In this document: piece after piece, positions 1-44,845 of the stretch
Layout of the letters: every line of letters begins with the position of its first letter
How positions within the stretch are numbered: position 1 is the stretch's first letter
DNA from: Paludibacteraceae bacterium
GTDB taxonomy: Bacteria; Bacteroidota; Bacteroidia; Bacteroidales; Paludibacteraceae
Direction: 5' to 3'
Length of the DNA stretch: 44,845 nt
Assembly: GCA_017417025.1 (NCBI GenBank)
Contig: JAFPZY010000032.1
Location: forward strand, 1 to 44,845
The notes under the pieces: generated by a model
Told to the model about the DNA's origin: nothing
The model's database searches: none
The model's input: only the letters and a program-made list of their open reading frames with translations
Position numbers and translations under genes: made by a program

Positions 1-86
1 ATTACGGTTCCATTCACTTTGTTTTGGGCATACGACGCCCCTGCACTGACGATTGCCAGTGCTACAAATAGCACACGTGATTTCAT
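1..86 (-). CDS. Secreted protein, N-terminal fragment cut by window edge
   Basis: An ATG at 84-86 on the minus strand opens a frame that stays open to the window edge (28 codons visible). The visible start is a signal peptide: basic MKSR, a hydrophobic stretch, then a likely cleavage site after SYAQ. The first mature residues read NKVNGTV, which resembles the first strand of a carboxypeptidase-regulatory-like domain, but this is too short to classify. It follows the DUF4252 gene by 23 bp on the same strand, so it is probably the last visible gene of the sigma-factor operon. Confidence 0.55.
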   Translation of the reverse strand, partial: MKSRVLFVALAIVSAGASYAQNKVNGTV

Positions 87-109
87 GTTACACTATGTTT
101 TAGGGAGCG

Positions 110-556
110 TTATTTGTCTTTGAGCAAGATTACCACCGAGCAATCTTCCCCACGGATATTACAGATGATGAACTCGTTAGGATTGGCTTTCTCGTTGTGC
201 AAAAAAGTGGCATCGTTGCCATCTGCCGAATGTGATTGCATCAATATTTCGTAGTCTTTCTCCTTTGTCAATTTCTGAATGTCATTATAAAGTAGCTGCT
301 TCTTTTCTCCTTTAGCAGTAATAATGATCATCCGGTTATAGTTGGCGAACTTGCTTAGGTCAGTGCCCTGAGTGTTGGTTTCGTCCACCACTACTTGCCC
401 ACCTGTAGCAATAGACAAACCGGCACTGAACATGGCTTTGTTGATGCAAACATATTCCACGCCTTCCATTTTGGCGTACTTCTCAAATATCTTATTTTGG
501 GCTTGTGCAGCGATGCCGCAAAAGGCGATGACTGCTACTAAAAGAATTCGTTTCAT
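110..556 (-). CDS. DUF4252 domain secreted protein
   Basis: A 148-residue protein with a clear signal peptide (MKRILLVAVIAFCGIAAQAQ). The mature part resembles the DUF4252 family of small exported Bacteroidetes proteins: an early FEKYAKMEGVEYV segment, a central NYNRMIIIT strand and a C-terminal EFIICNIRGEDCSVVIL strand. The family has no established biochemical function. It lies 12 bp downstream of the putative anti-sigma gene and in the same direction as the ECF sigma factor, so it may be a product or regulator of that extracytoplasmic response. Family assignment is from recalled sequence features and is fairly good; the role is unknown. Confidence 0.75.
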   Translation of the reverse strand: MKRILLVAVIAFCGIAAQAQNKIFEKYAKMEGVEYVCINKAMFSAGLSIATGGQVVVDETNTQGTDLSKFANYNRMIIITAKGEKKQLLYNDIQKLTKEKDYEILMQSHSADGNDATFLHNEKANPNEFIICNIRGEDCSVVILLKDK

Positions 557-568
557 AATTTATACTAT

Positions 569-1138
569 TTATTGGTTAATATATGGTTGAATTTTACCTA
601 ATGTCTGATTGATGTCGTTCACTTGCTCGGTTGCAATCATCGTTGAGCGCAAGAACGGAGCAGCGGAACGATTTATGATGTCATTGGCATACAAAATGGC
701 ATCAGCTGCTTCTTCAGGTGTACTACATGTGTCGCGGAATGGGTCAGTTGTGTATGCTCGTTGACGAAAGAACATACCGCCACCTATCGCGAGAAGAATA
801 GCCACCGTTGCTGCTACTCGATACCACATCTTCGGAGGTGTCTTTAGACGGTAAATGATTCCTTTGCGTTGCTTCTCCTCAGACAGAACCGGCCTTTTCT
901 CCGTTTGTCCGAGATTGTTCACAAAAGCAGTTATTTCCTCGGCTACGTCTTGCGGCATTTCTTGGTCGGAGATCTGCGCAAGCATAAGGAATAACTGCTT
1001 GTCTTCTTGCAACTCTTCCGGCACATCCTCACGATGGAAAAAATCAGCCAACAGCCGTTCTTCATTCGGTGTCGTTTGTCCCTCGTAGAAAAAAGAGAGA
1101 AGCGATTTGATTTGTTCTATGGTCATGTCTAAAATCAT
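569..1138 (-). CDS. One-TM protein, putative anti-sigma factor
   Basis: A 189-residue protein with a charged N-terminal cytoplasmic part (about residues 1-105), one strong membrane segment near residues 108-125 (VAATVAILLAIGGGMFF) and a C-terminal part of about 60 residues, probably periplasmic. This layout and its place 31 bp after an ECF sigma gene fit an anti-sigma factor. No zinc-binding HxxxCxxC motif or FecR domain is visible, so the role is inferred from architecture and context. ATG at 1138 and an in-frame ATG at 1126 (MTIEQIK) are both possible starts; neither has a clear Shine-Dalgarno, as is usual in Bacteroidetes. Confidence 0.6.
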   Translation of the reverse strand: MILDMTIEQIKSLLSFFYEGQTTPNEERLLADFFHREDVPEELQEDKQLFLMLAQISDQEMPQDVAEEITAFVNNLGQTEKRPVLSEEKQRKGIIYRLKTPPKMWYRVAATVAILLAIGGGMFFRQRAYTTDPFRDTCSTPEEAADAILYANDIINRSAAPFLRSTMIATEQVNDINQTLGKIQPYINQ

Positions 1139-1169
1139 ATATGTCTTTTGTCTTTGAGCATCGCGGTCT

Positions 1170-1661
1170 TTATTCTTTGAGCGAAGCGGTCTTTTCCCGC
1201 AGCGTTTTTCTTGCTCTGGATAGCAAGGTGTAAATGTTTTCGCGACTGAAATGGGTCAGTTCTTGTATTTGGTCTATCTCCAGTCCGTCAATGGTGCGTA
1301 ATCGAAGCACTGTTTGTTGGTCGGGAGGCAATTTTTCAATCAGTTGGATCACTGCGTTAAGGTCACTTGCCGCGTCAATTTGATTTTCGGTGTTGTGGTC
1401 TAAAAGCGTCTCGATGAGTTCATCGCTTGGCTCTGTGTTTCGGGCTTTGAGACGGTCAAGGCAGTTGTTTCGTACCATGGTCAGAACAAACGGAAGTGGT
1501 GGTTTGTCTGGTTCTATCGTGTCCCGTTTGATCCATAACTCGGAGTACACATCTTGCACGCAGTCACGCGCCTCGTCGCGGTTACGGAGTAAGTTGTATG
1601 CCAGTGCATACATCTTTCCGCTGAACGGCAAATATATTTGCGTAAACTGCTCGTGCGTCAT
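1170..1661 (-). CDS. ECF-type RNA polymerase sigma factor
   Basis: A 163-residue sigma-70 family protein of ECF size. Region 2 spans about residues 5-70, with a core-binding and -10-recognition stretch containing RDEARDCVQDVYSELW. Region 4 spans about residues 105-155, with LPPDQQTVLRLRTIDGL followed by a helix-turn-helix (IDQIQELTHFSRENIYTLLS) and the basic tail RARKTLREK. It is the first gene of a minus-strand group with a putative anti-sigma gene and a DUF4252 gene. No standard TTTG/TAnnTTTG promoter was found upstream, so it may be read from a different promoter class, possibly by itself. Confidence 0.9.
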   Translation of the reverse strand: MTHEQFTQIYLPFSGKMYALAYNLLRNRDEARDCVQDVYSELWIKRDTIEPDKPPLPFVLTMVRNNCLDRLKARNTEPSDELIETLLDHNTENQIDAASDLNAVIQLIEKLPPDQQTVLRLRTIDGLEIDQIQELTHFSRENIYTLLSRARKTLREKTASLKE

Positions 1662-1816
1662 ACCCAGTCTTGATGGCTCTCTATATGTAATACGATTTTC
1701 CCGCCCAAATCTTACAGCCGAACTTCATTTTTCTAAAAAATCTGCACAAAGACACTATCATTTTTGACGTAAGCCTATAAACGCTGGCCAAAATGTTGTT
1801 TTCCCGACCATACAAA

Positions 1817-1842
1817 AACATGGAGAATATCATCTCCATGTT
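1817..1842 (-). terminator. Rho-independent terminator after coaX
   Basis: Positions 1817-1826 and 1833-1842 form a perfect 10-bp stem (AACATGGAGA with TCTCCATGTT) around a 6-nt loop. Read on the minus strand, the hairpin is followed directly by a T-rich tract (TTTTTGTA). It lies about 45 bp after the coaX stop codon and before the sigma factor gene, so it separates the two transcription units. Confidence 0.8.
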
Positions 1843-1886
1843 CTTTGTTCTCTGTATCCCGGCGTTTGCCTGTCGCCTTACATCTG

Positions 1887-2618
1887 TCAGTGGCTGTAAT
1901 TGAGTATGGCGTTCAGTCCTTGCAGCACCAGATTAGGCTCCTGACGCAGAGGCTGTTGCACTTGTTGGAGGATGAAAGGCGCGTTGCCGCCGGTTAAAAA
2001 GACAACAGGCTCGGAGCCGCGCTCGGTGAGAGTGCGTATATAACCCTTCACCTCAAATCCTATGCCGCGCACAACGCCGGCCAGAATAGCATCGCGCGTG
2101 TTGCGCCCGAACAGCGGTATCAATCCCTGCTCGTCTGCTTCCACCAACGGCAATTTTTTGGTTCTCTGGTGCAGAATCTGGAATCGCATCTTCAGCCCCG
2201 GCGCAATGTTTCCACCTTGATAATGCCCGTCAGCAGTCACCACATCGTAGGTTATCGCAGAGCCTGCATCAATGATGAGCAGGTCACGCCCCTTGCAAAG
2301 CGACACTGCCCCAACTGCAGCCGCCAGACGGTCAAGCCCCAGTGTTTCAGGTGACTCGTAGTCATTGACAATCGGCACAGGTGTCAGGTGGTCGAAAAGC
2401 ACAAAACGACGGCTCAGACGCTGCAGTGTATTCACCAGCGAAGGTTCTATGTTCACCACCGACGACACAATACTGTCCGACAAGGGGTAAAGCGAGAAAA
2501 GCCGTTCCACATCTGACGATGTGAACGACTTGTACACCAATGACTTAACCAACCTACCCTCGTCGGCAAAAAGTGCGACTTTGGTGCGCGAATTGCCCTG
2601 GTCTATACAGATATTCAT
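1887..2618 (-). CDS. coaX: Type III pantothenate kinase
   Basis: A 243-residue enzyme that phosphorylates pantothenate in the first step of coenzyme A synthesis. It has the N-terminal phosphate-binding motif CIDQGNSRTKVALF (family consensus DxGNT), the GLDRLAAAVGA segment near residue 94, the LLIIDAGSAITYDVV motif, and the GGNIAPGLKMRFQ substrate-binding region. Length fits the family. It sits 48 bp after an acyl-CoA ligase gene and is the last gene of a three-gene unit ending in a hairpin terminator. Type III kinases are not inhibited by CoA and are the usual form in Bacteroidetes (family knowledge). Confidence 0.93.
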   Translation of the reverse strand: MNICIDQGNSRTKVALFADEGRLVKSLVYKSFTSSDVERLFSLYPLSDSIVSSVVNIEPSLVNTLQRLSRRFVLFDHLTPVPIVNDYESPETLGLDRLAAAVGAVSLCKGRDLLIIDAGSAITYDVVTADGHYQGGNIAPGLKMRFQILHQRTKKLPLVEADEQGLIPLFGRNTRDAILAGVVRGIGFEVKGYIRTLTERGSEPVVFLTGGNAPFILQQVQQPLRQEPNLVLQGLNAILNYSH

Positions 2619-2666
2619 ACCTATGCCTCCTTCTACGAAGAGGGAGTAGCCTCTACCGCGCGATGG

Positions 2667-4346
2667 CTATTCGTTATCCATCGAGGTGTAAAGGAAACGT
2701 TTTATGGAGCGTTTCGGTGTCTTCTCAAACTCATGCGGATAGAGTTTTATGCGGCTTATCTGCTCATAGCTGGCAAGCTGCATATTAAGCTCTTTCCGTG
2801 TGTCGTCCATAATTTTCTCCAATGCGTCTTTGTCAAGTCCGCTGGCATCGACAGCATCGTAGTCAGGACATACAAGAGCCACAAGGCGGTTGTCATGCTG
2901 GATGACCAGCGACTCAAGCACGTATGGCATGTTGTTGAGTTTCGCCTCTATTTCTTCAGGATAGATGTTCTGCCCGTTAGCCCCGAGGAGCATTGTCTTG
3001 TTGCGGCCTTTGATGTAGAGATAGCCCTCGCCGTCAATGTAACCGAGGTCGCCCGTGCGCAGCCAGCCGTCCTCAGTGAAAGACTCTTTCGTCGCCTCTT
3101 CGTTCTTGTAGTAACCGAGCATGGTATGCTCACCGCGCACCTGGATTTCGCCTATGCCCTCCTCGTTGGAGTCGTCAATACGCGCCTCCATATACCCTGG
3201 CCAGAGTTTGCCGCAGGAGTATGTGCGCACATGTGGATAGGTGGTCCATGATACTATTGGCGCGCACTCGGTCATGCCGTAGCCGACCGACAGAGGGAAG
3301 TTGATGCGGCGCATGAACGCCTCGACCTCTGCATTAAGCGGAGCACCTCCCAGAATTACCTGACTGAACTCGCCGCCGAAAGCGTCAATAAGTTGCTGAC
3401 GTATCTTGCTCAGCACCAGCCCGTCCAAATACGGCACCTTCAGCACCCAGCTGATGGGCGCTTTGGCTATTTGCGGGGCTATCTGCTTGCGGTATATCTT
3501 CTCGATAATGAGCGGCACGGATATGATAAGCGTCGGCTTCACCTCCTTGAATGCCTGCAAAAGTATCTTTGGTGAGGGTGTGCGGCCGATGTAATACGTG
3601 TGTCCGCCTACCACCAGCGAGCCGAGGAAGTCCACGATGCAGCCGTAAGCATGCGCCAACGGCAGGAAAGCAACATGACGGCACCCCGGATAAATGAGGT
3701 TGGTCTGCATGAAGTACTTCAAATGGCTCGCAAGGGCGTTGCACGGAGTCATCACGCCTTTCGAGAAACCTGTGGTGCCGGAGGTGTAGTTGATGCTCGC
3801 CATACAAGAGTTGTCGCGGTCGTCATAGTGCACATCTTCAGCCTTGTAGCCGTTGGGGTAACGCTGTTTCAGAGCCTCTTCACCCGCCTGCCAAGTCACC
3901 TTGTCCGGAGTCTCCGAGCGGGTGGCTATGAGGTGGAAGTCCACAAGCGAATATACTGCCAGCACTGACTCCAGTTGCTCCATCTCCATGCCTTCCCAAA
4001 TAAGGTCGGTGACGAAGAACAGTTTTGACTCCGAGTGATGCAGCAGGTGCATGGCATCATTAGGCTTGAAGTCCTGCAGAATAGGAACTATTATTGCGCC
4101 GTATGTCACTGCAGCCATGTAAGTTGTCACCCAGTTGCAGTTGTTTTTGCCCATTACTGCAATCTTGTCGTCTTTCTGCACTCCGCACGCGCGGAATATC
4201 TCATGCAGGACGGCGATTCGTGTTGCCACTTGCCCGTAGGTGAGTGTGTTGGGAGTGCCGTAATCGGTAATAGCCTCCAAATCCCAGTTCGAGCGGAATG
4301 AGCGCTCAAACATTTTCACAAAATTATCTTGCTCAGATGTAAGCAT
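2667..4346 (-). CDS. Long-chain acyl-CoA ligase (AMP-binding)
   Basis: A 559-residue ANL-superfamily enzyme that would activate a fatty acid to acyl-AMP and then acyl-CoA. The P-loop-like motif TSGTTGFSKG is at about residues 188-197, the GYGMTECAP motif follows in the middle of the protein, and the C-terminal hinge region GWLRTGDLGYIDGEGYLYIKGR and the catalytic-lysine tail (KTPKRSIKR) are present. It looks complete and active. It lies between a small membrane-protein gene (51 bp upstream) and coaX (48 bp downstream); pairing with coaX fits a shared demand for CoA, though this is inference. Chain-length preference cannot be read from the sequence. Confidence 0.9.
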   Translation of the reverse strand: MLTSEQDNFVKMFERSFRSNWDLEAITDYGTPNTLTYGQVATRIAVLHEIFRACGVQKDDKIAVMGKNNCNWVTTYMAAVTYGAIIVPILQDFKPNDAMHLLHHSESKLFFVTDLIWEGMEMEQLESVLAVYSLVDFHLIATRSETPDKVTWQAGEEALKQRYPNGYKAEDVHYDDRDNSCMASINYTSGTTGFSKGVMTPCNALASHLKYFMQTNLIYPGCRHVAFLPLAHAYGCIVDFLGSLVVGGHTYYIGRTPSPKILLQAFKEVKPTLIISVPLIIEKIYRKQIAPQIAKAPISWVLKVPYLDGLVLSKIRQQLIDAFGGEFSQVILGGAPLNAEVEAFMRRINFPLSVGYGMTECAPIVSWTTYPHVRTYSCGKLWPGYMEARIDDSNEEGIGEIQVRGEHTMLGYYKNEEATKESFTEDGWLRTGDLGYIDGEGYLYIKGRNKTMLLGANGQNIYPEEIEAKLNNMPYVLESLVIQHDNRLVALVCPDYDAVDASGLDKDALEKIMDDTRKELNMQLASYEQISRIKLYPHEFEKTPKRSIKRFLYTSMDNE

Positions 4347-4397
4347 AGTCTGTCTTGTTTATGTTATTTTCAAATAAATAGCCACATGCAAGGTGTG

Positions 4398-4820
4398 TCA
4401 ATACACCACATCAGGAGGCGAAAGAAGGTCGTCACCTGCAGCTGGTGCCCCTCCGGGAACCACGATAATGCTGTCCACGATTACCTCGTTTCTGCCGCGC
4501 CAGGGAAGAGTGCCCAAATAGCGTTTCCAATGCAGTTTCACTTGTCTGCTCGGGCTGTCCTGAATCTTTTGTGCCACACGCTCATCTTCCACCGAGAACT
4601 TGAACTCGTTTGACTGAATCGTGTTGTTTGAGTTCTTGCTGTTGTAACCGGTCTGAATCATCTTGCCCTCGTAGGTCTTGAAGATAACTCCCTCTTTCTG
4701 GAAGTAGTTTATGTCTCCTTCGTTCATGCCGTCGGCATAAACAAAATAAAACTTGAAGTACACAAATACGGCAAGGGCGAGCACAAGAACGGCGCCAATC
4801 CAAACGAATGTCTTTTTCAT
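4398..4820 (-). CDS. Small single-TM protein, function unknown
   Basis: A 140-residue protein with one N-terminal membrane segment (about residues 6-27, FVWIGAVLVLALAVFVYFKF) and a soluble part. The segments GVIFKTYEGKMIQTGYNS and EFKFSVEDERVAQKIQDS belong to a conserved Bacteroidetes family that has sometimes carried the label 6-phosphogluconate dehydrogenase; nothing here resembles that enzyme (no Rossmann motif, far too short). It is first in the transcription unit with the acyl-CoA ligase and coaX, behind its own promoter at 4858-4889. Real gene with good confidence; function unknown. Confidence 0.8.
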   Translation of the reverse strand: MKKTFVWIGAVLVLALAVFVYFKFYFVYADGMNEGDINYFQKEGVIFKTYEGKMIQTGYNSKNSNNTIQSNEFKFSVEDERVAQKIQDSPSRQVKLHWKRYLGTLPWRGRNEVIVDSIIVVPGGAPAAGDDLLSPPDVVY

Positions 4821-4857
4821 AGTATCTATTTTTGTTTGTTATTCCAAAATCTGGGTG

Positions 4858-4889
4858 CAAAGGTACGAAAACATTTTCATTCCTGCAAA
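4858..4889 (-). promoter_or_regulatory. Bacteroidetes-type promoter of the 4820-1887 operon
   Basis: On the minus strand the sequence reads TTTG (4886-4889), 20 nt, then TACCTTTG (4858-4865), matching the Bacteroidetes TTTG/TAnnTTTG consensus. It lies 37 bp before the ATG at 4820 and just past the cinA stop codon, so it starts a new transcript for the small membrane protein, acyl-CoA ligase and coaX. Confidence 0.8.
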
Positions 4890-4896
4890 TAAAATA

Positions 4897-6150
4897 TTAC
4901 TGACAGCGGAGAATCGCAAGCAACCTGATTAGAGCCTTCGTGCATGCACGGGCTGTAATCTGGTCGCGCAGGCTGCCCAAGTGAAAACACTCGGCAAAAG
5001 TGCCCCGCGGTGTAGCCCATGCCATCCACACCGTGCCGACGGGCTTTTCTGGAGTGCCGCCTCCCGGACCGGCAATGCCGCTCGTGGCGATTGCATAATC
5101 CGTGCCAAGCAGAGCGCGAACCCCCTCCGCCATCTGTCTGACCGTATCTTCGCTTACCGCACCGCAGGTTGCGAGAGTCTGCTCGCTCACACCCAGAACA
5201 TGCTGCTTGACGCTGTTGTCATACGCCACAACAGAGCCCATATAAAACTCCGAACTTCCGGCATGGGCGTTGAGCAGTGCCGCCAGACGGCCTCCCGTGC
5301 ATGACTCTGCCGTGGCTATAGTCTGACCTTTTTCTTTCAATATACGCCCCACTGCCACCTCCAGCGGCTCGTCTTCCGTGAGCACAAGCCAGTCTTTTAC
5401 AAGTCCGCACAGTGTGTCAAACTCCCGCTGCACGTCCTTTGCCTGAACGCCGTAACCGCTGAGACGCAGGCGTATGGTGCCGTCCTTAGGCAGGTAAGCG
5501 AGGTGCAATTGCGGCGGAAGGTCGCTCTCCCACTCCTCAAGATGTATGGCAAGCGACGATTCGGGGATGCCTGACACGAGAGCCGTGCGATGAACTATCT
5601 GTCCTTCAGTCTGTTGGAGTATAATGCGCCGCATATAAGGCTCCACCTGCTCTGTCATGGCTATCTCCATTTCGTATGGCACTCCTGGCATGGATATGAG
5701 CCACTGCCTGTGCCCGTCTGCGGCTGTGCGTCGGAAAACCATGAGAGGCGCGCTCCCCACCCTGTTCTCCAGTATTTCAGCCGTTTCCGGCACCTGCCAC
5801 TGTGTCTCGGTCAGGCGGTTGAGGACATCCGGGCGCGCTTTGTACAAGTCATATATATGTTCACGCACGCGCGCATCAGGCACTAACTTCGTGCCGAAAA
5901 TGTCGCACAGCACTTGCTTGGTGATGTCATCTTTGGTCGGTCCGAGTCCCCCTGTTGTGAGCACTATGTCCGCCCGCGAAAACGCTTCGTCCACGGCCTT
6001 TGCTATATGCTCCGCATCGTCATGCACAGATGTTATCTGCTTAAGTTCAACACCTGACATATTGAGTCTCTGTGCCATCCACGCAGAGTTGGTGTCCACC
6101 ACCTGCCCTATCAGCAGTTCGTCGCCTATGGTTATTATTTCTGCCTGCAT
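4897..6150 (-). CDS. cinA: CinA-family nicotinamide-nucleotide amidase
   Basis: A two-domain protein of about 417 residues. The N-terminal MoaB/MogA-like domain starts AEIITIGDELLIGQVVDTNS and contains TTGGLGPTKDDITK; the C-terminal CinA domain contains TIATAESCTGGRLAALL, VVAYDNSVKQ and TSGIAGPGGGTPEKPVGTVW. The C-terminal domain deamidates NMN for pyridine-nucleotide recycling in characterised members. The ATG at 6150 is preferred because family members begin MxAEIITIGDEL; the ATG at 6162 would add four residues. The start overlaps the end of the DUF3109 gene by 16 nt, so it is the last gene of the gyrA operon. Confidence 0.92.
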   Translation of the reverse strand: MQAEIITIGDELLIGQVVDTNSAWMAQRLNMSGVELKQITSVHDDAEHIAKAVDEAFSRADIVLTTGGLGPTKDDITKQVLCDIFGTKLVPDARVREHIYDLYKARPDVLNRLTETQWQVPETAEILENRVGSAPLMVFRRTAADGHRQWLISMPGVPYEMEIAMTEQVEPYMRRIILQQTEGQIVHRTALVSGIPESSLAIHLEEWESDLPPQLHLAYLPKDGTIRLRLSGYGVQAKDVQREFDTLCGLVKDWLVLTEDEPLEVAVGRILKEKGQTIATAESCTGGRLAALLNAHAGSSEFYMGSVVAYDNSVKQHVLGVSEQTLATCGAVSEDTVRQMAEGVRALLGTDYAIATSGIAGPGGGTPEKPVGTVWMAWATPRGTFAECFHLGSLRDQITARACTKALIRLLAILRCQ

Positions 6151-6719
6151 TGTTTTTTCCATTCTTGTGCTGTTAATTCCAATTCGTCATACCACTCCTG
6201 CCCGAAACGGCGAATGAGCGGCTCCTTAAGAAACTGATAAAGAGGTACATGGCTCTTTTTCCCGAGGACCCGTGCACAATGGCAGATGTCCCAGCGGTGG
6301 TACTCCACCCCCGTGTTCTCACCAACTTTTGTAAGGCGGATGGGGTAAAGATGACACGACATCGGTTTCAAGAAATCCGTCTTGCCTGCCCTGAAAAGCT
6401 TCTCTATCAGGCAGTAGCACCAGCCGTTGTGGTCTGTGCGGGCAAAGATGCAGTCTTTGTCGTTCACTATCGACAGCACCTGCTCCCCGCTTTGGTCTTT
6501 GTATGCGAGCCCCTGTTTATCAACCACTTCGCGTGCCTCTTTTGTCATTTCCGGCATTAGGTCGGGCAGCAACCGCTGTATCTGCAGCAGTTCTTCGTCC
6601 GTCACTGGCGCACCGGCATCGCCTTCTATGCAGCAGCAGCCGTGACACTTGTCAAGGTCGCAGCAGAACTCTTTTTCAAGCACGTCAAGACTGACCAACG
6701 TATTCTGAATCAGAAACAT
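6135..6719 (-). CDS. DUF3109 family cysteine-rich protein
   Basis: A 194-residue soluble protein starting MFLIQNTLVSLDVLEKEFCC. It carries a dense cysteine cluster (CCDLDKCHGCCCIEGDAGAP) near residues 19-39 and later single cysteines in DCIFAR, GWCYCLI, MSCHLYP and DICHCAR, a pattern that suggests metal or iron-sulfur binding, as in the related YkgJ/zinc-iron chelating families. No function is established. The frame is open upstream to 6842, but the 41 extra residues only read through the mntP gene on another frame and are unlike the family, so the ATG at 6719 is used. It overlaps the mntP end by 10 nt. Confidence 0.85.
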   Translation of the reverse strand: MFLIQNTLVSLDVLEKEFCCDLDKCHGCCCIEGDAGAPVTDEELLQIQRLLPDLMPEMTKEAREVVDKQGLAYKDQSGEQVLSIVNDKDCIFARTDHNGWCYCLIEKLFRAGKTDFLKPMSCHLYPIRLTKVGENTGVEYHRWDICHCARVLGKKSHVPLYQFLKEPLIRRFGQEWYDELELTAQEWKKQCRQK

Positions 6720-7264
6720 ACGCCTTCCACAAATATCTTGATTCCAAGCAATATCAGCACAATGCCGCCAATCATCTCCATGTTCAGTTTCAACCTGCCT
6801 ACAAACACTCCGGCCAGATAGCCGAGCAGCGAGAATGCGCATGTTACAAGCCCTATAGTGCCTACCGCCGGATAGAGCCAGTCTGGATAAGGCACCATCA
6901 CGAAGCCTGTCGCCAGCACGTCCGCACTGGTCGCAAAAGCCAGCATCAGCACATTGCTAAAACTCCAGTCGGCATGTTCGCCTTCATCCTTGTGCTCATG
7001 CAGCGACTCAACAATCATCTTCACGCCCAGAAAACCAAGCAGCACCAGCGCAATCCACGGCGCATAGCGGCTCATAAAGTTCACGAACAGCGTCCCTCCA
7101 TAATAACCGATGAGGGGCATCACGGCGTGAAATGTGCCAAAAACAAGTGCCATCAGCACGGCTTTACGGCTCCATTTACGCTGGTGCAAACCTTGCACCG
7201 CAGAGACGGCGCAGCAGTCCATCGCCAGTGCCACCGCCATCATTATAACTGTAAACCAGTCCAT
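6710..7264 (-). CDS. mntP: Manganese efflux pump MntP
   Basis: A 184-residue inner-membrane protein with six predicted hydrophobic helices. The two inverted half-repeats each carry the family aspartate motif: VALAMDCCAVS in the first helix and FATSADVLATGFV in the fourth. This fits the MntP (formerly YebN/DUF204) Mn2+ exporter family. Its ATG shares one base with the def stop codon (TAATG), and its own end overlaps the next gene, so translation is probably coupled. Manganese-dependent expression cannot be judged: it has no promoter of its own and no visible yybP-ykoY-type riboswitch. Confidence 0.92.
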   Translation of the reverse strand: MDWFTVIMMAVALAMDCCAVSAVQGLHQRKWSRKAVLMALVFGTFHAVMPLIGYYGGTLFVNFMSRYAPWIALVLLGFLGVKMIVESLHEHKDEGEHADWSFSNVLMLAFATSADVLATGFVMVPYPDWLYPAVGTIGLVTCAFSLLGYLAGVFVGRLKLNMEMIGGIVLILLGIKIFVEGVCF

Positions 7265-7812
7265 TAGTGTTTGTAGCGATAACGCGCGCCTGTCTTACCT
7301 TTGGCTATATTGGTCAGTTTGCCCTTAACAAACGTTTTCCTGATTGGAGAGATACGGTCGGTGAAGACGTGAGCCTCAAGGTGGTCGTATTCATGCTGCA
7401 CTATGCGCGCCTTGAAGTCGGTAAAAGTGTCCTCATGCCACCTGAAATCCTCGTCTTGATAACGGATTGTTATTGTTTTGGGCCGCACCACATTCTCCGA
7501 TATGCCCGGCAAAGAGAGGCACCCCTCGCTGTAAGTCGAGGTCTCCTCCGACTCTTCCAGTATTTCCGGATTGATAAATGTCTGTTTGAAATCCGCACAT
7601 TCGGGATAATCCTCGCCCAGCTCCGAGCCGTCCACAATAAACAGTCTTATCGACTTGCCTATTTGCGGCGCAGCCAGTCCGCAACCTTCTGCGGCTGTGA
7701 GCGTTTCCTGCATGTCTGCCACTAACTGCTTGACATCCAAGCTTCCCTGCTCTACCTCCTCTGTCGGCTTGCGCAGCACGGGCTGCCCGTACAAGTAAAT
7801 TGGTAAAATCAT
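7264..7812 (-). CDS. def: Peptide deformylase
   Basis: A 182-residue enzyme that removes the formyl group from new protein N-termini. All three signature motifs are present: GCGLAAPQ (residues 43-50), EGCLS with metal ligand Cys98, and QHEYDH with ligands His140 and His144 and catalytic Glu141. The true start is the ATG at 7812 (MILPIYLYGQPVLR); the longer open frame to 7845 starts with GTG inside ruvX. The ATG overlaps the ruvX stop in an ATGA junction, which suggests coupled translation. Confidence 0.95.
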   Translation of the reverse strand: MILPIYLYGQPVLRKPTEEVEQGSLDVKQLVADMQETLTAAEGCGLAAPQIGKSIRLFIVDGSELGEDYPECADFKQTFINPEILEESEETSTYSEGCLSLPGISENVVRPKTITIRYQDEDFRWHEDTFTDFKARIVQHEYDHLEAHVFTDRISPIRKTFVKGKLTNIAKGKTGARYRYKH

Positions 7813-8219
7813 AGTGTATTCAAATAATCTTCTAACAATATGCACGCTGCTATCTTGTCCACCACCGCTTTGTCCTGCCTCTGCTTGCGCCGCATGCCTC
7901 CGTCTATCATCGCGCGGTGCGCCAGTGTGGAGGTGAAACGCTCGTCAAAAGCAACAAGCGGCATGTCCGGAAACCGCCTCCTGAAGCTCTCCATAAACGG
8001 TCTTATGTACTGCATCGACTCGCTTTCCTCGCCGTTGAGTTGCGTCGGGTGGCCTATAACCACCTCATCCACAACATTGTGCGCAAAATAGTCTGCCAGC
8101 CATGCCGGAAGCGACGCGGTGTCTATGGTGAGCAGCGGATTGGCAGTCAGCCTCAGCGGGTCTGTCACTGCCAATCCGGTGCGTTTTTTCCCGTAGTCAA
8201 TAGCAACTATGCGCCCCAT
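7809..8219 (-). CDS. ruvX: Putative Holliday junction resolvase / pre-16S rRNA nuclease
   Basis: A 136-residue YqgF/RuvX family RNase-H-fold nuclease. It has the N-terminal IDYGKKRTGLAVTD motif with the first catalytic aspartate, VIGHPTQLNGEESE in the middle, and the conserved DERFTST near residue 95. Members have been linked to 16S rRNA 5' maturation and to Holliday junction cleavage. It starts 2 bp after the TPR gene and overlaps def by 4 nt, a compact arrangement within the gyrA operon. Confidence 0.93.
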   Translation of the reverse strand: MGRIVAIDYGKKRTGLAVTDPLRLTANPLLTIDTASLPAWLADYFAHNVVDEVVIGHPTQLNGEESESMQYIRPFMESFRRRFPDMPLVAFDERFTSTLAHRAMIDGGMRRKQRQDKAVVDKIAACILLEDYLNTL

Positions 8220-8221
8220 TG

Positions 8222-9448
8222 TCAGTCGGCAAGCTGATAATATTTTTCCTCTTCGCCCAAGCGGTAGTACAACTGGCGGAGCGAGCGCTTGTACTCGAGG
8301 TTGTCGGGAGCCATTTCGTAGGCCTTCTCAAAGTACGGCAGAGCCTTGCGGAATGCGTTGTCTATCTCTATTTTGGCTTTCGCGTAGTCTTTGGCGTTCA
8401 GGTAAGCCGCATCGTCGTTCAGTTTGTTGCCCATGTCCACAAACACGTAGCCGTAGTTCTCATATATTGCGGCATTGGTCGGGTCCACTTTCAGGGCCTG
8501 CTCGTAGGTCGCTATCGCCTCGTCGAATTTCTTCTGCAGGTTGAGTATGCTGCCTTTCGAGATGAAGTACTGCACTTGCGGGTCGGCTGCTATGGCCTTG
8601 TCCAGGTAGTCCACTGCCGCATCCATGCTGCCGTTGTTCACCAGGTTGTTGATGCGGTTCTGGATGAACCATGCCTCGGCGGGGAAACGCTGTATGCAGT
8701 GGTCAAGAACCTCGTTGGCCTTCACGGAGTCGTTCAGGTCAATATAGCACTGGTAGAGGAACTCGCCTGCCGAAACTGCCTCTATGTCGCCTTCAACCAG
8801 CTCGCTGAATATCTTCAGAGCCTCGTCATACATCTGCGCCTGATAGGCCATGCGCCCTGCATAATATTTATAGGTGTAGTAGTTGGTGTCGCGAGGCATG
8901 CGCTCCTGCAGTTTCTTGTCCTGCATCATCGCCAAGTCGGGCAGCATAACATACTTATTGAAAGCCTCATATGCCTTGTCATACATCTTTCTTTCGTTCA
9001 TCTCCACCGCATAATTTATCAGCTCCTGGTGTATGTAGTACTCCACCATGCGCTCTGCTATCTGCTTGCGGGTGCGCGTGTCGTATTTCGGCTTGCCCTT
9101 TTTGTCGTAAGTCGGAACCTGCGACAGCGAGTCGGCCACCAGCCAGTAATTGTAGCTTTCCAGCACTGCTTCGCCGCGGAGCACGAAGTCTTTGCCGCCC
9201 GTGTTCATCTGCAGTTTCTGCAGTTCGCGTTTGTTCTGCTCGTAGCCTATCAGTCCCGCCAAATACCATGTTTCTGTCTGGTTTTTGGTGGTTTCGTCCT
9301 GCAGCGCCTCTTTTATTGCGGTGCGTGCACCTGCAAAATCGGCGTTCTCTGCCAGAGCCAGATTGCGTGCTTTGCGCACATTGGCCTTCTGTGCCATGCA
9401 GCCGGTGCCGGCAAGCAGCAGTGCTGCAAAAATCAGAGTCTTTTTCAT
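8222..9448 (-). CDS. Exported tetratricopeptide-repeat protein
   Basis: A 408-residue protein with a signal peptide (MKKTLIFAALLLAGTGCMAQ). Cleavage could be by signal peptidase I after MAQ, or at Cys17 as a lipoprotein, but the residues before the cysteine (GTG) are a poor lipobox. The mature part is helical with TPR units, the clearest in residues about 200-345 (for example FDEAIATYEQALKVDPTNAA) and a final one near PYFEKAYEMAPDN. It probably acts as a periplasmic scaffold, but no partner is evident. It lies 31 bp after gyrA and 2 bp before ruvX. Confidence 0.85.
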   Translation of the reverse strand: MKKTLIFAALLLAGTGCMAQKANVRKARNLALAENADFAGARTAIKEALQDETTKNQTETWYLAGLIGYEQNKRELQKLQMNTGGKDFVLRGEAVLESYNYWLVADSLSQVPTYDKKGKPKYDTRTRKQIAERMVEYYIHQELINYAVEMNERKMYDKAYEAFNKYVMLPDLAMMQDKKLQERMPRDTNYYTYKYYAGRMAYQAQMYDEALKIFSELVEGDIEAVSAGEFLYQCYIDLNDSVKANEVLDHCIQRFPAEAWFIQNRINNLVNNGSMDAAVDYLDKAIAADPQVQYFISKGSILNLQKKFDEAIATYEQALKVDPTNAAIYENYGYVFVDMGNKLNDDAAYLNAKDYAKAKIEIDNAFRKALPYFEKAYEMAPDNLEYKRSLRQLYYRLGEEEKYYQLAD

Positions 9449-9479
9449 ATCCCTTTGTTTTTTAGTCCTTTATATTATA

Positions 9480-12047
9480 TTATTCTTGCGCCTCTCCTGC
9501 ATTTTCTGCAGGTTCTTCGCTTGTGTTTTCCGCCGTCTCGCTGCTCTGCTCCTCGTCTTTCGGAACTATGCAGCCGAACATCAGCGTGTCGTTGCGTTTC
9601 TGCAGGTCAATCAGTTTGACGCCCTGGGTGGCGCGTCCCTGTACGCGGATTGACGAGATATCCATTCTTATCGCGGTGCCGCTCTTCGTTATTAGCATCA
9701 GGTCTTCCGCGTCTGTCACGGCATGCAGGCCCACCAGTTGTCCGGTCTTGTCAGTCAGGTTCATTGTCCTTACACCCTTGCCGCCGCGGTTGGTCACGCG
9801 GTAAATAGGCTCGCCCTGCTCGTCGTCAAGAGCCGTGCGCTTGCCGAAGCCCTTCTCCGAAATAACCAGCACGGTCTTGTCTGTATTCTTCTCCACACAA
9901 ATCATGCCAATTGCGCGGTCCATGCCGTCTTCGTCTATTTTTATTGCTCTCACACCGCTTGCCCCGCGACCCATCGGACGCACGCCTTCCTCGTTGAAGC
10001 GCACCACTTTGCCGTTGTAGGAGGCTATCAGCATTTCGCTCTTGCCGTCGGTCAGCGTAACGCCTATCAGCCCGTCGCCTTCGCGGAGTCCAACGGCGTT
10101 GATGCCGTTGGCGCGCGGACGGCTGTAGGCTTCCAGAGTCGTCTTCTTCATCAGGCCGTTCTTCGTCGCGAAGATAAGGTAGTGGCTGTTCACGTACTCC
10201 GCGTCGTTCAGCCCCTTCACGTTGATGAACGCACGCACCTTGTCCCCCTTCTGCAGGTTTATCATGTTCTGTATCGCGCGGCCCTTCGACTGCTTGTTGC
10301 CTTCCGGTATCTCATACACTTTCAGCCAGTAAAGCCGTCCCTGCTCCGTGAAGAACATCATCGTCGAGTGCATCGATGCCTGATGCACGTACTCTATGAA
10401 GTCCTCGTCACGGCTGCTGGAGGCCTTGCTCCCTACTCCGCCGCGGCCCTGCTGCCTGAAGTCGGCAAGCGGGGTGCGCTTGATGTAGCCCAGGTGCGAG
10501 ATGGTTATCACCATGTCGTCGTCGGCGTACATGTCTTCGGGGTTGAACTCCGTGGCCATTTTCACTATCTTGGTCCGGCGCTCGTCCGCATATTTCTCCT
10601 TCACCTCCTGCAGCTCCTCGGTTATCAGCTCATAGCGCATTACTTCGCTGGCAAGCAGCTCGTTAAGGTGGGCTATCAGTTTCTCCAGTTCCGCATATTC
10701 GTTTTTCAGTTCGTCTATGCGCAGACCTGTCAGCGAGCTCAGCCTCATGTCCACTATGGCCTTCGACTGCAACTCATCCAGGTTGAACCTCTCTTCAAGG
10801 TTTTTGCGTGCGTCTGCGGGCGTGCGGCTTGCGCGGATGATGTGCACCACCTCGTCTATGTTGTCCACCGCTATTATCAAGCCCTCCAATATGTGCGCTC
10901 TCTCTTCGGCTTTCTTCAGCTCGAAGCGCGTGCGGCGTGTCACCACGTCCATCCTGTGGTCGATGAAGTGACCTATCAGCTGTTTCAGGTTCAGCAGCAT
11001 AGGCCGCCCGCCGACAAGGGCGATGTTGTTCACCGAGAACGACGACTGCAGGGCCGTGAACTTGTACAGCTTGTTCAGCACCACCTGCGCATTGGCATCT
11101 CTCTTCACGTCTATCACTATGCGGATATCGCGCTTCGACAGGTCGCTTATGTCGCTTATGCCTTCTATCTTCTTTTCGCTCACCAGCTCGCCTATGTTCT
11201 TCACCAGCTCGCTCTTCACCACGCCGTAAGGCAGCTCGGTGATGACGATTTTCTCCCTGCCGTTTTCCTCGGTCTCTATGTCGGCGTTGCTGCGTATCAC
11301 TATGCGCCCGCGCCCTGTCTCAAAAGCGTCTCTCACGCCCTGATAGCCGTATATGGTGCCGCCGGTCGGGAAGTCGGGGGCCTTCACATACTCCATCAGC
11401 TCATCCACTGTTATGTCGGCTGTCTCGGGGTCGCGCCGCCTGTCTATCTGGTTCTTCACGTATGCCACGCACCCGTCTATCACCTCGCCCAGGTTGTGGG
11501 TCGCCATGTTCGTCGCCATGCCCACGGCTATGCCCGTTGCGCCGTTCACCAGCAGGTTCGGGAAGCGGCAGGGCAGCACCACCGGCTCTCTCAGCGAGTC
11601 GTCGAAGTTGGGCTGCATGTCCACTGCGTCTTTCTCTATGTCGCGGAGCATCTCCTCTGCCAGCTTGCTCAGGCGGGCCTCCGTGTAACGCATCGCCGCA
11701 GCGCCGTCACCGTCCACATTGCCGAAGTTGCCCTGACCGTCCACAAGGCAGTAGCGCATGTTCCACGGCTGTGCCAGACGCACCAGTGTGCCGTATATGC
11801 TGCTGTCGCCGTGGGGGTGGTACTTACCCATAACGTCACCCACTATGCGCGCGCTCTTTTTCGTCGGCTTGTCGCTGCTTACGCCAAGTTCGTTCATGCC
11901 GTAGAGCACACGACGCTGAACAGGCTTGAAGCCGTCGCGCACATCAGGCAGCGCGCGGCTCACTATCACACTCAGTGAGTAGTCGATATACGAGGACTTC
12001 ATTTCCTCGTCTATCTTCACAGGAATAATTCTGTCTTGGTCTATCAT
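9480..12047 (-). CDS. gyrA: DNA gyrase subunit A
   Basis: An 855-residue type IIA topoisomerase A subunit. The N-terminal breakage-reunion domain starts at [16 protein letters not shown] and has the catalytic tyrosine at Tyr121 ([10 protein letters not shown]). The quinolone-pocket sequence is [14 protein letters not shown], with serine at E. coli position 83 and glycine at position 87. The C-terminal beta-pinwheel has the box QGRGGVG instead of the E. coli-type QRRGGKG. The protein ends in an acidic tail rich in Glu. Length and the C-terminal domain favour GyrA over ParC, although the altered box leaves some doubt. It heads a seven-gene operon with a long repeat-bearing leader. Confidence 0.93.
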
Positions 12048-12098
12048 ATCTTTTGTTATTTATATTTTCCTTATATTATAACAGCCTATCCCCCCGGA

Positions 12099-12411
12099 TA
12101 TCAATTATCAATTATCAATTATCAATTATCAATTGTCAATCGTCAATTCCCACCGGGTACGCAGGCTTCCAGCCTGCGAATACATCCACTCTGAGATTGA
12201 TGCCCCCACTGCGAAATATCAATTGTCAATGGTCAATCCCCACCGGGTACGCAGGCTTCCAGCCTGCGATTACATCCACTCTGAGATTGCCCCCCACTGC
12301 GAAATATCAATTGTCAATCGTCAATCCCCACCGGGTACGCAGGCTTCCAGCCTGCGATTACATCCACTCCGAGATTGACACCCCACTGCGAAATATCAAT
12401 GGTCAATCCCC
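12099..12411 (-). repeat. Three 88-90 bp palindromic repeats in the gyrA leader
   Basis: A run of ATCAATT-type 10-mers (about 12099-12140) is followed by three near-identical units and a partial fourth. Each unit has a CAATTGTCAAT-like lead, CCCACCGGGTA, a perfect palindrome CGCAGGCT-TCC-AGCCTGCG (12160-12178, 12250-12268, 12338-12356), then TACATCCACTC and CCCCACTGCGAAATATC. Periods are 90 and 88 bp. The array lies wholly between the predicted promoter (12425-12456) and the gyrA ATG (12047), so each copy would form an RNA hairpin in the 5' leader. The same palindrome occurs twice at 34955-35027. No coding role is supported. Confidence 0.9.
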
Positions 12412-12424
12412 CAAAATTACGCTG

Positions 12425-12456
12425 CAAAGATAATACAAAAATACGGAATTTCCAAA
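12425..12456 (-). promoter_or_regulatory. Predicted gyrA operon promoter
   Basis: The minus strand reads TTTG (12453-12456), 20 nt, TATCTTTG (12425-12432), an exact match to the Bacteroidetes consensus. The expected start site near 12418 gives a leader of about 370 nt before the gyrA ATG. A second promoter nearer gyrA cannot be excluded, but none matching the consensus was found. Confidence 0.75.
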
Positions 12457-12845
12457 TAAAAATCCCGTATTTTGTCATTTTTTTGCGTTTTCCCGCATTT
12501 TTGCACTCATTTCGACCCCCTCTCGCCGCCGCTGCCACGTTTCACTCTGCGAAATATTCTGCACTATGCCGCCGTCCACGCCCGCAAGTCCCTTCCTCTC
12601 CCCCTCACTCGCATTTTCCATATTTTTCCGCCTCCCTCCTGTCTCACAACGCCTTTCCCCAAGCCTCCTCCCGAGCCTTTCCCCCGCTTTTTAATACTTT
12701 TTTACATATTCTCCCCAGCCCCCGTTCCGCTTGTTTCTACCGACACAGTACCGACTCAGTACCGACTCAGTACCGTGTCACGCGCCGTCGTTGCTTTTGT
12801 TAAATATTATTAAAAAACGGTCATTCCCGCCCTCAGTCTCTCCTG
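12457..12845. other. Noncoding 390-bp spacer between sfp-like gene and gyrA promoter
   Basis: No supported gene. The + strand is strikingly rich in pyrimidines (long C/T tracts at about 12510-12730), and short open frames here have biased composition (Pro/Ser/Phe) and no family resemblance. It contains the 11-bp-period repeat module at 12725-12775. A T-rich tract lies before it. No clear hairpin terminator for the sfp-like gene was seen. Confidence 0.6.
12725..12775 (-). repeat. 11-bp tandem repeat module, copy A
   Basis: On the minus strand, units of 11 nt (CGGTACTGAGT type) repeat nearly three times and are followed by GGTAGAAACAAGCGGAA (12725-12741). The same 17-nt end sequence occurs exactly at 33325-33341, and related 11-mers occur at 33061-33102 and 20008-20029. 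It is an intergenic repeat of unknown function. Confidence 0.8.
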
Positions 12846-13490
12846 TCACTGTTTGCGGCTCTCTGCAATGCTCACCGCATATCTGCCTCCGCCGCCCGTC
12901 CATGTCGTCAGCTTTGGCAGCACCTCCCCTTCATGCTCTGTCAGCACGTCCTTCAGCTCGCTTATTATCCCCGTCCCCTTGCACTTCACCACTGCCTCTT
13001 TCTGCGTCCACAGCCTCGTGAACATCTCGTCCTGACGCTCTGCGCTCCTTATCATCTCCCGCTCGCGCCCGTTCATCACCCGCTCAATCAGGCTGTCATT
13101 TGCCGCGCGAACAGACTCCACATCCACCCCGACTACACCTTCGCGCACGCCTTCTTCCGCCACAATATCGCCCCCCATGTCATCCGGCAGCACCACAGCC
13201 ACGGCTACCGCCTCTCTGCAATGACTGATTGAAAAGTCCGGCAGCCCCCTCAAAAAAGGCTTCCCGTATTCAGTGTACTCGAAATCTGGCAGCACCTCTC
13301 CCTGCCACAGCCCCTCCGCTCTCAGCAGCCCGCATAGCAGTTCGCACGCCTTCAGACAGGTCCACTGCCCGAAAACATGCTTGTATTGCAGTGCTTTTTC
13401 CCGTCTTTTCTCCCCCACAAGCGGCAGCAGCCGTGCCACGTCCTCCGCACAGCACTCCTCCATCCTGTCAAACAACACCCACTTTACCAT
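12846..13490 (-). CDS. Sfp-type 4'-phosphopantetheinyl transferase
   Basis: A 214-residue enzyme that transfers phosphopantetheine from CoA to carrier proteins. Diagnostic motifs are FSISHCREAVAVAV (residues about 81-94), the Mg-binding GVDVESV (about 124-130), and LWTQKEAVVKCKGTGI (about 160-175), matching the Sfp signature W(S/T)xKEAxxKxxG. It is probably the main or an accessory PPTase; AcpS is not in the window. It follows dgt by 68 bp on the same strand and is the last gene of the unit. Confidence 0.88.
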   Translation of the reverse strand: MVKWVLFDRMEECCAEDVARLLPLVGEKRREKALQYKHVFGQWTCLKACELLCGLLRAEGLWQGEVLPDFEYTEYGKPFLRGLPDFSISHCREAVAVAVVLPDDMGGDIVAEEGVREGVVGVDVESVRAANDSLIERVMNGREREMIRSAERQDEMFTRLWTQKEAVVKCKGTGIISELKDVLTEHEGEVLPKLTTWTGGGGRYAVSIAESRKQ

Positions 13491-13558
13491 TATTTTCTCT
13501 TTTTCATGCGCCGTCCTTTGCCCGCCATCGCCGCCTCATCGCTCTCATCTGCAAGCAC

Positions 13559-15061
13559 TTACAGCCTTATGCCGCTGAGCCGCTGGTAGGTCTCTAAAGC
13601 AAATTTGTCGGTCATGCCCGAAATCCAGTCCACCACAAGACGCAGGCGGTAATACAGCGGCAGCTCGTCTATCCTGAACTCGAACTCCGCCCCATCCGCC
13701 GGGTCATACAGGCCGCACTCGTGGTGCACCAGTTTCACCCCCGAGTCCGACAACATGCGGAAAATGCGCAAGTCCTTCCCCGCATCATGGGGCAGCGCCT
13801 TCTCCAGCACCAGGTCCAACAGACCGGACACCACTGACGCGCCCGCCAGCTCCGCTGACACTATTGAAGAGTCGGTAAACAGATTTTTCCTGGCAAACTT
13901 GCCCAAAGTCTCCGCCACCATCAGCGGGTCGTCTGCCAGCAGCTCCATGCTGTATGTCCCCCTGTCAATCGCCTCAAGATTACGCATATAGCACGTTATG
14001 GCGTGCCTCACAAAAAAGCTTATGAGCGCCACTCTGAAATTGACATCGTACTTCTTCTCGTATGGCGGACGTTTCAGCCCTATCAGTTTTTTCAGCGAGA
14101 AGTGCCCCCCCTCCTTCATCTCCGGCGTAAAGCATTTATTGTCAGCGTGTTTCTCAATATATGCATCCGCCCATCCGCAAACATCATCCACAGTTATTTT
14201 CCCTATCGACATCCCGTCTTCTATGTCCATGACCGTGTAGCAGATTGTGTCTGCCGCCTCTACCAGGAAAGACAGCGGGTGCCGTTTTACAGAGCCGTCC
14301 GCCCTCAGCATGCTGCATTTTTCCGCCACTTGCCTGAACACCTGCTCCTCCGTTGCAAACACACCGTGCTTGTGCTGTCCCACATACCCTTTCTTGTCGC
14401 CCGGACCCGCATTCGGGTATTTCATAAAGGCTCCCAACACGGCGAAAGTGAGGTTCAGCCCGTAAAGGTCGCCCAAATACTGCCCCTTTGCCAGAATGCG
14501 GAAGCCCTCCGCATTCCCGTCAAACTCCGTGAAATCACGCTTGTGCTCCTCATAAAAGGCGCGGTCCGCATCGTCATATCCCGCTGCATATTTTTCCCAC
14601 TGTCCGCTTTTGAAATAACTCTTTATCGTGTCTTCCCCGTAATGTCCGAAAGGCGGATTGCCTATGTCGTGCACAAAAGCCGCCGTTTTCAGTACCGCAC
14701 AAATCTGCTGCTCGAGCAGCATAGCTTTTTCTCTGCCGTATGCGCCGACAAAGGCGGCGTTCCTGCACAGGCTGCTGCCGAGTGAGACTGCGAGGTTCAT
14801 CACCTCCAACGAGTGTGTGAGACGTGTATGCACATAGTCGCCGCTCGTCAGCGGGAACACCTGTGTCTTGTCGTGCATGCGCCGTGCCGCCGTGCTGAAA
14901 ATGACACGCCCGAAGTCGCTGTCAAATTCATTGCGCAAGTCCAGTTCACCTGCGGCCTGCGCCTGTCCCGCCTTGCTCTCCGGCTTCCTGCTCCGCTCAT
15001 GAGAGAGGTATTTTTCCCAGTCAATTTTATACATATCAAGCCTTTGAATATAATTATTCAT
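13559..15061 (-). CDS. dgt: Deoxyguanosinetriphosphate triphosphohydrolase (dGTPase)
   Basis: A 500-residue HD-domain enzyme that splits dGTP into deoxyguanosine and triphosphate. The metal-binding HD residues are seen in HTRLTHSLEV and FVHDIGNPPFGHYGED, with the R-F-K/TG-type region QVFPLTSGDYVHTRL upstream and a conserved SYPADTICYxxxD-like stretch as LVEAADTICYTVMDIEDG. Length fits the long Dgt subfamily. ATG at 15061 is used; ATG at 15034 (MYKIDWEKYLS) fits the family N-terminus equally well. It lies 25 bp after the FemAB-like gene, so it is probably transcribed with the polysaccharide-type genes upstream. Confidence 0.9.
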   Translation of the reverse strand: MNNYIQRLDMYKIDWEKYLSHERSRKPESKAGQAQAAGELDLRNEFDSDFGRVIFSTAARRMHDKTQVFPLTSGDYVHTRLTHSLEVMNLAVSLGSSLCRNAAFVGAYGREKAMLLEQQICAVLKTAAFVHDIGNPPFGHYGEDTIKSYFKSGQWEKYAAGYDDADRAFYEEHKRDFTEFDGNAEGFRILAKGQYLGDLYGLNLTFAVLGAFMKYPNAGPGDKKGYVGQHKHGVFATEEQVFRQVAEKCSMLRADGSVKRHPLSFLVEAADTICYTVMDIEDGMSIGKITVDDVCGWADAYIEKHADNKCFTPEMKEGGHFSLKKLIGLKRPPYEKKYDVNFRVALISFFVRHAITCYMRNLEAIDRGTYSMELLADDPLMVAETLGKFARKNLFTDSSIVSAELAGASVVSGLLDLVLEKALPHDAGKDLRIFRMLSDSGVKLVHHECGLYDPADGAEFEFRIDELPLYYRLRLVVDWISGMTDKFALETYQRLSGIRL

Positions 15062-15086
15062 GATATTTATGTCGGAAATGACAACT

Positions 15087-15971
15087 CTATCTGCTAATCA
15101 GGTTCATTATACGCTTCCCGAGAGCATAAGTACAAGGGCGGTTTATCAGGATGAAGCGCCCGAATTCGTGCAGAGTGCCGCCCATCTGCAGTTTGAAATC
15201 GCGCACGCCGTATTGCACCCCCGGTTCTCCGGCTCCCATCATATCTATCACACTGATATTATGAGCACTACACCACTCCATCATCGCCCATGTGCTCATC
15301 ACTCCACCGCAGATATACCACTCGTAGGCCATGCTCATTTCTGTCATCACCGGCATAAGCACGCCTCCCGTGATACAGTTGTTTTGTTCTGTAATCAAGA
15401 CCGTTACGCCTTGCCTCCACGCATGCAAAAAAAAGTTTTGGCTTGGCAACGGACGCTTGACTTTTGTGCGATAAAGCGTTTTGAGGACGGCGTAAAAAGC
15501 TCGGACATCGTCTTCAGTCGCGGCCTCGCGCCATGTCTGTCCTTCTGCCAACGTCCGTTTGAGCGCGCGCTGCTTGGAGTCGTGCATACGGGCAAACATG
15601 TCGTCTGCAGAGAATACTGGCAAGTGAACATCATAGTGCGGCAGATAAGCAAAACCTGCACAAGAGAATATCTCCTTAAAAGCAGTGTAAGATGCAAAAT
15701 TGCGTATCTCCACATACACACATCTATATCTTCGACACTCTTCCTTAAGCTTTGACAATAAAGCTGACAAATCTTTCTTCGAAACGTGTTCCTCCACATC
15801 AGTTCCTTCAGCAATTTCCACTCCGCCTTGTACAATTCCACGACGACACCACCATGGTCCCATAAGAACAAGCACACAAGTGCAATGGCCGGAGGTGATT
15901 CTCAACACTTTCCATTCGTAACATCCTACAAACAGCGCGTATGCCTTATCCGACTGGAACCAATTATTCAT
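15087..15971 (-). CDS. FemAB/GNAT-like peptidyl or acyl transferase
   Basis: A 294-residue protein resembling the GNAT-fold FemAB-like (CelD/BioF-like) transferases found in envelope and exopolysaccharide loci. Supporting segments are the N-terminal strand YVEIRNFASY, KQRALKRTL followed by VRAFYAVLKTLYRTKVKRPLP, a C-terminal GGVLMPV... acceptor strand, and IDMMGAGEPGVQYGVRDFK near residue 255. Family members transfer an amino acid or acyl group onto cell-envelope precursors; the substrate here is unknown. It lies 31 bp after wecB and 25 bp before dgt. Cysteine and tryptophan content is higher than in its neighbours. Confidence 0.7.
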   Translation of the reverse strand: MNNWFQSDKAYALFVGCYEWKVLRITSGHCTCVLVLMGPWWCRRGIVQGGVEIAEGTDVEEHVSKKDLSALLSKLKEECRRYRCVYVEIRNFASYTAFKEIFSCAGFAYLPHYDVHLPVFSADDMFARMHDSKQRALKRTLAEGQTWREAATEDDVRAFYAVLKTLYRTKVKRPLPSQNFFLHAWRQGVTVLITEQNNCITGGVLMPVMTEMSMAYEWYICGGVMSTWAMMEWCSAHNISVIDMMGAGEPGVQYGVRDFKLQMGGTLHEFGRFILINRPCTYALGKRIMNLISR

Positions 15972-16002
15972 TCCCCGAAAATAGAGACTTCAGGAATTAT
16001 TC

Positions 16003-17190
16003 CTAAACATGATACAAATCGCACAACAATGTGATTATCCGCTCTGCGGCATGACCATCCCAAAGCGGCGGAATAGTTCCTTTTTTCCAGCCGTCAGCAA
16101 ACAATCTGTCCAATGCCGGTTTTATGGATTCAGGACGTGTCCCCACCAACTCATTTGTCCCTAACGTACATGTTTCAGGACGTTCAGTATTCTCGCGCAA
16201 CGTAATACACGGCACCCCCATCATTGTAGTTTCTTCCGTAATTCCTCCCGAATCCGTCACCACCGCCTTGGCACGCTCCACCAGATAGTTGAACTCCAGA
16301 TAGCCAAGCGGTTCCACAATATGCAGATTGGGGAATAATTGCGTCAGCCGTTCTGCATCCCCCCACAAATTGTAGAATATTCTGGCTGTACGCGGATGAA
16401 TAGGGAATACTATCGGCAGACCATGTACATTGTTTATAATCTGTTCCATCAATGCCTTAAGATGAACTTCCTCGTCCACATTAGAAGGGCGATGCATTGT
16501 CATAACAATGTAAGCACCTTCTTTCAGCGACAGATTATCCCACAAGGAAGGCTTCCGGAAACGGGAACGATGCTGCAACAAAGTATCAATCATAACGTTG
16601 CCTACATAAAATATCCGCTGTTGCACACGTTGTGCCGCATAACGGTCCTCCGGCAACGTGTCGTTCTGCCTCCCTGCTTCGGCAATCTGATGCTCTACAG
16701 CTCCAATCCTGCGCAGATTACGGTTTGCAACCTCGCTTGTTGTAAAGAAATAATCCGCAAGGCTGTCGGTAACTATACGATTTATCTCTTCAGGCATGGT
16801 CATATCCCAACTGCGAATACCCGCCTCTACATGCGCCACTTTTGTATTCATTTTTTTGGCGACAATAGAGCAAGCCATCGTACTGGTCACATCACCTACT
16901 ACCAATACGAGATCTGTCGGATTAGCAAGCAAATACTTCTCAAACTCCACCAAAATATGCGCAGTCTGTTCTGCCTGCGTGCCGCCGCCGCATCCCAAAT
17001 TGACATCCGGAACAGGTATGCCCAATTCTTCAAAAAAAGTATCAGACATATTTTTGTCGTAATGCTGCCCAGTATGCACCAGACGATAATGAATATCCCG
17101 TCCGTGCTTCTCTGCTGACTGAATAGCCCGCACTAACGGAGCTATCTTCATGAAATTTGGCCTTGCGCCTGCGATAAGAGTAATAATCAT
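16003..17190 (-). CDS. wecB: UDP-N-acetylglucosamine 2-epimerase (non-hydrolysing)
   Basis: A 395-residue enzyme that interconverts UDP-GlcNAc and UDP-ManNAc for surface polysaccharide synthesis. Motifs are GARPNFMKIAPLV at the N-terminus, RLVHTGQHYDKNMSD, HVEAGIRSWDMTMPEEINR, and the UDP-binding VTDSGGITEET. Length is typical of the non-hydrolysing form. Its ATG overlaps the stop of the DUF354 gene (ATGA). A ManNAc dehydrogenase (wecC) is not present in the window, so the final sugar cannot be stated. Confidence 0.93.
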   Translation of the reverse strand: MIITLIAGARPNFMKIAPLVRAIQSAEKHGRDIHYRLVHTGQHYDKNMSDTFFEELGIPVPDVNLGCGGGTQAEQTAHILVEFEKYLLANPTDLVLVVGDVTSTMACSIVAKKMNTKVAHVEAGIRSWDMTMPEEINRIVTDSLADYFFTTSEVANRNLRRIGAVEHQIAEAGRQNDTLPEDRYAAQRVQQRIFYVGNVMIDTLLQHRSRFRKPSLWDNLSLKEGAYIVMTMHRPSNVDEEVHLKALMEQIINNVHGLPIVFPIHPRTARIFYNLWGDAERLTQLFPNLHIVEPLGYLEFNYLVERAKAVVTDSGGITEETTMMGVPCITLRENTERPETCTLGTNELVGTRPESIKPALDRLFADGWKKGTIPPLWDGHAAERIITLLCDLYHV

Positions 17191-18203
17191 AACTGCTTTG
17201 CCAAAATGTTATCTATTATTTGCAACACTTCTGCCAATACCTTTTTACTCCGCTCGACAGATACTTTTTCCGAAGTTCTTTTTACGGCATCATCAACATA
17301 CCGCTTTATTTCCTCTGCAGAACGGCTCTTAAATTCCTTTCCCTGCTCTTGCAGAACAACATCCACCGTCAGAAACTCTTTCCTCGGGAAAAAACTTACA
17401 GCTGGAACCCCCAACAAAGCAGCTTCACGAGCAAAAGTCCCGGCACCGGTAAGCATGGCTTTCGTATAATAGCAGACATCCAAACCTGATAAAGGAGAGG
17501 ACGGATACCAGATATTCGGATAACCTTCTGCCATCTTTTTCTCCTCATCATACCTCGGAAGAAACAGAATATTCTCATTCTTGAACACCTCAAACAACTG
17601 AGGGACAATAGTAACAGCATCTTTCGGCACATAGGCTGCTTTCAAATTTTCGGGGCGGATAGTAATGTATTCTTCCCATGGCAACTGCTCTAAAAAATGC
17701 TCGTCCACCTTATAATCTGCTATATATATATCCTCCTTGAATCCATCAAACGTTTTAATCTGCTCATCCTTTATATGATATTTCTTTTGAGCTGCCTGAT
17801 ATTTCAGATAAGATGGAAAAATAAAATAACTGCTGAAAAGAAATGTAACAAACTTATGCGTCGTAAAATCATTGTCTGAAAATGTAATTGAAGGTTTGCG
17901 CCTCAACCATGCCACAACCGAAGTATAACTACCTCCCAAAGAAAATGCAATGTCAAAAGTGGGGACTTGCAATAATAAATCCATGTACCTCCCCAACAAA
18001 CCAAAAACTTTTTTGATTCTACTTTTCCCCTTATGATTGCCGATTATCAATGGCTGAATATTATTTTTCCGCAACAGAGGCACAGTCTCCGAAAAATCAC
18101 GAGCCGTAACAATTATCTCATGCCCTTGCCGCTGCAAATGTCTGTAAATTGGCATTAATACATTTACATGCGGAGTATTAGTTACATCAATCCAGATTTT
18201 CAT
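17187..18203 (-). CDS. DUF354 glycosyltransferase-like protein
   Basis: A 338-residue protein of the DUF354 family, which has a GT-B-like fold related to UDP-sugar enzymes. It begins MKIWIDVTNTPHVNVLMPIY, a family hallmark, and has RHLQRQGHEIIVTARDF, DIAFSLGGSYTSVVAW and the late GAGTFAREAALLGVPAVSF nucleotide-sugar-binding type segment. DUF354 genes often sit beside wecB, as here with a 4-nt overlap, which suggests a linked step in making or transferring a ManNAc-type sugar (inference). It lies 13 bp after the acetyltransferase gene. Confidence 0.82.
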   Translation of the reverse strand: MKIWIDVTNTPHVNVLMPIYRHLQRQGHEIIVTARDFSETVPLLRKNNIQPLIIGNHKGKSRIKKVFGLLGRYMDLLLQVPTFDIAFSLGGSYTSVVAWLRRKPSITFSDNDFTTHKFVTFLFSSYFIFPSYLKYQAAQKKYHIKDEQIKTFDGFKEDIYIADYKVDEHFLEQLPWEEYITIRPENLKAAYVPKDAVTIVPQLFEVFKNENILFLPRYDEEKKMAEGYPNIWYPSSPLSGLDVCYYTKAMLTGAGTFAREAALLGVPAVSFFPRKEFLTVDVVLQEQGKEFKSRSAEEIKRYVDDAVKRTSEKVSVERSKKVLAEVLQIIDNILAKQL

Positions 18204-18216
18204 TTTTCACACAATC

Positions 18217-18699
18217 TTATTTTGTTACAAATGTCTTGATTACTTTAGCGGGAGAGCCGACGGCGACTGTGTACGGGGGGATGTCGCGGGTGACAACACT
18301 GCCGGCACCTATTACCGCTCCCTCGCCAATAGTGACACCTGGCATAATAATGCTGCCAATGCCTATATGAGCACCGTCTTTTATATGTATAGGCTTGTAT
18401 ATCAGCTCACAATCCATCACCGGCTTGCCTACTTCATACTGCGACAAATCGCGCTGGTGACACAGCAGCATGCAGCCGCGCGTGACCCACACATTGCGCC
18501 CGACAGTAATCAGTTCCGGGGCGGAATGGTCTATGTCCACGGTCGCCGCAATCTTTGAGCCTTTCCCTATTTTCATGCCCGTAAGTTTATACAAGGGCGT
18601 GCGCACTTGCGCCGGAAACAGATGCCGCGCCAATGACAGACAGAGGCGGTTGAAGATTCCGCGCGTCACATTGCCTATTGTCCGATGATTGTTTGCCAT
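18217..18699 (-). CDS. Left-handed beta-helix acetyltransferase
   Basis: A 160-residue hexapeptide-repeat acyltransferase. Repeat turns run from about residue 42 to 150 (for example IGKGSKIAATVDID, IKDGAHIGIGSIIMPGVTIGEGAVIGAGSVVT), ending with DIPPYTVAVGSPAKVI, typical of WbbJ/maltose-O-acetyltransferase relatives. It probably O- or N-acetylates a sugar using acetyl-CoA. It lies in a tight group with a nucleotidyltransferase-like gene, DUF354 and wecB. The acceptor is unknown. Confidence 0.85.
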   Translation of the reverse strand: MANNHRTIGNVTRGIFNRLCLSLARHLFPAQVRTPLYKLTGMKIGKGSKIAATVDIDHSAPELITVGRNVWVTRGCMLLCHQRDLSQYEVGKPVMDCELIYKPIHIKDGAHIGIGSIIMPGVTIGEGAVIGAGSVVTRDIPPYTVAVGSPAKVIKTFVTK

Positions 18700-18724
18700 A
18701 GTTATCTGTCTGTATATATGCCGT

Positions 18725-19900
18725 TTAATATGGTATTACCCCCTCTCTGCGTATTATGCGGCGGACACCTTTGAAGACAATGGTGCAGAACATGTGCCAG
18801 GCATAAGAGGGAGCATAGGGCCACACATCGCGGGCATCCTTCGTCCTGCCGAAAAAAGTGTATAACTTCCTGTAAACCACATTCCAACTGCCATGCAAAC
18901 GCCGTGACTCTTCCTCCGACATCGCGCGGGCGACAGGCTCGCGGCTCAACAAATAAGCAAGAAAACGAGCGCCATGACGCTGCGTCCAACGGGAATCATC
19001 ATACAGCGGCCACTCTTCCGCCTTCAGACCGAGGCTGCCGACCGCCAGATAGCCAAACAGCCGCCACGGCTGCATAAGCCCCATTTTGCGAAGAACAGGC
19101 CGCAGATAAGCCTCCAGCGGCTGCCTCCCCATACGCCCGACCACAGCATGCACCAGCAGGACGACATCACAAATCTGCTTCATTCCTCCTGTCTCCGTAA
19201 CACAATGGTCCCAAGCATGATAGAAAGTGAATAGCACATTGAAACGGTCCTCAGGGACGGCAATCTCCATGTCCTCGGCTATCACCTTGCGCGCGGACTG
19301 CGGAGTGACAGCCGCGTCCTCAAGCGGGAAATAGGTGCGTATATCGCGCGGGTGGTCAAGTTTGACGGAGGTGCGGTGCATCTCCACCAAAGCCCCCTCG
19401 GGGAGGGTGAAATTGTAGTGCTTGAGTTCCTCCAGTTCGTCCTCGTGGTGCCCGGCATCGGGAAACGCGTCCCGCAGCAAAGCCGCAGCCTTATGATACT
19501 GCGAAGGCCCCACATACACATCCAGATCTCCCCACACACGCAGATAGGGCTGCGGATAAAGCACTGACAAGCCGAACCCCTTGAGGCAGACGGGGAATAC
19601 GCCGCCCTGCTCCAGTGCTGACCACGTGCGGCGGAGGACAGACAGCAGTTTCTGCTGCTCAAGCATATTGGACATGCAGATTTGCTTCAGCTGAAGTTTC
19701 TGTTTGTCTGTCAGACGTGACATGAGCAAAGGCTGCTTGAGCATCTGGTTGAAGACCAGCGGAGCCGTCCCCTGCCGCAAAGAAAGGGCTATAACGTCCG
19801 ACAAATCCTCCGGCAGCACGTCAGGAAGAACAGGCTCAGAGCCCCATATTGCAGCACGCAACAGGGAGAAATAAAGAGTCTGCGAGATGTTCTTTTCCAT
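18725..19900 (-). CDS. PF14907-type nucleotidyltransferase family protein
   Basis: A 391-residue protein resembling the uncharacterised nucleotidyltransferase family NTP_transf_5. The key segment is LKGFGLSVLYPQPYLRVWGDLDVYV (quoted in part: LKGFGLSVLYPQ, then GDLDVYV with Asp125 and Asp127 as the expected metal ligands). Members occur in polysaccharide and peptide-modification clusters; their reaction is unknown. The frame is open up to 20173, but the upstream part crosses the promoter and has no family likeness, so the ATG at 19900 is used. It is the first gene of the unit running to sfp. Confidence 0.8.
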   Translation of the reverse strand: MEKNISQTLYFSLLRAAIWGSEPVLPDVLPEDLSDVIALSLRQGTAPLVFNQMLKQPLLMSRLTDKQKLQLKQICMSNMLEQQKLLSVLRRTWSALEQGGVFPVCLKGFGLSVLYPQPYLRVWGDLDVYVGPSQYHKAAALLRDAFPDAGHHEDELEELKHYNFTLPEGALVEMHRTSVKLDHPRDIRTYFPLEDAAVTPQSARKVIAEDMEIAVPEDRFNVLFTFYHAWDHCVTETGGMKQICDVVLLVHAVVGRMGRQPLEAYLRPVLRKMGLMQPWRLFGYLAVGSLGLKAEEWPLYDDSRWTQRHGARFLAYLLSREPVARAMSEEESRRLHGSWNVVYRKLYTFFGRTKDARDVWPYAPSYAWHMFCTIVFKGVRRIIRREGVIPY

Positions 19901-19931
19901 GTCCTTTTTGCCAATTATATCTAAATCGCGG

Positions 19932-19963
19932 CAAAGATAATACTTTTTCTGCAAATATGCAAA
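19932..19963 (-). promoter_or_regulatory. Promoter of the 19900-12846 unit
   Basis: Minus strand: TTTG (19960-19963), 20 nt, TATCTTTG (19932-19939), a perfect consensus match 31 bp before the ATG at 19900. No other consensus promoter was found before 12846, so all seven genes may share it. Confidence 0.82.
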
Positions 19964-20007
19964 TAAAAAACACAAAATCAGTGTTCTCACAGGGAGAGAC
20001 CCGCTGC

Positions 20008-20029
20008 CGATAGTGTCTCGATAGTGTCT
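20008..20029. repeat. 11-bp tandem repeat, two units
   Basis: CGATAGTGTCT is repeated twice head to tail (20008-20018, 20019-20029) and followed by CGTCAGTCTGA. The period and the CGnTAGTGTnn pattern match the module at 33061-33102. It lies between the arginase stop and the promoter at 19932-19963. The surrounding 130 bp hold no gene. Confidence 0.65.
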
Positions 20030-20096
20030 CGTCAGTCTGATTTGCCCATATAGGGGGAGACTAGACCGGATAAATTCAAGAATCCAACAGGCACTT

Positions 20097-20990
20097 TCAC
20101 GGGCACCGCAAGAGCGAGACGAGGCGCGAAAGGGTGCTGACACACCAGTGCGCCGTTGTTTGCGCCTCATCATCCATTAGCGGATTGTACTCGACAAAGT
20201 CGAAAGAGCGCATTGACGGCAGTGACGGCAGCGCGGCAATAAAGTCATCCAAATGGCTCTGTGTAAGGCCCTGAGGCACTCTGGTGCCCGTTGCTGCGAC
20301 AACAGACGGGTCCATGCCGTCGATGTCGAAACTCAGATGAAGCGAAGAGAGTTTTAGCTCCTCCATCTGCCTGCGTATATTCTGCATCACCGCCGCCATG
20401 CCGTGCTCACGGACAAAGGCGGATGAATAAACGTGGTCGCTGATATTGAGAGAGTTAATAATCTGTTTTTCTCCATCGTCGAGGTCGCGTGCGCCGACCC
20501 AGAATACATTCTCCGGTTTGAGCCTGACCGTGGCGATGTCGTTCAGCCCTGAGGCACACAGCCCCATCAGTGCCGCAAGCGGCATGCCGTGCGCATTGGC
20601 TGACGGAGAGGACTTCTCGGTGTTGATGTCGCCGTGCGCGTCAAACCAGACGACTGCGACATCCTCTGTGCGCTGCAGTATGCCGGCTATGCTGCCAAGA
20701 GCGATGGAGTGGTCGCCGCCAATGACGACCAACGGCCTGTCATTTTGCATCTCTTCCGCGACTGTATCACGCAGCAAACGGCTCATTTCCAGCACCGTAT
20801 CATAGTTTTTCACCTGCTGTTTTTGCTCGTCTGTCAGCGGCAGCATCTCAGAGTTGAAGTGCAGGAACCGCCAGTCAGACTTGTCAAGTCCGAGCATTTC
20901 GCACAATATTCCCGGTGCAAGTTGCGCCCCTTCGCGGTTGCACCCCGACCGGAAAGGCAAACCTATGTATTTTGGAGTCGTCATAAACAT
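20097..20990 (-). CDS. Arginase (ureohydrolase family)
   Basis: A 297-residue enzyme expected to cut arginine into ornithine and urea. The dinuclear manganese ligands are visible: GGDHS (His94), WFDAHGDINT (Asp117, His119, Asp121) and SFDIDGMDPS (Asp222, Asp224). NAHGMPLA (His134) and DFVEYNP (glutamate equivalent to Glu277 of human arginase) favour arginase over formimidoylglutamase or agmatinase. It lies 21 bp after hipA and seems to share its transcript. A second ATG at 20984 is possible. Its product, ornithine, is the expected substrate of the opine-synthase-like enzyme 1.5 kb upstream. Confidence 0.82.
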   Translation of the reverse strand: MFMTTPKYIGLPFRSGCNREGAQLAPGILCEMLGLDKSDWRFLHFNSEMLPLTDEQKQQVKNYDTVLEMSRLLRDTVAEEMQNDRPLVVIGGDHSIALGSIAGILQRTEDVAVVWFDAHGDINTEKSSPSANAHGMPLAALMGLCASGLNDIATVRLKPENVFWVGARDLDDGEKQIINSLNISDHVYSSAFVREHGMAAVMQNIRRQMEELKLSSLHLSFDIDGMDPSVVAATGTRVPQGLTQSHLDDFIAALPSLPSMRSFDFVEYNPLMDDEAQTTAHWCVSTLSRLVSLLRCP

Positions 20991-21011
20991 AATATTTTAA
21001 TAAGAAACATA

Positions 21012-22103
21012 CTACTGAAAACATGAAATCTGATGTTCCATGTCATCGTATATTCTTTTTGTCTCATTATCAGGGAGTCCGACTTCTGCCGCCAAAGCAA
21101 GGACATCTGCACGCGATGGCAGCGGATTGTCATTGACAGAAGTGGTATGGCAATCCCCCTTCATGCCACAAGGGAGCAGGTCGTATGCAGGTGAAAAAGC
21201 CCAACCTTTATTATAAATAAAGGCAAAGTTTTTAGCATGGTCGTCATGGTTGCCGATTAGGACATTGAAACACATTAGACGATAAATCTTCCACAAATCC
21301 TCCATCGAATGTGACAGTTTGGTAGACAACTGAAAGAGGTGGAAGTAATCAATACTCGGAATTGTATAATCGGCTTGCAACAAACCAGCCGCACTGACCA
21401 CGTGTAGTCTGTTATCCCCCTGTCTGTCAAAGCGTTTAACGCCGAACCATTTATTTTCGAACAGCCGTGTTTCGGGCATCTCAATGCCGCATTGTTTAGC
21501 CAATAGGGAATAGCGGTACTCCTCACGCCCAATGTCTTTTCTGTCACCTTTGGCGCGGAATTTGACAAGCCATTCACCATCGTCTTGTGTAATAAAGATT
21601 TTAGGTCGTGCCCCGCCAGGAGAACCGCCGCGCTGAACAAGTTCCTCTATATGTTCACCCGTATAAGTATCATCTGATAAGACTGCCTCCATTTCAGCCG
21701 CAAGCTTCTCAAGACGCAGATATTCAAATGAATATCTTACACTCTCATCGGGGCGATACTCCAATGCCCCACGCCCGTTGCTCCCCACAAGGCATAGTTG
21801 CTGCAATATTGTCAGATTAGAACTGTTGATACCCTGCTGCGCAAAATAACGATGCAAAACGAGCCTGCCCCACCCGTCCGGCAGGCTATCCGCGAACACG
21901 CCGAAATTGCCGTCAAAGGGGTGATAATGAGCGACTTTTACGCCTTGCGTCAATGGCAATTCAAACGGCGAAATACTGAAGCCGTTCTGCAGCCAGTCTG
22001 TAGAATATTCAAACGCACAAGTCTGCGGTCTGGATGGTGTGAGAGCAAGTCTTCCAACCAGCCGGCCATGCATCCGGACCTCTATCTGCTGAATATTAAT
22101 CAT
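21012..22103 (-). CDS. HipA-like serine/threonine kinase toxin
   Basis: A 363-residue kinase of the HipA family. The N-terminal domain includes the segment FDGNFGVFADSLPDGWGR, the glycine-rich nucleotide loop is GGSPGGARPKIFI (about residues 157-170), and the catalytic core has GNHDDHAKNFAF followed by PAYDLLP. HipA kinases inactivate glutamyl-tRNA synthetase by phosphorylation in E. coli. Here the N- and C-terminal parts are fused, unlike split HipST forms. It overlaps the preceding HTH gene by 8 nt, as expected for an antitoxin-toxin operon. All key kinase motifs look intact. Confidence 0.88.
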   Translation of the reverse strand: MINIQQIEVRMHGRLVGRLALTPSRPQTCAFEYSTDWLQNGFSISPFELPLTQGVKVAHYHPFDGNFGVFADSLPDGWGRLVLHRYFAQQGINSSNLTILQQLCLVGSNGRGALEYRPDESVRYSFEYLRLEKLAAEMEAVLSDDTYTGEHIEELVQRGGSPGGARPKIFITQDDGEWLVKFRAKGDRKDIGREEYRYSLLAKQCGIEMPETRLFENKWFGVKRFDRQGDNRLHVVSAAGLLQADYTIPSIDYFHLFQLSTKLSHSMEDLWKIYRLMCFNVLIGNHDDHAKNFAFIYNKGWAFSPAYDLLPCGMKGDCHTTSVNDNPLPSRADVLALAAEVGLPDNETKRIYDDMEHQISCFQ

Positions 22104-22395
22104 TTCTTACGCGTTGCTTGGTAGTTGTGCTTTGCAACATATCATCCAGTGTCGCCCATTGCCGCTGTGTAAAAACATTCCTGAAATCCTCCAAACAGCC
22201 CAAGACAAAAGCAACCTGCAGCAATCCGCGCAGCGATATTTGCCCTTTCTGCTCAAAATGCCGGTAGGTGGAGAGCGGGAGATCCGCCTTTTTCGCCAAA
22301 TCCGCCTGTGTTATACGCTGCTCCAAGCGACGCTGTTTGACCCGTGCCGCCATGTCATTAGCGACAGAAAACGGGGTTGTCAGGATATTTTTCAT
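22096..22395 (-). CDS. HipB-like XRE-family regulator (antitoxin)
   Basis: A 99-residue DNA-binding protein with a helix-turn-helix of the XRE type: RRLEQRITQADLAKKADLPLSTYRHFEQKG (quoted in part: ITQADLAKKADLPLSTYRHF). The frame opens at a GTG at 22401, but the ATG at 22395 is the natural start. It precedes the HipA-like kinase with an 8-nt overlap and would neutralise it and repress the operon. Two 19-bp direct repeats lie just upstream of its promoter and could be its operators. Confidence 0.85.
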   Translation of the reverse strand: MKNILTTPFSVANDMAARVKQRRLEQRITQADLAKKADLPLSTYRHFEQKGQISLRGLLQVAFVLGCLEDFRNVFTQRQWATLDDMLQSTTTKQRVRND

Positions 22396-22416
22396 AAACA
22401 CATTCTATTTCCGCGA

Positions 22417-22448
22417 CAAAGGTAATACTTTTGCGGAACATGCGCAAG
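22417..22448 (-). promoter_or_regulatory. Promoter of the hipBA-arginase operon
   Basis: Minus strand: CTTG (22445-22448, one mismatch to TTTG), 20 nt, TACCTTTG (22417-22424). It lies 21 bp before the hipB-like ATG at 22395. Its upstream edge touches the first of two direct repeats. Confidence 0.7.
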
Positions 22449-22506
22449 GATAAGTGACAATATTTTGTTAATTATGCACAAAAAAGCGGATAAGTAACAA
22501 TATTTT
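22448..22506. repeat. Pair of 19-bp direct repeats, candidate operators
   Basis: GGATAAGTGACAATATTTT at 22448-22466 and GGATAAGTAACAATATTTT at 22488-22506 differ at one base and start 40 bp apart, close to four helical turns. They lie immediately upstream of the hipBA promoter and 29 bp after the end of the next gene. Regulator-binding sites for the HipB-like protein are a natural guess, although known HipB sites are palindromic. Confidence 0.7.
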
Positions 22507-22534
22507 AGTAGTTATTGATTTCTGCCCACAACTC

Positions 22535-23491
22535 CTACTTCCTGTTTTGAAAACTATTTATTCTGTCGTCTATTATTTTGCCGTTGTGTATATTGACTGC
22601 CCGCTTTAATGTGTCACCCAAATCTCCCTCTACTATCTCATCCAAGAAACGAACAACTTCCTGACTTATTGCTTCCGATGTCGATTTATAGAACAATGAC
22701 GGAGTATGATCCACAACATAATGGGTAATACCATCAACCTGATATACAGGATTCTCTATTGTTGTCGGGATACTTGTTTCCACACCGCCATGACGGTCAC
22801 AACTCAAGTCTATAATAAGCGCTCCTTTCTTCATACGCTTAAGATCTTCCCTGTATACAATATGGTCTTTACGAGAGGTATCCCATAAGATTGCATTGAT
22901 TACGACATCATATCTGCCTATTTCCTTGCGAAACAGTTGTTCCATTTTACGGTCATACACAACAACCTCCGCCCCCATATAGTTCAATGTGCGAATTGCA
23001 CCGCGAGCAGTATTGCCACGACCTAACACAGCCACTTTTGTCTGATTCGGAAACACACCATGCAAAAGATAAGCATGACACAGAGCTGCTTCTCCTGCTA
23101 TTTCATTGTTTTTCCAGAACGTATGCCGCCCCATTTCATACATGTCTTCCCATGCGATGCCTGTAAGCCGGTTGTTTATTATTTTATCCGTTATATCACG
23201 ATTCTGCACGGCATGAATCCACCCGAAAATAACTTGGTCGTGCAACGAATCCAAATAATCAGCATCACCTATTTTAGGATCACAAATAACATTTTTCTTT
23301 AACACTTCCTCACGCGGACAGACATGAATACCCGCCTGACGATAATCATCATCAGTATAATTAAGCACATCGCCATAACCCTGTTCGACGTAAAGACATT
23401 CCGTGTGTTTTACTTGCAACACATGTGGCGGAATGATTGCCCGACGACGTTCATTTTCCTTGTGACTGATAGGGAAACCTATTGTATTCAT
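22535..23491 (-). CDS. N5-(carboxyethyl)ornithine synthase-like dehydrogenase
   Basis: A 318-residue member of the alanine dehydrogenase/CEOS family. It starts MNTIGFPISHKENERRRAI, the hallmark of that subfamily, and has a Rossmann motif VAVLGRGNTARGAIRTL near residue 160 and IIDLSCDRHGGVETS in the second half. Characterised CEOS condenses ornithine with pyruvate using NADPH to form an opine-type amino acid; an alanine or lysine-type dehydrogenase activity is also possible. The open frame begins at GTG 23512, but the ATG at 23491 matches the family. It has its own promoter and lies between the arginase operon and the polysaccharide operon. Confidence 0.78.
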   Translation of the reverse strand: MNTIGFPISHKENERRRAIIPPHVLQVKHTECLYVEQGYGDVLNYTDDDYRQAGIHVCPREEVLKKNVICDPKIGDADYLDSLHDQVIFGWIHAVQNRDITDKIINNRLTGIAWEDMYEMGRHTFWKNNEIAGEAALCHAYLLHGVFPNQTKVAVLGRGNTARGAIRTLNYMGAEVVVYDRKMEQLFRKEIGRYDVVINAILWDTSRKDHIVYREDLKRMKKGALIIDLSCDRHGGVETSIPTTIENPVYQVDGITHYVVDHTPSLFYKSTSEAISQEVVRFLDEIVEGDLGDTLKRAVNIHNGKIIDDRINSFQNRK

Positions 23492-23551
23492 AGTTACACT
23501 CAATTTAGACACTCAACAGTAAATGTATCATTTACTATCGCAAATTCGCCG

Positions 23552-23583
23552 CAAAGATAACACAATTTGCTTAATTTGGCAAA
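23552..23583 (-). promoter_or_regulatory. Promoter of the CEOS-like gene
   Basis: Minus strand: TTTG (23580-23583), 20 nt, TATCTTTG (23552-23559), an exact consensus. It lies 60 bp before the ATG at 23491 and starts 29 bp after the SDR stop codon, so this gene is a separate transcription unit downstream of the polysaccharide operon. Confidence 0.82.
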
Positions 23584-23612
23584 CTTTTTAGAGAAAAATT
23601 TCTTGATTACTC

Positions 23613-24452
23613 TTATAAATTGTCTCCTCCGTCACAAAATATTATCTGACCAATAATAGAATTACCCCTGTTGTCAAGCAAGAACTGCACTAATTCTGCC
23701 ACTTCTTCAGGCAAAACAAATCTTTTAGAAGCTGTTTGGCTATTATATGCGTTTAATGTAATATCTGTTTCGTTTATTCCAATTGGCAACATTCCTACAC
23801 CTATTGCGTTTATATATATGCCATTAGCCATGTATTTTTTAGCAAGAGCCATAGTTATTCCATTAACTGTGTATTTTGAAAGATGATATGGTTTGGGCTC
23901 TAAAAGGGCTGAACTGCGGGATGATATATTGACTATCTTACCTTGGATATTATTATACTTAAAATACTCACACACAGCCTCTGACACAAAGAACAACGAC
24001 CTAACATTAAGATCAAATGTCTTATCAAAAATCTCTGTTGAATTACCACCTATATCATCTGCGCTATCACTCACAAAAGCAGCATTATTAATCCAAGCAT
24101 CTATCCTGTTTTGTGGAGTCTGTTCACAAATCTTTTTAAGATGCCCATTTATATCTGTGATATTATTCAAGTTCCAAACATAACCAAATAATCTATCAGA
24201 GTTTTCTTTTTCAAGAGCTTCATTTATGTGCTTCTCACTACTGCTAATCATAATTACAGTTGCACCAGAAGTCAATAGTCGATGTGTTATATATGAGCCT
24301 AATCCAACTGCTCCACCGGTCACAACACAAACCTTGTCTAATAACTCCTGATTTGCGGGTAACTGACTTATAGTTACAGTCATCACCCCACCTTTGTCTA
24401 AATATTTCAAAAAACGCAAAAGCGATATTATTTTACGTAAAATCTTTTTCAT
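23613..24452 (-). CDS. Short-chain dehydrogenase/reductase
   Basis: A 279-residue SDR enzyme. The NAD(P)-binding glycine motif is TGGAVGLGSYI (about residues 45-55), NNAAF follows, and the active-site set is Ser in NISSRSSA with YHLSK (Tyr and Lys). The C-terminus FCDGGDNL is standard. An N-terminal extension of about 35 basic and hydrophobic residues is unusual. The ATG overlaps the stop of the ATP-grasp gene (ATGA). It probably oxidises or reduces a sugar or acyl intermediate of the surface glycan; substrate unknown. It is the last gene of the polysaccharide operon. Confidence 0.87.
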   Translation of the reverse strand: MKKILRKIISLLRFLKYLDKGGVMTVTISQLPANQELLDKVCVVTGGAVGLGSYITHRLLTSGATVIMISSSEKHINEALEKENSDRLFGYVWNLNNITDINGHLKKICEQTPQNRIDAWINNAAFVSDSADDIGGNSTEIFDKTFDLNVRSLFFVSEAVCEYFKYNNIQGKIVNISSRSSALLEPKPYHLSKYTVNGITMALAKKYMANGIYINAIGVGMLPIGINETDITLNAYNSQTASKRFVLPEEVAELVQFLLDNRGNSIIGQIIFCDGGDNL

Positions 24453-25540
24453 TTCCTATCTATTTTTTGTTTTGCAATATATTGAAGCACTTCATCTGTT
24501 ATATCACCTAAAGCAGGGCTGCCTGCTACCTGAACAGAACCTCCCCACGACAGATTTGTTTCAATTATCAGAGGCTCGTCATCTGCATTCAAGGTTACAT
24601 CCCAAGCCACCAATTTTGACACTTGACTCACTCTAAAAGCCATTGCCTTGACCAGATCAATACATTTATGATAGTTGGGAAGTTGGCAATCTGCAAACAC
24701 CTGTCCGTTGGGGTGTTGTTTATACATTGTTAAATTACCATCAAAAGCCAGTTCTCTTAATCTACCATCAGACATAATACCACAGACTAATCCTCCACGA
24801 TGCAAATGATTGGTTAAAGCTTCTTTGCCACCCATAATGACCACCTGTGAAACAACATGCACTTCCCCTTGAAACAGAAGTGTTACTATTCTCATTGTAT
24901 TCACACAAGTAGCATTAAACTGACTTAATGATTTACTTTGCTCTACAAAATCCTGCACTACAAATGAACGCGGTATTTGCAAAATGGATTTTAATACTTC
25001 TTCTTTTTCTATTTTACCATTCCAAACTGATATTCCGGCACCAGCACAAGTACCTAATGAGGGTTTTAGAATAATCTTACCAGCCTGTTTACAAGCTGTC
25101 ATTGCCTGTTCCAAAGAGATTACTTTATATTGATTATCCAATAACACATCTCCAATACGGCGACATATAGTTTTAGGCTGTGGCGCATCATTTAACAACA
25201 AGTCGTACAAGTTCTTGTCATCTAAGGCTTGTGCTGCAACAGCATTATTGAAAAATCTATCCACAACGCAATAGTAATAACTATCAGGTACAAAATGTGT
25301 TAAGTTTGAACCAAAAACATTGACCTTATTATATATATCATACCATCTTATGTCCCAGCTATAGCGTGCCAAACAACTATTAAGATATGGCTGCCAATAT
25401 GCAATTATTTCCGATTTCTGCTCGTTTGATATCGGACTACCATTTGCCAATCCTTTCAACAAGTCGCGCCTGCCATCTTTGTATCTACCAGATACTTTTT
25501 CCGGGTCTAAAAGCCGATGTAATTTCTTAAGAACATTCAT
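24449..25540 (-). CDS. Sugar-transfer-associated ATP-grasp protein
   Basis: A 363-residue ATP-grasp enzyme of the family seen in capsule loci (ATPgrasp_ST). The ATP-binding lysine lies in KIILKPSLGTCAGAG (about residue 174 on), followed by FVVQDFVEQSKSL, NTMRIVTLL, and the metal-binding C-terminal IIETNLSWGGSVQV. Such enzymes are expected to form an amide or similar bond between a carboxylate and an amine, here probably on a polysaccharide or its precursor; this is inference. It is a diverged paralogue of the frameshifted ATP-grasp gene directly upstream (58 bp away) and looks intact. Confidence 0.8.
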   Translation of the reverse strand: MNVLKKLHRLLDPEKVSGRYKDGRRDLLKGLANGSPISNEQKSEIIAYWQPYLNSCLARYSWDIRWYDIYNKVNVFGSNLTHFVPDSYYYCVVDRFFNNAVAAQALDDKNLYDLLLNDAPQPKTICRRIGDVLLDNQYKVISLEQAMTACKQAGKIILKPSLGTCAGAGISVWNGKIEKEEVLKSILQIPRSFVVQDFVEQSKSLSQFNATCVNTMRIVTLLFQGEVHVVSQVVIMGGKEALTNHLHRGGLVCGIMSDGRLRELAFDGNLTMYKQHPNGQVFADCQLPNYHKCIDLVKAMAFRVSQVSKLVAWDVTLNADDEPLIIETNLSWGGSVQVAGSPALGDITDEVLQYIAKQKIDRK

Positions 25541-25598
25541 ATATTAAGAAATTTAGATTAATTATATTAGTTAGTAAAGGATAAATCACAAATCATAG

Positions 25599-26716
25599 TC
25601 AGTAGTTGACATGTTTAAGCAATGCTTTTTTCAAGCCCCCATTAGTTTCTTGATTTATAGACACTTCCATATTATCATTACCTTCAATAAACATAGGTCC
25701 TTGAGGAGTAATAGCAATATCCCACCCTATGACCACAATGTTGTGCAAATGTTTATGCAGGTCACAGGCTTGTTGCAGAGCTTCTTGGAAGAATGGCAAA
25801 TCATAACCATCAAACTCAACTAAAGTGTCGGGGTGGCAAGTCACTTTGGTACCAAAGCCGTGTTTGTAAAAACCATATTTATGAAGTTTGCCAGTAGCCA
25901 TATCAATACCTATAGCAAGACCACCTTGCGCCCAGTTGTCAACCACATTACCATGGGCACCAACACGCAACACCGCTGACAGTGGTACTGCCTGCTGTTG
26001 CTCAGCGTCATAGACTGTGATAAGCCGAAGAGTGTTTATGGACTTATCATACAATCTACTAATTTGGTCATGCTGAATGACTAAAGTCTGAACTAAATAA
26101 TTTTCTTGTTTCAGAATCTTTACCAAAAACGATTGTGCTTCATCACTACTCAATTTTTCATTATTTATGATGCAGCCATCGTTTTCTACTCTTATCTTAA
26201 ATATGCCCCTGCCACACTGACCCGCGAATGGTTTCGCAAAATACCCCCCCCCCCCGTATTCGCCACCATATCCGCAGCGAAAGATTCTATTACAGATGAG
26301 GTTTTCCCCCCGGTGCTAAACAAGATTTGTGGTGTTGTAAAATGCCAAAGAGACAGCAATTGGGCAAACAGCGATTTGTCACGAAGGATGCAAGTATAAT
26401 CCTGCTCTGCAAGCATAGTGTTTCTCACAGACATCTTCCAAAGAAACTCATTATCATCAAAAAAGTCGGTTTGATTACGGAAGTCCTTTATATCAAAGCC
26501 ATAGGAAAAATAGTGCCACTCAATAGAGCCATAACGGAATATATGCAACAGCAATTCAAAAAATATGCGCAATCTCGACTTTTGCTTCATCTCTGGATAA
26601 TAAGATGGTGATAACCAAAAACGAGAAGCAAACAACTTGAATGGCAACGTGATACGCCTTTTCATTACAGACAGACCACGCAAAAGGACAATAGACTTAT
26701 AATACTTTGCATTCAT
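25599..26716 (-). CDS. Phase-variable ATP-grasp protein, split by a 12-G run (OFF as read)
   Basis: Two open frames form one gene: 26192-26716 (ATG start, 174 codons) and a second reaching 25599. The break is at a run of 12 G on the minus strand (26244-26255). As read, translation passes four glycines (155-158) and stops 16 codons later. With 10 or 13 G the frame continues as YFAKPFAGQCGRGIFKIRVE into the second part, giving about 371-372 residues, close to the 363 of its paralogue. YFAKPFAGQCGRG aligns with the ATP-binding LKPSLGTCAGAG of that paralogue, so the OFF form lacks ATP binding and all later motifs (NTLRLITVY, GWDIAITPQG, FIEGNDN). A homopolymer sequencing error is the alternative. 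Confidence 0.82.
26244..26255 (-). repeat. 12-nt poly-G tract (contingency locus)
   Basis: Twelve consecutive C on the + strand, G on the coding strand, within the ATP-grasp gene. The frame is restored when the length is 3n+1 (10 or 13 G). It is the longest G/C homopolymer noticed in the window. Confidence 0.9.
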
Positions 26717-26723
26717 AAATTAT

Positions 26724-28121
26724 TTATTTATATTCATACTCGCTGACACAATAGTCCTCCTTGCCAGATGGCATTGTGGGGATGGAGTCCACAAACTCCA
26801 AAGAAACTTTGGAACCGACAAAGTGGTTTTCAAAATTGGTGACACAATAAGCAAACTGTTCCTGCGGTTCCGCCGGATTCTTGAGTTTGAGCAATATGCG
26901 GATGTCGCCTTCCTTGTCCTGACGTATCTGGAAACGGTCAATCTTGTTATATATTACGCAGTTCGCCTCATTATGATAATCATTATCCCTATATAACATA
27001 ATAGGCAACATTGTAGGTGAAATTGGGACACCCTGTTTATTATACAGAAGTTTGCCTGCACGCCCGATTACCTGCCCTAACAAACGCGACTGCCTGCCGC
27101 AGGGACATTTGTCCTGCTTTATATACGCCATATCACCAACTGTATAGCGTATAAACGGAAAGACGTAATTGCCTAAATCTGTCGCCAAGACATGACCTAT
27201 TTGCCCGTCCGGAAGGACATGACCATCTTTGTCTGCTATTTCCAAAACACAGCGTTCTTCGGCAATATGCATGCCGTCGTGTAGCGGACATTCGTGTGCA
27301 TCCAAGCCACCATCACCACAGCCGTATTCATCCATAACACGACACTTGAAAACGCGCTCAAGAGTCTCGCGATATTCGGGCATAAGAATCTCGCCTGTGG
27401 TCATCACCAACCTAACAGGACAAACAGGCAACTTGTTCTTCTCAATATAGCGTGCAAAGATGACAAGAGATGACCCATAGCCACGCACACCTTTCGGCTT
27501 GTATTTCATAAACGCCTCATAATGAGCCTGCATAGCAGCATCGTCCACCTCTGCACTGCTGCGTTTCATATTGCGCATGAGAACAACATCAAAGATGTCT
27601 TTTGCCGTCCAAAGTTTGCGCTTGTTCACAAGCGAATTACCGCCCAAAGTGAAAAGACGCTCACCAACATGAAAGCCCGACCACTCCCAAGCGCGGAAAG
27701 ATGAAGCCCACTGCATATTCCAGGTCGGAATGTCTTTCATAAACTTCAGCGGCGTGCCTGTACTGCCCCCTGTGCTGCCTTTTTGATAATGGCGTTTGTT
27801 TGCATCAAGGCTGATGAGGTCATTATAATTATCACGCACCATCTGCTTTGTAAGAACCGGAAGTTTCTGAAGGTCCTCACGGCATTGTATGTCCGCAGGC
27901 TTGAGATTCAATCGGTTAAACAACTTTGTGTAATAAGGTACATTGTCGTAACAATGCTGTATCAAGGCTTGCAGCCGCTGGTTCTGCACATTGCGGAGCT
28001 GCTGCTCGGTTGCCATGTCAAGACGTGTCATAAAACGCCATTCACGACTCAAGCCGCGATGCATGACAAGGTCTGCAAGAGGCATTAGAAAATATTTATC
28101 AACAAATGGATATAAAAGCAT
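26724..28121 (-). CDS. CapK/PaaK-like adenylate-forming enzyme
   Basis: A 465-residue protein related to phenylacetate-CoA ligase and the capsule protein CapK. It has the glycine-rich phosphate loop KGSTGGSTGTPLKF near residue 115, MDEYGCGDGGLDAHEC in the adenylate region, HVLATDLGNYVFPFIRYTVGD and CPCGRQSRLLGQVIGR, where cysteines may bind a structural metal. CapK-like genes accompany ATP-grasp enzymes in capsule loci and are thought to activate a carboxylic acid for attachment to a glycan (inference). It ends 8 bp before the phase-variable ATP-grasp gene, so the two are probably functionally linked. Confidence 0.87.
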   Translation of the reverse strand: MLLYPFVDKYFLMPLADLVMHRGLSREWRFMTRLDMATEQQLRNVQNQRLQALIQHCYDNVPYYTKLFNRLNLKPADIQCREDLQKLPVLTKQMVRDNYNDLISLDANKRHYQKGSTGGSTGTPLKFMKDIPTWNMQWASSFRAWEWSGFHVGERLFTLGGNSLVNKRKLWTAKDIFDVVLMRNMKRSSAEVDDAAMQAHYEAFMKYKPKGVRGYGSSLVIFARYIEKNKLPVCPVRLVMTTGEILMPEYRETLERVFKCRVMDEYGCGDGGLDAHECPLHDGMHIAEERCVLEIADKDGHVLPDGQIGHVLATDLGNYVFPFIRYTVGDMAYIKQDKCPCGRQSRLLGQVIGRAGKLLYNKQGVPISPTMLPIMLYRDNDYHNEANCVIYNKIDRFQIRQDKEGDIRILLKLKNPAEPQEQFAYCVTNFENHFVGSKVSLEFVDSIPTMPSGKEDYCVSEYEYK

Positions 28122-28183
28122 AATGATTACTATTATTTAAGAGACCTTTGATAGATTCCGCAACAGGCAGCAAAATTTGCAAT

Positions 28184-29191
28184 CTAAATATTTCGGAGAG
28201 ATTGTCCATACCAGTTAATAATTTTTTTAGCGGTGAGGCCTATTGTCAAGCCATCAGCAAGAATGCGGTCGCGACCTTTAGTCCGTTGCCCGAAAGCCAA
28301 TGCACGGCTAAGACATTCAGCAAGGACCGCGGCATTTTCCTCTGCATAAAGGGTATGAGTGTGGGGATTGGTGACTGGATGAGGAGTCTTTGCCACAAAA
28401 CAGCCTTCCAGATTTTCCAACCGTTCATTCACATCTCCGACATCAGTAGTTACAATCGGACAATTACATGCCATCGCCTCTTTGATGACATTGGGGCTAC
28501 CCTCCGACCAAGAGGTAAGCAACAGACAATCAGCAGCATTCATATACAGAGCCACTTCCTGCGGAGTCTTGTTATAAACAGGAACTAACTGAATGTCTGC
28601 ATGTGAGGGCAATTTTGAGTTCAGATGCTGTATTGCCAACCGCGCCAACGGCCAGTTTTTTTCAAGGCGCTCAGGATTAGAACACCAAACCACATACTTT
28701 TTACCAGACTCAAAGCCAACCTCCTTACGTGAATTTTGATAGTCCTGCGGATAAAAGATGTCTAGATTAACGCCATTCGGGATAACCGGCAAAGCAATAC
28801 CAAGTTGGTCTGATGTGCGCTTTGATTTTGTAAGAGTCGCATCCCATAAATGCCGTATGCCCCAGCGGACACGCCTCCATTTGGCACTATGAGTCGGGAA
28901 ACTGCCAAGAATAGAAACCACTATCTTAGGACGATGAAACATGAACAATGTTGCCAACGAAGCCACAAAACCGCAAGTTGAATATTGGGCATGAACAATA
29001 TCAGGCCTTTCACGCCTTACCAACTCCCGCACCTTAAATATTGCGCGTGCATAGGCAAGCCACCCGTGACCCACTACAGGAAAAAGCATCATATCAAGCC
29101 CTTCTCCCTGCAAAGACTCATATTGCGAGCGGACAAAAGAACTTACGGTGCCCACCTTTTTGTTACCTGATGCTATAAAGAGGACTTTCAT
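28184..29191 (-). CDS. GT4-family glycosyltransferase
   Basis: A 335-residue GT-B glycosyltransferase. N-terminal features are MKVLFIASGNKKVGTVSSFV and DIVHAQYSTCGFVAS; the C-terminal nucleotide-sugar domain has the motif SWSEGSPNVIKEAMACNCPI, with the two glutamates of the EX7E motif, followed by VTTDVGDV. It should add a sugar to the lipid-linked repeat unit on the cytoplasmic side of the membrane. Donor and acceptor are unknown. It overlaps the preceding glycosyltransferase gene by 4 nt. Confidence 0.9.
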   Translation of the reverse strand: MKVLFIASGNKKVGTVSSFVRSQYESLQGEGLDMMLFPVVGHGWLAYARAIFKVRELVRRERPDIVHAQYSTCGFVASLATLFMFHRPKIVVSILGSFPTHSAKWRRVRWGIRHLWDATLTKSKRTSDQLGIALPVIPNGVNLDIFYPQDYQNSRKEVGFESGKKYVVWCSNPERLEKNWPLARLAIQHLNSKLPSHADIQLVPVYNKTPQEVALYMNAADCLLLTSWSEGSPNVIKEAMACNCPIVTTDVGDVNERLENLEGCFVAKTPHPVTNPHTHTLYAEENAAVLAECLSRALAFGQRTKGRDRILADGLTIGLTAKKIINWYGQSLRNI

Positions 29192-30336
29192 CTTTTTATA
29201 CTATTATAAATCTGCTCCAATTGCCGAATATGGTTTTCGATGGAGAACTTTGCACGAACCTCTTTGGCAATTTTCTCGCATCGCAAATGCACTTTGTCAG
29301 GATGCTTCCGCAGGTCATCAATCAAAGCGGCCATTTTGTCCGCACAATCTTCAGCATCATTAGAGCGGTACAATGTTGCCCAAGCACCGTCATTAGTAAT
29401 CTCGCGCATCACTTCCCAGTCATTGACAATGACCGGCAAGCCTGCAGCCATAGCCTCCACGACTGCGATACCAAAAGTGTCATTTTCAGTACTATAGACA
29501 AAACCATCCATTGTCTTCAAAATAGCAGGGACATCCCCTCTTCCACCCAAGAAATGCACATTGACCCGCTCTGTCTGCCGAACTGAATTCTCATCATCAT
29601 ATACATCAAAACCCAAAATCCCTCTTTTAGCACAAAATTCCACACACTCATTATATCTCTTACTCTCTTTTTCTACTTTTCTTCCAATAAAATAAAAATT
29701 CAACGATTCCACCAAACTGTCTTTTATTTTTGATAAAGCTGAACATATTATCAGCGGTGTTCTGCCAGATTGAAAATTTCCAACAGTACATAGTCTAAAT
29801 CCATCTTCTGAAACACATGACGGACGAAGCATTTTATTATTTAACTTTTGGAAATCAATCCCATTATAAACGACACAGAGGTTATTAATTCCGACTCCTA
29901 ACAATCTCCGTTTATAATAAGATGCAACCTCTTGACTAACACATATCAACTTTTTACTAAATAAATTAATAATTTGTAAAGAGAAAAAACTTAATGAATC
30001 AAAATGACCATGAAATGTTGTAACAAGTGAAGCACGTGTACCAATGGACGCAAAAATGCCAATTATCGCATTAGATGGAGTTTGAGCATGCAAAATATCT
30101 ATTTCCTCTGATTTTATAAGATTTCGAAGTTGCCATATATATTTAAATACACTTGACTGACGGGGAAGTTTCACCAAACGAGCATTTGTTCTTTTATAAG
30201 CTTCCGAATAACTACCTTCTTTTCGATAAATACACAATGCATCTAATGAAGTCATTTGACAATTATTCAATACGTCCAAAACAAGAGATTCCGTACCACC
30301 TATATTCAATGCTCCTAAAAAGAAAGCTACTTTCAT
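29188..30336 (-). CDS. GT4/GT1-family glycosyltransferase
   Basis: A 382-residue GT-B glycosyltransferase. N-terminal GALNIGGTESLVLDVL is the typical glycine-rich start, HAQTPSNAIIGIFA and FHGHFDSL follow, and the C-terminal part has STENDTFGIAVVEAMAAGLP, with the EX7E-type motif, followed by VIVNDWEV. It lacks a signal peptide and should work at the inner membrane in repeat-unit assembly. The middle part (about 29600-30100) is very AT-rich compared with the first 400 bp of the minus-strand 3' end, which hints at mosaic origin. Confidence 0.9.
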   Translation of the reverse strand: MKVAFFLGALNIGGTESLVLDVLNNCQMTSLDALCIYRKEGSYSEAYKRTNARLVKLPRQSSVFKYIWQLRNLIKSEEIDILHAQTPSNAIIGIFASIGTRASLVTTFHGHFDSLSFFSLQIINLFSKKLICVSQEVASYYKRRLLGVGINNLCVVYNGIDFQKLNNKMLRPSCVSEDGFRLCTVGNFQSGRTPLIICSALSKIKDSLVESLNFYFIGRKVEKESKRYNECVEFCAKRGILGFDVYDDENSVRQTERVNVHFLGGRGDVPAILKTMDGFVYSTENDTFGIAVVEAMAAGLPVIVNDWEVMREITNDGAWATLYRSNDAEDCADKMAALIDDLRKHPDKVHLRCEKIAKEVRAKFSIENHIRQLEQIYNSIKR

Positions 30337-30352
30337 AAATCTCTCTCAAAAA

Positions 30353-31369
30353 TTAAATATTATCATAATAATAACCTACTTTTAGTTTCTTGACAAAATC
30401 ATCCACTCGTAATACATTGCCATTATATTTAAAAAAGTCTTCTCCGGAGACGAACTCAAAATGATCAACATCATAAATTATTTTGCCTCCGACATGATTG
30501 ACCTCACATTGATGAGCTGCCCAGCAGCCAAACAAGGATTGCATTTCTGTTACATAATAATCGCCATGCTTATCTATAAGGACATCCAAAGATAAAGAAT
30601 CAAACTTCTCCTTTTCCGAAATTTCTTTTATTAATTGTAATAACTCGATTGGTGGCATACCGTATTCCATTTTTTCACAACTACCATGTCCATTTTCCAG
30701 AGGTCGCATATAACCCGCATAAGTATCGCCAAGTTTTATTATTCTCCACTCTGTTAAAATATCTACATATTCCTGAATTATTACATAATGCCTCTGGCTC
30801 ATCCCAAATTTCGGAACAGGAAAAAAGCCTGCAACTTTCGTCCATGGCAAATGCCCAAATGCCAAACGTGAATGAAAACGCCCAAAAATTGAATTGACTA
30901 TTTGTTGTGCTTTTCTTTGGAAATGCACCACAGTTACTCCTGTTCCAGAAGAACCTCCATTTGTTTTAAATACAATTGGATATGATGTATGTTTACAAAA
31001 GTCCAATGCTTTTCTCTTTGAATAAAAAACATGAGTTTTAGGCGTTCTAACCCCATGTGTTTCAAAAAAGTACGAATACATGCGCTTATTCTCGTACAAA
31101 AATAATTCATGCCATGAAGGATAAATCGGAATATGTAAGTATTTGTTTATTACCCAAAGACGTTCATTATACATTTCCTTATATTCAGCAATATTGGCTT
31201 TTTCCCGAACCAAAACTCCATCGACCTTAGATGTCCGTATCTGTTCAATCCAATCATCTGAAAATAAATCTAATATCACATATTCAACTCCACATGTTTC
31301 ACAAGCATGTGCATAACTTTCAACCAAATCATCTATTTCAGGATAACTTTTTAAAATTCCTAATTTCAT
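30353..31369 (-). CDS. ATP-grasp domain protein in polysaccharide operon
   Basis: A 338-residue ATP-grasp protein, more like RimK/D-Ala-D-Ala ligase-type enzymes than the two downstream paralogues. It has IVFKTNGGSSGTGVTVV (ATP-binding lysine and glycine loop, about residues 131-147), IIQEYVDILTEWRIIKLGD, and SLDVLIDKHGDYYVTEMQSLFG, where EMQ replaces the usual ExN metal-binding end. It probably ligates a carboxylate to an amino group in glycan decoration. No substrate can be assigned. It follows the membrane GT gene by 19 bp. Confidence 0.78.
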   Translation of the reverse strand: MKLGILKSYPEIDDLVESYAHACETCGVEYVILDLFSDDWIEQIRTSKVDGVLVREKANIAEYKEMYNERLWVINKYLHIPIYPSWHELFLYENKRMYSYFFETHGVRTPKTHVFYSKRKALDFCKHTSYPIVFKTNGGSSGTGVTVVHFQRKAQQIVNSIFGRFHSRLAFGHLPWTKVAGFFPVPKFGMSQRHYVIIQEYVDILTEWRIIKLGDTYAGYMRPLENGHGSCEKMEYGMPPIELLQLIKEISEKEKFDSLSLDVLIDKHGDYYVTEMQSLFGCWAAHQCEVNHVGGKIIYDVDHFEFVSGEDFFKYNGNVLRVDDFVKKLKVGYYYDNI

Positions 31370-31388
31370 ATCTTTTAACTTAATTTGT

Positions 31389-32831
31389 TTATTCTATCAT
31401 GCCACGGCCGGCGAGTTTGAACCAGGCCCAGACTACCCAGGCGACCAACATAAGCACATTCCAGTATGTGAACCAGCGGCGGAAACGCAGCCGGGTGCAT
31501 CGGGCGACTCCATAAGCGGCAAACAACAGCTCAATGACATACGCCGGCAGGTGGAAACGGTCGGCATGTATGAAAGCAGACTGCACCAATACAAGCAAAT
31601 ACGCAATCAGGAACGCACCAATCAGGATATTGTTGCGCCAACCAGTGTCAGGGTCTTGATTTATAAGGAGGAGGACTATTGCAAGAATACAGAAAAAGGA
31701 CATTATATTCTTTGCCACATAACCCGCATGCTGGAGTCGGTGGTTCTCCTGATTAGGGGTCTCAACCATAGTGGGAAAAGGTATTGTGAAAATCATAGGA
31801 GCGAGAACACCCTTTGTTGCATATTGAGCAAATGATTGGGTGCGTTTAATTTCTGTCATTCGGTTACTTTGGTTAGAGTCACGCAGATTCCAATAGCGGT
31901 CTATCTCGCTGGCGATACGTCCGCCGAGGAAGAGGCTGGAGCCGGCAAGAAAGACGATGAGCAAGAACCAGCGCCTGCCGAGGTTGGCGACACGCTTACT
32001 TGACAAGACAAGTGCCATAGCCATGGCTCCTACGGCAGTAGCCCCCAAGACGGTGCGGAAAGTGAAGAGAGAGAGGGCAAGCAGAAAGACGGGAGCCACA
32101 TCCCAAAAGCGGAATTCACGGGAGCGGAGCAGGTTGTCGGCACGCTCAAGGAAAAGGACGAGCATAAAAATCATCTCTGTCTCTTTGAGGTGCATGCCGC
32201 TGTAGATGATAAAGTGCGGCTCAAGCATGAGGAAGACGCCCGCCATGCGTCCGACATGCTCGCCGAAGTTGCGGCTGCCGAGCCTGTAAAGCAGGACACA
32301 TGTAAAAGAACTCCAGAGAGCCTTGAGGAGACGGGCTGCTATAATACTGTCGCCCGTGAGCCAATAAACAAAGCCGAGATACATGGGATAGCCGGCATCA
32401 GAGACACCATTGGAGAGGACAAACTTGTAGTCCCAATAGACGCTGAAACGCCCCTCGCGGATACAATCAGCCATCCACTTGGCTTCCTCACCATACTCGA
32501 AAGCGTCCGCCGCCTGAAACATGAAGGGGCGGCCGGTCATAGTATCGAAAAACCAGTAGAGGAAAAAGACAGCTATGACACGAATGACCAGAGCTGTGGA
32601 GAAAAGGCTTTTCTCAAAGCGACGGACACCAAAGCCAAGCCATGTTCTGGTGTAATAATTGATGCCGTAAAAAAAGCCGAAAACCCCGACAATACCAAAG
32701 AGCCACCAATACCAGTGCATGGCATATTCACTGAACATGAAACTGACCACCAGCAAGGCAATAATATAGACAACCACCGGTGTTTGAGTGAATTTGTCAA
32801 GATAATATAGGTTCTGATATTCAGGTGTCAT
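31389..32831 (-). CDS. Multi-spanning GT-C-like membrane protein
   Basis: A 480-residue membrane protein with about 11-12 hydrophobic helices. An early loop has AADAFEYGEEAKWMADC, matching the aspartate-containing first loop of GT39/ArnT-type (GT-C) transferases, and a helical middle part follows. It is either a lipid-linked sugar transferase or a polymerase-like protein. The open frame runs upstream to 33335, but that part crosses tandem repeats and the promoter, so the ATG at 32831 is used. Leader is only about 8 nt. It is the first gene of the operon. Confidence 0.8.
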   Translation of the reverse strand: MTPEYQNLYYLDKFTQTPVVVYIIALLVVSFMFSEYAMHWYWWLFGIVGVFGFFYGINYYTRTWLGFGVRRFEKSLFSTALVIRVIAVFFLYWFFDTMTGRPFMFQAADAFEYGEEAKWMADCIREGRFSVYWDYKFVLSNGVSDAGYPMYLGFVYWLTGDSIIAARLLKALWSSFTCVLLYRLGSRNFGEHVGRMAGVFLMLEPHFIIYSGMHLKETEMIFMLVLFLERADNLLRSREFRFWDVAPVFLLALSLFTFRTVLGATAVGAMAMALVLSSKRVANLGRRWFLLIVFLAGSSLFLGGRIASEIDRYWNLRDSNQSNRMTEIKRTQSFAQYATKGVLAPMIFTIPFPTMVETPNQENHRLQHAGYVAKNIMSFFCILAIVLLLINQDPDTGWRNNILIGAFLIAYLLVLVQSAFIHADRFHLPAYVIELLFAAYGVARCTRLRFRRWFTYWNVLMLVAWVVWAWFKLAGRGMIE

Positions 32832-32844
32832 AAAAAACAGCCTG

Positions 32845-32876
32845 CAAAGATACGGAAAAAAAACGAATGTGACAAA
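32845..32876 (-). promoter_or_regulatory. Promoter of the polysaccharide operon
   Basis: Minus strand: TTTG (32873-32876), 20 nt, TATCTTTG (32845-32852), an exact consensus. It lies 13 bp from the ATG at 32831, giving a nearly leaderless mRNA. No flanking inverted repeats were seen, so it is not an invertible promoter of the Bacteroides capsule type. Confidence 0.82.
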
Positions 32877-32918
32877 TAAAAAACGACAAATATAAAAAAA
32901 AGTATTGAGGAACATAAA

Positions 32919-33036
32919 AAAGACAACAAAAAGAACATAAAAAAGAGAGCACAAAAAGACATAAAGAAGGACACAAGAAGACATAAAGGAGGACACAAGA
33001 AGACATAAAGAAGGACACAAAAAAAACATAAAAGGG
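32919..33036. repeat. 22-bp tandem repeats
   Basis: Units of the type GAAGGACACAAGAAGACATAAA recur with a 22-bp period (GACAT at 32958, 32980, 33002), with degenerate copies on both sides. It is purine-rich on the + strand and lies just upstream of the polysaccharide promoter. The minus-strand reading frames across it code only low-complexity Phe/Leu/Cys/Ser sequence and are not credible genes. Confidence 0.8.
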
Positions 33037-33060
33037 GCATGGTTTTGATACGGCGTGAGA

Positions 33061-33102
33061 CGGTAGTGATACGGTAGTGTGACGGTAGAAAGCAGCGCGG
33101 AA
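33061..33102 (+). repeat. 11-bp tandem repeat module, copy B
   Basis: CGGTAG recurs at 33061, 33072 and 33083 (period 11) and the last unit continues as CGGTAGAAAGCAGCGCGGAA, a variant of the GGTAGAAACAAGCGGAA end found in copies A and C. Same strand orientation as copy C. Confidence 0.7.
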
Positions 33103-33120
33103 AAAGACAACAGTCTGCGA

Positions 33121-33263
33121 AGTTCTGCGAGAGTATTAAGAGTACTGCGAGAGGCTGAGAGTACTGCGAGAGTATTGAGAGTACTGCGAAAGTATTGAGA
33201 GTACTGCGAAAGTATTGAGAGTACTGCGAGAGTATTGAGAGCACTGCGAGAGGCTGAGAGGGG
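33121..33263. repeat. 20-bp tandem repeats
   Basis: CTGCGA recurs at 33125, 33145, 33164, 33184, 33204, 33224 and 33244, so seven units of about 20 bp (GAGTACTGCGAGAGTATTGA type) stand in a row. The last unit switches to AGAGGCTGAGAG. It has no CRISPR character: repeats are contiguous with no unique spacers. Confidence 0.88.
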
Positions 33264-33312
33264 ACTACTAATGTACTGCACAAGAACTGAGAGAGGCTGC
33301 GAGGGGCTGTGA

Positions 33313-33341
33313 GGGTACTGCGAGGGTAGAAACAAGCGGAA
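33313..33341 (+). repeat. 11-bp repeat module, copy C
   Basis: GGGTACTGCGA is followed by GGGTAGAAACAAGCGGAA. The 17-nt GGTAGAAACAAGCGGAA (33325-33341) is identical to the reverse complement of 12725-12741. It stands at the end of the 20-bp array, which may be a variant of the same repeat. Confidence 0.78.
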
Positions 33342-33454
33342 AGGAGGCCGTATATATTTTTATAAAATAAAAATAGTGGCAGCAGGGAGAGTTTCGCTGG
33401 CAGAGACTGGGGGCACAGGCAGAGATGTGGGGTGGCGCTGATGGGGATAATATT

Positions 33455-33644
33455 GCAGACGAGCAGACTGAGCTCCTGATGGCACGCAAGTTGTACTCTT
33501 TTGCGGGGAAAAAGAATAAAAAATCCGAGCAGGTGCAGAATACTTGGCAGACGAGCAGACTGAGCTCCTGATGGCACGCAAGCTGTGCTCTTTTGCGGGG
33601 AAAAAGAATAAAAAATCCGAGCAGGTGCAGAATACTTGGCAGAC
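33455..33644. repeat. 92-bp tandem duplication
   Basis: A unit beginning GCAGACGAGCAGACTGAGCT starts at 33455 and again at 33547, with a third partial start at 33639. The two full copies differ at only a few bases. It is noncoding; frames read across it are repeats of each other. It lies between the 11-bp modules and the promoter at 33811. Confidence 0.88.
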
Positions 33645-33810
33645 GAGCAGGCGGCGACAACGACGACATGCGGATGATGATTTTCGCGGGAAGAAAAAGC
33701 GAGTTTGGGGAAAAATGAAAAAATGAGCGAAAAGACGGAGGCAAAAGGCAACTCAAAATGAGACAATTATGAAAAGGCGGCAAAAAAATTGAAGAAAAAA
33801 GAGGAAAAAA

Positions 33811-33842
33811 TTTGGAAAAAGCGGTTTTTTGCATTATCTTTG
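33811..33842 (+). promoter_or_regulatory. Promoter of the TraB/GumN-like gene
   Basis: Plus strand: TTTG (33811-33814), 20 nt, TATCTTTG (33835-33842), an exact consensus. The expected start site is near 33849. This rules out the upstream ATG at 33789 as the gene start. Confidence 0.8.
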
Positions 33843-33890
33843 CATGTGAAAAAAGAAAGAGGAGACAACAAGGGGGAGAACTATAGCAAA

Positions 33891-34001
33891 GATGACAACA
33901 AAGATGGCGACAAAGATGGCGGCACAGATGGCGACGCAGATGGCGGCATAGATGGTGGCATAGATGGTGGCACAGATGGTGGCACAGATGTGGTAAAGAT
34001 G
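33891..34001 (+). repeat. 12-bp tandem repeats overlapping the gene leader
   Basis: GATG recurs every 12 bp at 33891, 33903, 33915, 33927, 33939, 33951, 33963, 33975 and 33987, then after 11 bp at 33998. The consensus unit is like AGATGGCGGCAC. The first nine ATGs share one frame that is closed by TAG at 33949 and later stops; the tenth ATG (33999) opens the TraB-like frame. Confidence 0.85.
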
Positions 34002-34931
34002 GAGATAAGAAAGGCGGCAAGAATGGCAGCAAAGATGACGGCAAGAAAGGCGGCAAGGATAGCGGCAATGGCGGCGGCAATGGTGCTGATGACGGCGACT
34101 GTGCAGGGACAGGTGCTGTATGAGATATGGGGGAACAGCAGCCATGCAAAATCGTATCTGCTCGGGACTAACAGACTGACAGACATGACTTTTCTTGACA
34201 CAGTGCCCAACGTATTCAAGATGTATGCACGCTGCGACAAAGTGATAACCGAGTTTGCGATACAGGACTACGAAGCCATAGCCGCTCTGCGGACAGCGGC
34301 CATACTGCCGGACTCGGTGGTGCTGGAGAACTTCTACGAGCCCCAGACCTACAAGGACATAGACGAAGCACTGCAGCTGACAGTAGGCATGGGCATGGAC
34401 AAACTATGCAGAATGAAGCCTTCGTATCTAACCGAGATGTACAGAACCGAACTGCTGAAGAAATGGGCGGGCTATGACGAAAAAAGGTCGATGGAGACAT
34501 TCTTCGAACAAGCCGCCATACAGCAAGGCAAACCTGTTTACGGCTTGGACGACACGGGCGAGACGATGTACATACAGTTTGACCGCGAGCCTTTCCACTG
34601 GCAGTGCAAAGAACTTGAGAAAGCAGTGCGGTATCCGGAGCGGGAAGTGAGGCAGGAAAAAGCCCTGCGGGAGCTGTACAGAGACGGCCGGCTGAACGAC
34701 ATGGCCTACCAAGTGTCGGGGCCGGACAACAACACGACCATCTCGTACTCAGACTACCAGATATACTGCCGACGCAACACCGAATGGGTGAAACGGCTGA
34801 AGAGTTACTTGAAAGACGGGAACTGTTTCATAACGCTGAATGCCATATACTTAGGTGGCGACGAGGGGCTGATAGCACAACTGAAAGCGGCAGGCTACAG
34901 GGTGAGAGCTGTGAACAGGAGAGGGGGATGA
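33999..34931 (+). CDS. TraB/GumN family protein, secreted
   Basis: A 310-residue protein with TraB/GumN family features: WGNSSHAKSYLLGTNRLTD near the N-terminus (the family usually has a GTxH motif, here GTNR), IQQGKPVYGLDDTGE in the middle, and the C-terminal NCFITLNAIYLGGDEGLIAQL followed by AGYRVRAV. The family is thought to be metal-dependent hydrolases; loss of the usual histidine in GTxH leaves activity uncertain. The N-terminus (MEIRKAARMAAK... to VQGQ) reads as a basic, alanine-rich signal peptide built from the same repeat unit as the leader. The frame opens at 33789, but that lies upstream of the promoter. Confidence 0.72.
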   Translation: MEIRKAARMAAKMTARKAARIAAMAAAMVLMTATVQGQVLYEIWGNSSHAKSYLLGTNRLTDMTFLDTVPNVFKMYARCDKVITEFAIQDYEAIAALRTAAILPDSVVLENFYEPQTYKDIDEALQLTVGMGMDKLCRMKPSYLTEMYRTELLKKWAGYDEKRSMETFFEQAAIQQGKPVYGLDDTGETMYIQFDREPFHWQCKELEKAVRYPEREVRQEKALRELYRDGRLNDMAYQVSGPDNNTTISYSDYQIYCRRNTEWVKRLKSYLKDGNCFITLNAIYLGGDEGLIAQLKAAGYRVRAVNRRGG

Positions 34932-34954
34932 TTGATAGTTGATAATTGATATTC

Positions 34955-35027
34955 CGCAGGCTGGAAGCCTGCGTACCTGATGGGAATTGATAATTGATAG
35001 TTGATAGCCGCAGGCTGGAAGCCTGCG
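34955..35027. repeat. Two palindromic repeats like those in the gyrA leader
   Basis: CGCAGGCT-GGA-AGCCTGCG occurs at 34955-34973 and 35009-35027, each followed by TACC and flanked by TTGATAATTGATA-type runs. These are the reverse complement of the gyrA-leader elements. As with gyrA, they stand upstream of a gene in the same relative orientation (amylase at 35113). The 181-bp gap holds no gene, and no clear promoter was found. Confidence 0.88.
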
Positions 35028-35112
35028 TACCCAGAGCCCCAGTGGAAACGTTGATACACCTTATATATATATAATATAAAACAAAGTAATTGAACAAAGT
35101 GTTTAATAAGAT

Positions 35113-37158
35113 ATGAAAAAGAGTCTGATAGTGCTGATGACCGTGCTTGCGGCAGCAGGCTGCGTGTCGAAAGAACAAATGCCGCATGAGACGGCAGTGA
35201 GAACCCCGATAATGCCGATAAGATACACAGGCGCGAACATGGAGGCCGTTCTGACCGACTATGTCCCGTGGATAGACAGCAAAACAGAGCCGACCATAGT
35301 GACCGACGAGCACTACAGCGCCGTCCTGACAAAACACGGCCAATGCGCAGAACTGACAGGCGACAACACATTGTCGTACATCAATGTGCGCGCCGACGGA
35401 CAACAATGGGACGTAGCAGTGCTGCCGAGCCTGCCTGCCAAACAAGGACTGAGCACAACCTCGTTCAGCGGCAACACCGTTGAAGTGGCAATATACGGAC
35501 AGGATGCGACAAAAATGACAATATGCGCATTCGCGGACAACACAGCCCTGCCACAAGAAAACATAACAGCCGGCGAAGACGGGAGGAGCTGGCAGATACG
35601 CCTTCCCGAAGGAGGCATGGAAGGACGGCACTTCCTGCGCGTTTATGCCGCGACAGAGGACAACCTGTACAACGACCTGCTTGTGCCTCTGCATGACGGG
35701 AAGCCGGTAACTGACACCAACGAACTGAACCGGCATGACGACCAGAGCCAGGTGCTGTACTCTGTATTAGTGGACCGCTTCTTCAACGGGAACAAGAACA
35801 ACGACTGGAAACTGAACTCTCCTGAAGTGCTTGACATAGTTGACTATCAGGGCGGCGACCTTGCCGGCATAACCCAAAAGATAAGAGAAGGCTTCTTTGA
35901 CGAACTCGGAGTGACGACCCTGTGGATAAGCCCGATAACCCAGAACCCGTGGGACGCATGGGGCTGCTACAGGTTCCAAGAAACAGACAGCGGCAGATAC
36001 AACAACAAATATGACCAGACCAAAGCCTACACCAAATTCACAGGCTACCACGGCTATTGGCCGCTGTTCGTGACCTCGACGGACAAGAGGTTCGGCACGG
36101 ACGAGGAACTGCGGACACTGCTAAAGACCGCGCACGCCCACCGGATGAACGTAGTACTGGACTACGTAGCCAACCATATTCACATAGAGTCACCGACGCT
36201 GCGCGAACACCCCGACTGGCATACAGACTCGCTTCTGCCCGACGGCAGGCGCAACTTCGAGCTCTGGGACGAGGCACGCCTGACAACATGGTTTGACGTA
36301 CACATCCCCACCCTTGACCTCGAGAGAGAAGAAGTGTATATGCCCATGACCGACTCGGCGTTGTACTGGCTTGAGAACTTCGACTTCGACGGGTTCCGGC
36401 ACGACGCTTGCAAGCACATCCCCGAATGTTACTGGCGGACACTGACACACAAAGCAGCGACGCGCTATCCAGACCGGCATATATGGATGATAGGCGAGAC
36501 CTACGGTTCGCCGGAACTGATAAACAAATATGTGAAGACAGGCATGCTGAACGCGCAGTTTGACTTCAACGTCTATTTCACCCTTCGCGACGCTCTGATC
36601 GGCAAAGGCAGCATGAAAGACGTGGACAGAGTAATCCGCGAGTCGATAGCGACCTACGGTGCTCACCACACGATGGGCAACATATCGGGGAACCATGACC
36701 AGGCGAGATTCGCCTCCGTAGCCGGCGGAGCCATCAGCACCGACGAGGATGCAAAAGAGGCGGGCTGGACGCGCGAAGTGGGCATCGGTGACGCAAAAAC
36801 CGCACATCGCAGAGCAATAACAATGGAGATGATAAACATGACAATCCCCGGCGTGCCCTGCATTTACCAGGGTGACGAGTATGCCGAAACAGGCGGTAAC
36901 GACCCCGACAACAGGCACCCGATGCGCTTTGAGAACCTGAGCGAGACGGAGAAGAAATTCCGCTCAAAAGTGCAGGAGCTGATAAAAATACGGCGCCAGA
37001 GCATGCCGCTGATGTACGGGGAATATGTGACCGTTGAAGCAGATGCGGACAGATTAGTGTTCGACCGCATCTACATGGGCGACAGCGTGCGCGTAACCGC
37101 CGACAGAAACGGGCAGTGCAGTATTGAACACAAAGGAGAAAAAATATGGGAATTATGA
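35113..37158 (+). CDS. Lipoprotein GH13 alpha-amylase family enzyme
   Basis: A 681-residue lipoprotein with the signal peptide ending LAAAGC (Cys17); the following VSKEQ may act as a surface-export signal. Residues of about 20-210 form an N-terminal domain of beta type. The GH13 barrel follows with VVLDYVANHIH (region I), FDGFRHDACKH (nucleophile Asp), WMIGETYG (acid/base Glu) and ISGNHDQARF (transition-state Asp). All catalytic residues are present. It should hydrolyse starch-like alpha-glucans at the cell envelope. The stop overlaps the next ATG (ATGA). Confidence 0.9.
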   Translation: MKKSLIVLMTVLAAAGCVSKEQMPHETAVRTPIMPIRYTGANMEAVLTDYVPWIDSKTEPTIVTDEHYSAVLTKHGQCAELTGDNTLSYINVRADGQQWDVAVLPSLPAKQGLSTTSFSGNTVEVAIYGQDATKMTICAFADNTALPQENITAGEDGRSWQIRLPEGGMEGRHFLRVYAATEDNLYNDLLVPLHDGKPVTDTNELNRHDDQSQVLYSVLVDRFFNGNKNNDWKLNSPEVLDIVDYQGGDLAGITQKIREGFFDELGVTTLWISPITQNPWDAWGCYRFQETDSGRYNNKYDQTKAYTKFTGYHGYWPLFVTSTDKRFGTDEELRTLLKTAHAHRMNVVLDYVANHIHIESPTLREHPDWHTDSLLPDGRRNFELWDEARLTTWFDVHIPTLDLEREEVYMPMTDSALYWLENFDFDGFRHDACKHIPECYWRTLTHKAATRYPDRHIWMIGETYGSPELINKYVKTGMLNAQFDFNVYFTLRDALIGKGSMKDVDRVIRESIATYGAHHTMGNISGNHDQARFASVAGGAISTDEDAKEAGWTREVGIGDAKTAHRRAITMEMINMTIPGVPCIYQGDEYAETGGNDPDNRHPMRFENLSETEKKFRSKVQELIKIRRQSMPLMYGEYVTVEADADRLVFDRIYMGDSVRVTADRNGQCSIEHKGEKIWEL

Positions 37159-38777
37159 AAAGACTGAAAACACTGGCTGCAGTCGTGCTGCTTGCATTGA
37201 CAGCGGCTGCACAGCAGATACCGCATGACGGTCTGCGCGTATGGACAAAAGAGTTGCTGCCCAACGGCAAAGTGAAGATAGGCGTTGAATGCAAGACGGG
37301 TGAGACAGCCCCCGCCAAAGGCCTCGCCAAAGTGGAGGTACTGTTCGGCGAAGAGTGCCTGTACTGGTTCACACAAAAAGCCAAAGCAGGCGAGACATTC
37401 AGCCGCGACATACGCATAGACGTGCCGCAACTATGGTCGCAGGAGACACCGGTGCTCTACAAGGTGGTATATACACTGTATGAAGGCAAACAGGAAATAG
37501 GACGCGCCGAGAGTATGCTCGGAATAAGGACATTCAGGATGGATGCAGCCCAGGGACTGCTGCTGAACGACAAGCCGCTGAGACTGCGCGGGATATACAT
37601 GTCGGAGCAGTCGCCGTCAGACGAGAACGAGCAGATGGACGAAGGGACCCTGCGGCACCTGACCAAGACACTGCTCAACATGGGCTGCAACATCATCCGC
37701 GTGAAAGGCGGTATGCCCAGCCCCACCCTGTGCAAGGTATGCGACGAGAGCGGCATGATGCTTCTGGCAGAACCGGCAGAGACATGGCAAAGCACAGACA
37801 GCGCGGAGACAGTGAAGAGAGTGTGCGAAGTGAGGAACCACCCGTCGGTGGTGATGTGGTCGGCAGGCAACGAAAGCAGTTACAACTGCCCCGAAGCCGA
37901 GACAGAAAACGCCAAGACAATATGCAGACTGATAAAAGCCGCCGACCCGACACGCCCCATAACGGCCGGACTGAACCAGATAGACTGCGCCAAAAACTCC
38001 GGTTTAGAGGCGATGCTGGACATAACAGGACTGAACAACAGCCCGTTCCGCTATCAGGAGGCTTACCTGAAGACCAGACAACACAAAGTGCTCGGGACCA
38101 AATGCAAGCCGACAAAAGAGGAAAGGGACATGATGCAAGCCAACGAGTGGATAGCAGGACAGTTTGTGGAACAGGATATAGTGCCGATACTGAGCAAGAA
38201 CGACACCTACTACCAGTATCGCAGCCTCTGGAACAAAAAACAGCACACCCTGCGACTGACCCCGCACTGGAACTACGCCGAAGGCAGCAAAGCGAGCATA
38301 CGCGCATTGACCGACCTGCCCACCGTGGAACTGCTGCTGAACGGCAAAAGCATAGGCAAGAGCGACAGCGCGGTCTGGCACGACATCCCGTTTGAGAAAG
38401 GCGAACTGAAGGCCATAGGCTATGACGCACAAGGCAAACAGGCAGCCACCTGCTACATGAAAACAGCCGGCGATGCGGTGCACATAGAGCTTGTGCCCGA
38501 ATATGCGGGGGACCTGACCTTTATAAAACTGAACATTGAAGACGCGAACAACACCCTGTGCCCGCAGTTTGAAGGCGAAGTGAAAGTGACGGCAGAAGGC
38601 AGCGGACAACTGACAGCACGCTTCGACAACGAGAAAATGAGCGCCATAGACGGGCATGAGGCCGTGCTGCACGTGAAAGGCGGACAAACGACCATAGTGA
38701 GCAAAGGGAACATACGTCTGACAGCAACAGCAGACGACCTGATAGGCGCAATACTGCAAATAAACCACAACAAATAA
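37155..38777 (+). CDS. Degenerate GH2-like secreted protein
   Basis: A 540-residue protein with a signal peptide (cleavage likely after TAAAQ). It has the GH2 jelly-roll-like and immunoglobulin-like parts, a shortened barrel and the C-terminal beta domain (SLWNKKQHTLRLTPHWNY, LLLNGKSIGKS). The acid/base motif NHPSVVMWSAGNES is intact (Glu240). The nucleophile region, usually GTETx, reads LGTKCKP with Lys316, and about 60-100 residues of barrel end (the WTGFDYIGE-type part) seem to be missing. It may therefore be a non-catalytic glycan-binding protein. ATG at 37155 gives an ATGA overlap; 37146 is an alternative. Confidence 0.8.
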   Translation: MKRLKTLAAVVLLALTAAAQQIPHDGLRVWTKELLPNGKVKIGVECKTGETAPAKGLAKVEVLFGEECLYWFTQKAKAGETFSRDIRIDVPQLWSQETPVLYKVVYTLYEGKQEIGRAESMLGIRTFRMDAAQGLLLNDKPLRLRGIYMSEQSPSDENEQMDEGTLRHLTKTLLNMGCNIIRVKGGMPSPTLCKVCDESGMMLLAEPAETWQSTDSAETVKRVCEVRNHPSVVMWSAGNESSYNCPEAETENAKTICRLIKAADPTRPITAGLNQIDCAKNSGLEAMLDITGLNNSPFRYQEAYLKTRQHKVLGTKCKPTKEERDMMQANEWIAGQFVEQDIVPILSKNDTYYQYRSLWNKKQHTLRLTPHWNYAEGSKASIRALTDLPTVELLLNGKSIGKSDSAVWHDIPFEKGELKAIGYDAQGKQAATCYMKTAGDAVHIELVPEYAGDLTFIKLNIEDANNTLCPQFEGEVKVTAEGSGQLTARFDNEKMSAIDGHEAVLHVKGGQTTIVSKGNIRLTATADDLIGAILQINHNK

Positions 38778-38799
38778 CAACTGACCTTATTGTATTATT

Positions 38800-40176
38800 A
38801 TGAAAAAACTACTGCTTGTTTTGGCCGCCGCTCTTGTAATGACCGGCTGCACGTGTAACGACAAATGCCACAAAGGGGAACACCCCTGCTGGGCTTACAA
38901 CGCGACAATCTACGAACTGAACACCCGCCAACTGACAGAAGAAGGGACATTCCGCGCCGCCGAAGAGGTGCTGCCCTCACTACGCGACTGCGGCGTGGAC
39001 ATCATCTGGGTAATGCCCTGCCAGCCCATAGGCAAACTGACAAGAAAAGGGACTCTGGGGAGCTACTACTCCATCATCGACTACTGCCAAATCAACCCCG
39101 AATTCGGCACCCGCGCCGACTTTGAACACTTCCTGGAAAAAGCACACAAACTCGGCTTCAAGGTGATACTTGACTGGGTAGCCAACCACACCGCCCCCGA
39201 CAGCGAATGGACAAAGAACGAAGGCTGGCACTACCGCGACAGCCTCGGAAACCTGATGGTGCAGTACGACTGGACAGACATCAGCAAACTCAACTACGAA
39301 AACGAAGACATGCGGGAAGAGATGATACGCTGCATGCGGTGGTGGATGGACAGCATCGGCATTGACGGGTTCCGCTGCGACGTGGCAGGAGAAGTGCCGA
39401 CCGACTTCTGGAACCGCGCAATGAGCGAAATACGAGCCGACCACCCGCAGATGTTCACCCTCGCCGAGGACGAAGACAAAGCACAAGAACTGACCGAAAG
39501 CGCATTTGACATGTACTACGGCTGGACTCTGCACCACCTGATGAATAGCGTGGCACAAGGACAAAAGAACGTGAACGACCTATGGGAGTACTTCGCCAAA
39601 GCCGACACTCTGCGCTGCCGTGCTATCCGCATGAACTTCACCTCCAACCATGACGAAAACTCGTGGAACGGCACCGAATACGAGCGCATGGGCGATGCAG
39701 CACACCTCTTCGCAGCCTTCACATACGCAGTTCCGGGCATGCCGATGATATACACCGGCCAACCGAGCGGCAACCACCACAGACTGGAGTTCTTCGAGAA
39801 AGACCTGATAGACCGCGTAGAAGGTGCGCCGGAATATGAGATGTACAAGACCCTGAACGCCTTCCGCAAAGCCAACCCCGCCCTTTACAGCAACGAGAAG
39901 GGCGCACCGATGCTGCGTATTGCAACCGACAATGACGCCATCTTCGCGTGCGTGCGTCCGCTTCGCGCCGAATGCAATGGCGAAAGCAAAAAATGCTGCT
40001 GCAAAGAGAACACCGTAGTGGCTGTGATGAACATGTCGGGCGAAGAGCAGACAGTGACAGTGCAGACAGGCGAATACGCCGGCAACTACAAGTGCATCTG
40101 CGGCAAAGACGTGACGCTTGCCGAAGAGGAGACAATGACACTCAAGCCCTGGGAATACAAACTGCTTGCCAAATAA
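38800..40176 (+). CDS. Lipoprotein GH13 alpha-amylase
   Basis: A 458-residue lipoprotein with the signal ending LVMTGC (Cys17), followed by CNDKC. GH13 motifs are VILDWVANHTAPD (region I), IDGFRCDVAGEVP (nucleophile), FTLAEDEDK (acid/base), and NFTSNHDENSW. A short C-terminal beta domain contains the cysteine-rich SKKCCCKENTVVAVMN. It is smaller than the first amylase and lacks its N-terminal domain, so the two probably act on different chain lengths. It lies 22 bp after the GH2-like gene and 5 bp before ispE. Confidence 0.9.
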   Translation: MKKLLLVLAAALVMTGCTCNDKCHKGEHPCWAYNATIYELNTRQLTEEGTFRAAEEVLPSLRDCGVDIIWVMPCQPIGKLTRKGTLGSYYSIIDYCQINPEFGTRADFEHFLEKAHKLGFKVILDWVANHTAPDSEWTKNEGWHYRDSLGNLMVQYDWTDISKLNYENEDMREEMIRCMRWWMDSIGIDGFRCDVAGEVPTDFWNRAMSEIRADHPQMFTLAEDEDKAQELTESAFDMYYGWTLHHLMNSVAQGQKNVNDLWEYFAKADTLRCRAIRMNFTSNHDENSWNGTEYERMGDAAHLFAAFTYAVPGMPMIYTGQPSGNHHRLEFFEKDLIDRVEGAPEYEMYKTLNAFRKANPALYSNEKGAPMLRIATDNDAIFACVRPLRAECNGESKKCCCKENTVVAVMNMSGEEQTVTVQTGEYAGNYKCICGKDVTLAEEETMTLKPWEYKLLAK

Positions 40177-40181
40177 GAAAA

Positions 40182-41015
40182 ATGAGACTGCTGCCAAACT
40201 GCAAAATCAATATCGGACTGCATGTTGTTAGGAAACGTGCGGACGGCTATCATGACCTTGAGACGATATTCTATCCCGTTTACGGACTGCATGACGTGCT
40301 GGATATTGAAATTGCAGAGGGCAGTGAAGACATAGAACTGACGACAGGCAACCTGCTGATTGACTGCGCGTCAGACGACAATCTGGTTGTGCGCTGCTAC
40401 CGGCAAATGAGGGAGAAACACCCACAAGTCGGTAGTGTGCGCGTACACCTGACCAAAAACATACCTTTCGGTGCCGGTCTGGGCGGAGGCAGCAGCGATG
40501 CGGCACACACCGCAATTGCCCTGAACGAGCTCTTCCACCTCGGACTAAGCAAAAAACAACTTGCCGAAGAAGTAAGAAGTTTAGGAGCCGACTGCCCGTT
40601 CTTCATATACAACACCCCGTGCTTCGCCGAAGGCATAGGCGACAAACTGACACCTATACGCCTGAACCTGAGCGGACTGCGTCTTGTGATGGTGAAGCCG
40701 CCGGTGAACGTAAGCACACGCGAAGCATACGCCGGACTGACTCCGGACGGGAAAGAGGGACATTATGCCCCCGACTACAGCGACTACCGCACTTACAGGA
40801 ACGACTTTGAAAGTACAATATTTGCAGCACACCCAATGCTGGCGGAGATAAAACAAAAACTGACAGATGCAGGAGCATGCTATGCCGCAATGTCAGGCAG
40901 CGGCAGTACCATCTTCGGCCTCTTCGAGAACAATGCGGAATGTGGTGCCGGCACCGACAACCGACTGAAGGACAAAGATTTTGCCCCGATGATAATCTTC
41001 GATAATACGCTTTGA
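40182..41015 (+). CDS. ispE: 4-diphosphocytidyl-2-C-methyl-D-erythritol kinase
   Basis: A 277-residue GHMP kinase of the MEP isoprenoid pathway. It starts MRLLPNCKINIGLHV with Lys8, has the ATP loop IPFGAGLGGGSSDAA (about residues 94-108), Asp137 in GADCPF, and the C-terminal MSGSGSTIFGLF loop. The frame runs upstream to 39948, but that is a shadow of the amylase; the ATG at 40182 fits the family. Its last 123 bp overlap the 3' end of the kinase gene on the other strand. It has no promoter of its own and follows the amylase by 5 bp. Confidence 0.94.
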   Translation: MRLLPNCKINIGLHVVRKRADGYHDLETIFYPVYGLHDVLDIEIAEGSEDIELTTGNLLIDCASDDNLVVRCYRQMREKHPQVGSVRVHLTKNIPFGAGLGGGSSDAAHTAIALNELFHLGLSKKQLAEEVRSLGADCPFFIYNTPCFAEGIGDKLTPIRLNLSGLRLVMVKPPVNVSTREAYAGLTPDGKEGHYAPDYSDYRTYRNDFESTIFAAHPMLAEIKQKLTDAGACYAAMSGSGSTIFGLFENNAECGAGTDNRLKDKDFAPMIIFDNTL

Positions 41016-42038
41016 GAGCGACAACCCAAGCCCCCACCCTCGCGCTTTACTGGTATAGCCGGGCTGGAAAATACGCTTGTACAGCCCGCGCTCTATTCCC
41101 CGCCCTGTGTCAGTAACGTCTATCAGGATATGCCCGCTCTCCACTTTTAGCAATATGGAGAGAGAGCCTTCGCCATCCATAGCATCGACAGCATTCTTCA
41201 TCAAATTTTCCAGCACCCACTGAAAAAGCGGTGCGCAAATATTGGTCAGGACTTTCTCCGCCTGCTCGCCATCGATGGTCAGAGTCATTCCGATGCGACT
41301 TGAAGTGCGTGCGCGCATATATGCAAAAGTGGCACGCACAAGCGGCGACAAAGGCTCTACATGCAGTTCAGGCTCACTGCCGATTTTGGAAAAACGCTCG
41401 GCAATAGCCTTCAGACGCTCAATATCCAGCCTCATCTGCGGAATAAGTTCGTCGTCAGGATAACGGCCGACAAGCAGTTCATGCCACGCCATAAGAGAAG
41501 AAATAGGTGTGCCAAGCTGATGAGCCGTCTCTTTTGAAAGCCCGACCCACACCCTGTTCTGCTCGCTGCGCTGACCTATATACATGGTTATCACCGCGAT
41601 AAAAACAAAGAGCAAAATTATGCCGAACTCGATGTAAGGCAACACGCGCAACTGGCGCAAAGATACCGATTCGTCATAATAGATATACTGCACAGTATTT
41701 TCATCCAAATAAACCTCTATCGGGCCGAACAGCTTCGTCGGGTCAGGCACTGCACGCCTGACATTGCGCGTGAGCAGCACATTGCCTTCAGCATCAAGCA
41801 TATAAACAGGAATGGTTGTATTGCCCTCTATGATGGATGAAATGAGGTCGATGTTTGTATTATCCTCCGCCTGTATGAGTTGGCGCGTAGCCTCGGCCCA
41901 TATTTCCATTTTATGCGACTCTTCATCAGCCAGCAAGCGCGACAGGTGATTGGTAAACAAGACAGAAATTATGACAAAAACAAGGGCCACCACAAGCGCT
42001 GCCCGCCCAATACGGAGTGAATAATAACGATTTTTCAT
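40893..42038 (-). CDS. Sensor histidine kinase
   Basis: A 381-residue two-TM kinase. Helix 1 is at about 11-29, a periplasmic domain of about 105 residues contains a PAS-like YMLDAEGNVLLT, and helix 2 is at about 136-154. The H-box is ETAHQLGTPISSL (His173), the N-box NLMKNAVDAMDG, G1 is DTGRGI, and the G2 box is GWGLGLSLSKRI. All catalytic residues are intact. The start at 42038 is used because the ATG at 42059 lies at the predicted transcription start. No response regulator is present beside it. It overlaps ispE tail-to-tail. Confidence 0.9.
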   Translation of the reverse strand: MKNRYYSLRIGRAALVVALVFVIISVLFTNHLSRLLADEESHKMEIWAEATRQLIQAEDNTNIDLISSIIEGNTTIPVYMLDAEGNVLLTRNVRRAVPDPTKLFGPIEVYLDENTVQYIYYDESVSLRQLRVLPYIEFGIILLFVFIAVITMYIGQRSEQNRVWVGLSKETAHQLGTPISSLMAWHELLVGRYPDDELIPQMRLDIERLKAIAERFSKIGSEPELHVEPLSPLVRATFAYMRARTSSRIGMTLTIDGEQAEKVLTNICAPLFQWVLENLMKNAVDAMDGEGSLSILLKVESGHILIDVTDTGRGIERGLYKRIFQPGYTSKARGWGLGLSLSKRIIEDYHRGKIFVLQSVVGAGTTFRIVLEEAEDGTAAA

Positions 42039-42060
42039 GCCAAAACATTCAAAAAGCATG

Positions 42061-42091
42061 CAAAGATAAAGAAAAATGACGAATTTTCAAA
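42061..42091 (-). promoter_or_regulatory. Promoter of the histidine kinase gene
   Basis: Minus strand: TTTG (42088-42091), 19 nt, TATCTTTG (42061-42068). The predicted start site is near 42054, upstream of the ATG at 42038. It is divergent from the tRNA promoter at 42108-42139 and 16 bp from it. Confidence 0.78.
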
Positions 42092-42107
42092 AAAAACACC
42101 GAAAATA

Positions 42108-42139
42108 TTTGCGTATATCAGGAAAATGTTGTAATTTTG
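42108..42139 (+). promoter_or_regulatory. Promoter of tRNA-Glu
   Basis: Plus strand: TTTG (42108-42111), 20 nt, TAATTTTG (42132-42139), fitting the TTTG/TAnnTTTG consensus. It lies 27 bp before the tRNA. Confidence 0.78.
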
Positions 42140-42166
42140 CACCCGCTTTCGAGAGAAAAGCAATAG

Positions 42167-42239
42167 GGTGCTATCGTCTAGTGGCCTAGGACAACGGCCT
42201 CTCACGCCGTAAACCCCGGTTCGAGTCCGGGTAGCACTA
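42167..42239 (+). tRNA. tRNA-Glu (anticodon CTC)
   Basis: A cloverleaf is visible: acceptor GGTGCTA with TAGCACT, D-arm region with CTAGTGGCCTAGGA, anticodon stem ACGGC/GCCGT around loop CTCTCAC (anticodon CTC at loop positions 3-5), and T-arm CCCGG-TTCGAGT-CCGGG. The 3' CCA is not encoded (ACTAC then AAA). It reads GAG codons. It has its own promoter and a hairpin just downstream. Confidence 0.95.
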
Positions 42240-42241
42240 CA

Positions 42242-42267
42242 AAGTCCGCTGAAAAATCAGTGGACTT
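42242..42267 (+). terminator. Hairpin after tRNA-Glu
   Basis: An 11-bp stem (42242-42252 with 42257-42267, one G-T pair) around loop AAAA, followed by GTTGTTTGTTGTG. The T-tract is broken, so termination efficiency is uncertain. It starts 3 bp after the tRNA. The next 170 bp to the restriction gene contain no gene. Confidence 0.65.
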
Positions 42268-42439
42268 GTTGTTTGTTGTGCCTATGAGGAAAAGATGCCA
42301 AACAAACAATGGTGAGTTTGGCCAGCTTCCAAAATAAAGTTCAACATATTGAAAGATTGTGAACTAACTGTTCAACAGAATATTCCTTAACTCATCAACT
42401 TGCTGACATAAAACATTATATAGTTGTGAATATTAAAAT

Positions 42440-43303
42440 CTAATATCTCCTTAATACCAAATCAGCAATCCCTTTCCTCTCTATATTTTCAATAAATTCC
42501 TCTTCAGTTAAATAATCTTCTTCAGAGGCTCCACCTAATATAGTGTTAATACCATCAATCGTTGTGCTTAATATGTTGTTAAACTGCAATTTCCACTCTC
42601 TAATATCTTCGTGCCACTCCAAAGAAAACATACAAAAATCTACAGGCATTTTATCATTTTTTAGAACAACTTTTGAGCAATCATTGCTTTTTTGTATATA
42701 ATCCATTGCGACATCTTGGATAACAAAGACTATTTTTCTCCCCCAACTTTCAACTATCTTTCCCTTCTTATATGCTTGTTGCATCATAGTTTTAGTAAAT
42801 TCGTTAGCCCAATTTATACCATAGTTGTAACTTGCGTGTTGAAAACATCCATATTGTTTTAATTCTTCTACCGCAGGATATGGACTACCCGTAGTTCCTC
42901 CAGCCTGTAATTCTACACAAAGAAAGTCTTTTACTCTTTCATTTTCATCGACTTCCACAGCAACATAATCGACACTACCACCAACGCCTATATTGACCTC
43001 TTGAATCCACTTAACATTTTCCCAATGTTTTAGATACTTTTGGCGAATAGTTTCAAACATTGTTTCTTCTTTTAATCGTTGAGGACAAATTATTATAGGC
43101 TTTACTTCAGTATCACCTGCAACAGTAGAACCCAAAGTACATATTCCGACTTTGACATGCGGCTCACTTTTTCGAGGTTTTACACATGTCCCTTTGATAT
43201 ATTTACAATACTGCTGCTTTAGTGCAGACTTGAATCCATCACCTTGTATAATGGCATCATTACCAAACACTTCAATAGGTGTTTTGCTTAAATTTCGTGT
43301 CAT
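42440..43303 (-). CDS. NotI-like type II restriction endonuclease
   Basis: A 287-residue protein resembling the NotI endonuclease family. It starts SKTPIEVFGND, like the family EVFG start, and has four spaced cysteines (Cys33, Cys40, Cys55, Cys73; sequence CKYIKGTC, GICTLG, IICPQR) suited to the structural iron site of NotI. The likely nuclease core is SVDYVAVEVDENERVKDFLCVELQAG, read as Asp111, Glu130 and Gln132 (PD-(D/E)XK variant; quoted only in part elsewhere). It follows the methyltransferase gene by 2 bp. Recognition sequence unknown. AT content is higher than in the core genes nearby. Confidence 0.78.
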   Translation of the reverse strand: MTRNLSKTPIEVFGNDAIIQGDGFKSALKQQYCKYIKGTCVKPRKSEPHVKVGICTLGSTVAGDTEVKPIIICPQRLKEETMFETIRQKYLKHWENVKWIQEVNIGVGGSVDYVAVEVDENERVKDFLCVELQAGGTTGSPYPAVEELKQYGCFQHASYNYGINWANEFTKTMMQQAYKKGKIVESWGRKIVFVIQDVAMDYIQKSNDCSKVVLKNDKMPVDFCMFSLEWHEDIREWKLQFNNILSTTIDGINTILGGASEEDYLTEEEFIENIERKGIADLVLRRY

Positions 43304-43305
43304 AT

Positions 43306-44523
43306 CTATTGAATAATTTTTGATATTCTTTGACGTGAAACATTTATATACTCTTGGCTTAAATCTATCCCCATTCCCTTCCTTCCTAATTTTAGTGCAG
43401 CTGCCACAGTCGTACCAGTTCCGCTGAATGGATCTAATATTATTCCGTTTTTAGGACAAGTTGCTAATATTGGGATACGTAATAATTCTTCCGGATAAAC
43501 AGCACAATGACTGTCAGTTCTCCAAGTATCCTCTGTTACAATATTCCAAATATCAGTAGGTAATGCTCCTTTTGCTCCCATTTTCATAATGTAGAAACCA
43601 CGCTGTTCTAATTCTCTTGCTCTACCACTTACCGCAGAATCATTAGAATGCCATGCTCTTTGGTACCCCCGAATAGACATTCTAAAATCATTTATTAAGC
43701 CACTTCTAACCTCTTCCAATGTTTCTTCTAACGCTTTTATGGCATTATTTTTTTCTTCTGGAGACAGGTCGCTTTCTGCAATTTGTTTTTTATATTTAAC
43801 ACCAGACACTCCAGTGGCAGATATAGTAGAATTTTCAGTGATAGTTGGTTTTTTTATCGGCTTTACGCGAATAGCATCGGCATCATAATAATACTTTTTA
43901 GACTTAACAAAATGAAAAAAATGTTCATAAGAATCTCTTAATCTATCTTTGCAACTTTGCGTTCCTTTTAGTTGGCTCCATATTACATCGTTTCTCATTA
44001 TCCATCCATTATCCATCAAAGAAATCGCTACTCTCCATGGCAACCCCAACATCTCTTTATTTTCATATTTATCTCCTAAATTAAGCCATAATGAGCCGGT
44101 GGATTTAAGAACTCTTTTAGCTTCATTAAAAATTTTTGCTAATTTTTCAATATATTCAGCACTTGACTTCTCATTACCAACTTCCCCTATTGCATCTGCA
44201 TTATCGTATCTTCTCATAGCCCAATATGGCGGAGATGTAATGATACAATCAACTGAATCTTTGGGCATAGACATTAAAATAGTAAGGCAATCACCTAAAA
44301 CAAAATCAAATATTTTATCGCCCAACAAATCAGAGTGATTATCATCCACTTTAGGAAGCGTTGCAATTTTAGGCATCAAAAATATATTTTGCTGCATTAT
44401 ACCTATAGATTCACGCTTTGTTGAAACATGAGATGTGGAAACTTTTTCCACATCTTTCATTTCTAAGTCGTCAGACAAAATATCAAGTGATAGCTGCTTA
44501 GTATTTATAAGCACATCGTTCAT
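43306..44523 (-). CDS. DNA methyltransferase, N4-cytosine type
   Basis: A 405-residue class-beta modification methylase. The catalytic motif IV DCIITSPPYW is at residues 92-101 and the SAM-binding motif I DPFSGTGTTVAAAL comes near the C-terminus (about 364-377), the circular order of the beta class. SPPY favours N4-cytosine methylation, but N6-adenine cannot be excluded. It lies upstream of the restriction gene, so the protective enzyme is made first. The promoter at 44543-44574 gives a leader of about 13 nt. Target unknown. Confidence 0.88.
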   Translation of the reverse strand: MNDVLINTKQLSLDILSDDLEMKDVEKVSTSHVSTKRESIGIMQQNIFLMPKIATLPKVDDNHSDLLGDKIFDFVLGDCLTILMSMPKDSVDCIITSPPYWAMRRYDNADAIGEVGNEKSSAEYIEKLAKIFNEAKRVLKSTGSLWLNLGDKYENKEMLGLPWRVAISLMDNGWIMRNDVIWSQLKGTQSCKDRLRDSYEHFFHFVKSKKYYYDADAIRVKPIKKPTITENSTISATGVSGVKYKKQIAESDLSPEEKNNAIKALEETLEEVRSGLINDFRMSIRGYQRAWHSNDSAVSGRARELEQRGFYIMKMGAKGALPTDIWNIVTEDTWRTDSHCAVYPEELLRIPILATCPKNGIILDPFSGTGTTVAAALKLGRKGMGIDLSQEYINVSRQRISKIIQ

Positions 44524-44542
44524 ATTACTTCAAAATTTGGCG

Positions 44543-44574
44543 CAAAGATACACATTTTTTAGCAGATATACAAA
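44543..44574 (-). promoter_or_regulatory. Promoter of the restriction-modification operon
   Basis: Minus strand: TTTG (44571-44574), 20 nt, TATCTTTG (44543-44550), an exact consensus, 19 bp before the methyltransferase ATG. It shows that the pair carries its own host-compatible promoter. From 44575 to about 44750 no gene or other signal was seen. Confidence 0.82.
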
Positions 44575-44754
44575 ATAGTATGTGATTTTTAAGTTGAATT
44601 TTACAAAATTGCACGGCAGAAGCAACAACAATGTACGATAATATCGGGCGTAAAACAAAGAAAGGGGATTTGACCAATAGTGTATCAATGCGTAGTGAGA
44701 CTATATATACAACGCGCAGAACTGCACTGCGTCATGGAAAGAACACAAAAGCAA

Positions 44755-44784
44755 GAGAACCCGGGGATATATCCTCGAGTTCTC
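44755..44784 (-). terminator. Terminator after the rRNA operon
   Basis: Minus strand: GAGAACTCGAGGA and its partner at 44755-44767 form a long hairpin with one mismatch, one G-T pair and a short loop, followed by TTGCTTTTGTG. It begins 6 bp after the 5S rRNA end. Confidence 0.75.
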
Positions 44785-44790
44785 GAAAAT

Positions 44791-44845
44791 GGCGGCTACC
44801 TACTCTCCCACAACACGCAGTACCATCGGCGATGCTGAGCTTAAC
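44791..44845 (-). rRNA. rrf: 5S rRNA, 3' part, cut by window edge
   Basis: On the minus strand the sequence reads GTTAAGCTCAGCATCGCCGA, then TGGTACTGCGTGTTGTGGGA and GAGTAGGTAGCCGCC, typical of the 5S 3' half. The 5' part lies beyond 44845, so an rRNA operon runs in from the right on the minus strand. Confidence 0.9.

Follow-up and report, generated by a model that had tools for sequence, protein, structure and literature searches.

The window (the whole stretch of DNA analysed, 44,845 bases) is contig 3 of a 2.18-Mb draft genome in 64 contigs (G000) from an uncultured gut bacterium, and carries on its minus strand an ATP-grasp ligase gene in two parts, separated by a homopolymer of 12 G at 26244-26255 (the plus strand reads 12 C), the proposed slippage tract. 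The upstream part, corresponding to the N-terminal region of the ligase (26192-26716, minus strand), encodes 174 amino acids as assembled (P0001), of which 153 precede the tract; the frame reads through the run and meets a stop 49 nt beyond it. The downstream part (25599-26243, minus strand; 214 amino acids, P0002) encodes the ATP-grasp catalytic portion, starts with YFAKPFAGQCGRG, contains no stop across its 214 codons and matches positions 64-274 of the 278 in the ATPgrasp_ST profile (PF14397) with an E-value of 2e-49 and 168.7 bits (cut-off 31.4). The two coding parts sit in different frames, and the length of the tract sets the frame. The frame split, as claimed in the original prediction, is directly supported by the letters and the translated frames, and the accompanying frame arithmetic, by which 10 or 13 G would give an uninterrupted protein, is correct. 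The exact length of 12 is that of one draft assembly.

The tract is the only G/C run of at least 8 in the window, and its five overlapping 8-mers were reached in none of 100 dinucleotide shuffles. The locus has a copy number of one in its own assembly, and a search of that assembly for a second haplotype of the locus found none. Since drafts were used throughout and homopolymer lengths in assemblies are error-prone, this copy may be out of frame only in the assembly, even with a genuine tract.

Conserved residues of the ATPgrasp_ST family

An alignment of 73 members, consisting of 72 sequences hand-picked from 91 candidate ORFs and one Clostridia gene, and headed by the intact ligase of the Bacteroidales MAG RUG454 (G108), was examined for residues conserved throughout the family. 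K114, K156, N255, D327 and E339 (numbering of the intact G108 protein) are invariant in it. According to this sequence alignment, the tract codes for G150-G152 and three residues separate it from K156, which bears out the earlier placement of the run just before the ATP-binding lysine. As K156, N255, D327 and E339 all lie downstream of the tract, an out-of-frame tract loses every invariant residue except K114. A search of solved structures by sequence, with the ligase as query, returned nothing better than an E-value of 0.13.

Gene neighbourhood of the ligase

All the neighbouring genes described here lie on the minus strand. Directly upstream of the split gene is a gene for a CapK/PaaK-like adenylate-forming ligase (26724-28121; family match to PaaK), referred to here as CapK-like. 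This gene is syntenic in the relatives, where it adjoins the ligase gene in G108 and is separated from it by two genes in the Paludibacteraceae MAG G094, with 79% and 72% identity respectively. In the latter genome a DarTG-like pair (L015:3792-5494), consisting of DarT and a protein with a macro domain, is encoded in the interval that separates the CapK-like gene from the ligase gene with the tract. Further upstream are two genes for GT4-like glycosyltransferases (28184-29191 and 29188-30336) and one for a third ATP-grasp-like protein without a tract (30353-31369), which shows weak family matches under the curated cut-offs. Upstream of the operon, short repeated segments (SQYFRSTLNTLAVLS-like in translation) are present within long open frames at 31389-33766 of the window.

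On the other side of the split gene lies a second ATPgrasp_ST gene without a tract (24449-25540; 363 amino acids; PF14397, E-value 1e-32). The original prediction had regarded it as an intact paralogue to which an uninterrupted ligase would correspond; it is indeed intact and a member of PF14397, but only a distant relative, with 25% identity over the matched stretch. It is followed by genes for a short-chain dehydrogenase (23613-24452), an alanine-dehydrogenase-like protein (22535-23512; 78% identity to the G108, G090 and G092 loci and 32% in G094), an arginase-family protein (20097-20990), an NTP_transf_5 protein (18725-20173), a hexapeptide transferase (18217-18699), a DUF354 protein (17187-18203), a UDP-GlcNAc 2-epimerase (16003-17190) and a protein with a FemAB-like match under the cut-off (15087-15971). 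Judged by these neighbours, namely the glycosyltransferases, the UDP-GlcNAc 2-epimerase, the PaaK-like ligase and the hexapeptide transferase, the cluster looks like a surface-polysaccharide locus. A decoration of the amide or amino-acid type is proposed because the enzymes of the cluster would activate or join amino-acid-like groups.

An invertible promoter was also considered for this region and gained no clear support, no convincing inverted repeats being found at 22000-34500. Among the inverted repeats longer than 14 nt in a gapless search of that interval (arms within 1.5 kb), none was near-perfect; the search returned 11 inverted pairs of at least 14 nt, the two longest being 74% and 77% complementary, and the best (93%) measuring 14 nt.

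The tract in relatives of the genus

A total of 30 matches to the PF14397 profile were identified in 19 of the 178 genomes of the genus, and 29 of these genes could be assessed, the remaining one (G090, a fourth member of the window's subfamily) being truncated where its contig stops, short of the site. Four of the 29 carry an intragenic G-run of at least 9, in each case directly before the lysine. Three of the four belong to the window's subfamily, these being the window's own gene with 12 G, out of frame, that of a Paludibacteraceae MAG from horse faeces (G094, locus L015) with 10 G, also out of frame, and that of RUG454 (G108, locus L016) with 9 G, in frame and encoding 370 amino acids. The fourth (G092) is a distant paralogue from a different clade, with 9 G directly before a KP motif and out of frame. 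The tract is present at the same codon in all three assessable members of the subfamily among the 178 genomes. The comparison of homologous loci that had been suggested with the original prediction supports a switch, with 12, 10 and 9 G at one codon, the first two lengths putting the gene out of frame and the third leaving it intact, and the persistence of the tract from species to species, in differing lengths and frames, is directly supported.

The N-terminal part of the window's ligase shows 58% identity to the N-terminal parts of both G094 and G108, and its downstream part shows 62% identity to G094, 45% to G108 and 70% to the G090 fragment. Among the three ligases pS is 0.73-0.90, that is, saturated, and pN is 0.28-0.35 in the N- and C-terminal parts alike; purifying selection on the coding parts is directly supported. 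Both parts are open and conserved in the three subfamily members, as had been claimed for the second part, and a search of that part for additional disabling mutations in the same three members revealed none. GGG accounts for 12-18% of the glycine codons in these loci, yet the tract is pure G. With GGG a minority codon, protein constraint alone is insufficient to account for the purity of the run, which is explained by selection on the run itself or by its continual regeneration.

The rough chance of finding at least four of 29 genes with such a run is ~2e-15 for a given 20-nt site and 2e-8 for a run anywhere in 1.1 kb, in an estimate that ignores relatedness and sets the genome size at 2.0 Mb; three of the four tract genes are orthologues and hence not independent gains. 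A search of a Bacteroidota sample for further subfamily members found none at an E-value of 1e-30 among its 394 other genomes. A run of 9 G near a PF14397 gene in another genome of the genus (G066, L061) was not counted, as it lies ~270 nt upstream of the gene start.

PF14397 genes outside the genus

The possibility that the tract is a property of ATPgrasp_ST genes in general was rejected on the basis of loci scanned outside the genus. Runs of at least 8 were absent from all 29 PF14397 loci scanned in other genera of the order (one has 7 G), these being drawn from 54 listed rows, five of them from the window's own genome, in a sample of 393 genomes. They were likewise absent from all 30 loci scanned in Clostridia relatives, drawn from 50 rows in a family sample of 197 genomes. 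Runs of 7 occur in a few of the scanned loci outside the genus. With none of 29 and none of 30 scanned loci carrying a run of at least 8, the tract is no family trait.

One Clostridia MAG (Lapin-016; L017, G568) carries 8 or 9 G in three such genes at other positions of the gene. One of the three clusters with the subfamily of the window at a support of 0.998 despite its run lying elsewhere, and a count by eye on the family tree gives three or more gains of a run. In this MAG the 3' end of contig C57 (L017:8198-8205) and the 5' start of contig C24 (L136) carry 8 G versus 9 G between identical flanks, a leading one of 24 nt and a trailing one of 13 nt, and the two ends may represent a single gene captured with two different run lengths. 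The pair is suggestive only, because the paralogue next door differs at a single one of those 37 flanking bases.

Abundance of G-runs in the genome, the genus and the order

The window's own genome contains five G/C runs of at least 9 as against ~6.1 expected from the first-order composition of the window scaled to the genome, by which 0.085 runs of at least 12 are expected per genome. The other four runs of at least 9 are found within a low-complexity repeat (two) and outside clear genes (two), as judged by ORFs only. An enrichment of G-runs across the genome as proof of a phasome was rejected, with five observed against about six expected.

Runs of at least 9 are present in 154 of the 178 genomes of the genus (609 runs, mean 3.4) and in 158 of the 198 genomes of the order sample. 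Stop-free stretches of at least 200 codons, on either strand, contain 20 of the 53 runs sampled in the genus (13/30 and 7/23), and the other 33 fall outside them. By abundance the tract is unremarkable; it is the conserved position in relatives that goes beyond chance.

High counts of runs of at least 9 G were observed in some other Bacteroidales (39 in 1.3 Mb in G269, 19 in 1.4 Mb in G371, 19 in 1.2 Mb in G268 and 42 in 4.8 Mb in G212), which possibly have larger switch repertoires. In addition, nine G followed by a TAA/TAAAT-like sequence occurs at L085, L092, L093, L175, L192 and L193 and on a contig of the window's own genome (C53:10511). This G9-TA element is recurrent in the genus and its flanks are partly shared, those of L192 and L193 ending in TTATTGATATATAGTAAGTT.

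Other genes with tracts

The genome of RUG454 carries, on the same contig as its ligase gene and ~15.7 kb from it, two FdtA/WxcM-like genes in tandem (PF05523), which we take to be sugar ketoisomerases. The second copy has 14 G and is in frame (L176, G108:C29:70684, 1410-1835), and its counterpart in G014 has 10 G and is out of frame (L218, G014:C10, run at 1981); the first copy is without a tract in both genomes. Across 107 codons past the tract, the second copies of the two genomes have 90% protein identity, a pS of 0.79 and a pN of 0.07. Identity of 90% at saturated synonymous sites indicates that the out-of-frame FdtA-like copy is not decaying, and suggests that frameshifted states would be short-lived or reversible. 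The tract at this site is confined to G108 and G014 among the 30 FdtA loci scanned, which came from 55 rows in 41 genomes, rows without a locus being left out.

Tracts were also observed in restriction-modification genes. Two genomes, G027 and G032, carry a type IIG-like restriction-methyltransferase gene with 9 G, in frame (L100:990-3008, minus strand, and L103:3-2024, plus strand), the run occupying the same place in both, between the specificity domains, and the two loci covering the C-terminal part of the protein; from its sequence this gene is a candidate phase-variable restriction system. In G092 (L178:974-2072, minus strand) a run of 9 C joins two Methylase_S halves that lie in different frames of a type I specificity gene.

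Proposed switch and its alternatives

The 12-G run is probably a slipped-strand contingency locus that toggles the decoration of a surface polysaccharide, a reading in which we have good confidence. We infer slippage as the cause, and its reversibility, from the sequence comparisons described above. Slipped-strand mispairing in replication would gain or lose Gs, and the gene would move between readable and frameshifted states, two of every three lengths abolishing the ligase. Out of frame, the protein would end before the invariant lysine and lack the ATP-grasp half to which the family profile matches; an in-frame tract would do no more than add a few glycines just before the lysine, and their number could change by one residue at a time. 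The switched product would be an ATPgrasp_ST ligase acting beside a CapK/PaaK-like activating enzyme, and as a likely consequence the cells of one clone or population would differ in an amide- or amino-acid-type decoration of the polysaccharide, both the reaction catalysed and the effect at the cell surface being predicted from the gene cluster.

The same split could have arisen in other ways. The gene may be intact in the cell and the length of the tract miscounted in the draft; the assembly consists of 64 contigs, and the available text of a study on Bifidobacterium G-tracts calls the assessment of tract length challenging (PMC9187656). An error of this kind is possible for the frame of one genome, but it leaves unexplained why three species, between which synonymous sites are saturated, have uninterrupted runs of G at one and the same codon, and why the FdtA-like gene shows the same pattern, and we consider it unlikely. 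A decaying pseudogene, in which neutral expansion of the run broke the gene and its loss is under way, would agree with the out-of-frame gene of the window and with runs of at least 9 being common by composition. Against it stand the absence of any other stop in 214 codons, values of pN well below pS in both parts, the intact G108 orthologue with the same tract and the out-of-frame FdtA-like copy that is 90% identical to the in-frame one at saturated synonymous sites, and decay is regarded as extremely improbable.

Programmed or leaky slippage, in which RNA polymerase or the ribosome would slip on the G-run and some full-length protein would be made in every cell, the effect being one of dose and not of on and off, draws on general properties of such sequences. 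Poly-A/T is described as slippery for RNA polymerases and ribosomes in the available part of one report (PMC3711429), and motifs prone to RNA polymerase slippage are mentioned in that of another (PMC9187656), both statements being about sequences other than this G-run. A programmed frameshift needs a constant offset, whereas the four copies in the genus differ in offset and that of G108 needs none, which makes this account very unlikely as a replacement for the slipped-strand switch; leakage and phase variation could coexist.

Beyond the single locus, there is about an even chance that slippage provides some gut Bacteroidales with a second switching system in addition to DNA inversion, in which repeated gains of poly-G in ATPgrasp_ST ligases, even across phyla, along with tracts in FdtA-like and restriction-modification genes, would give one line many surface states. 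Frameshifting G-tracts in draft genomes are easily mistaken for assembly errors or pseudogenes. If the proposed switch is real, some of the glycan genes that look 'broken' in the genomes of gut bacteria would be phase-variable, which would affect host recognition and the sensitivity to phages.

Comparison with known systems

Switching by intragenic poly-G tracts is classical in Campylobacter, and to our knowledge surface switching in Bacteroidales has been studied mainly through DNA inversion, which makes the present case one of interest. Poly-G switching itself is known; the Bacteroidales are an order in which little is known of it and in which it is seldom sought. Searches of the open-licence literature, in the parts accessible, brought up no account of phase variation by homopolymers in this order, which is no proof of absence. 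For Ornithobacterium hominis, another member of the Bacteroidota, putative phase variation of adhesin genes is reported, with the mechanism unnamed in the available text (PMC13183296).

The homopolymeric-G loci of Campylobacter, as far as the available portions of the sources go, resemble the tract of the window in being intragenic poly-G of ~8-11 in which the tract length sets the frame, as in cgtB, for which cells with 8 or 9 G are described (PMC6437147). The PhasomeIt catalogue includes, in the part available, an ATP-grasp domain protein of Campylobacter fetus with G(9-10) (PMC6321876), the likeness of which to the window's ligase is one of domain name. The window differs from these loci in belonging to the Bacteroidales, in the PF14397 ligase, in the position of the tract at the ATP-grasp lysine and in being known from assemblies. 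In Bifidobacterium breve, according to the available text, an intragenic G-tract of ~9-12 in a sortase-pilus locus joins or splits two ORFs via replication slippage (PMC9187656). This switch is likewise found in a gut commensal and is likewise intragenic, but it concerns pilus genes in another phylum and its variation was measured in culture and in mice, whereas the window presents a polysaccharide ligase and is known by its sequence.

In Bacteroides, phase variation of surface polysaccharides is described as proceeding through invertases, as stated in the available parts of two reports (PMC11868660, PMC12118408). Those systems share with the proposal made here a phase-variable surface polysaccharide in Bacteroidales. 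They differ in that inversion switches loci there, whereas in the window a single enzyme would be switched by the length of its tract.
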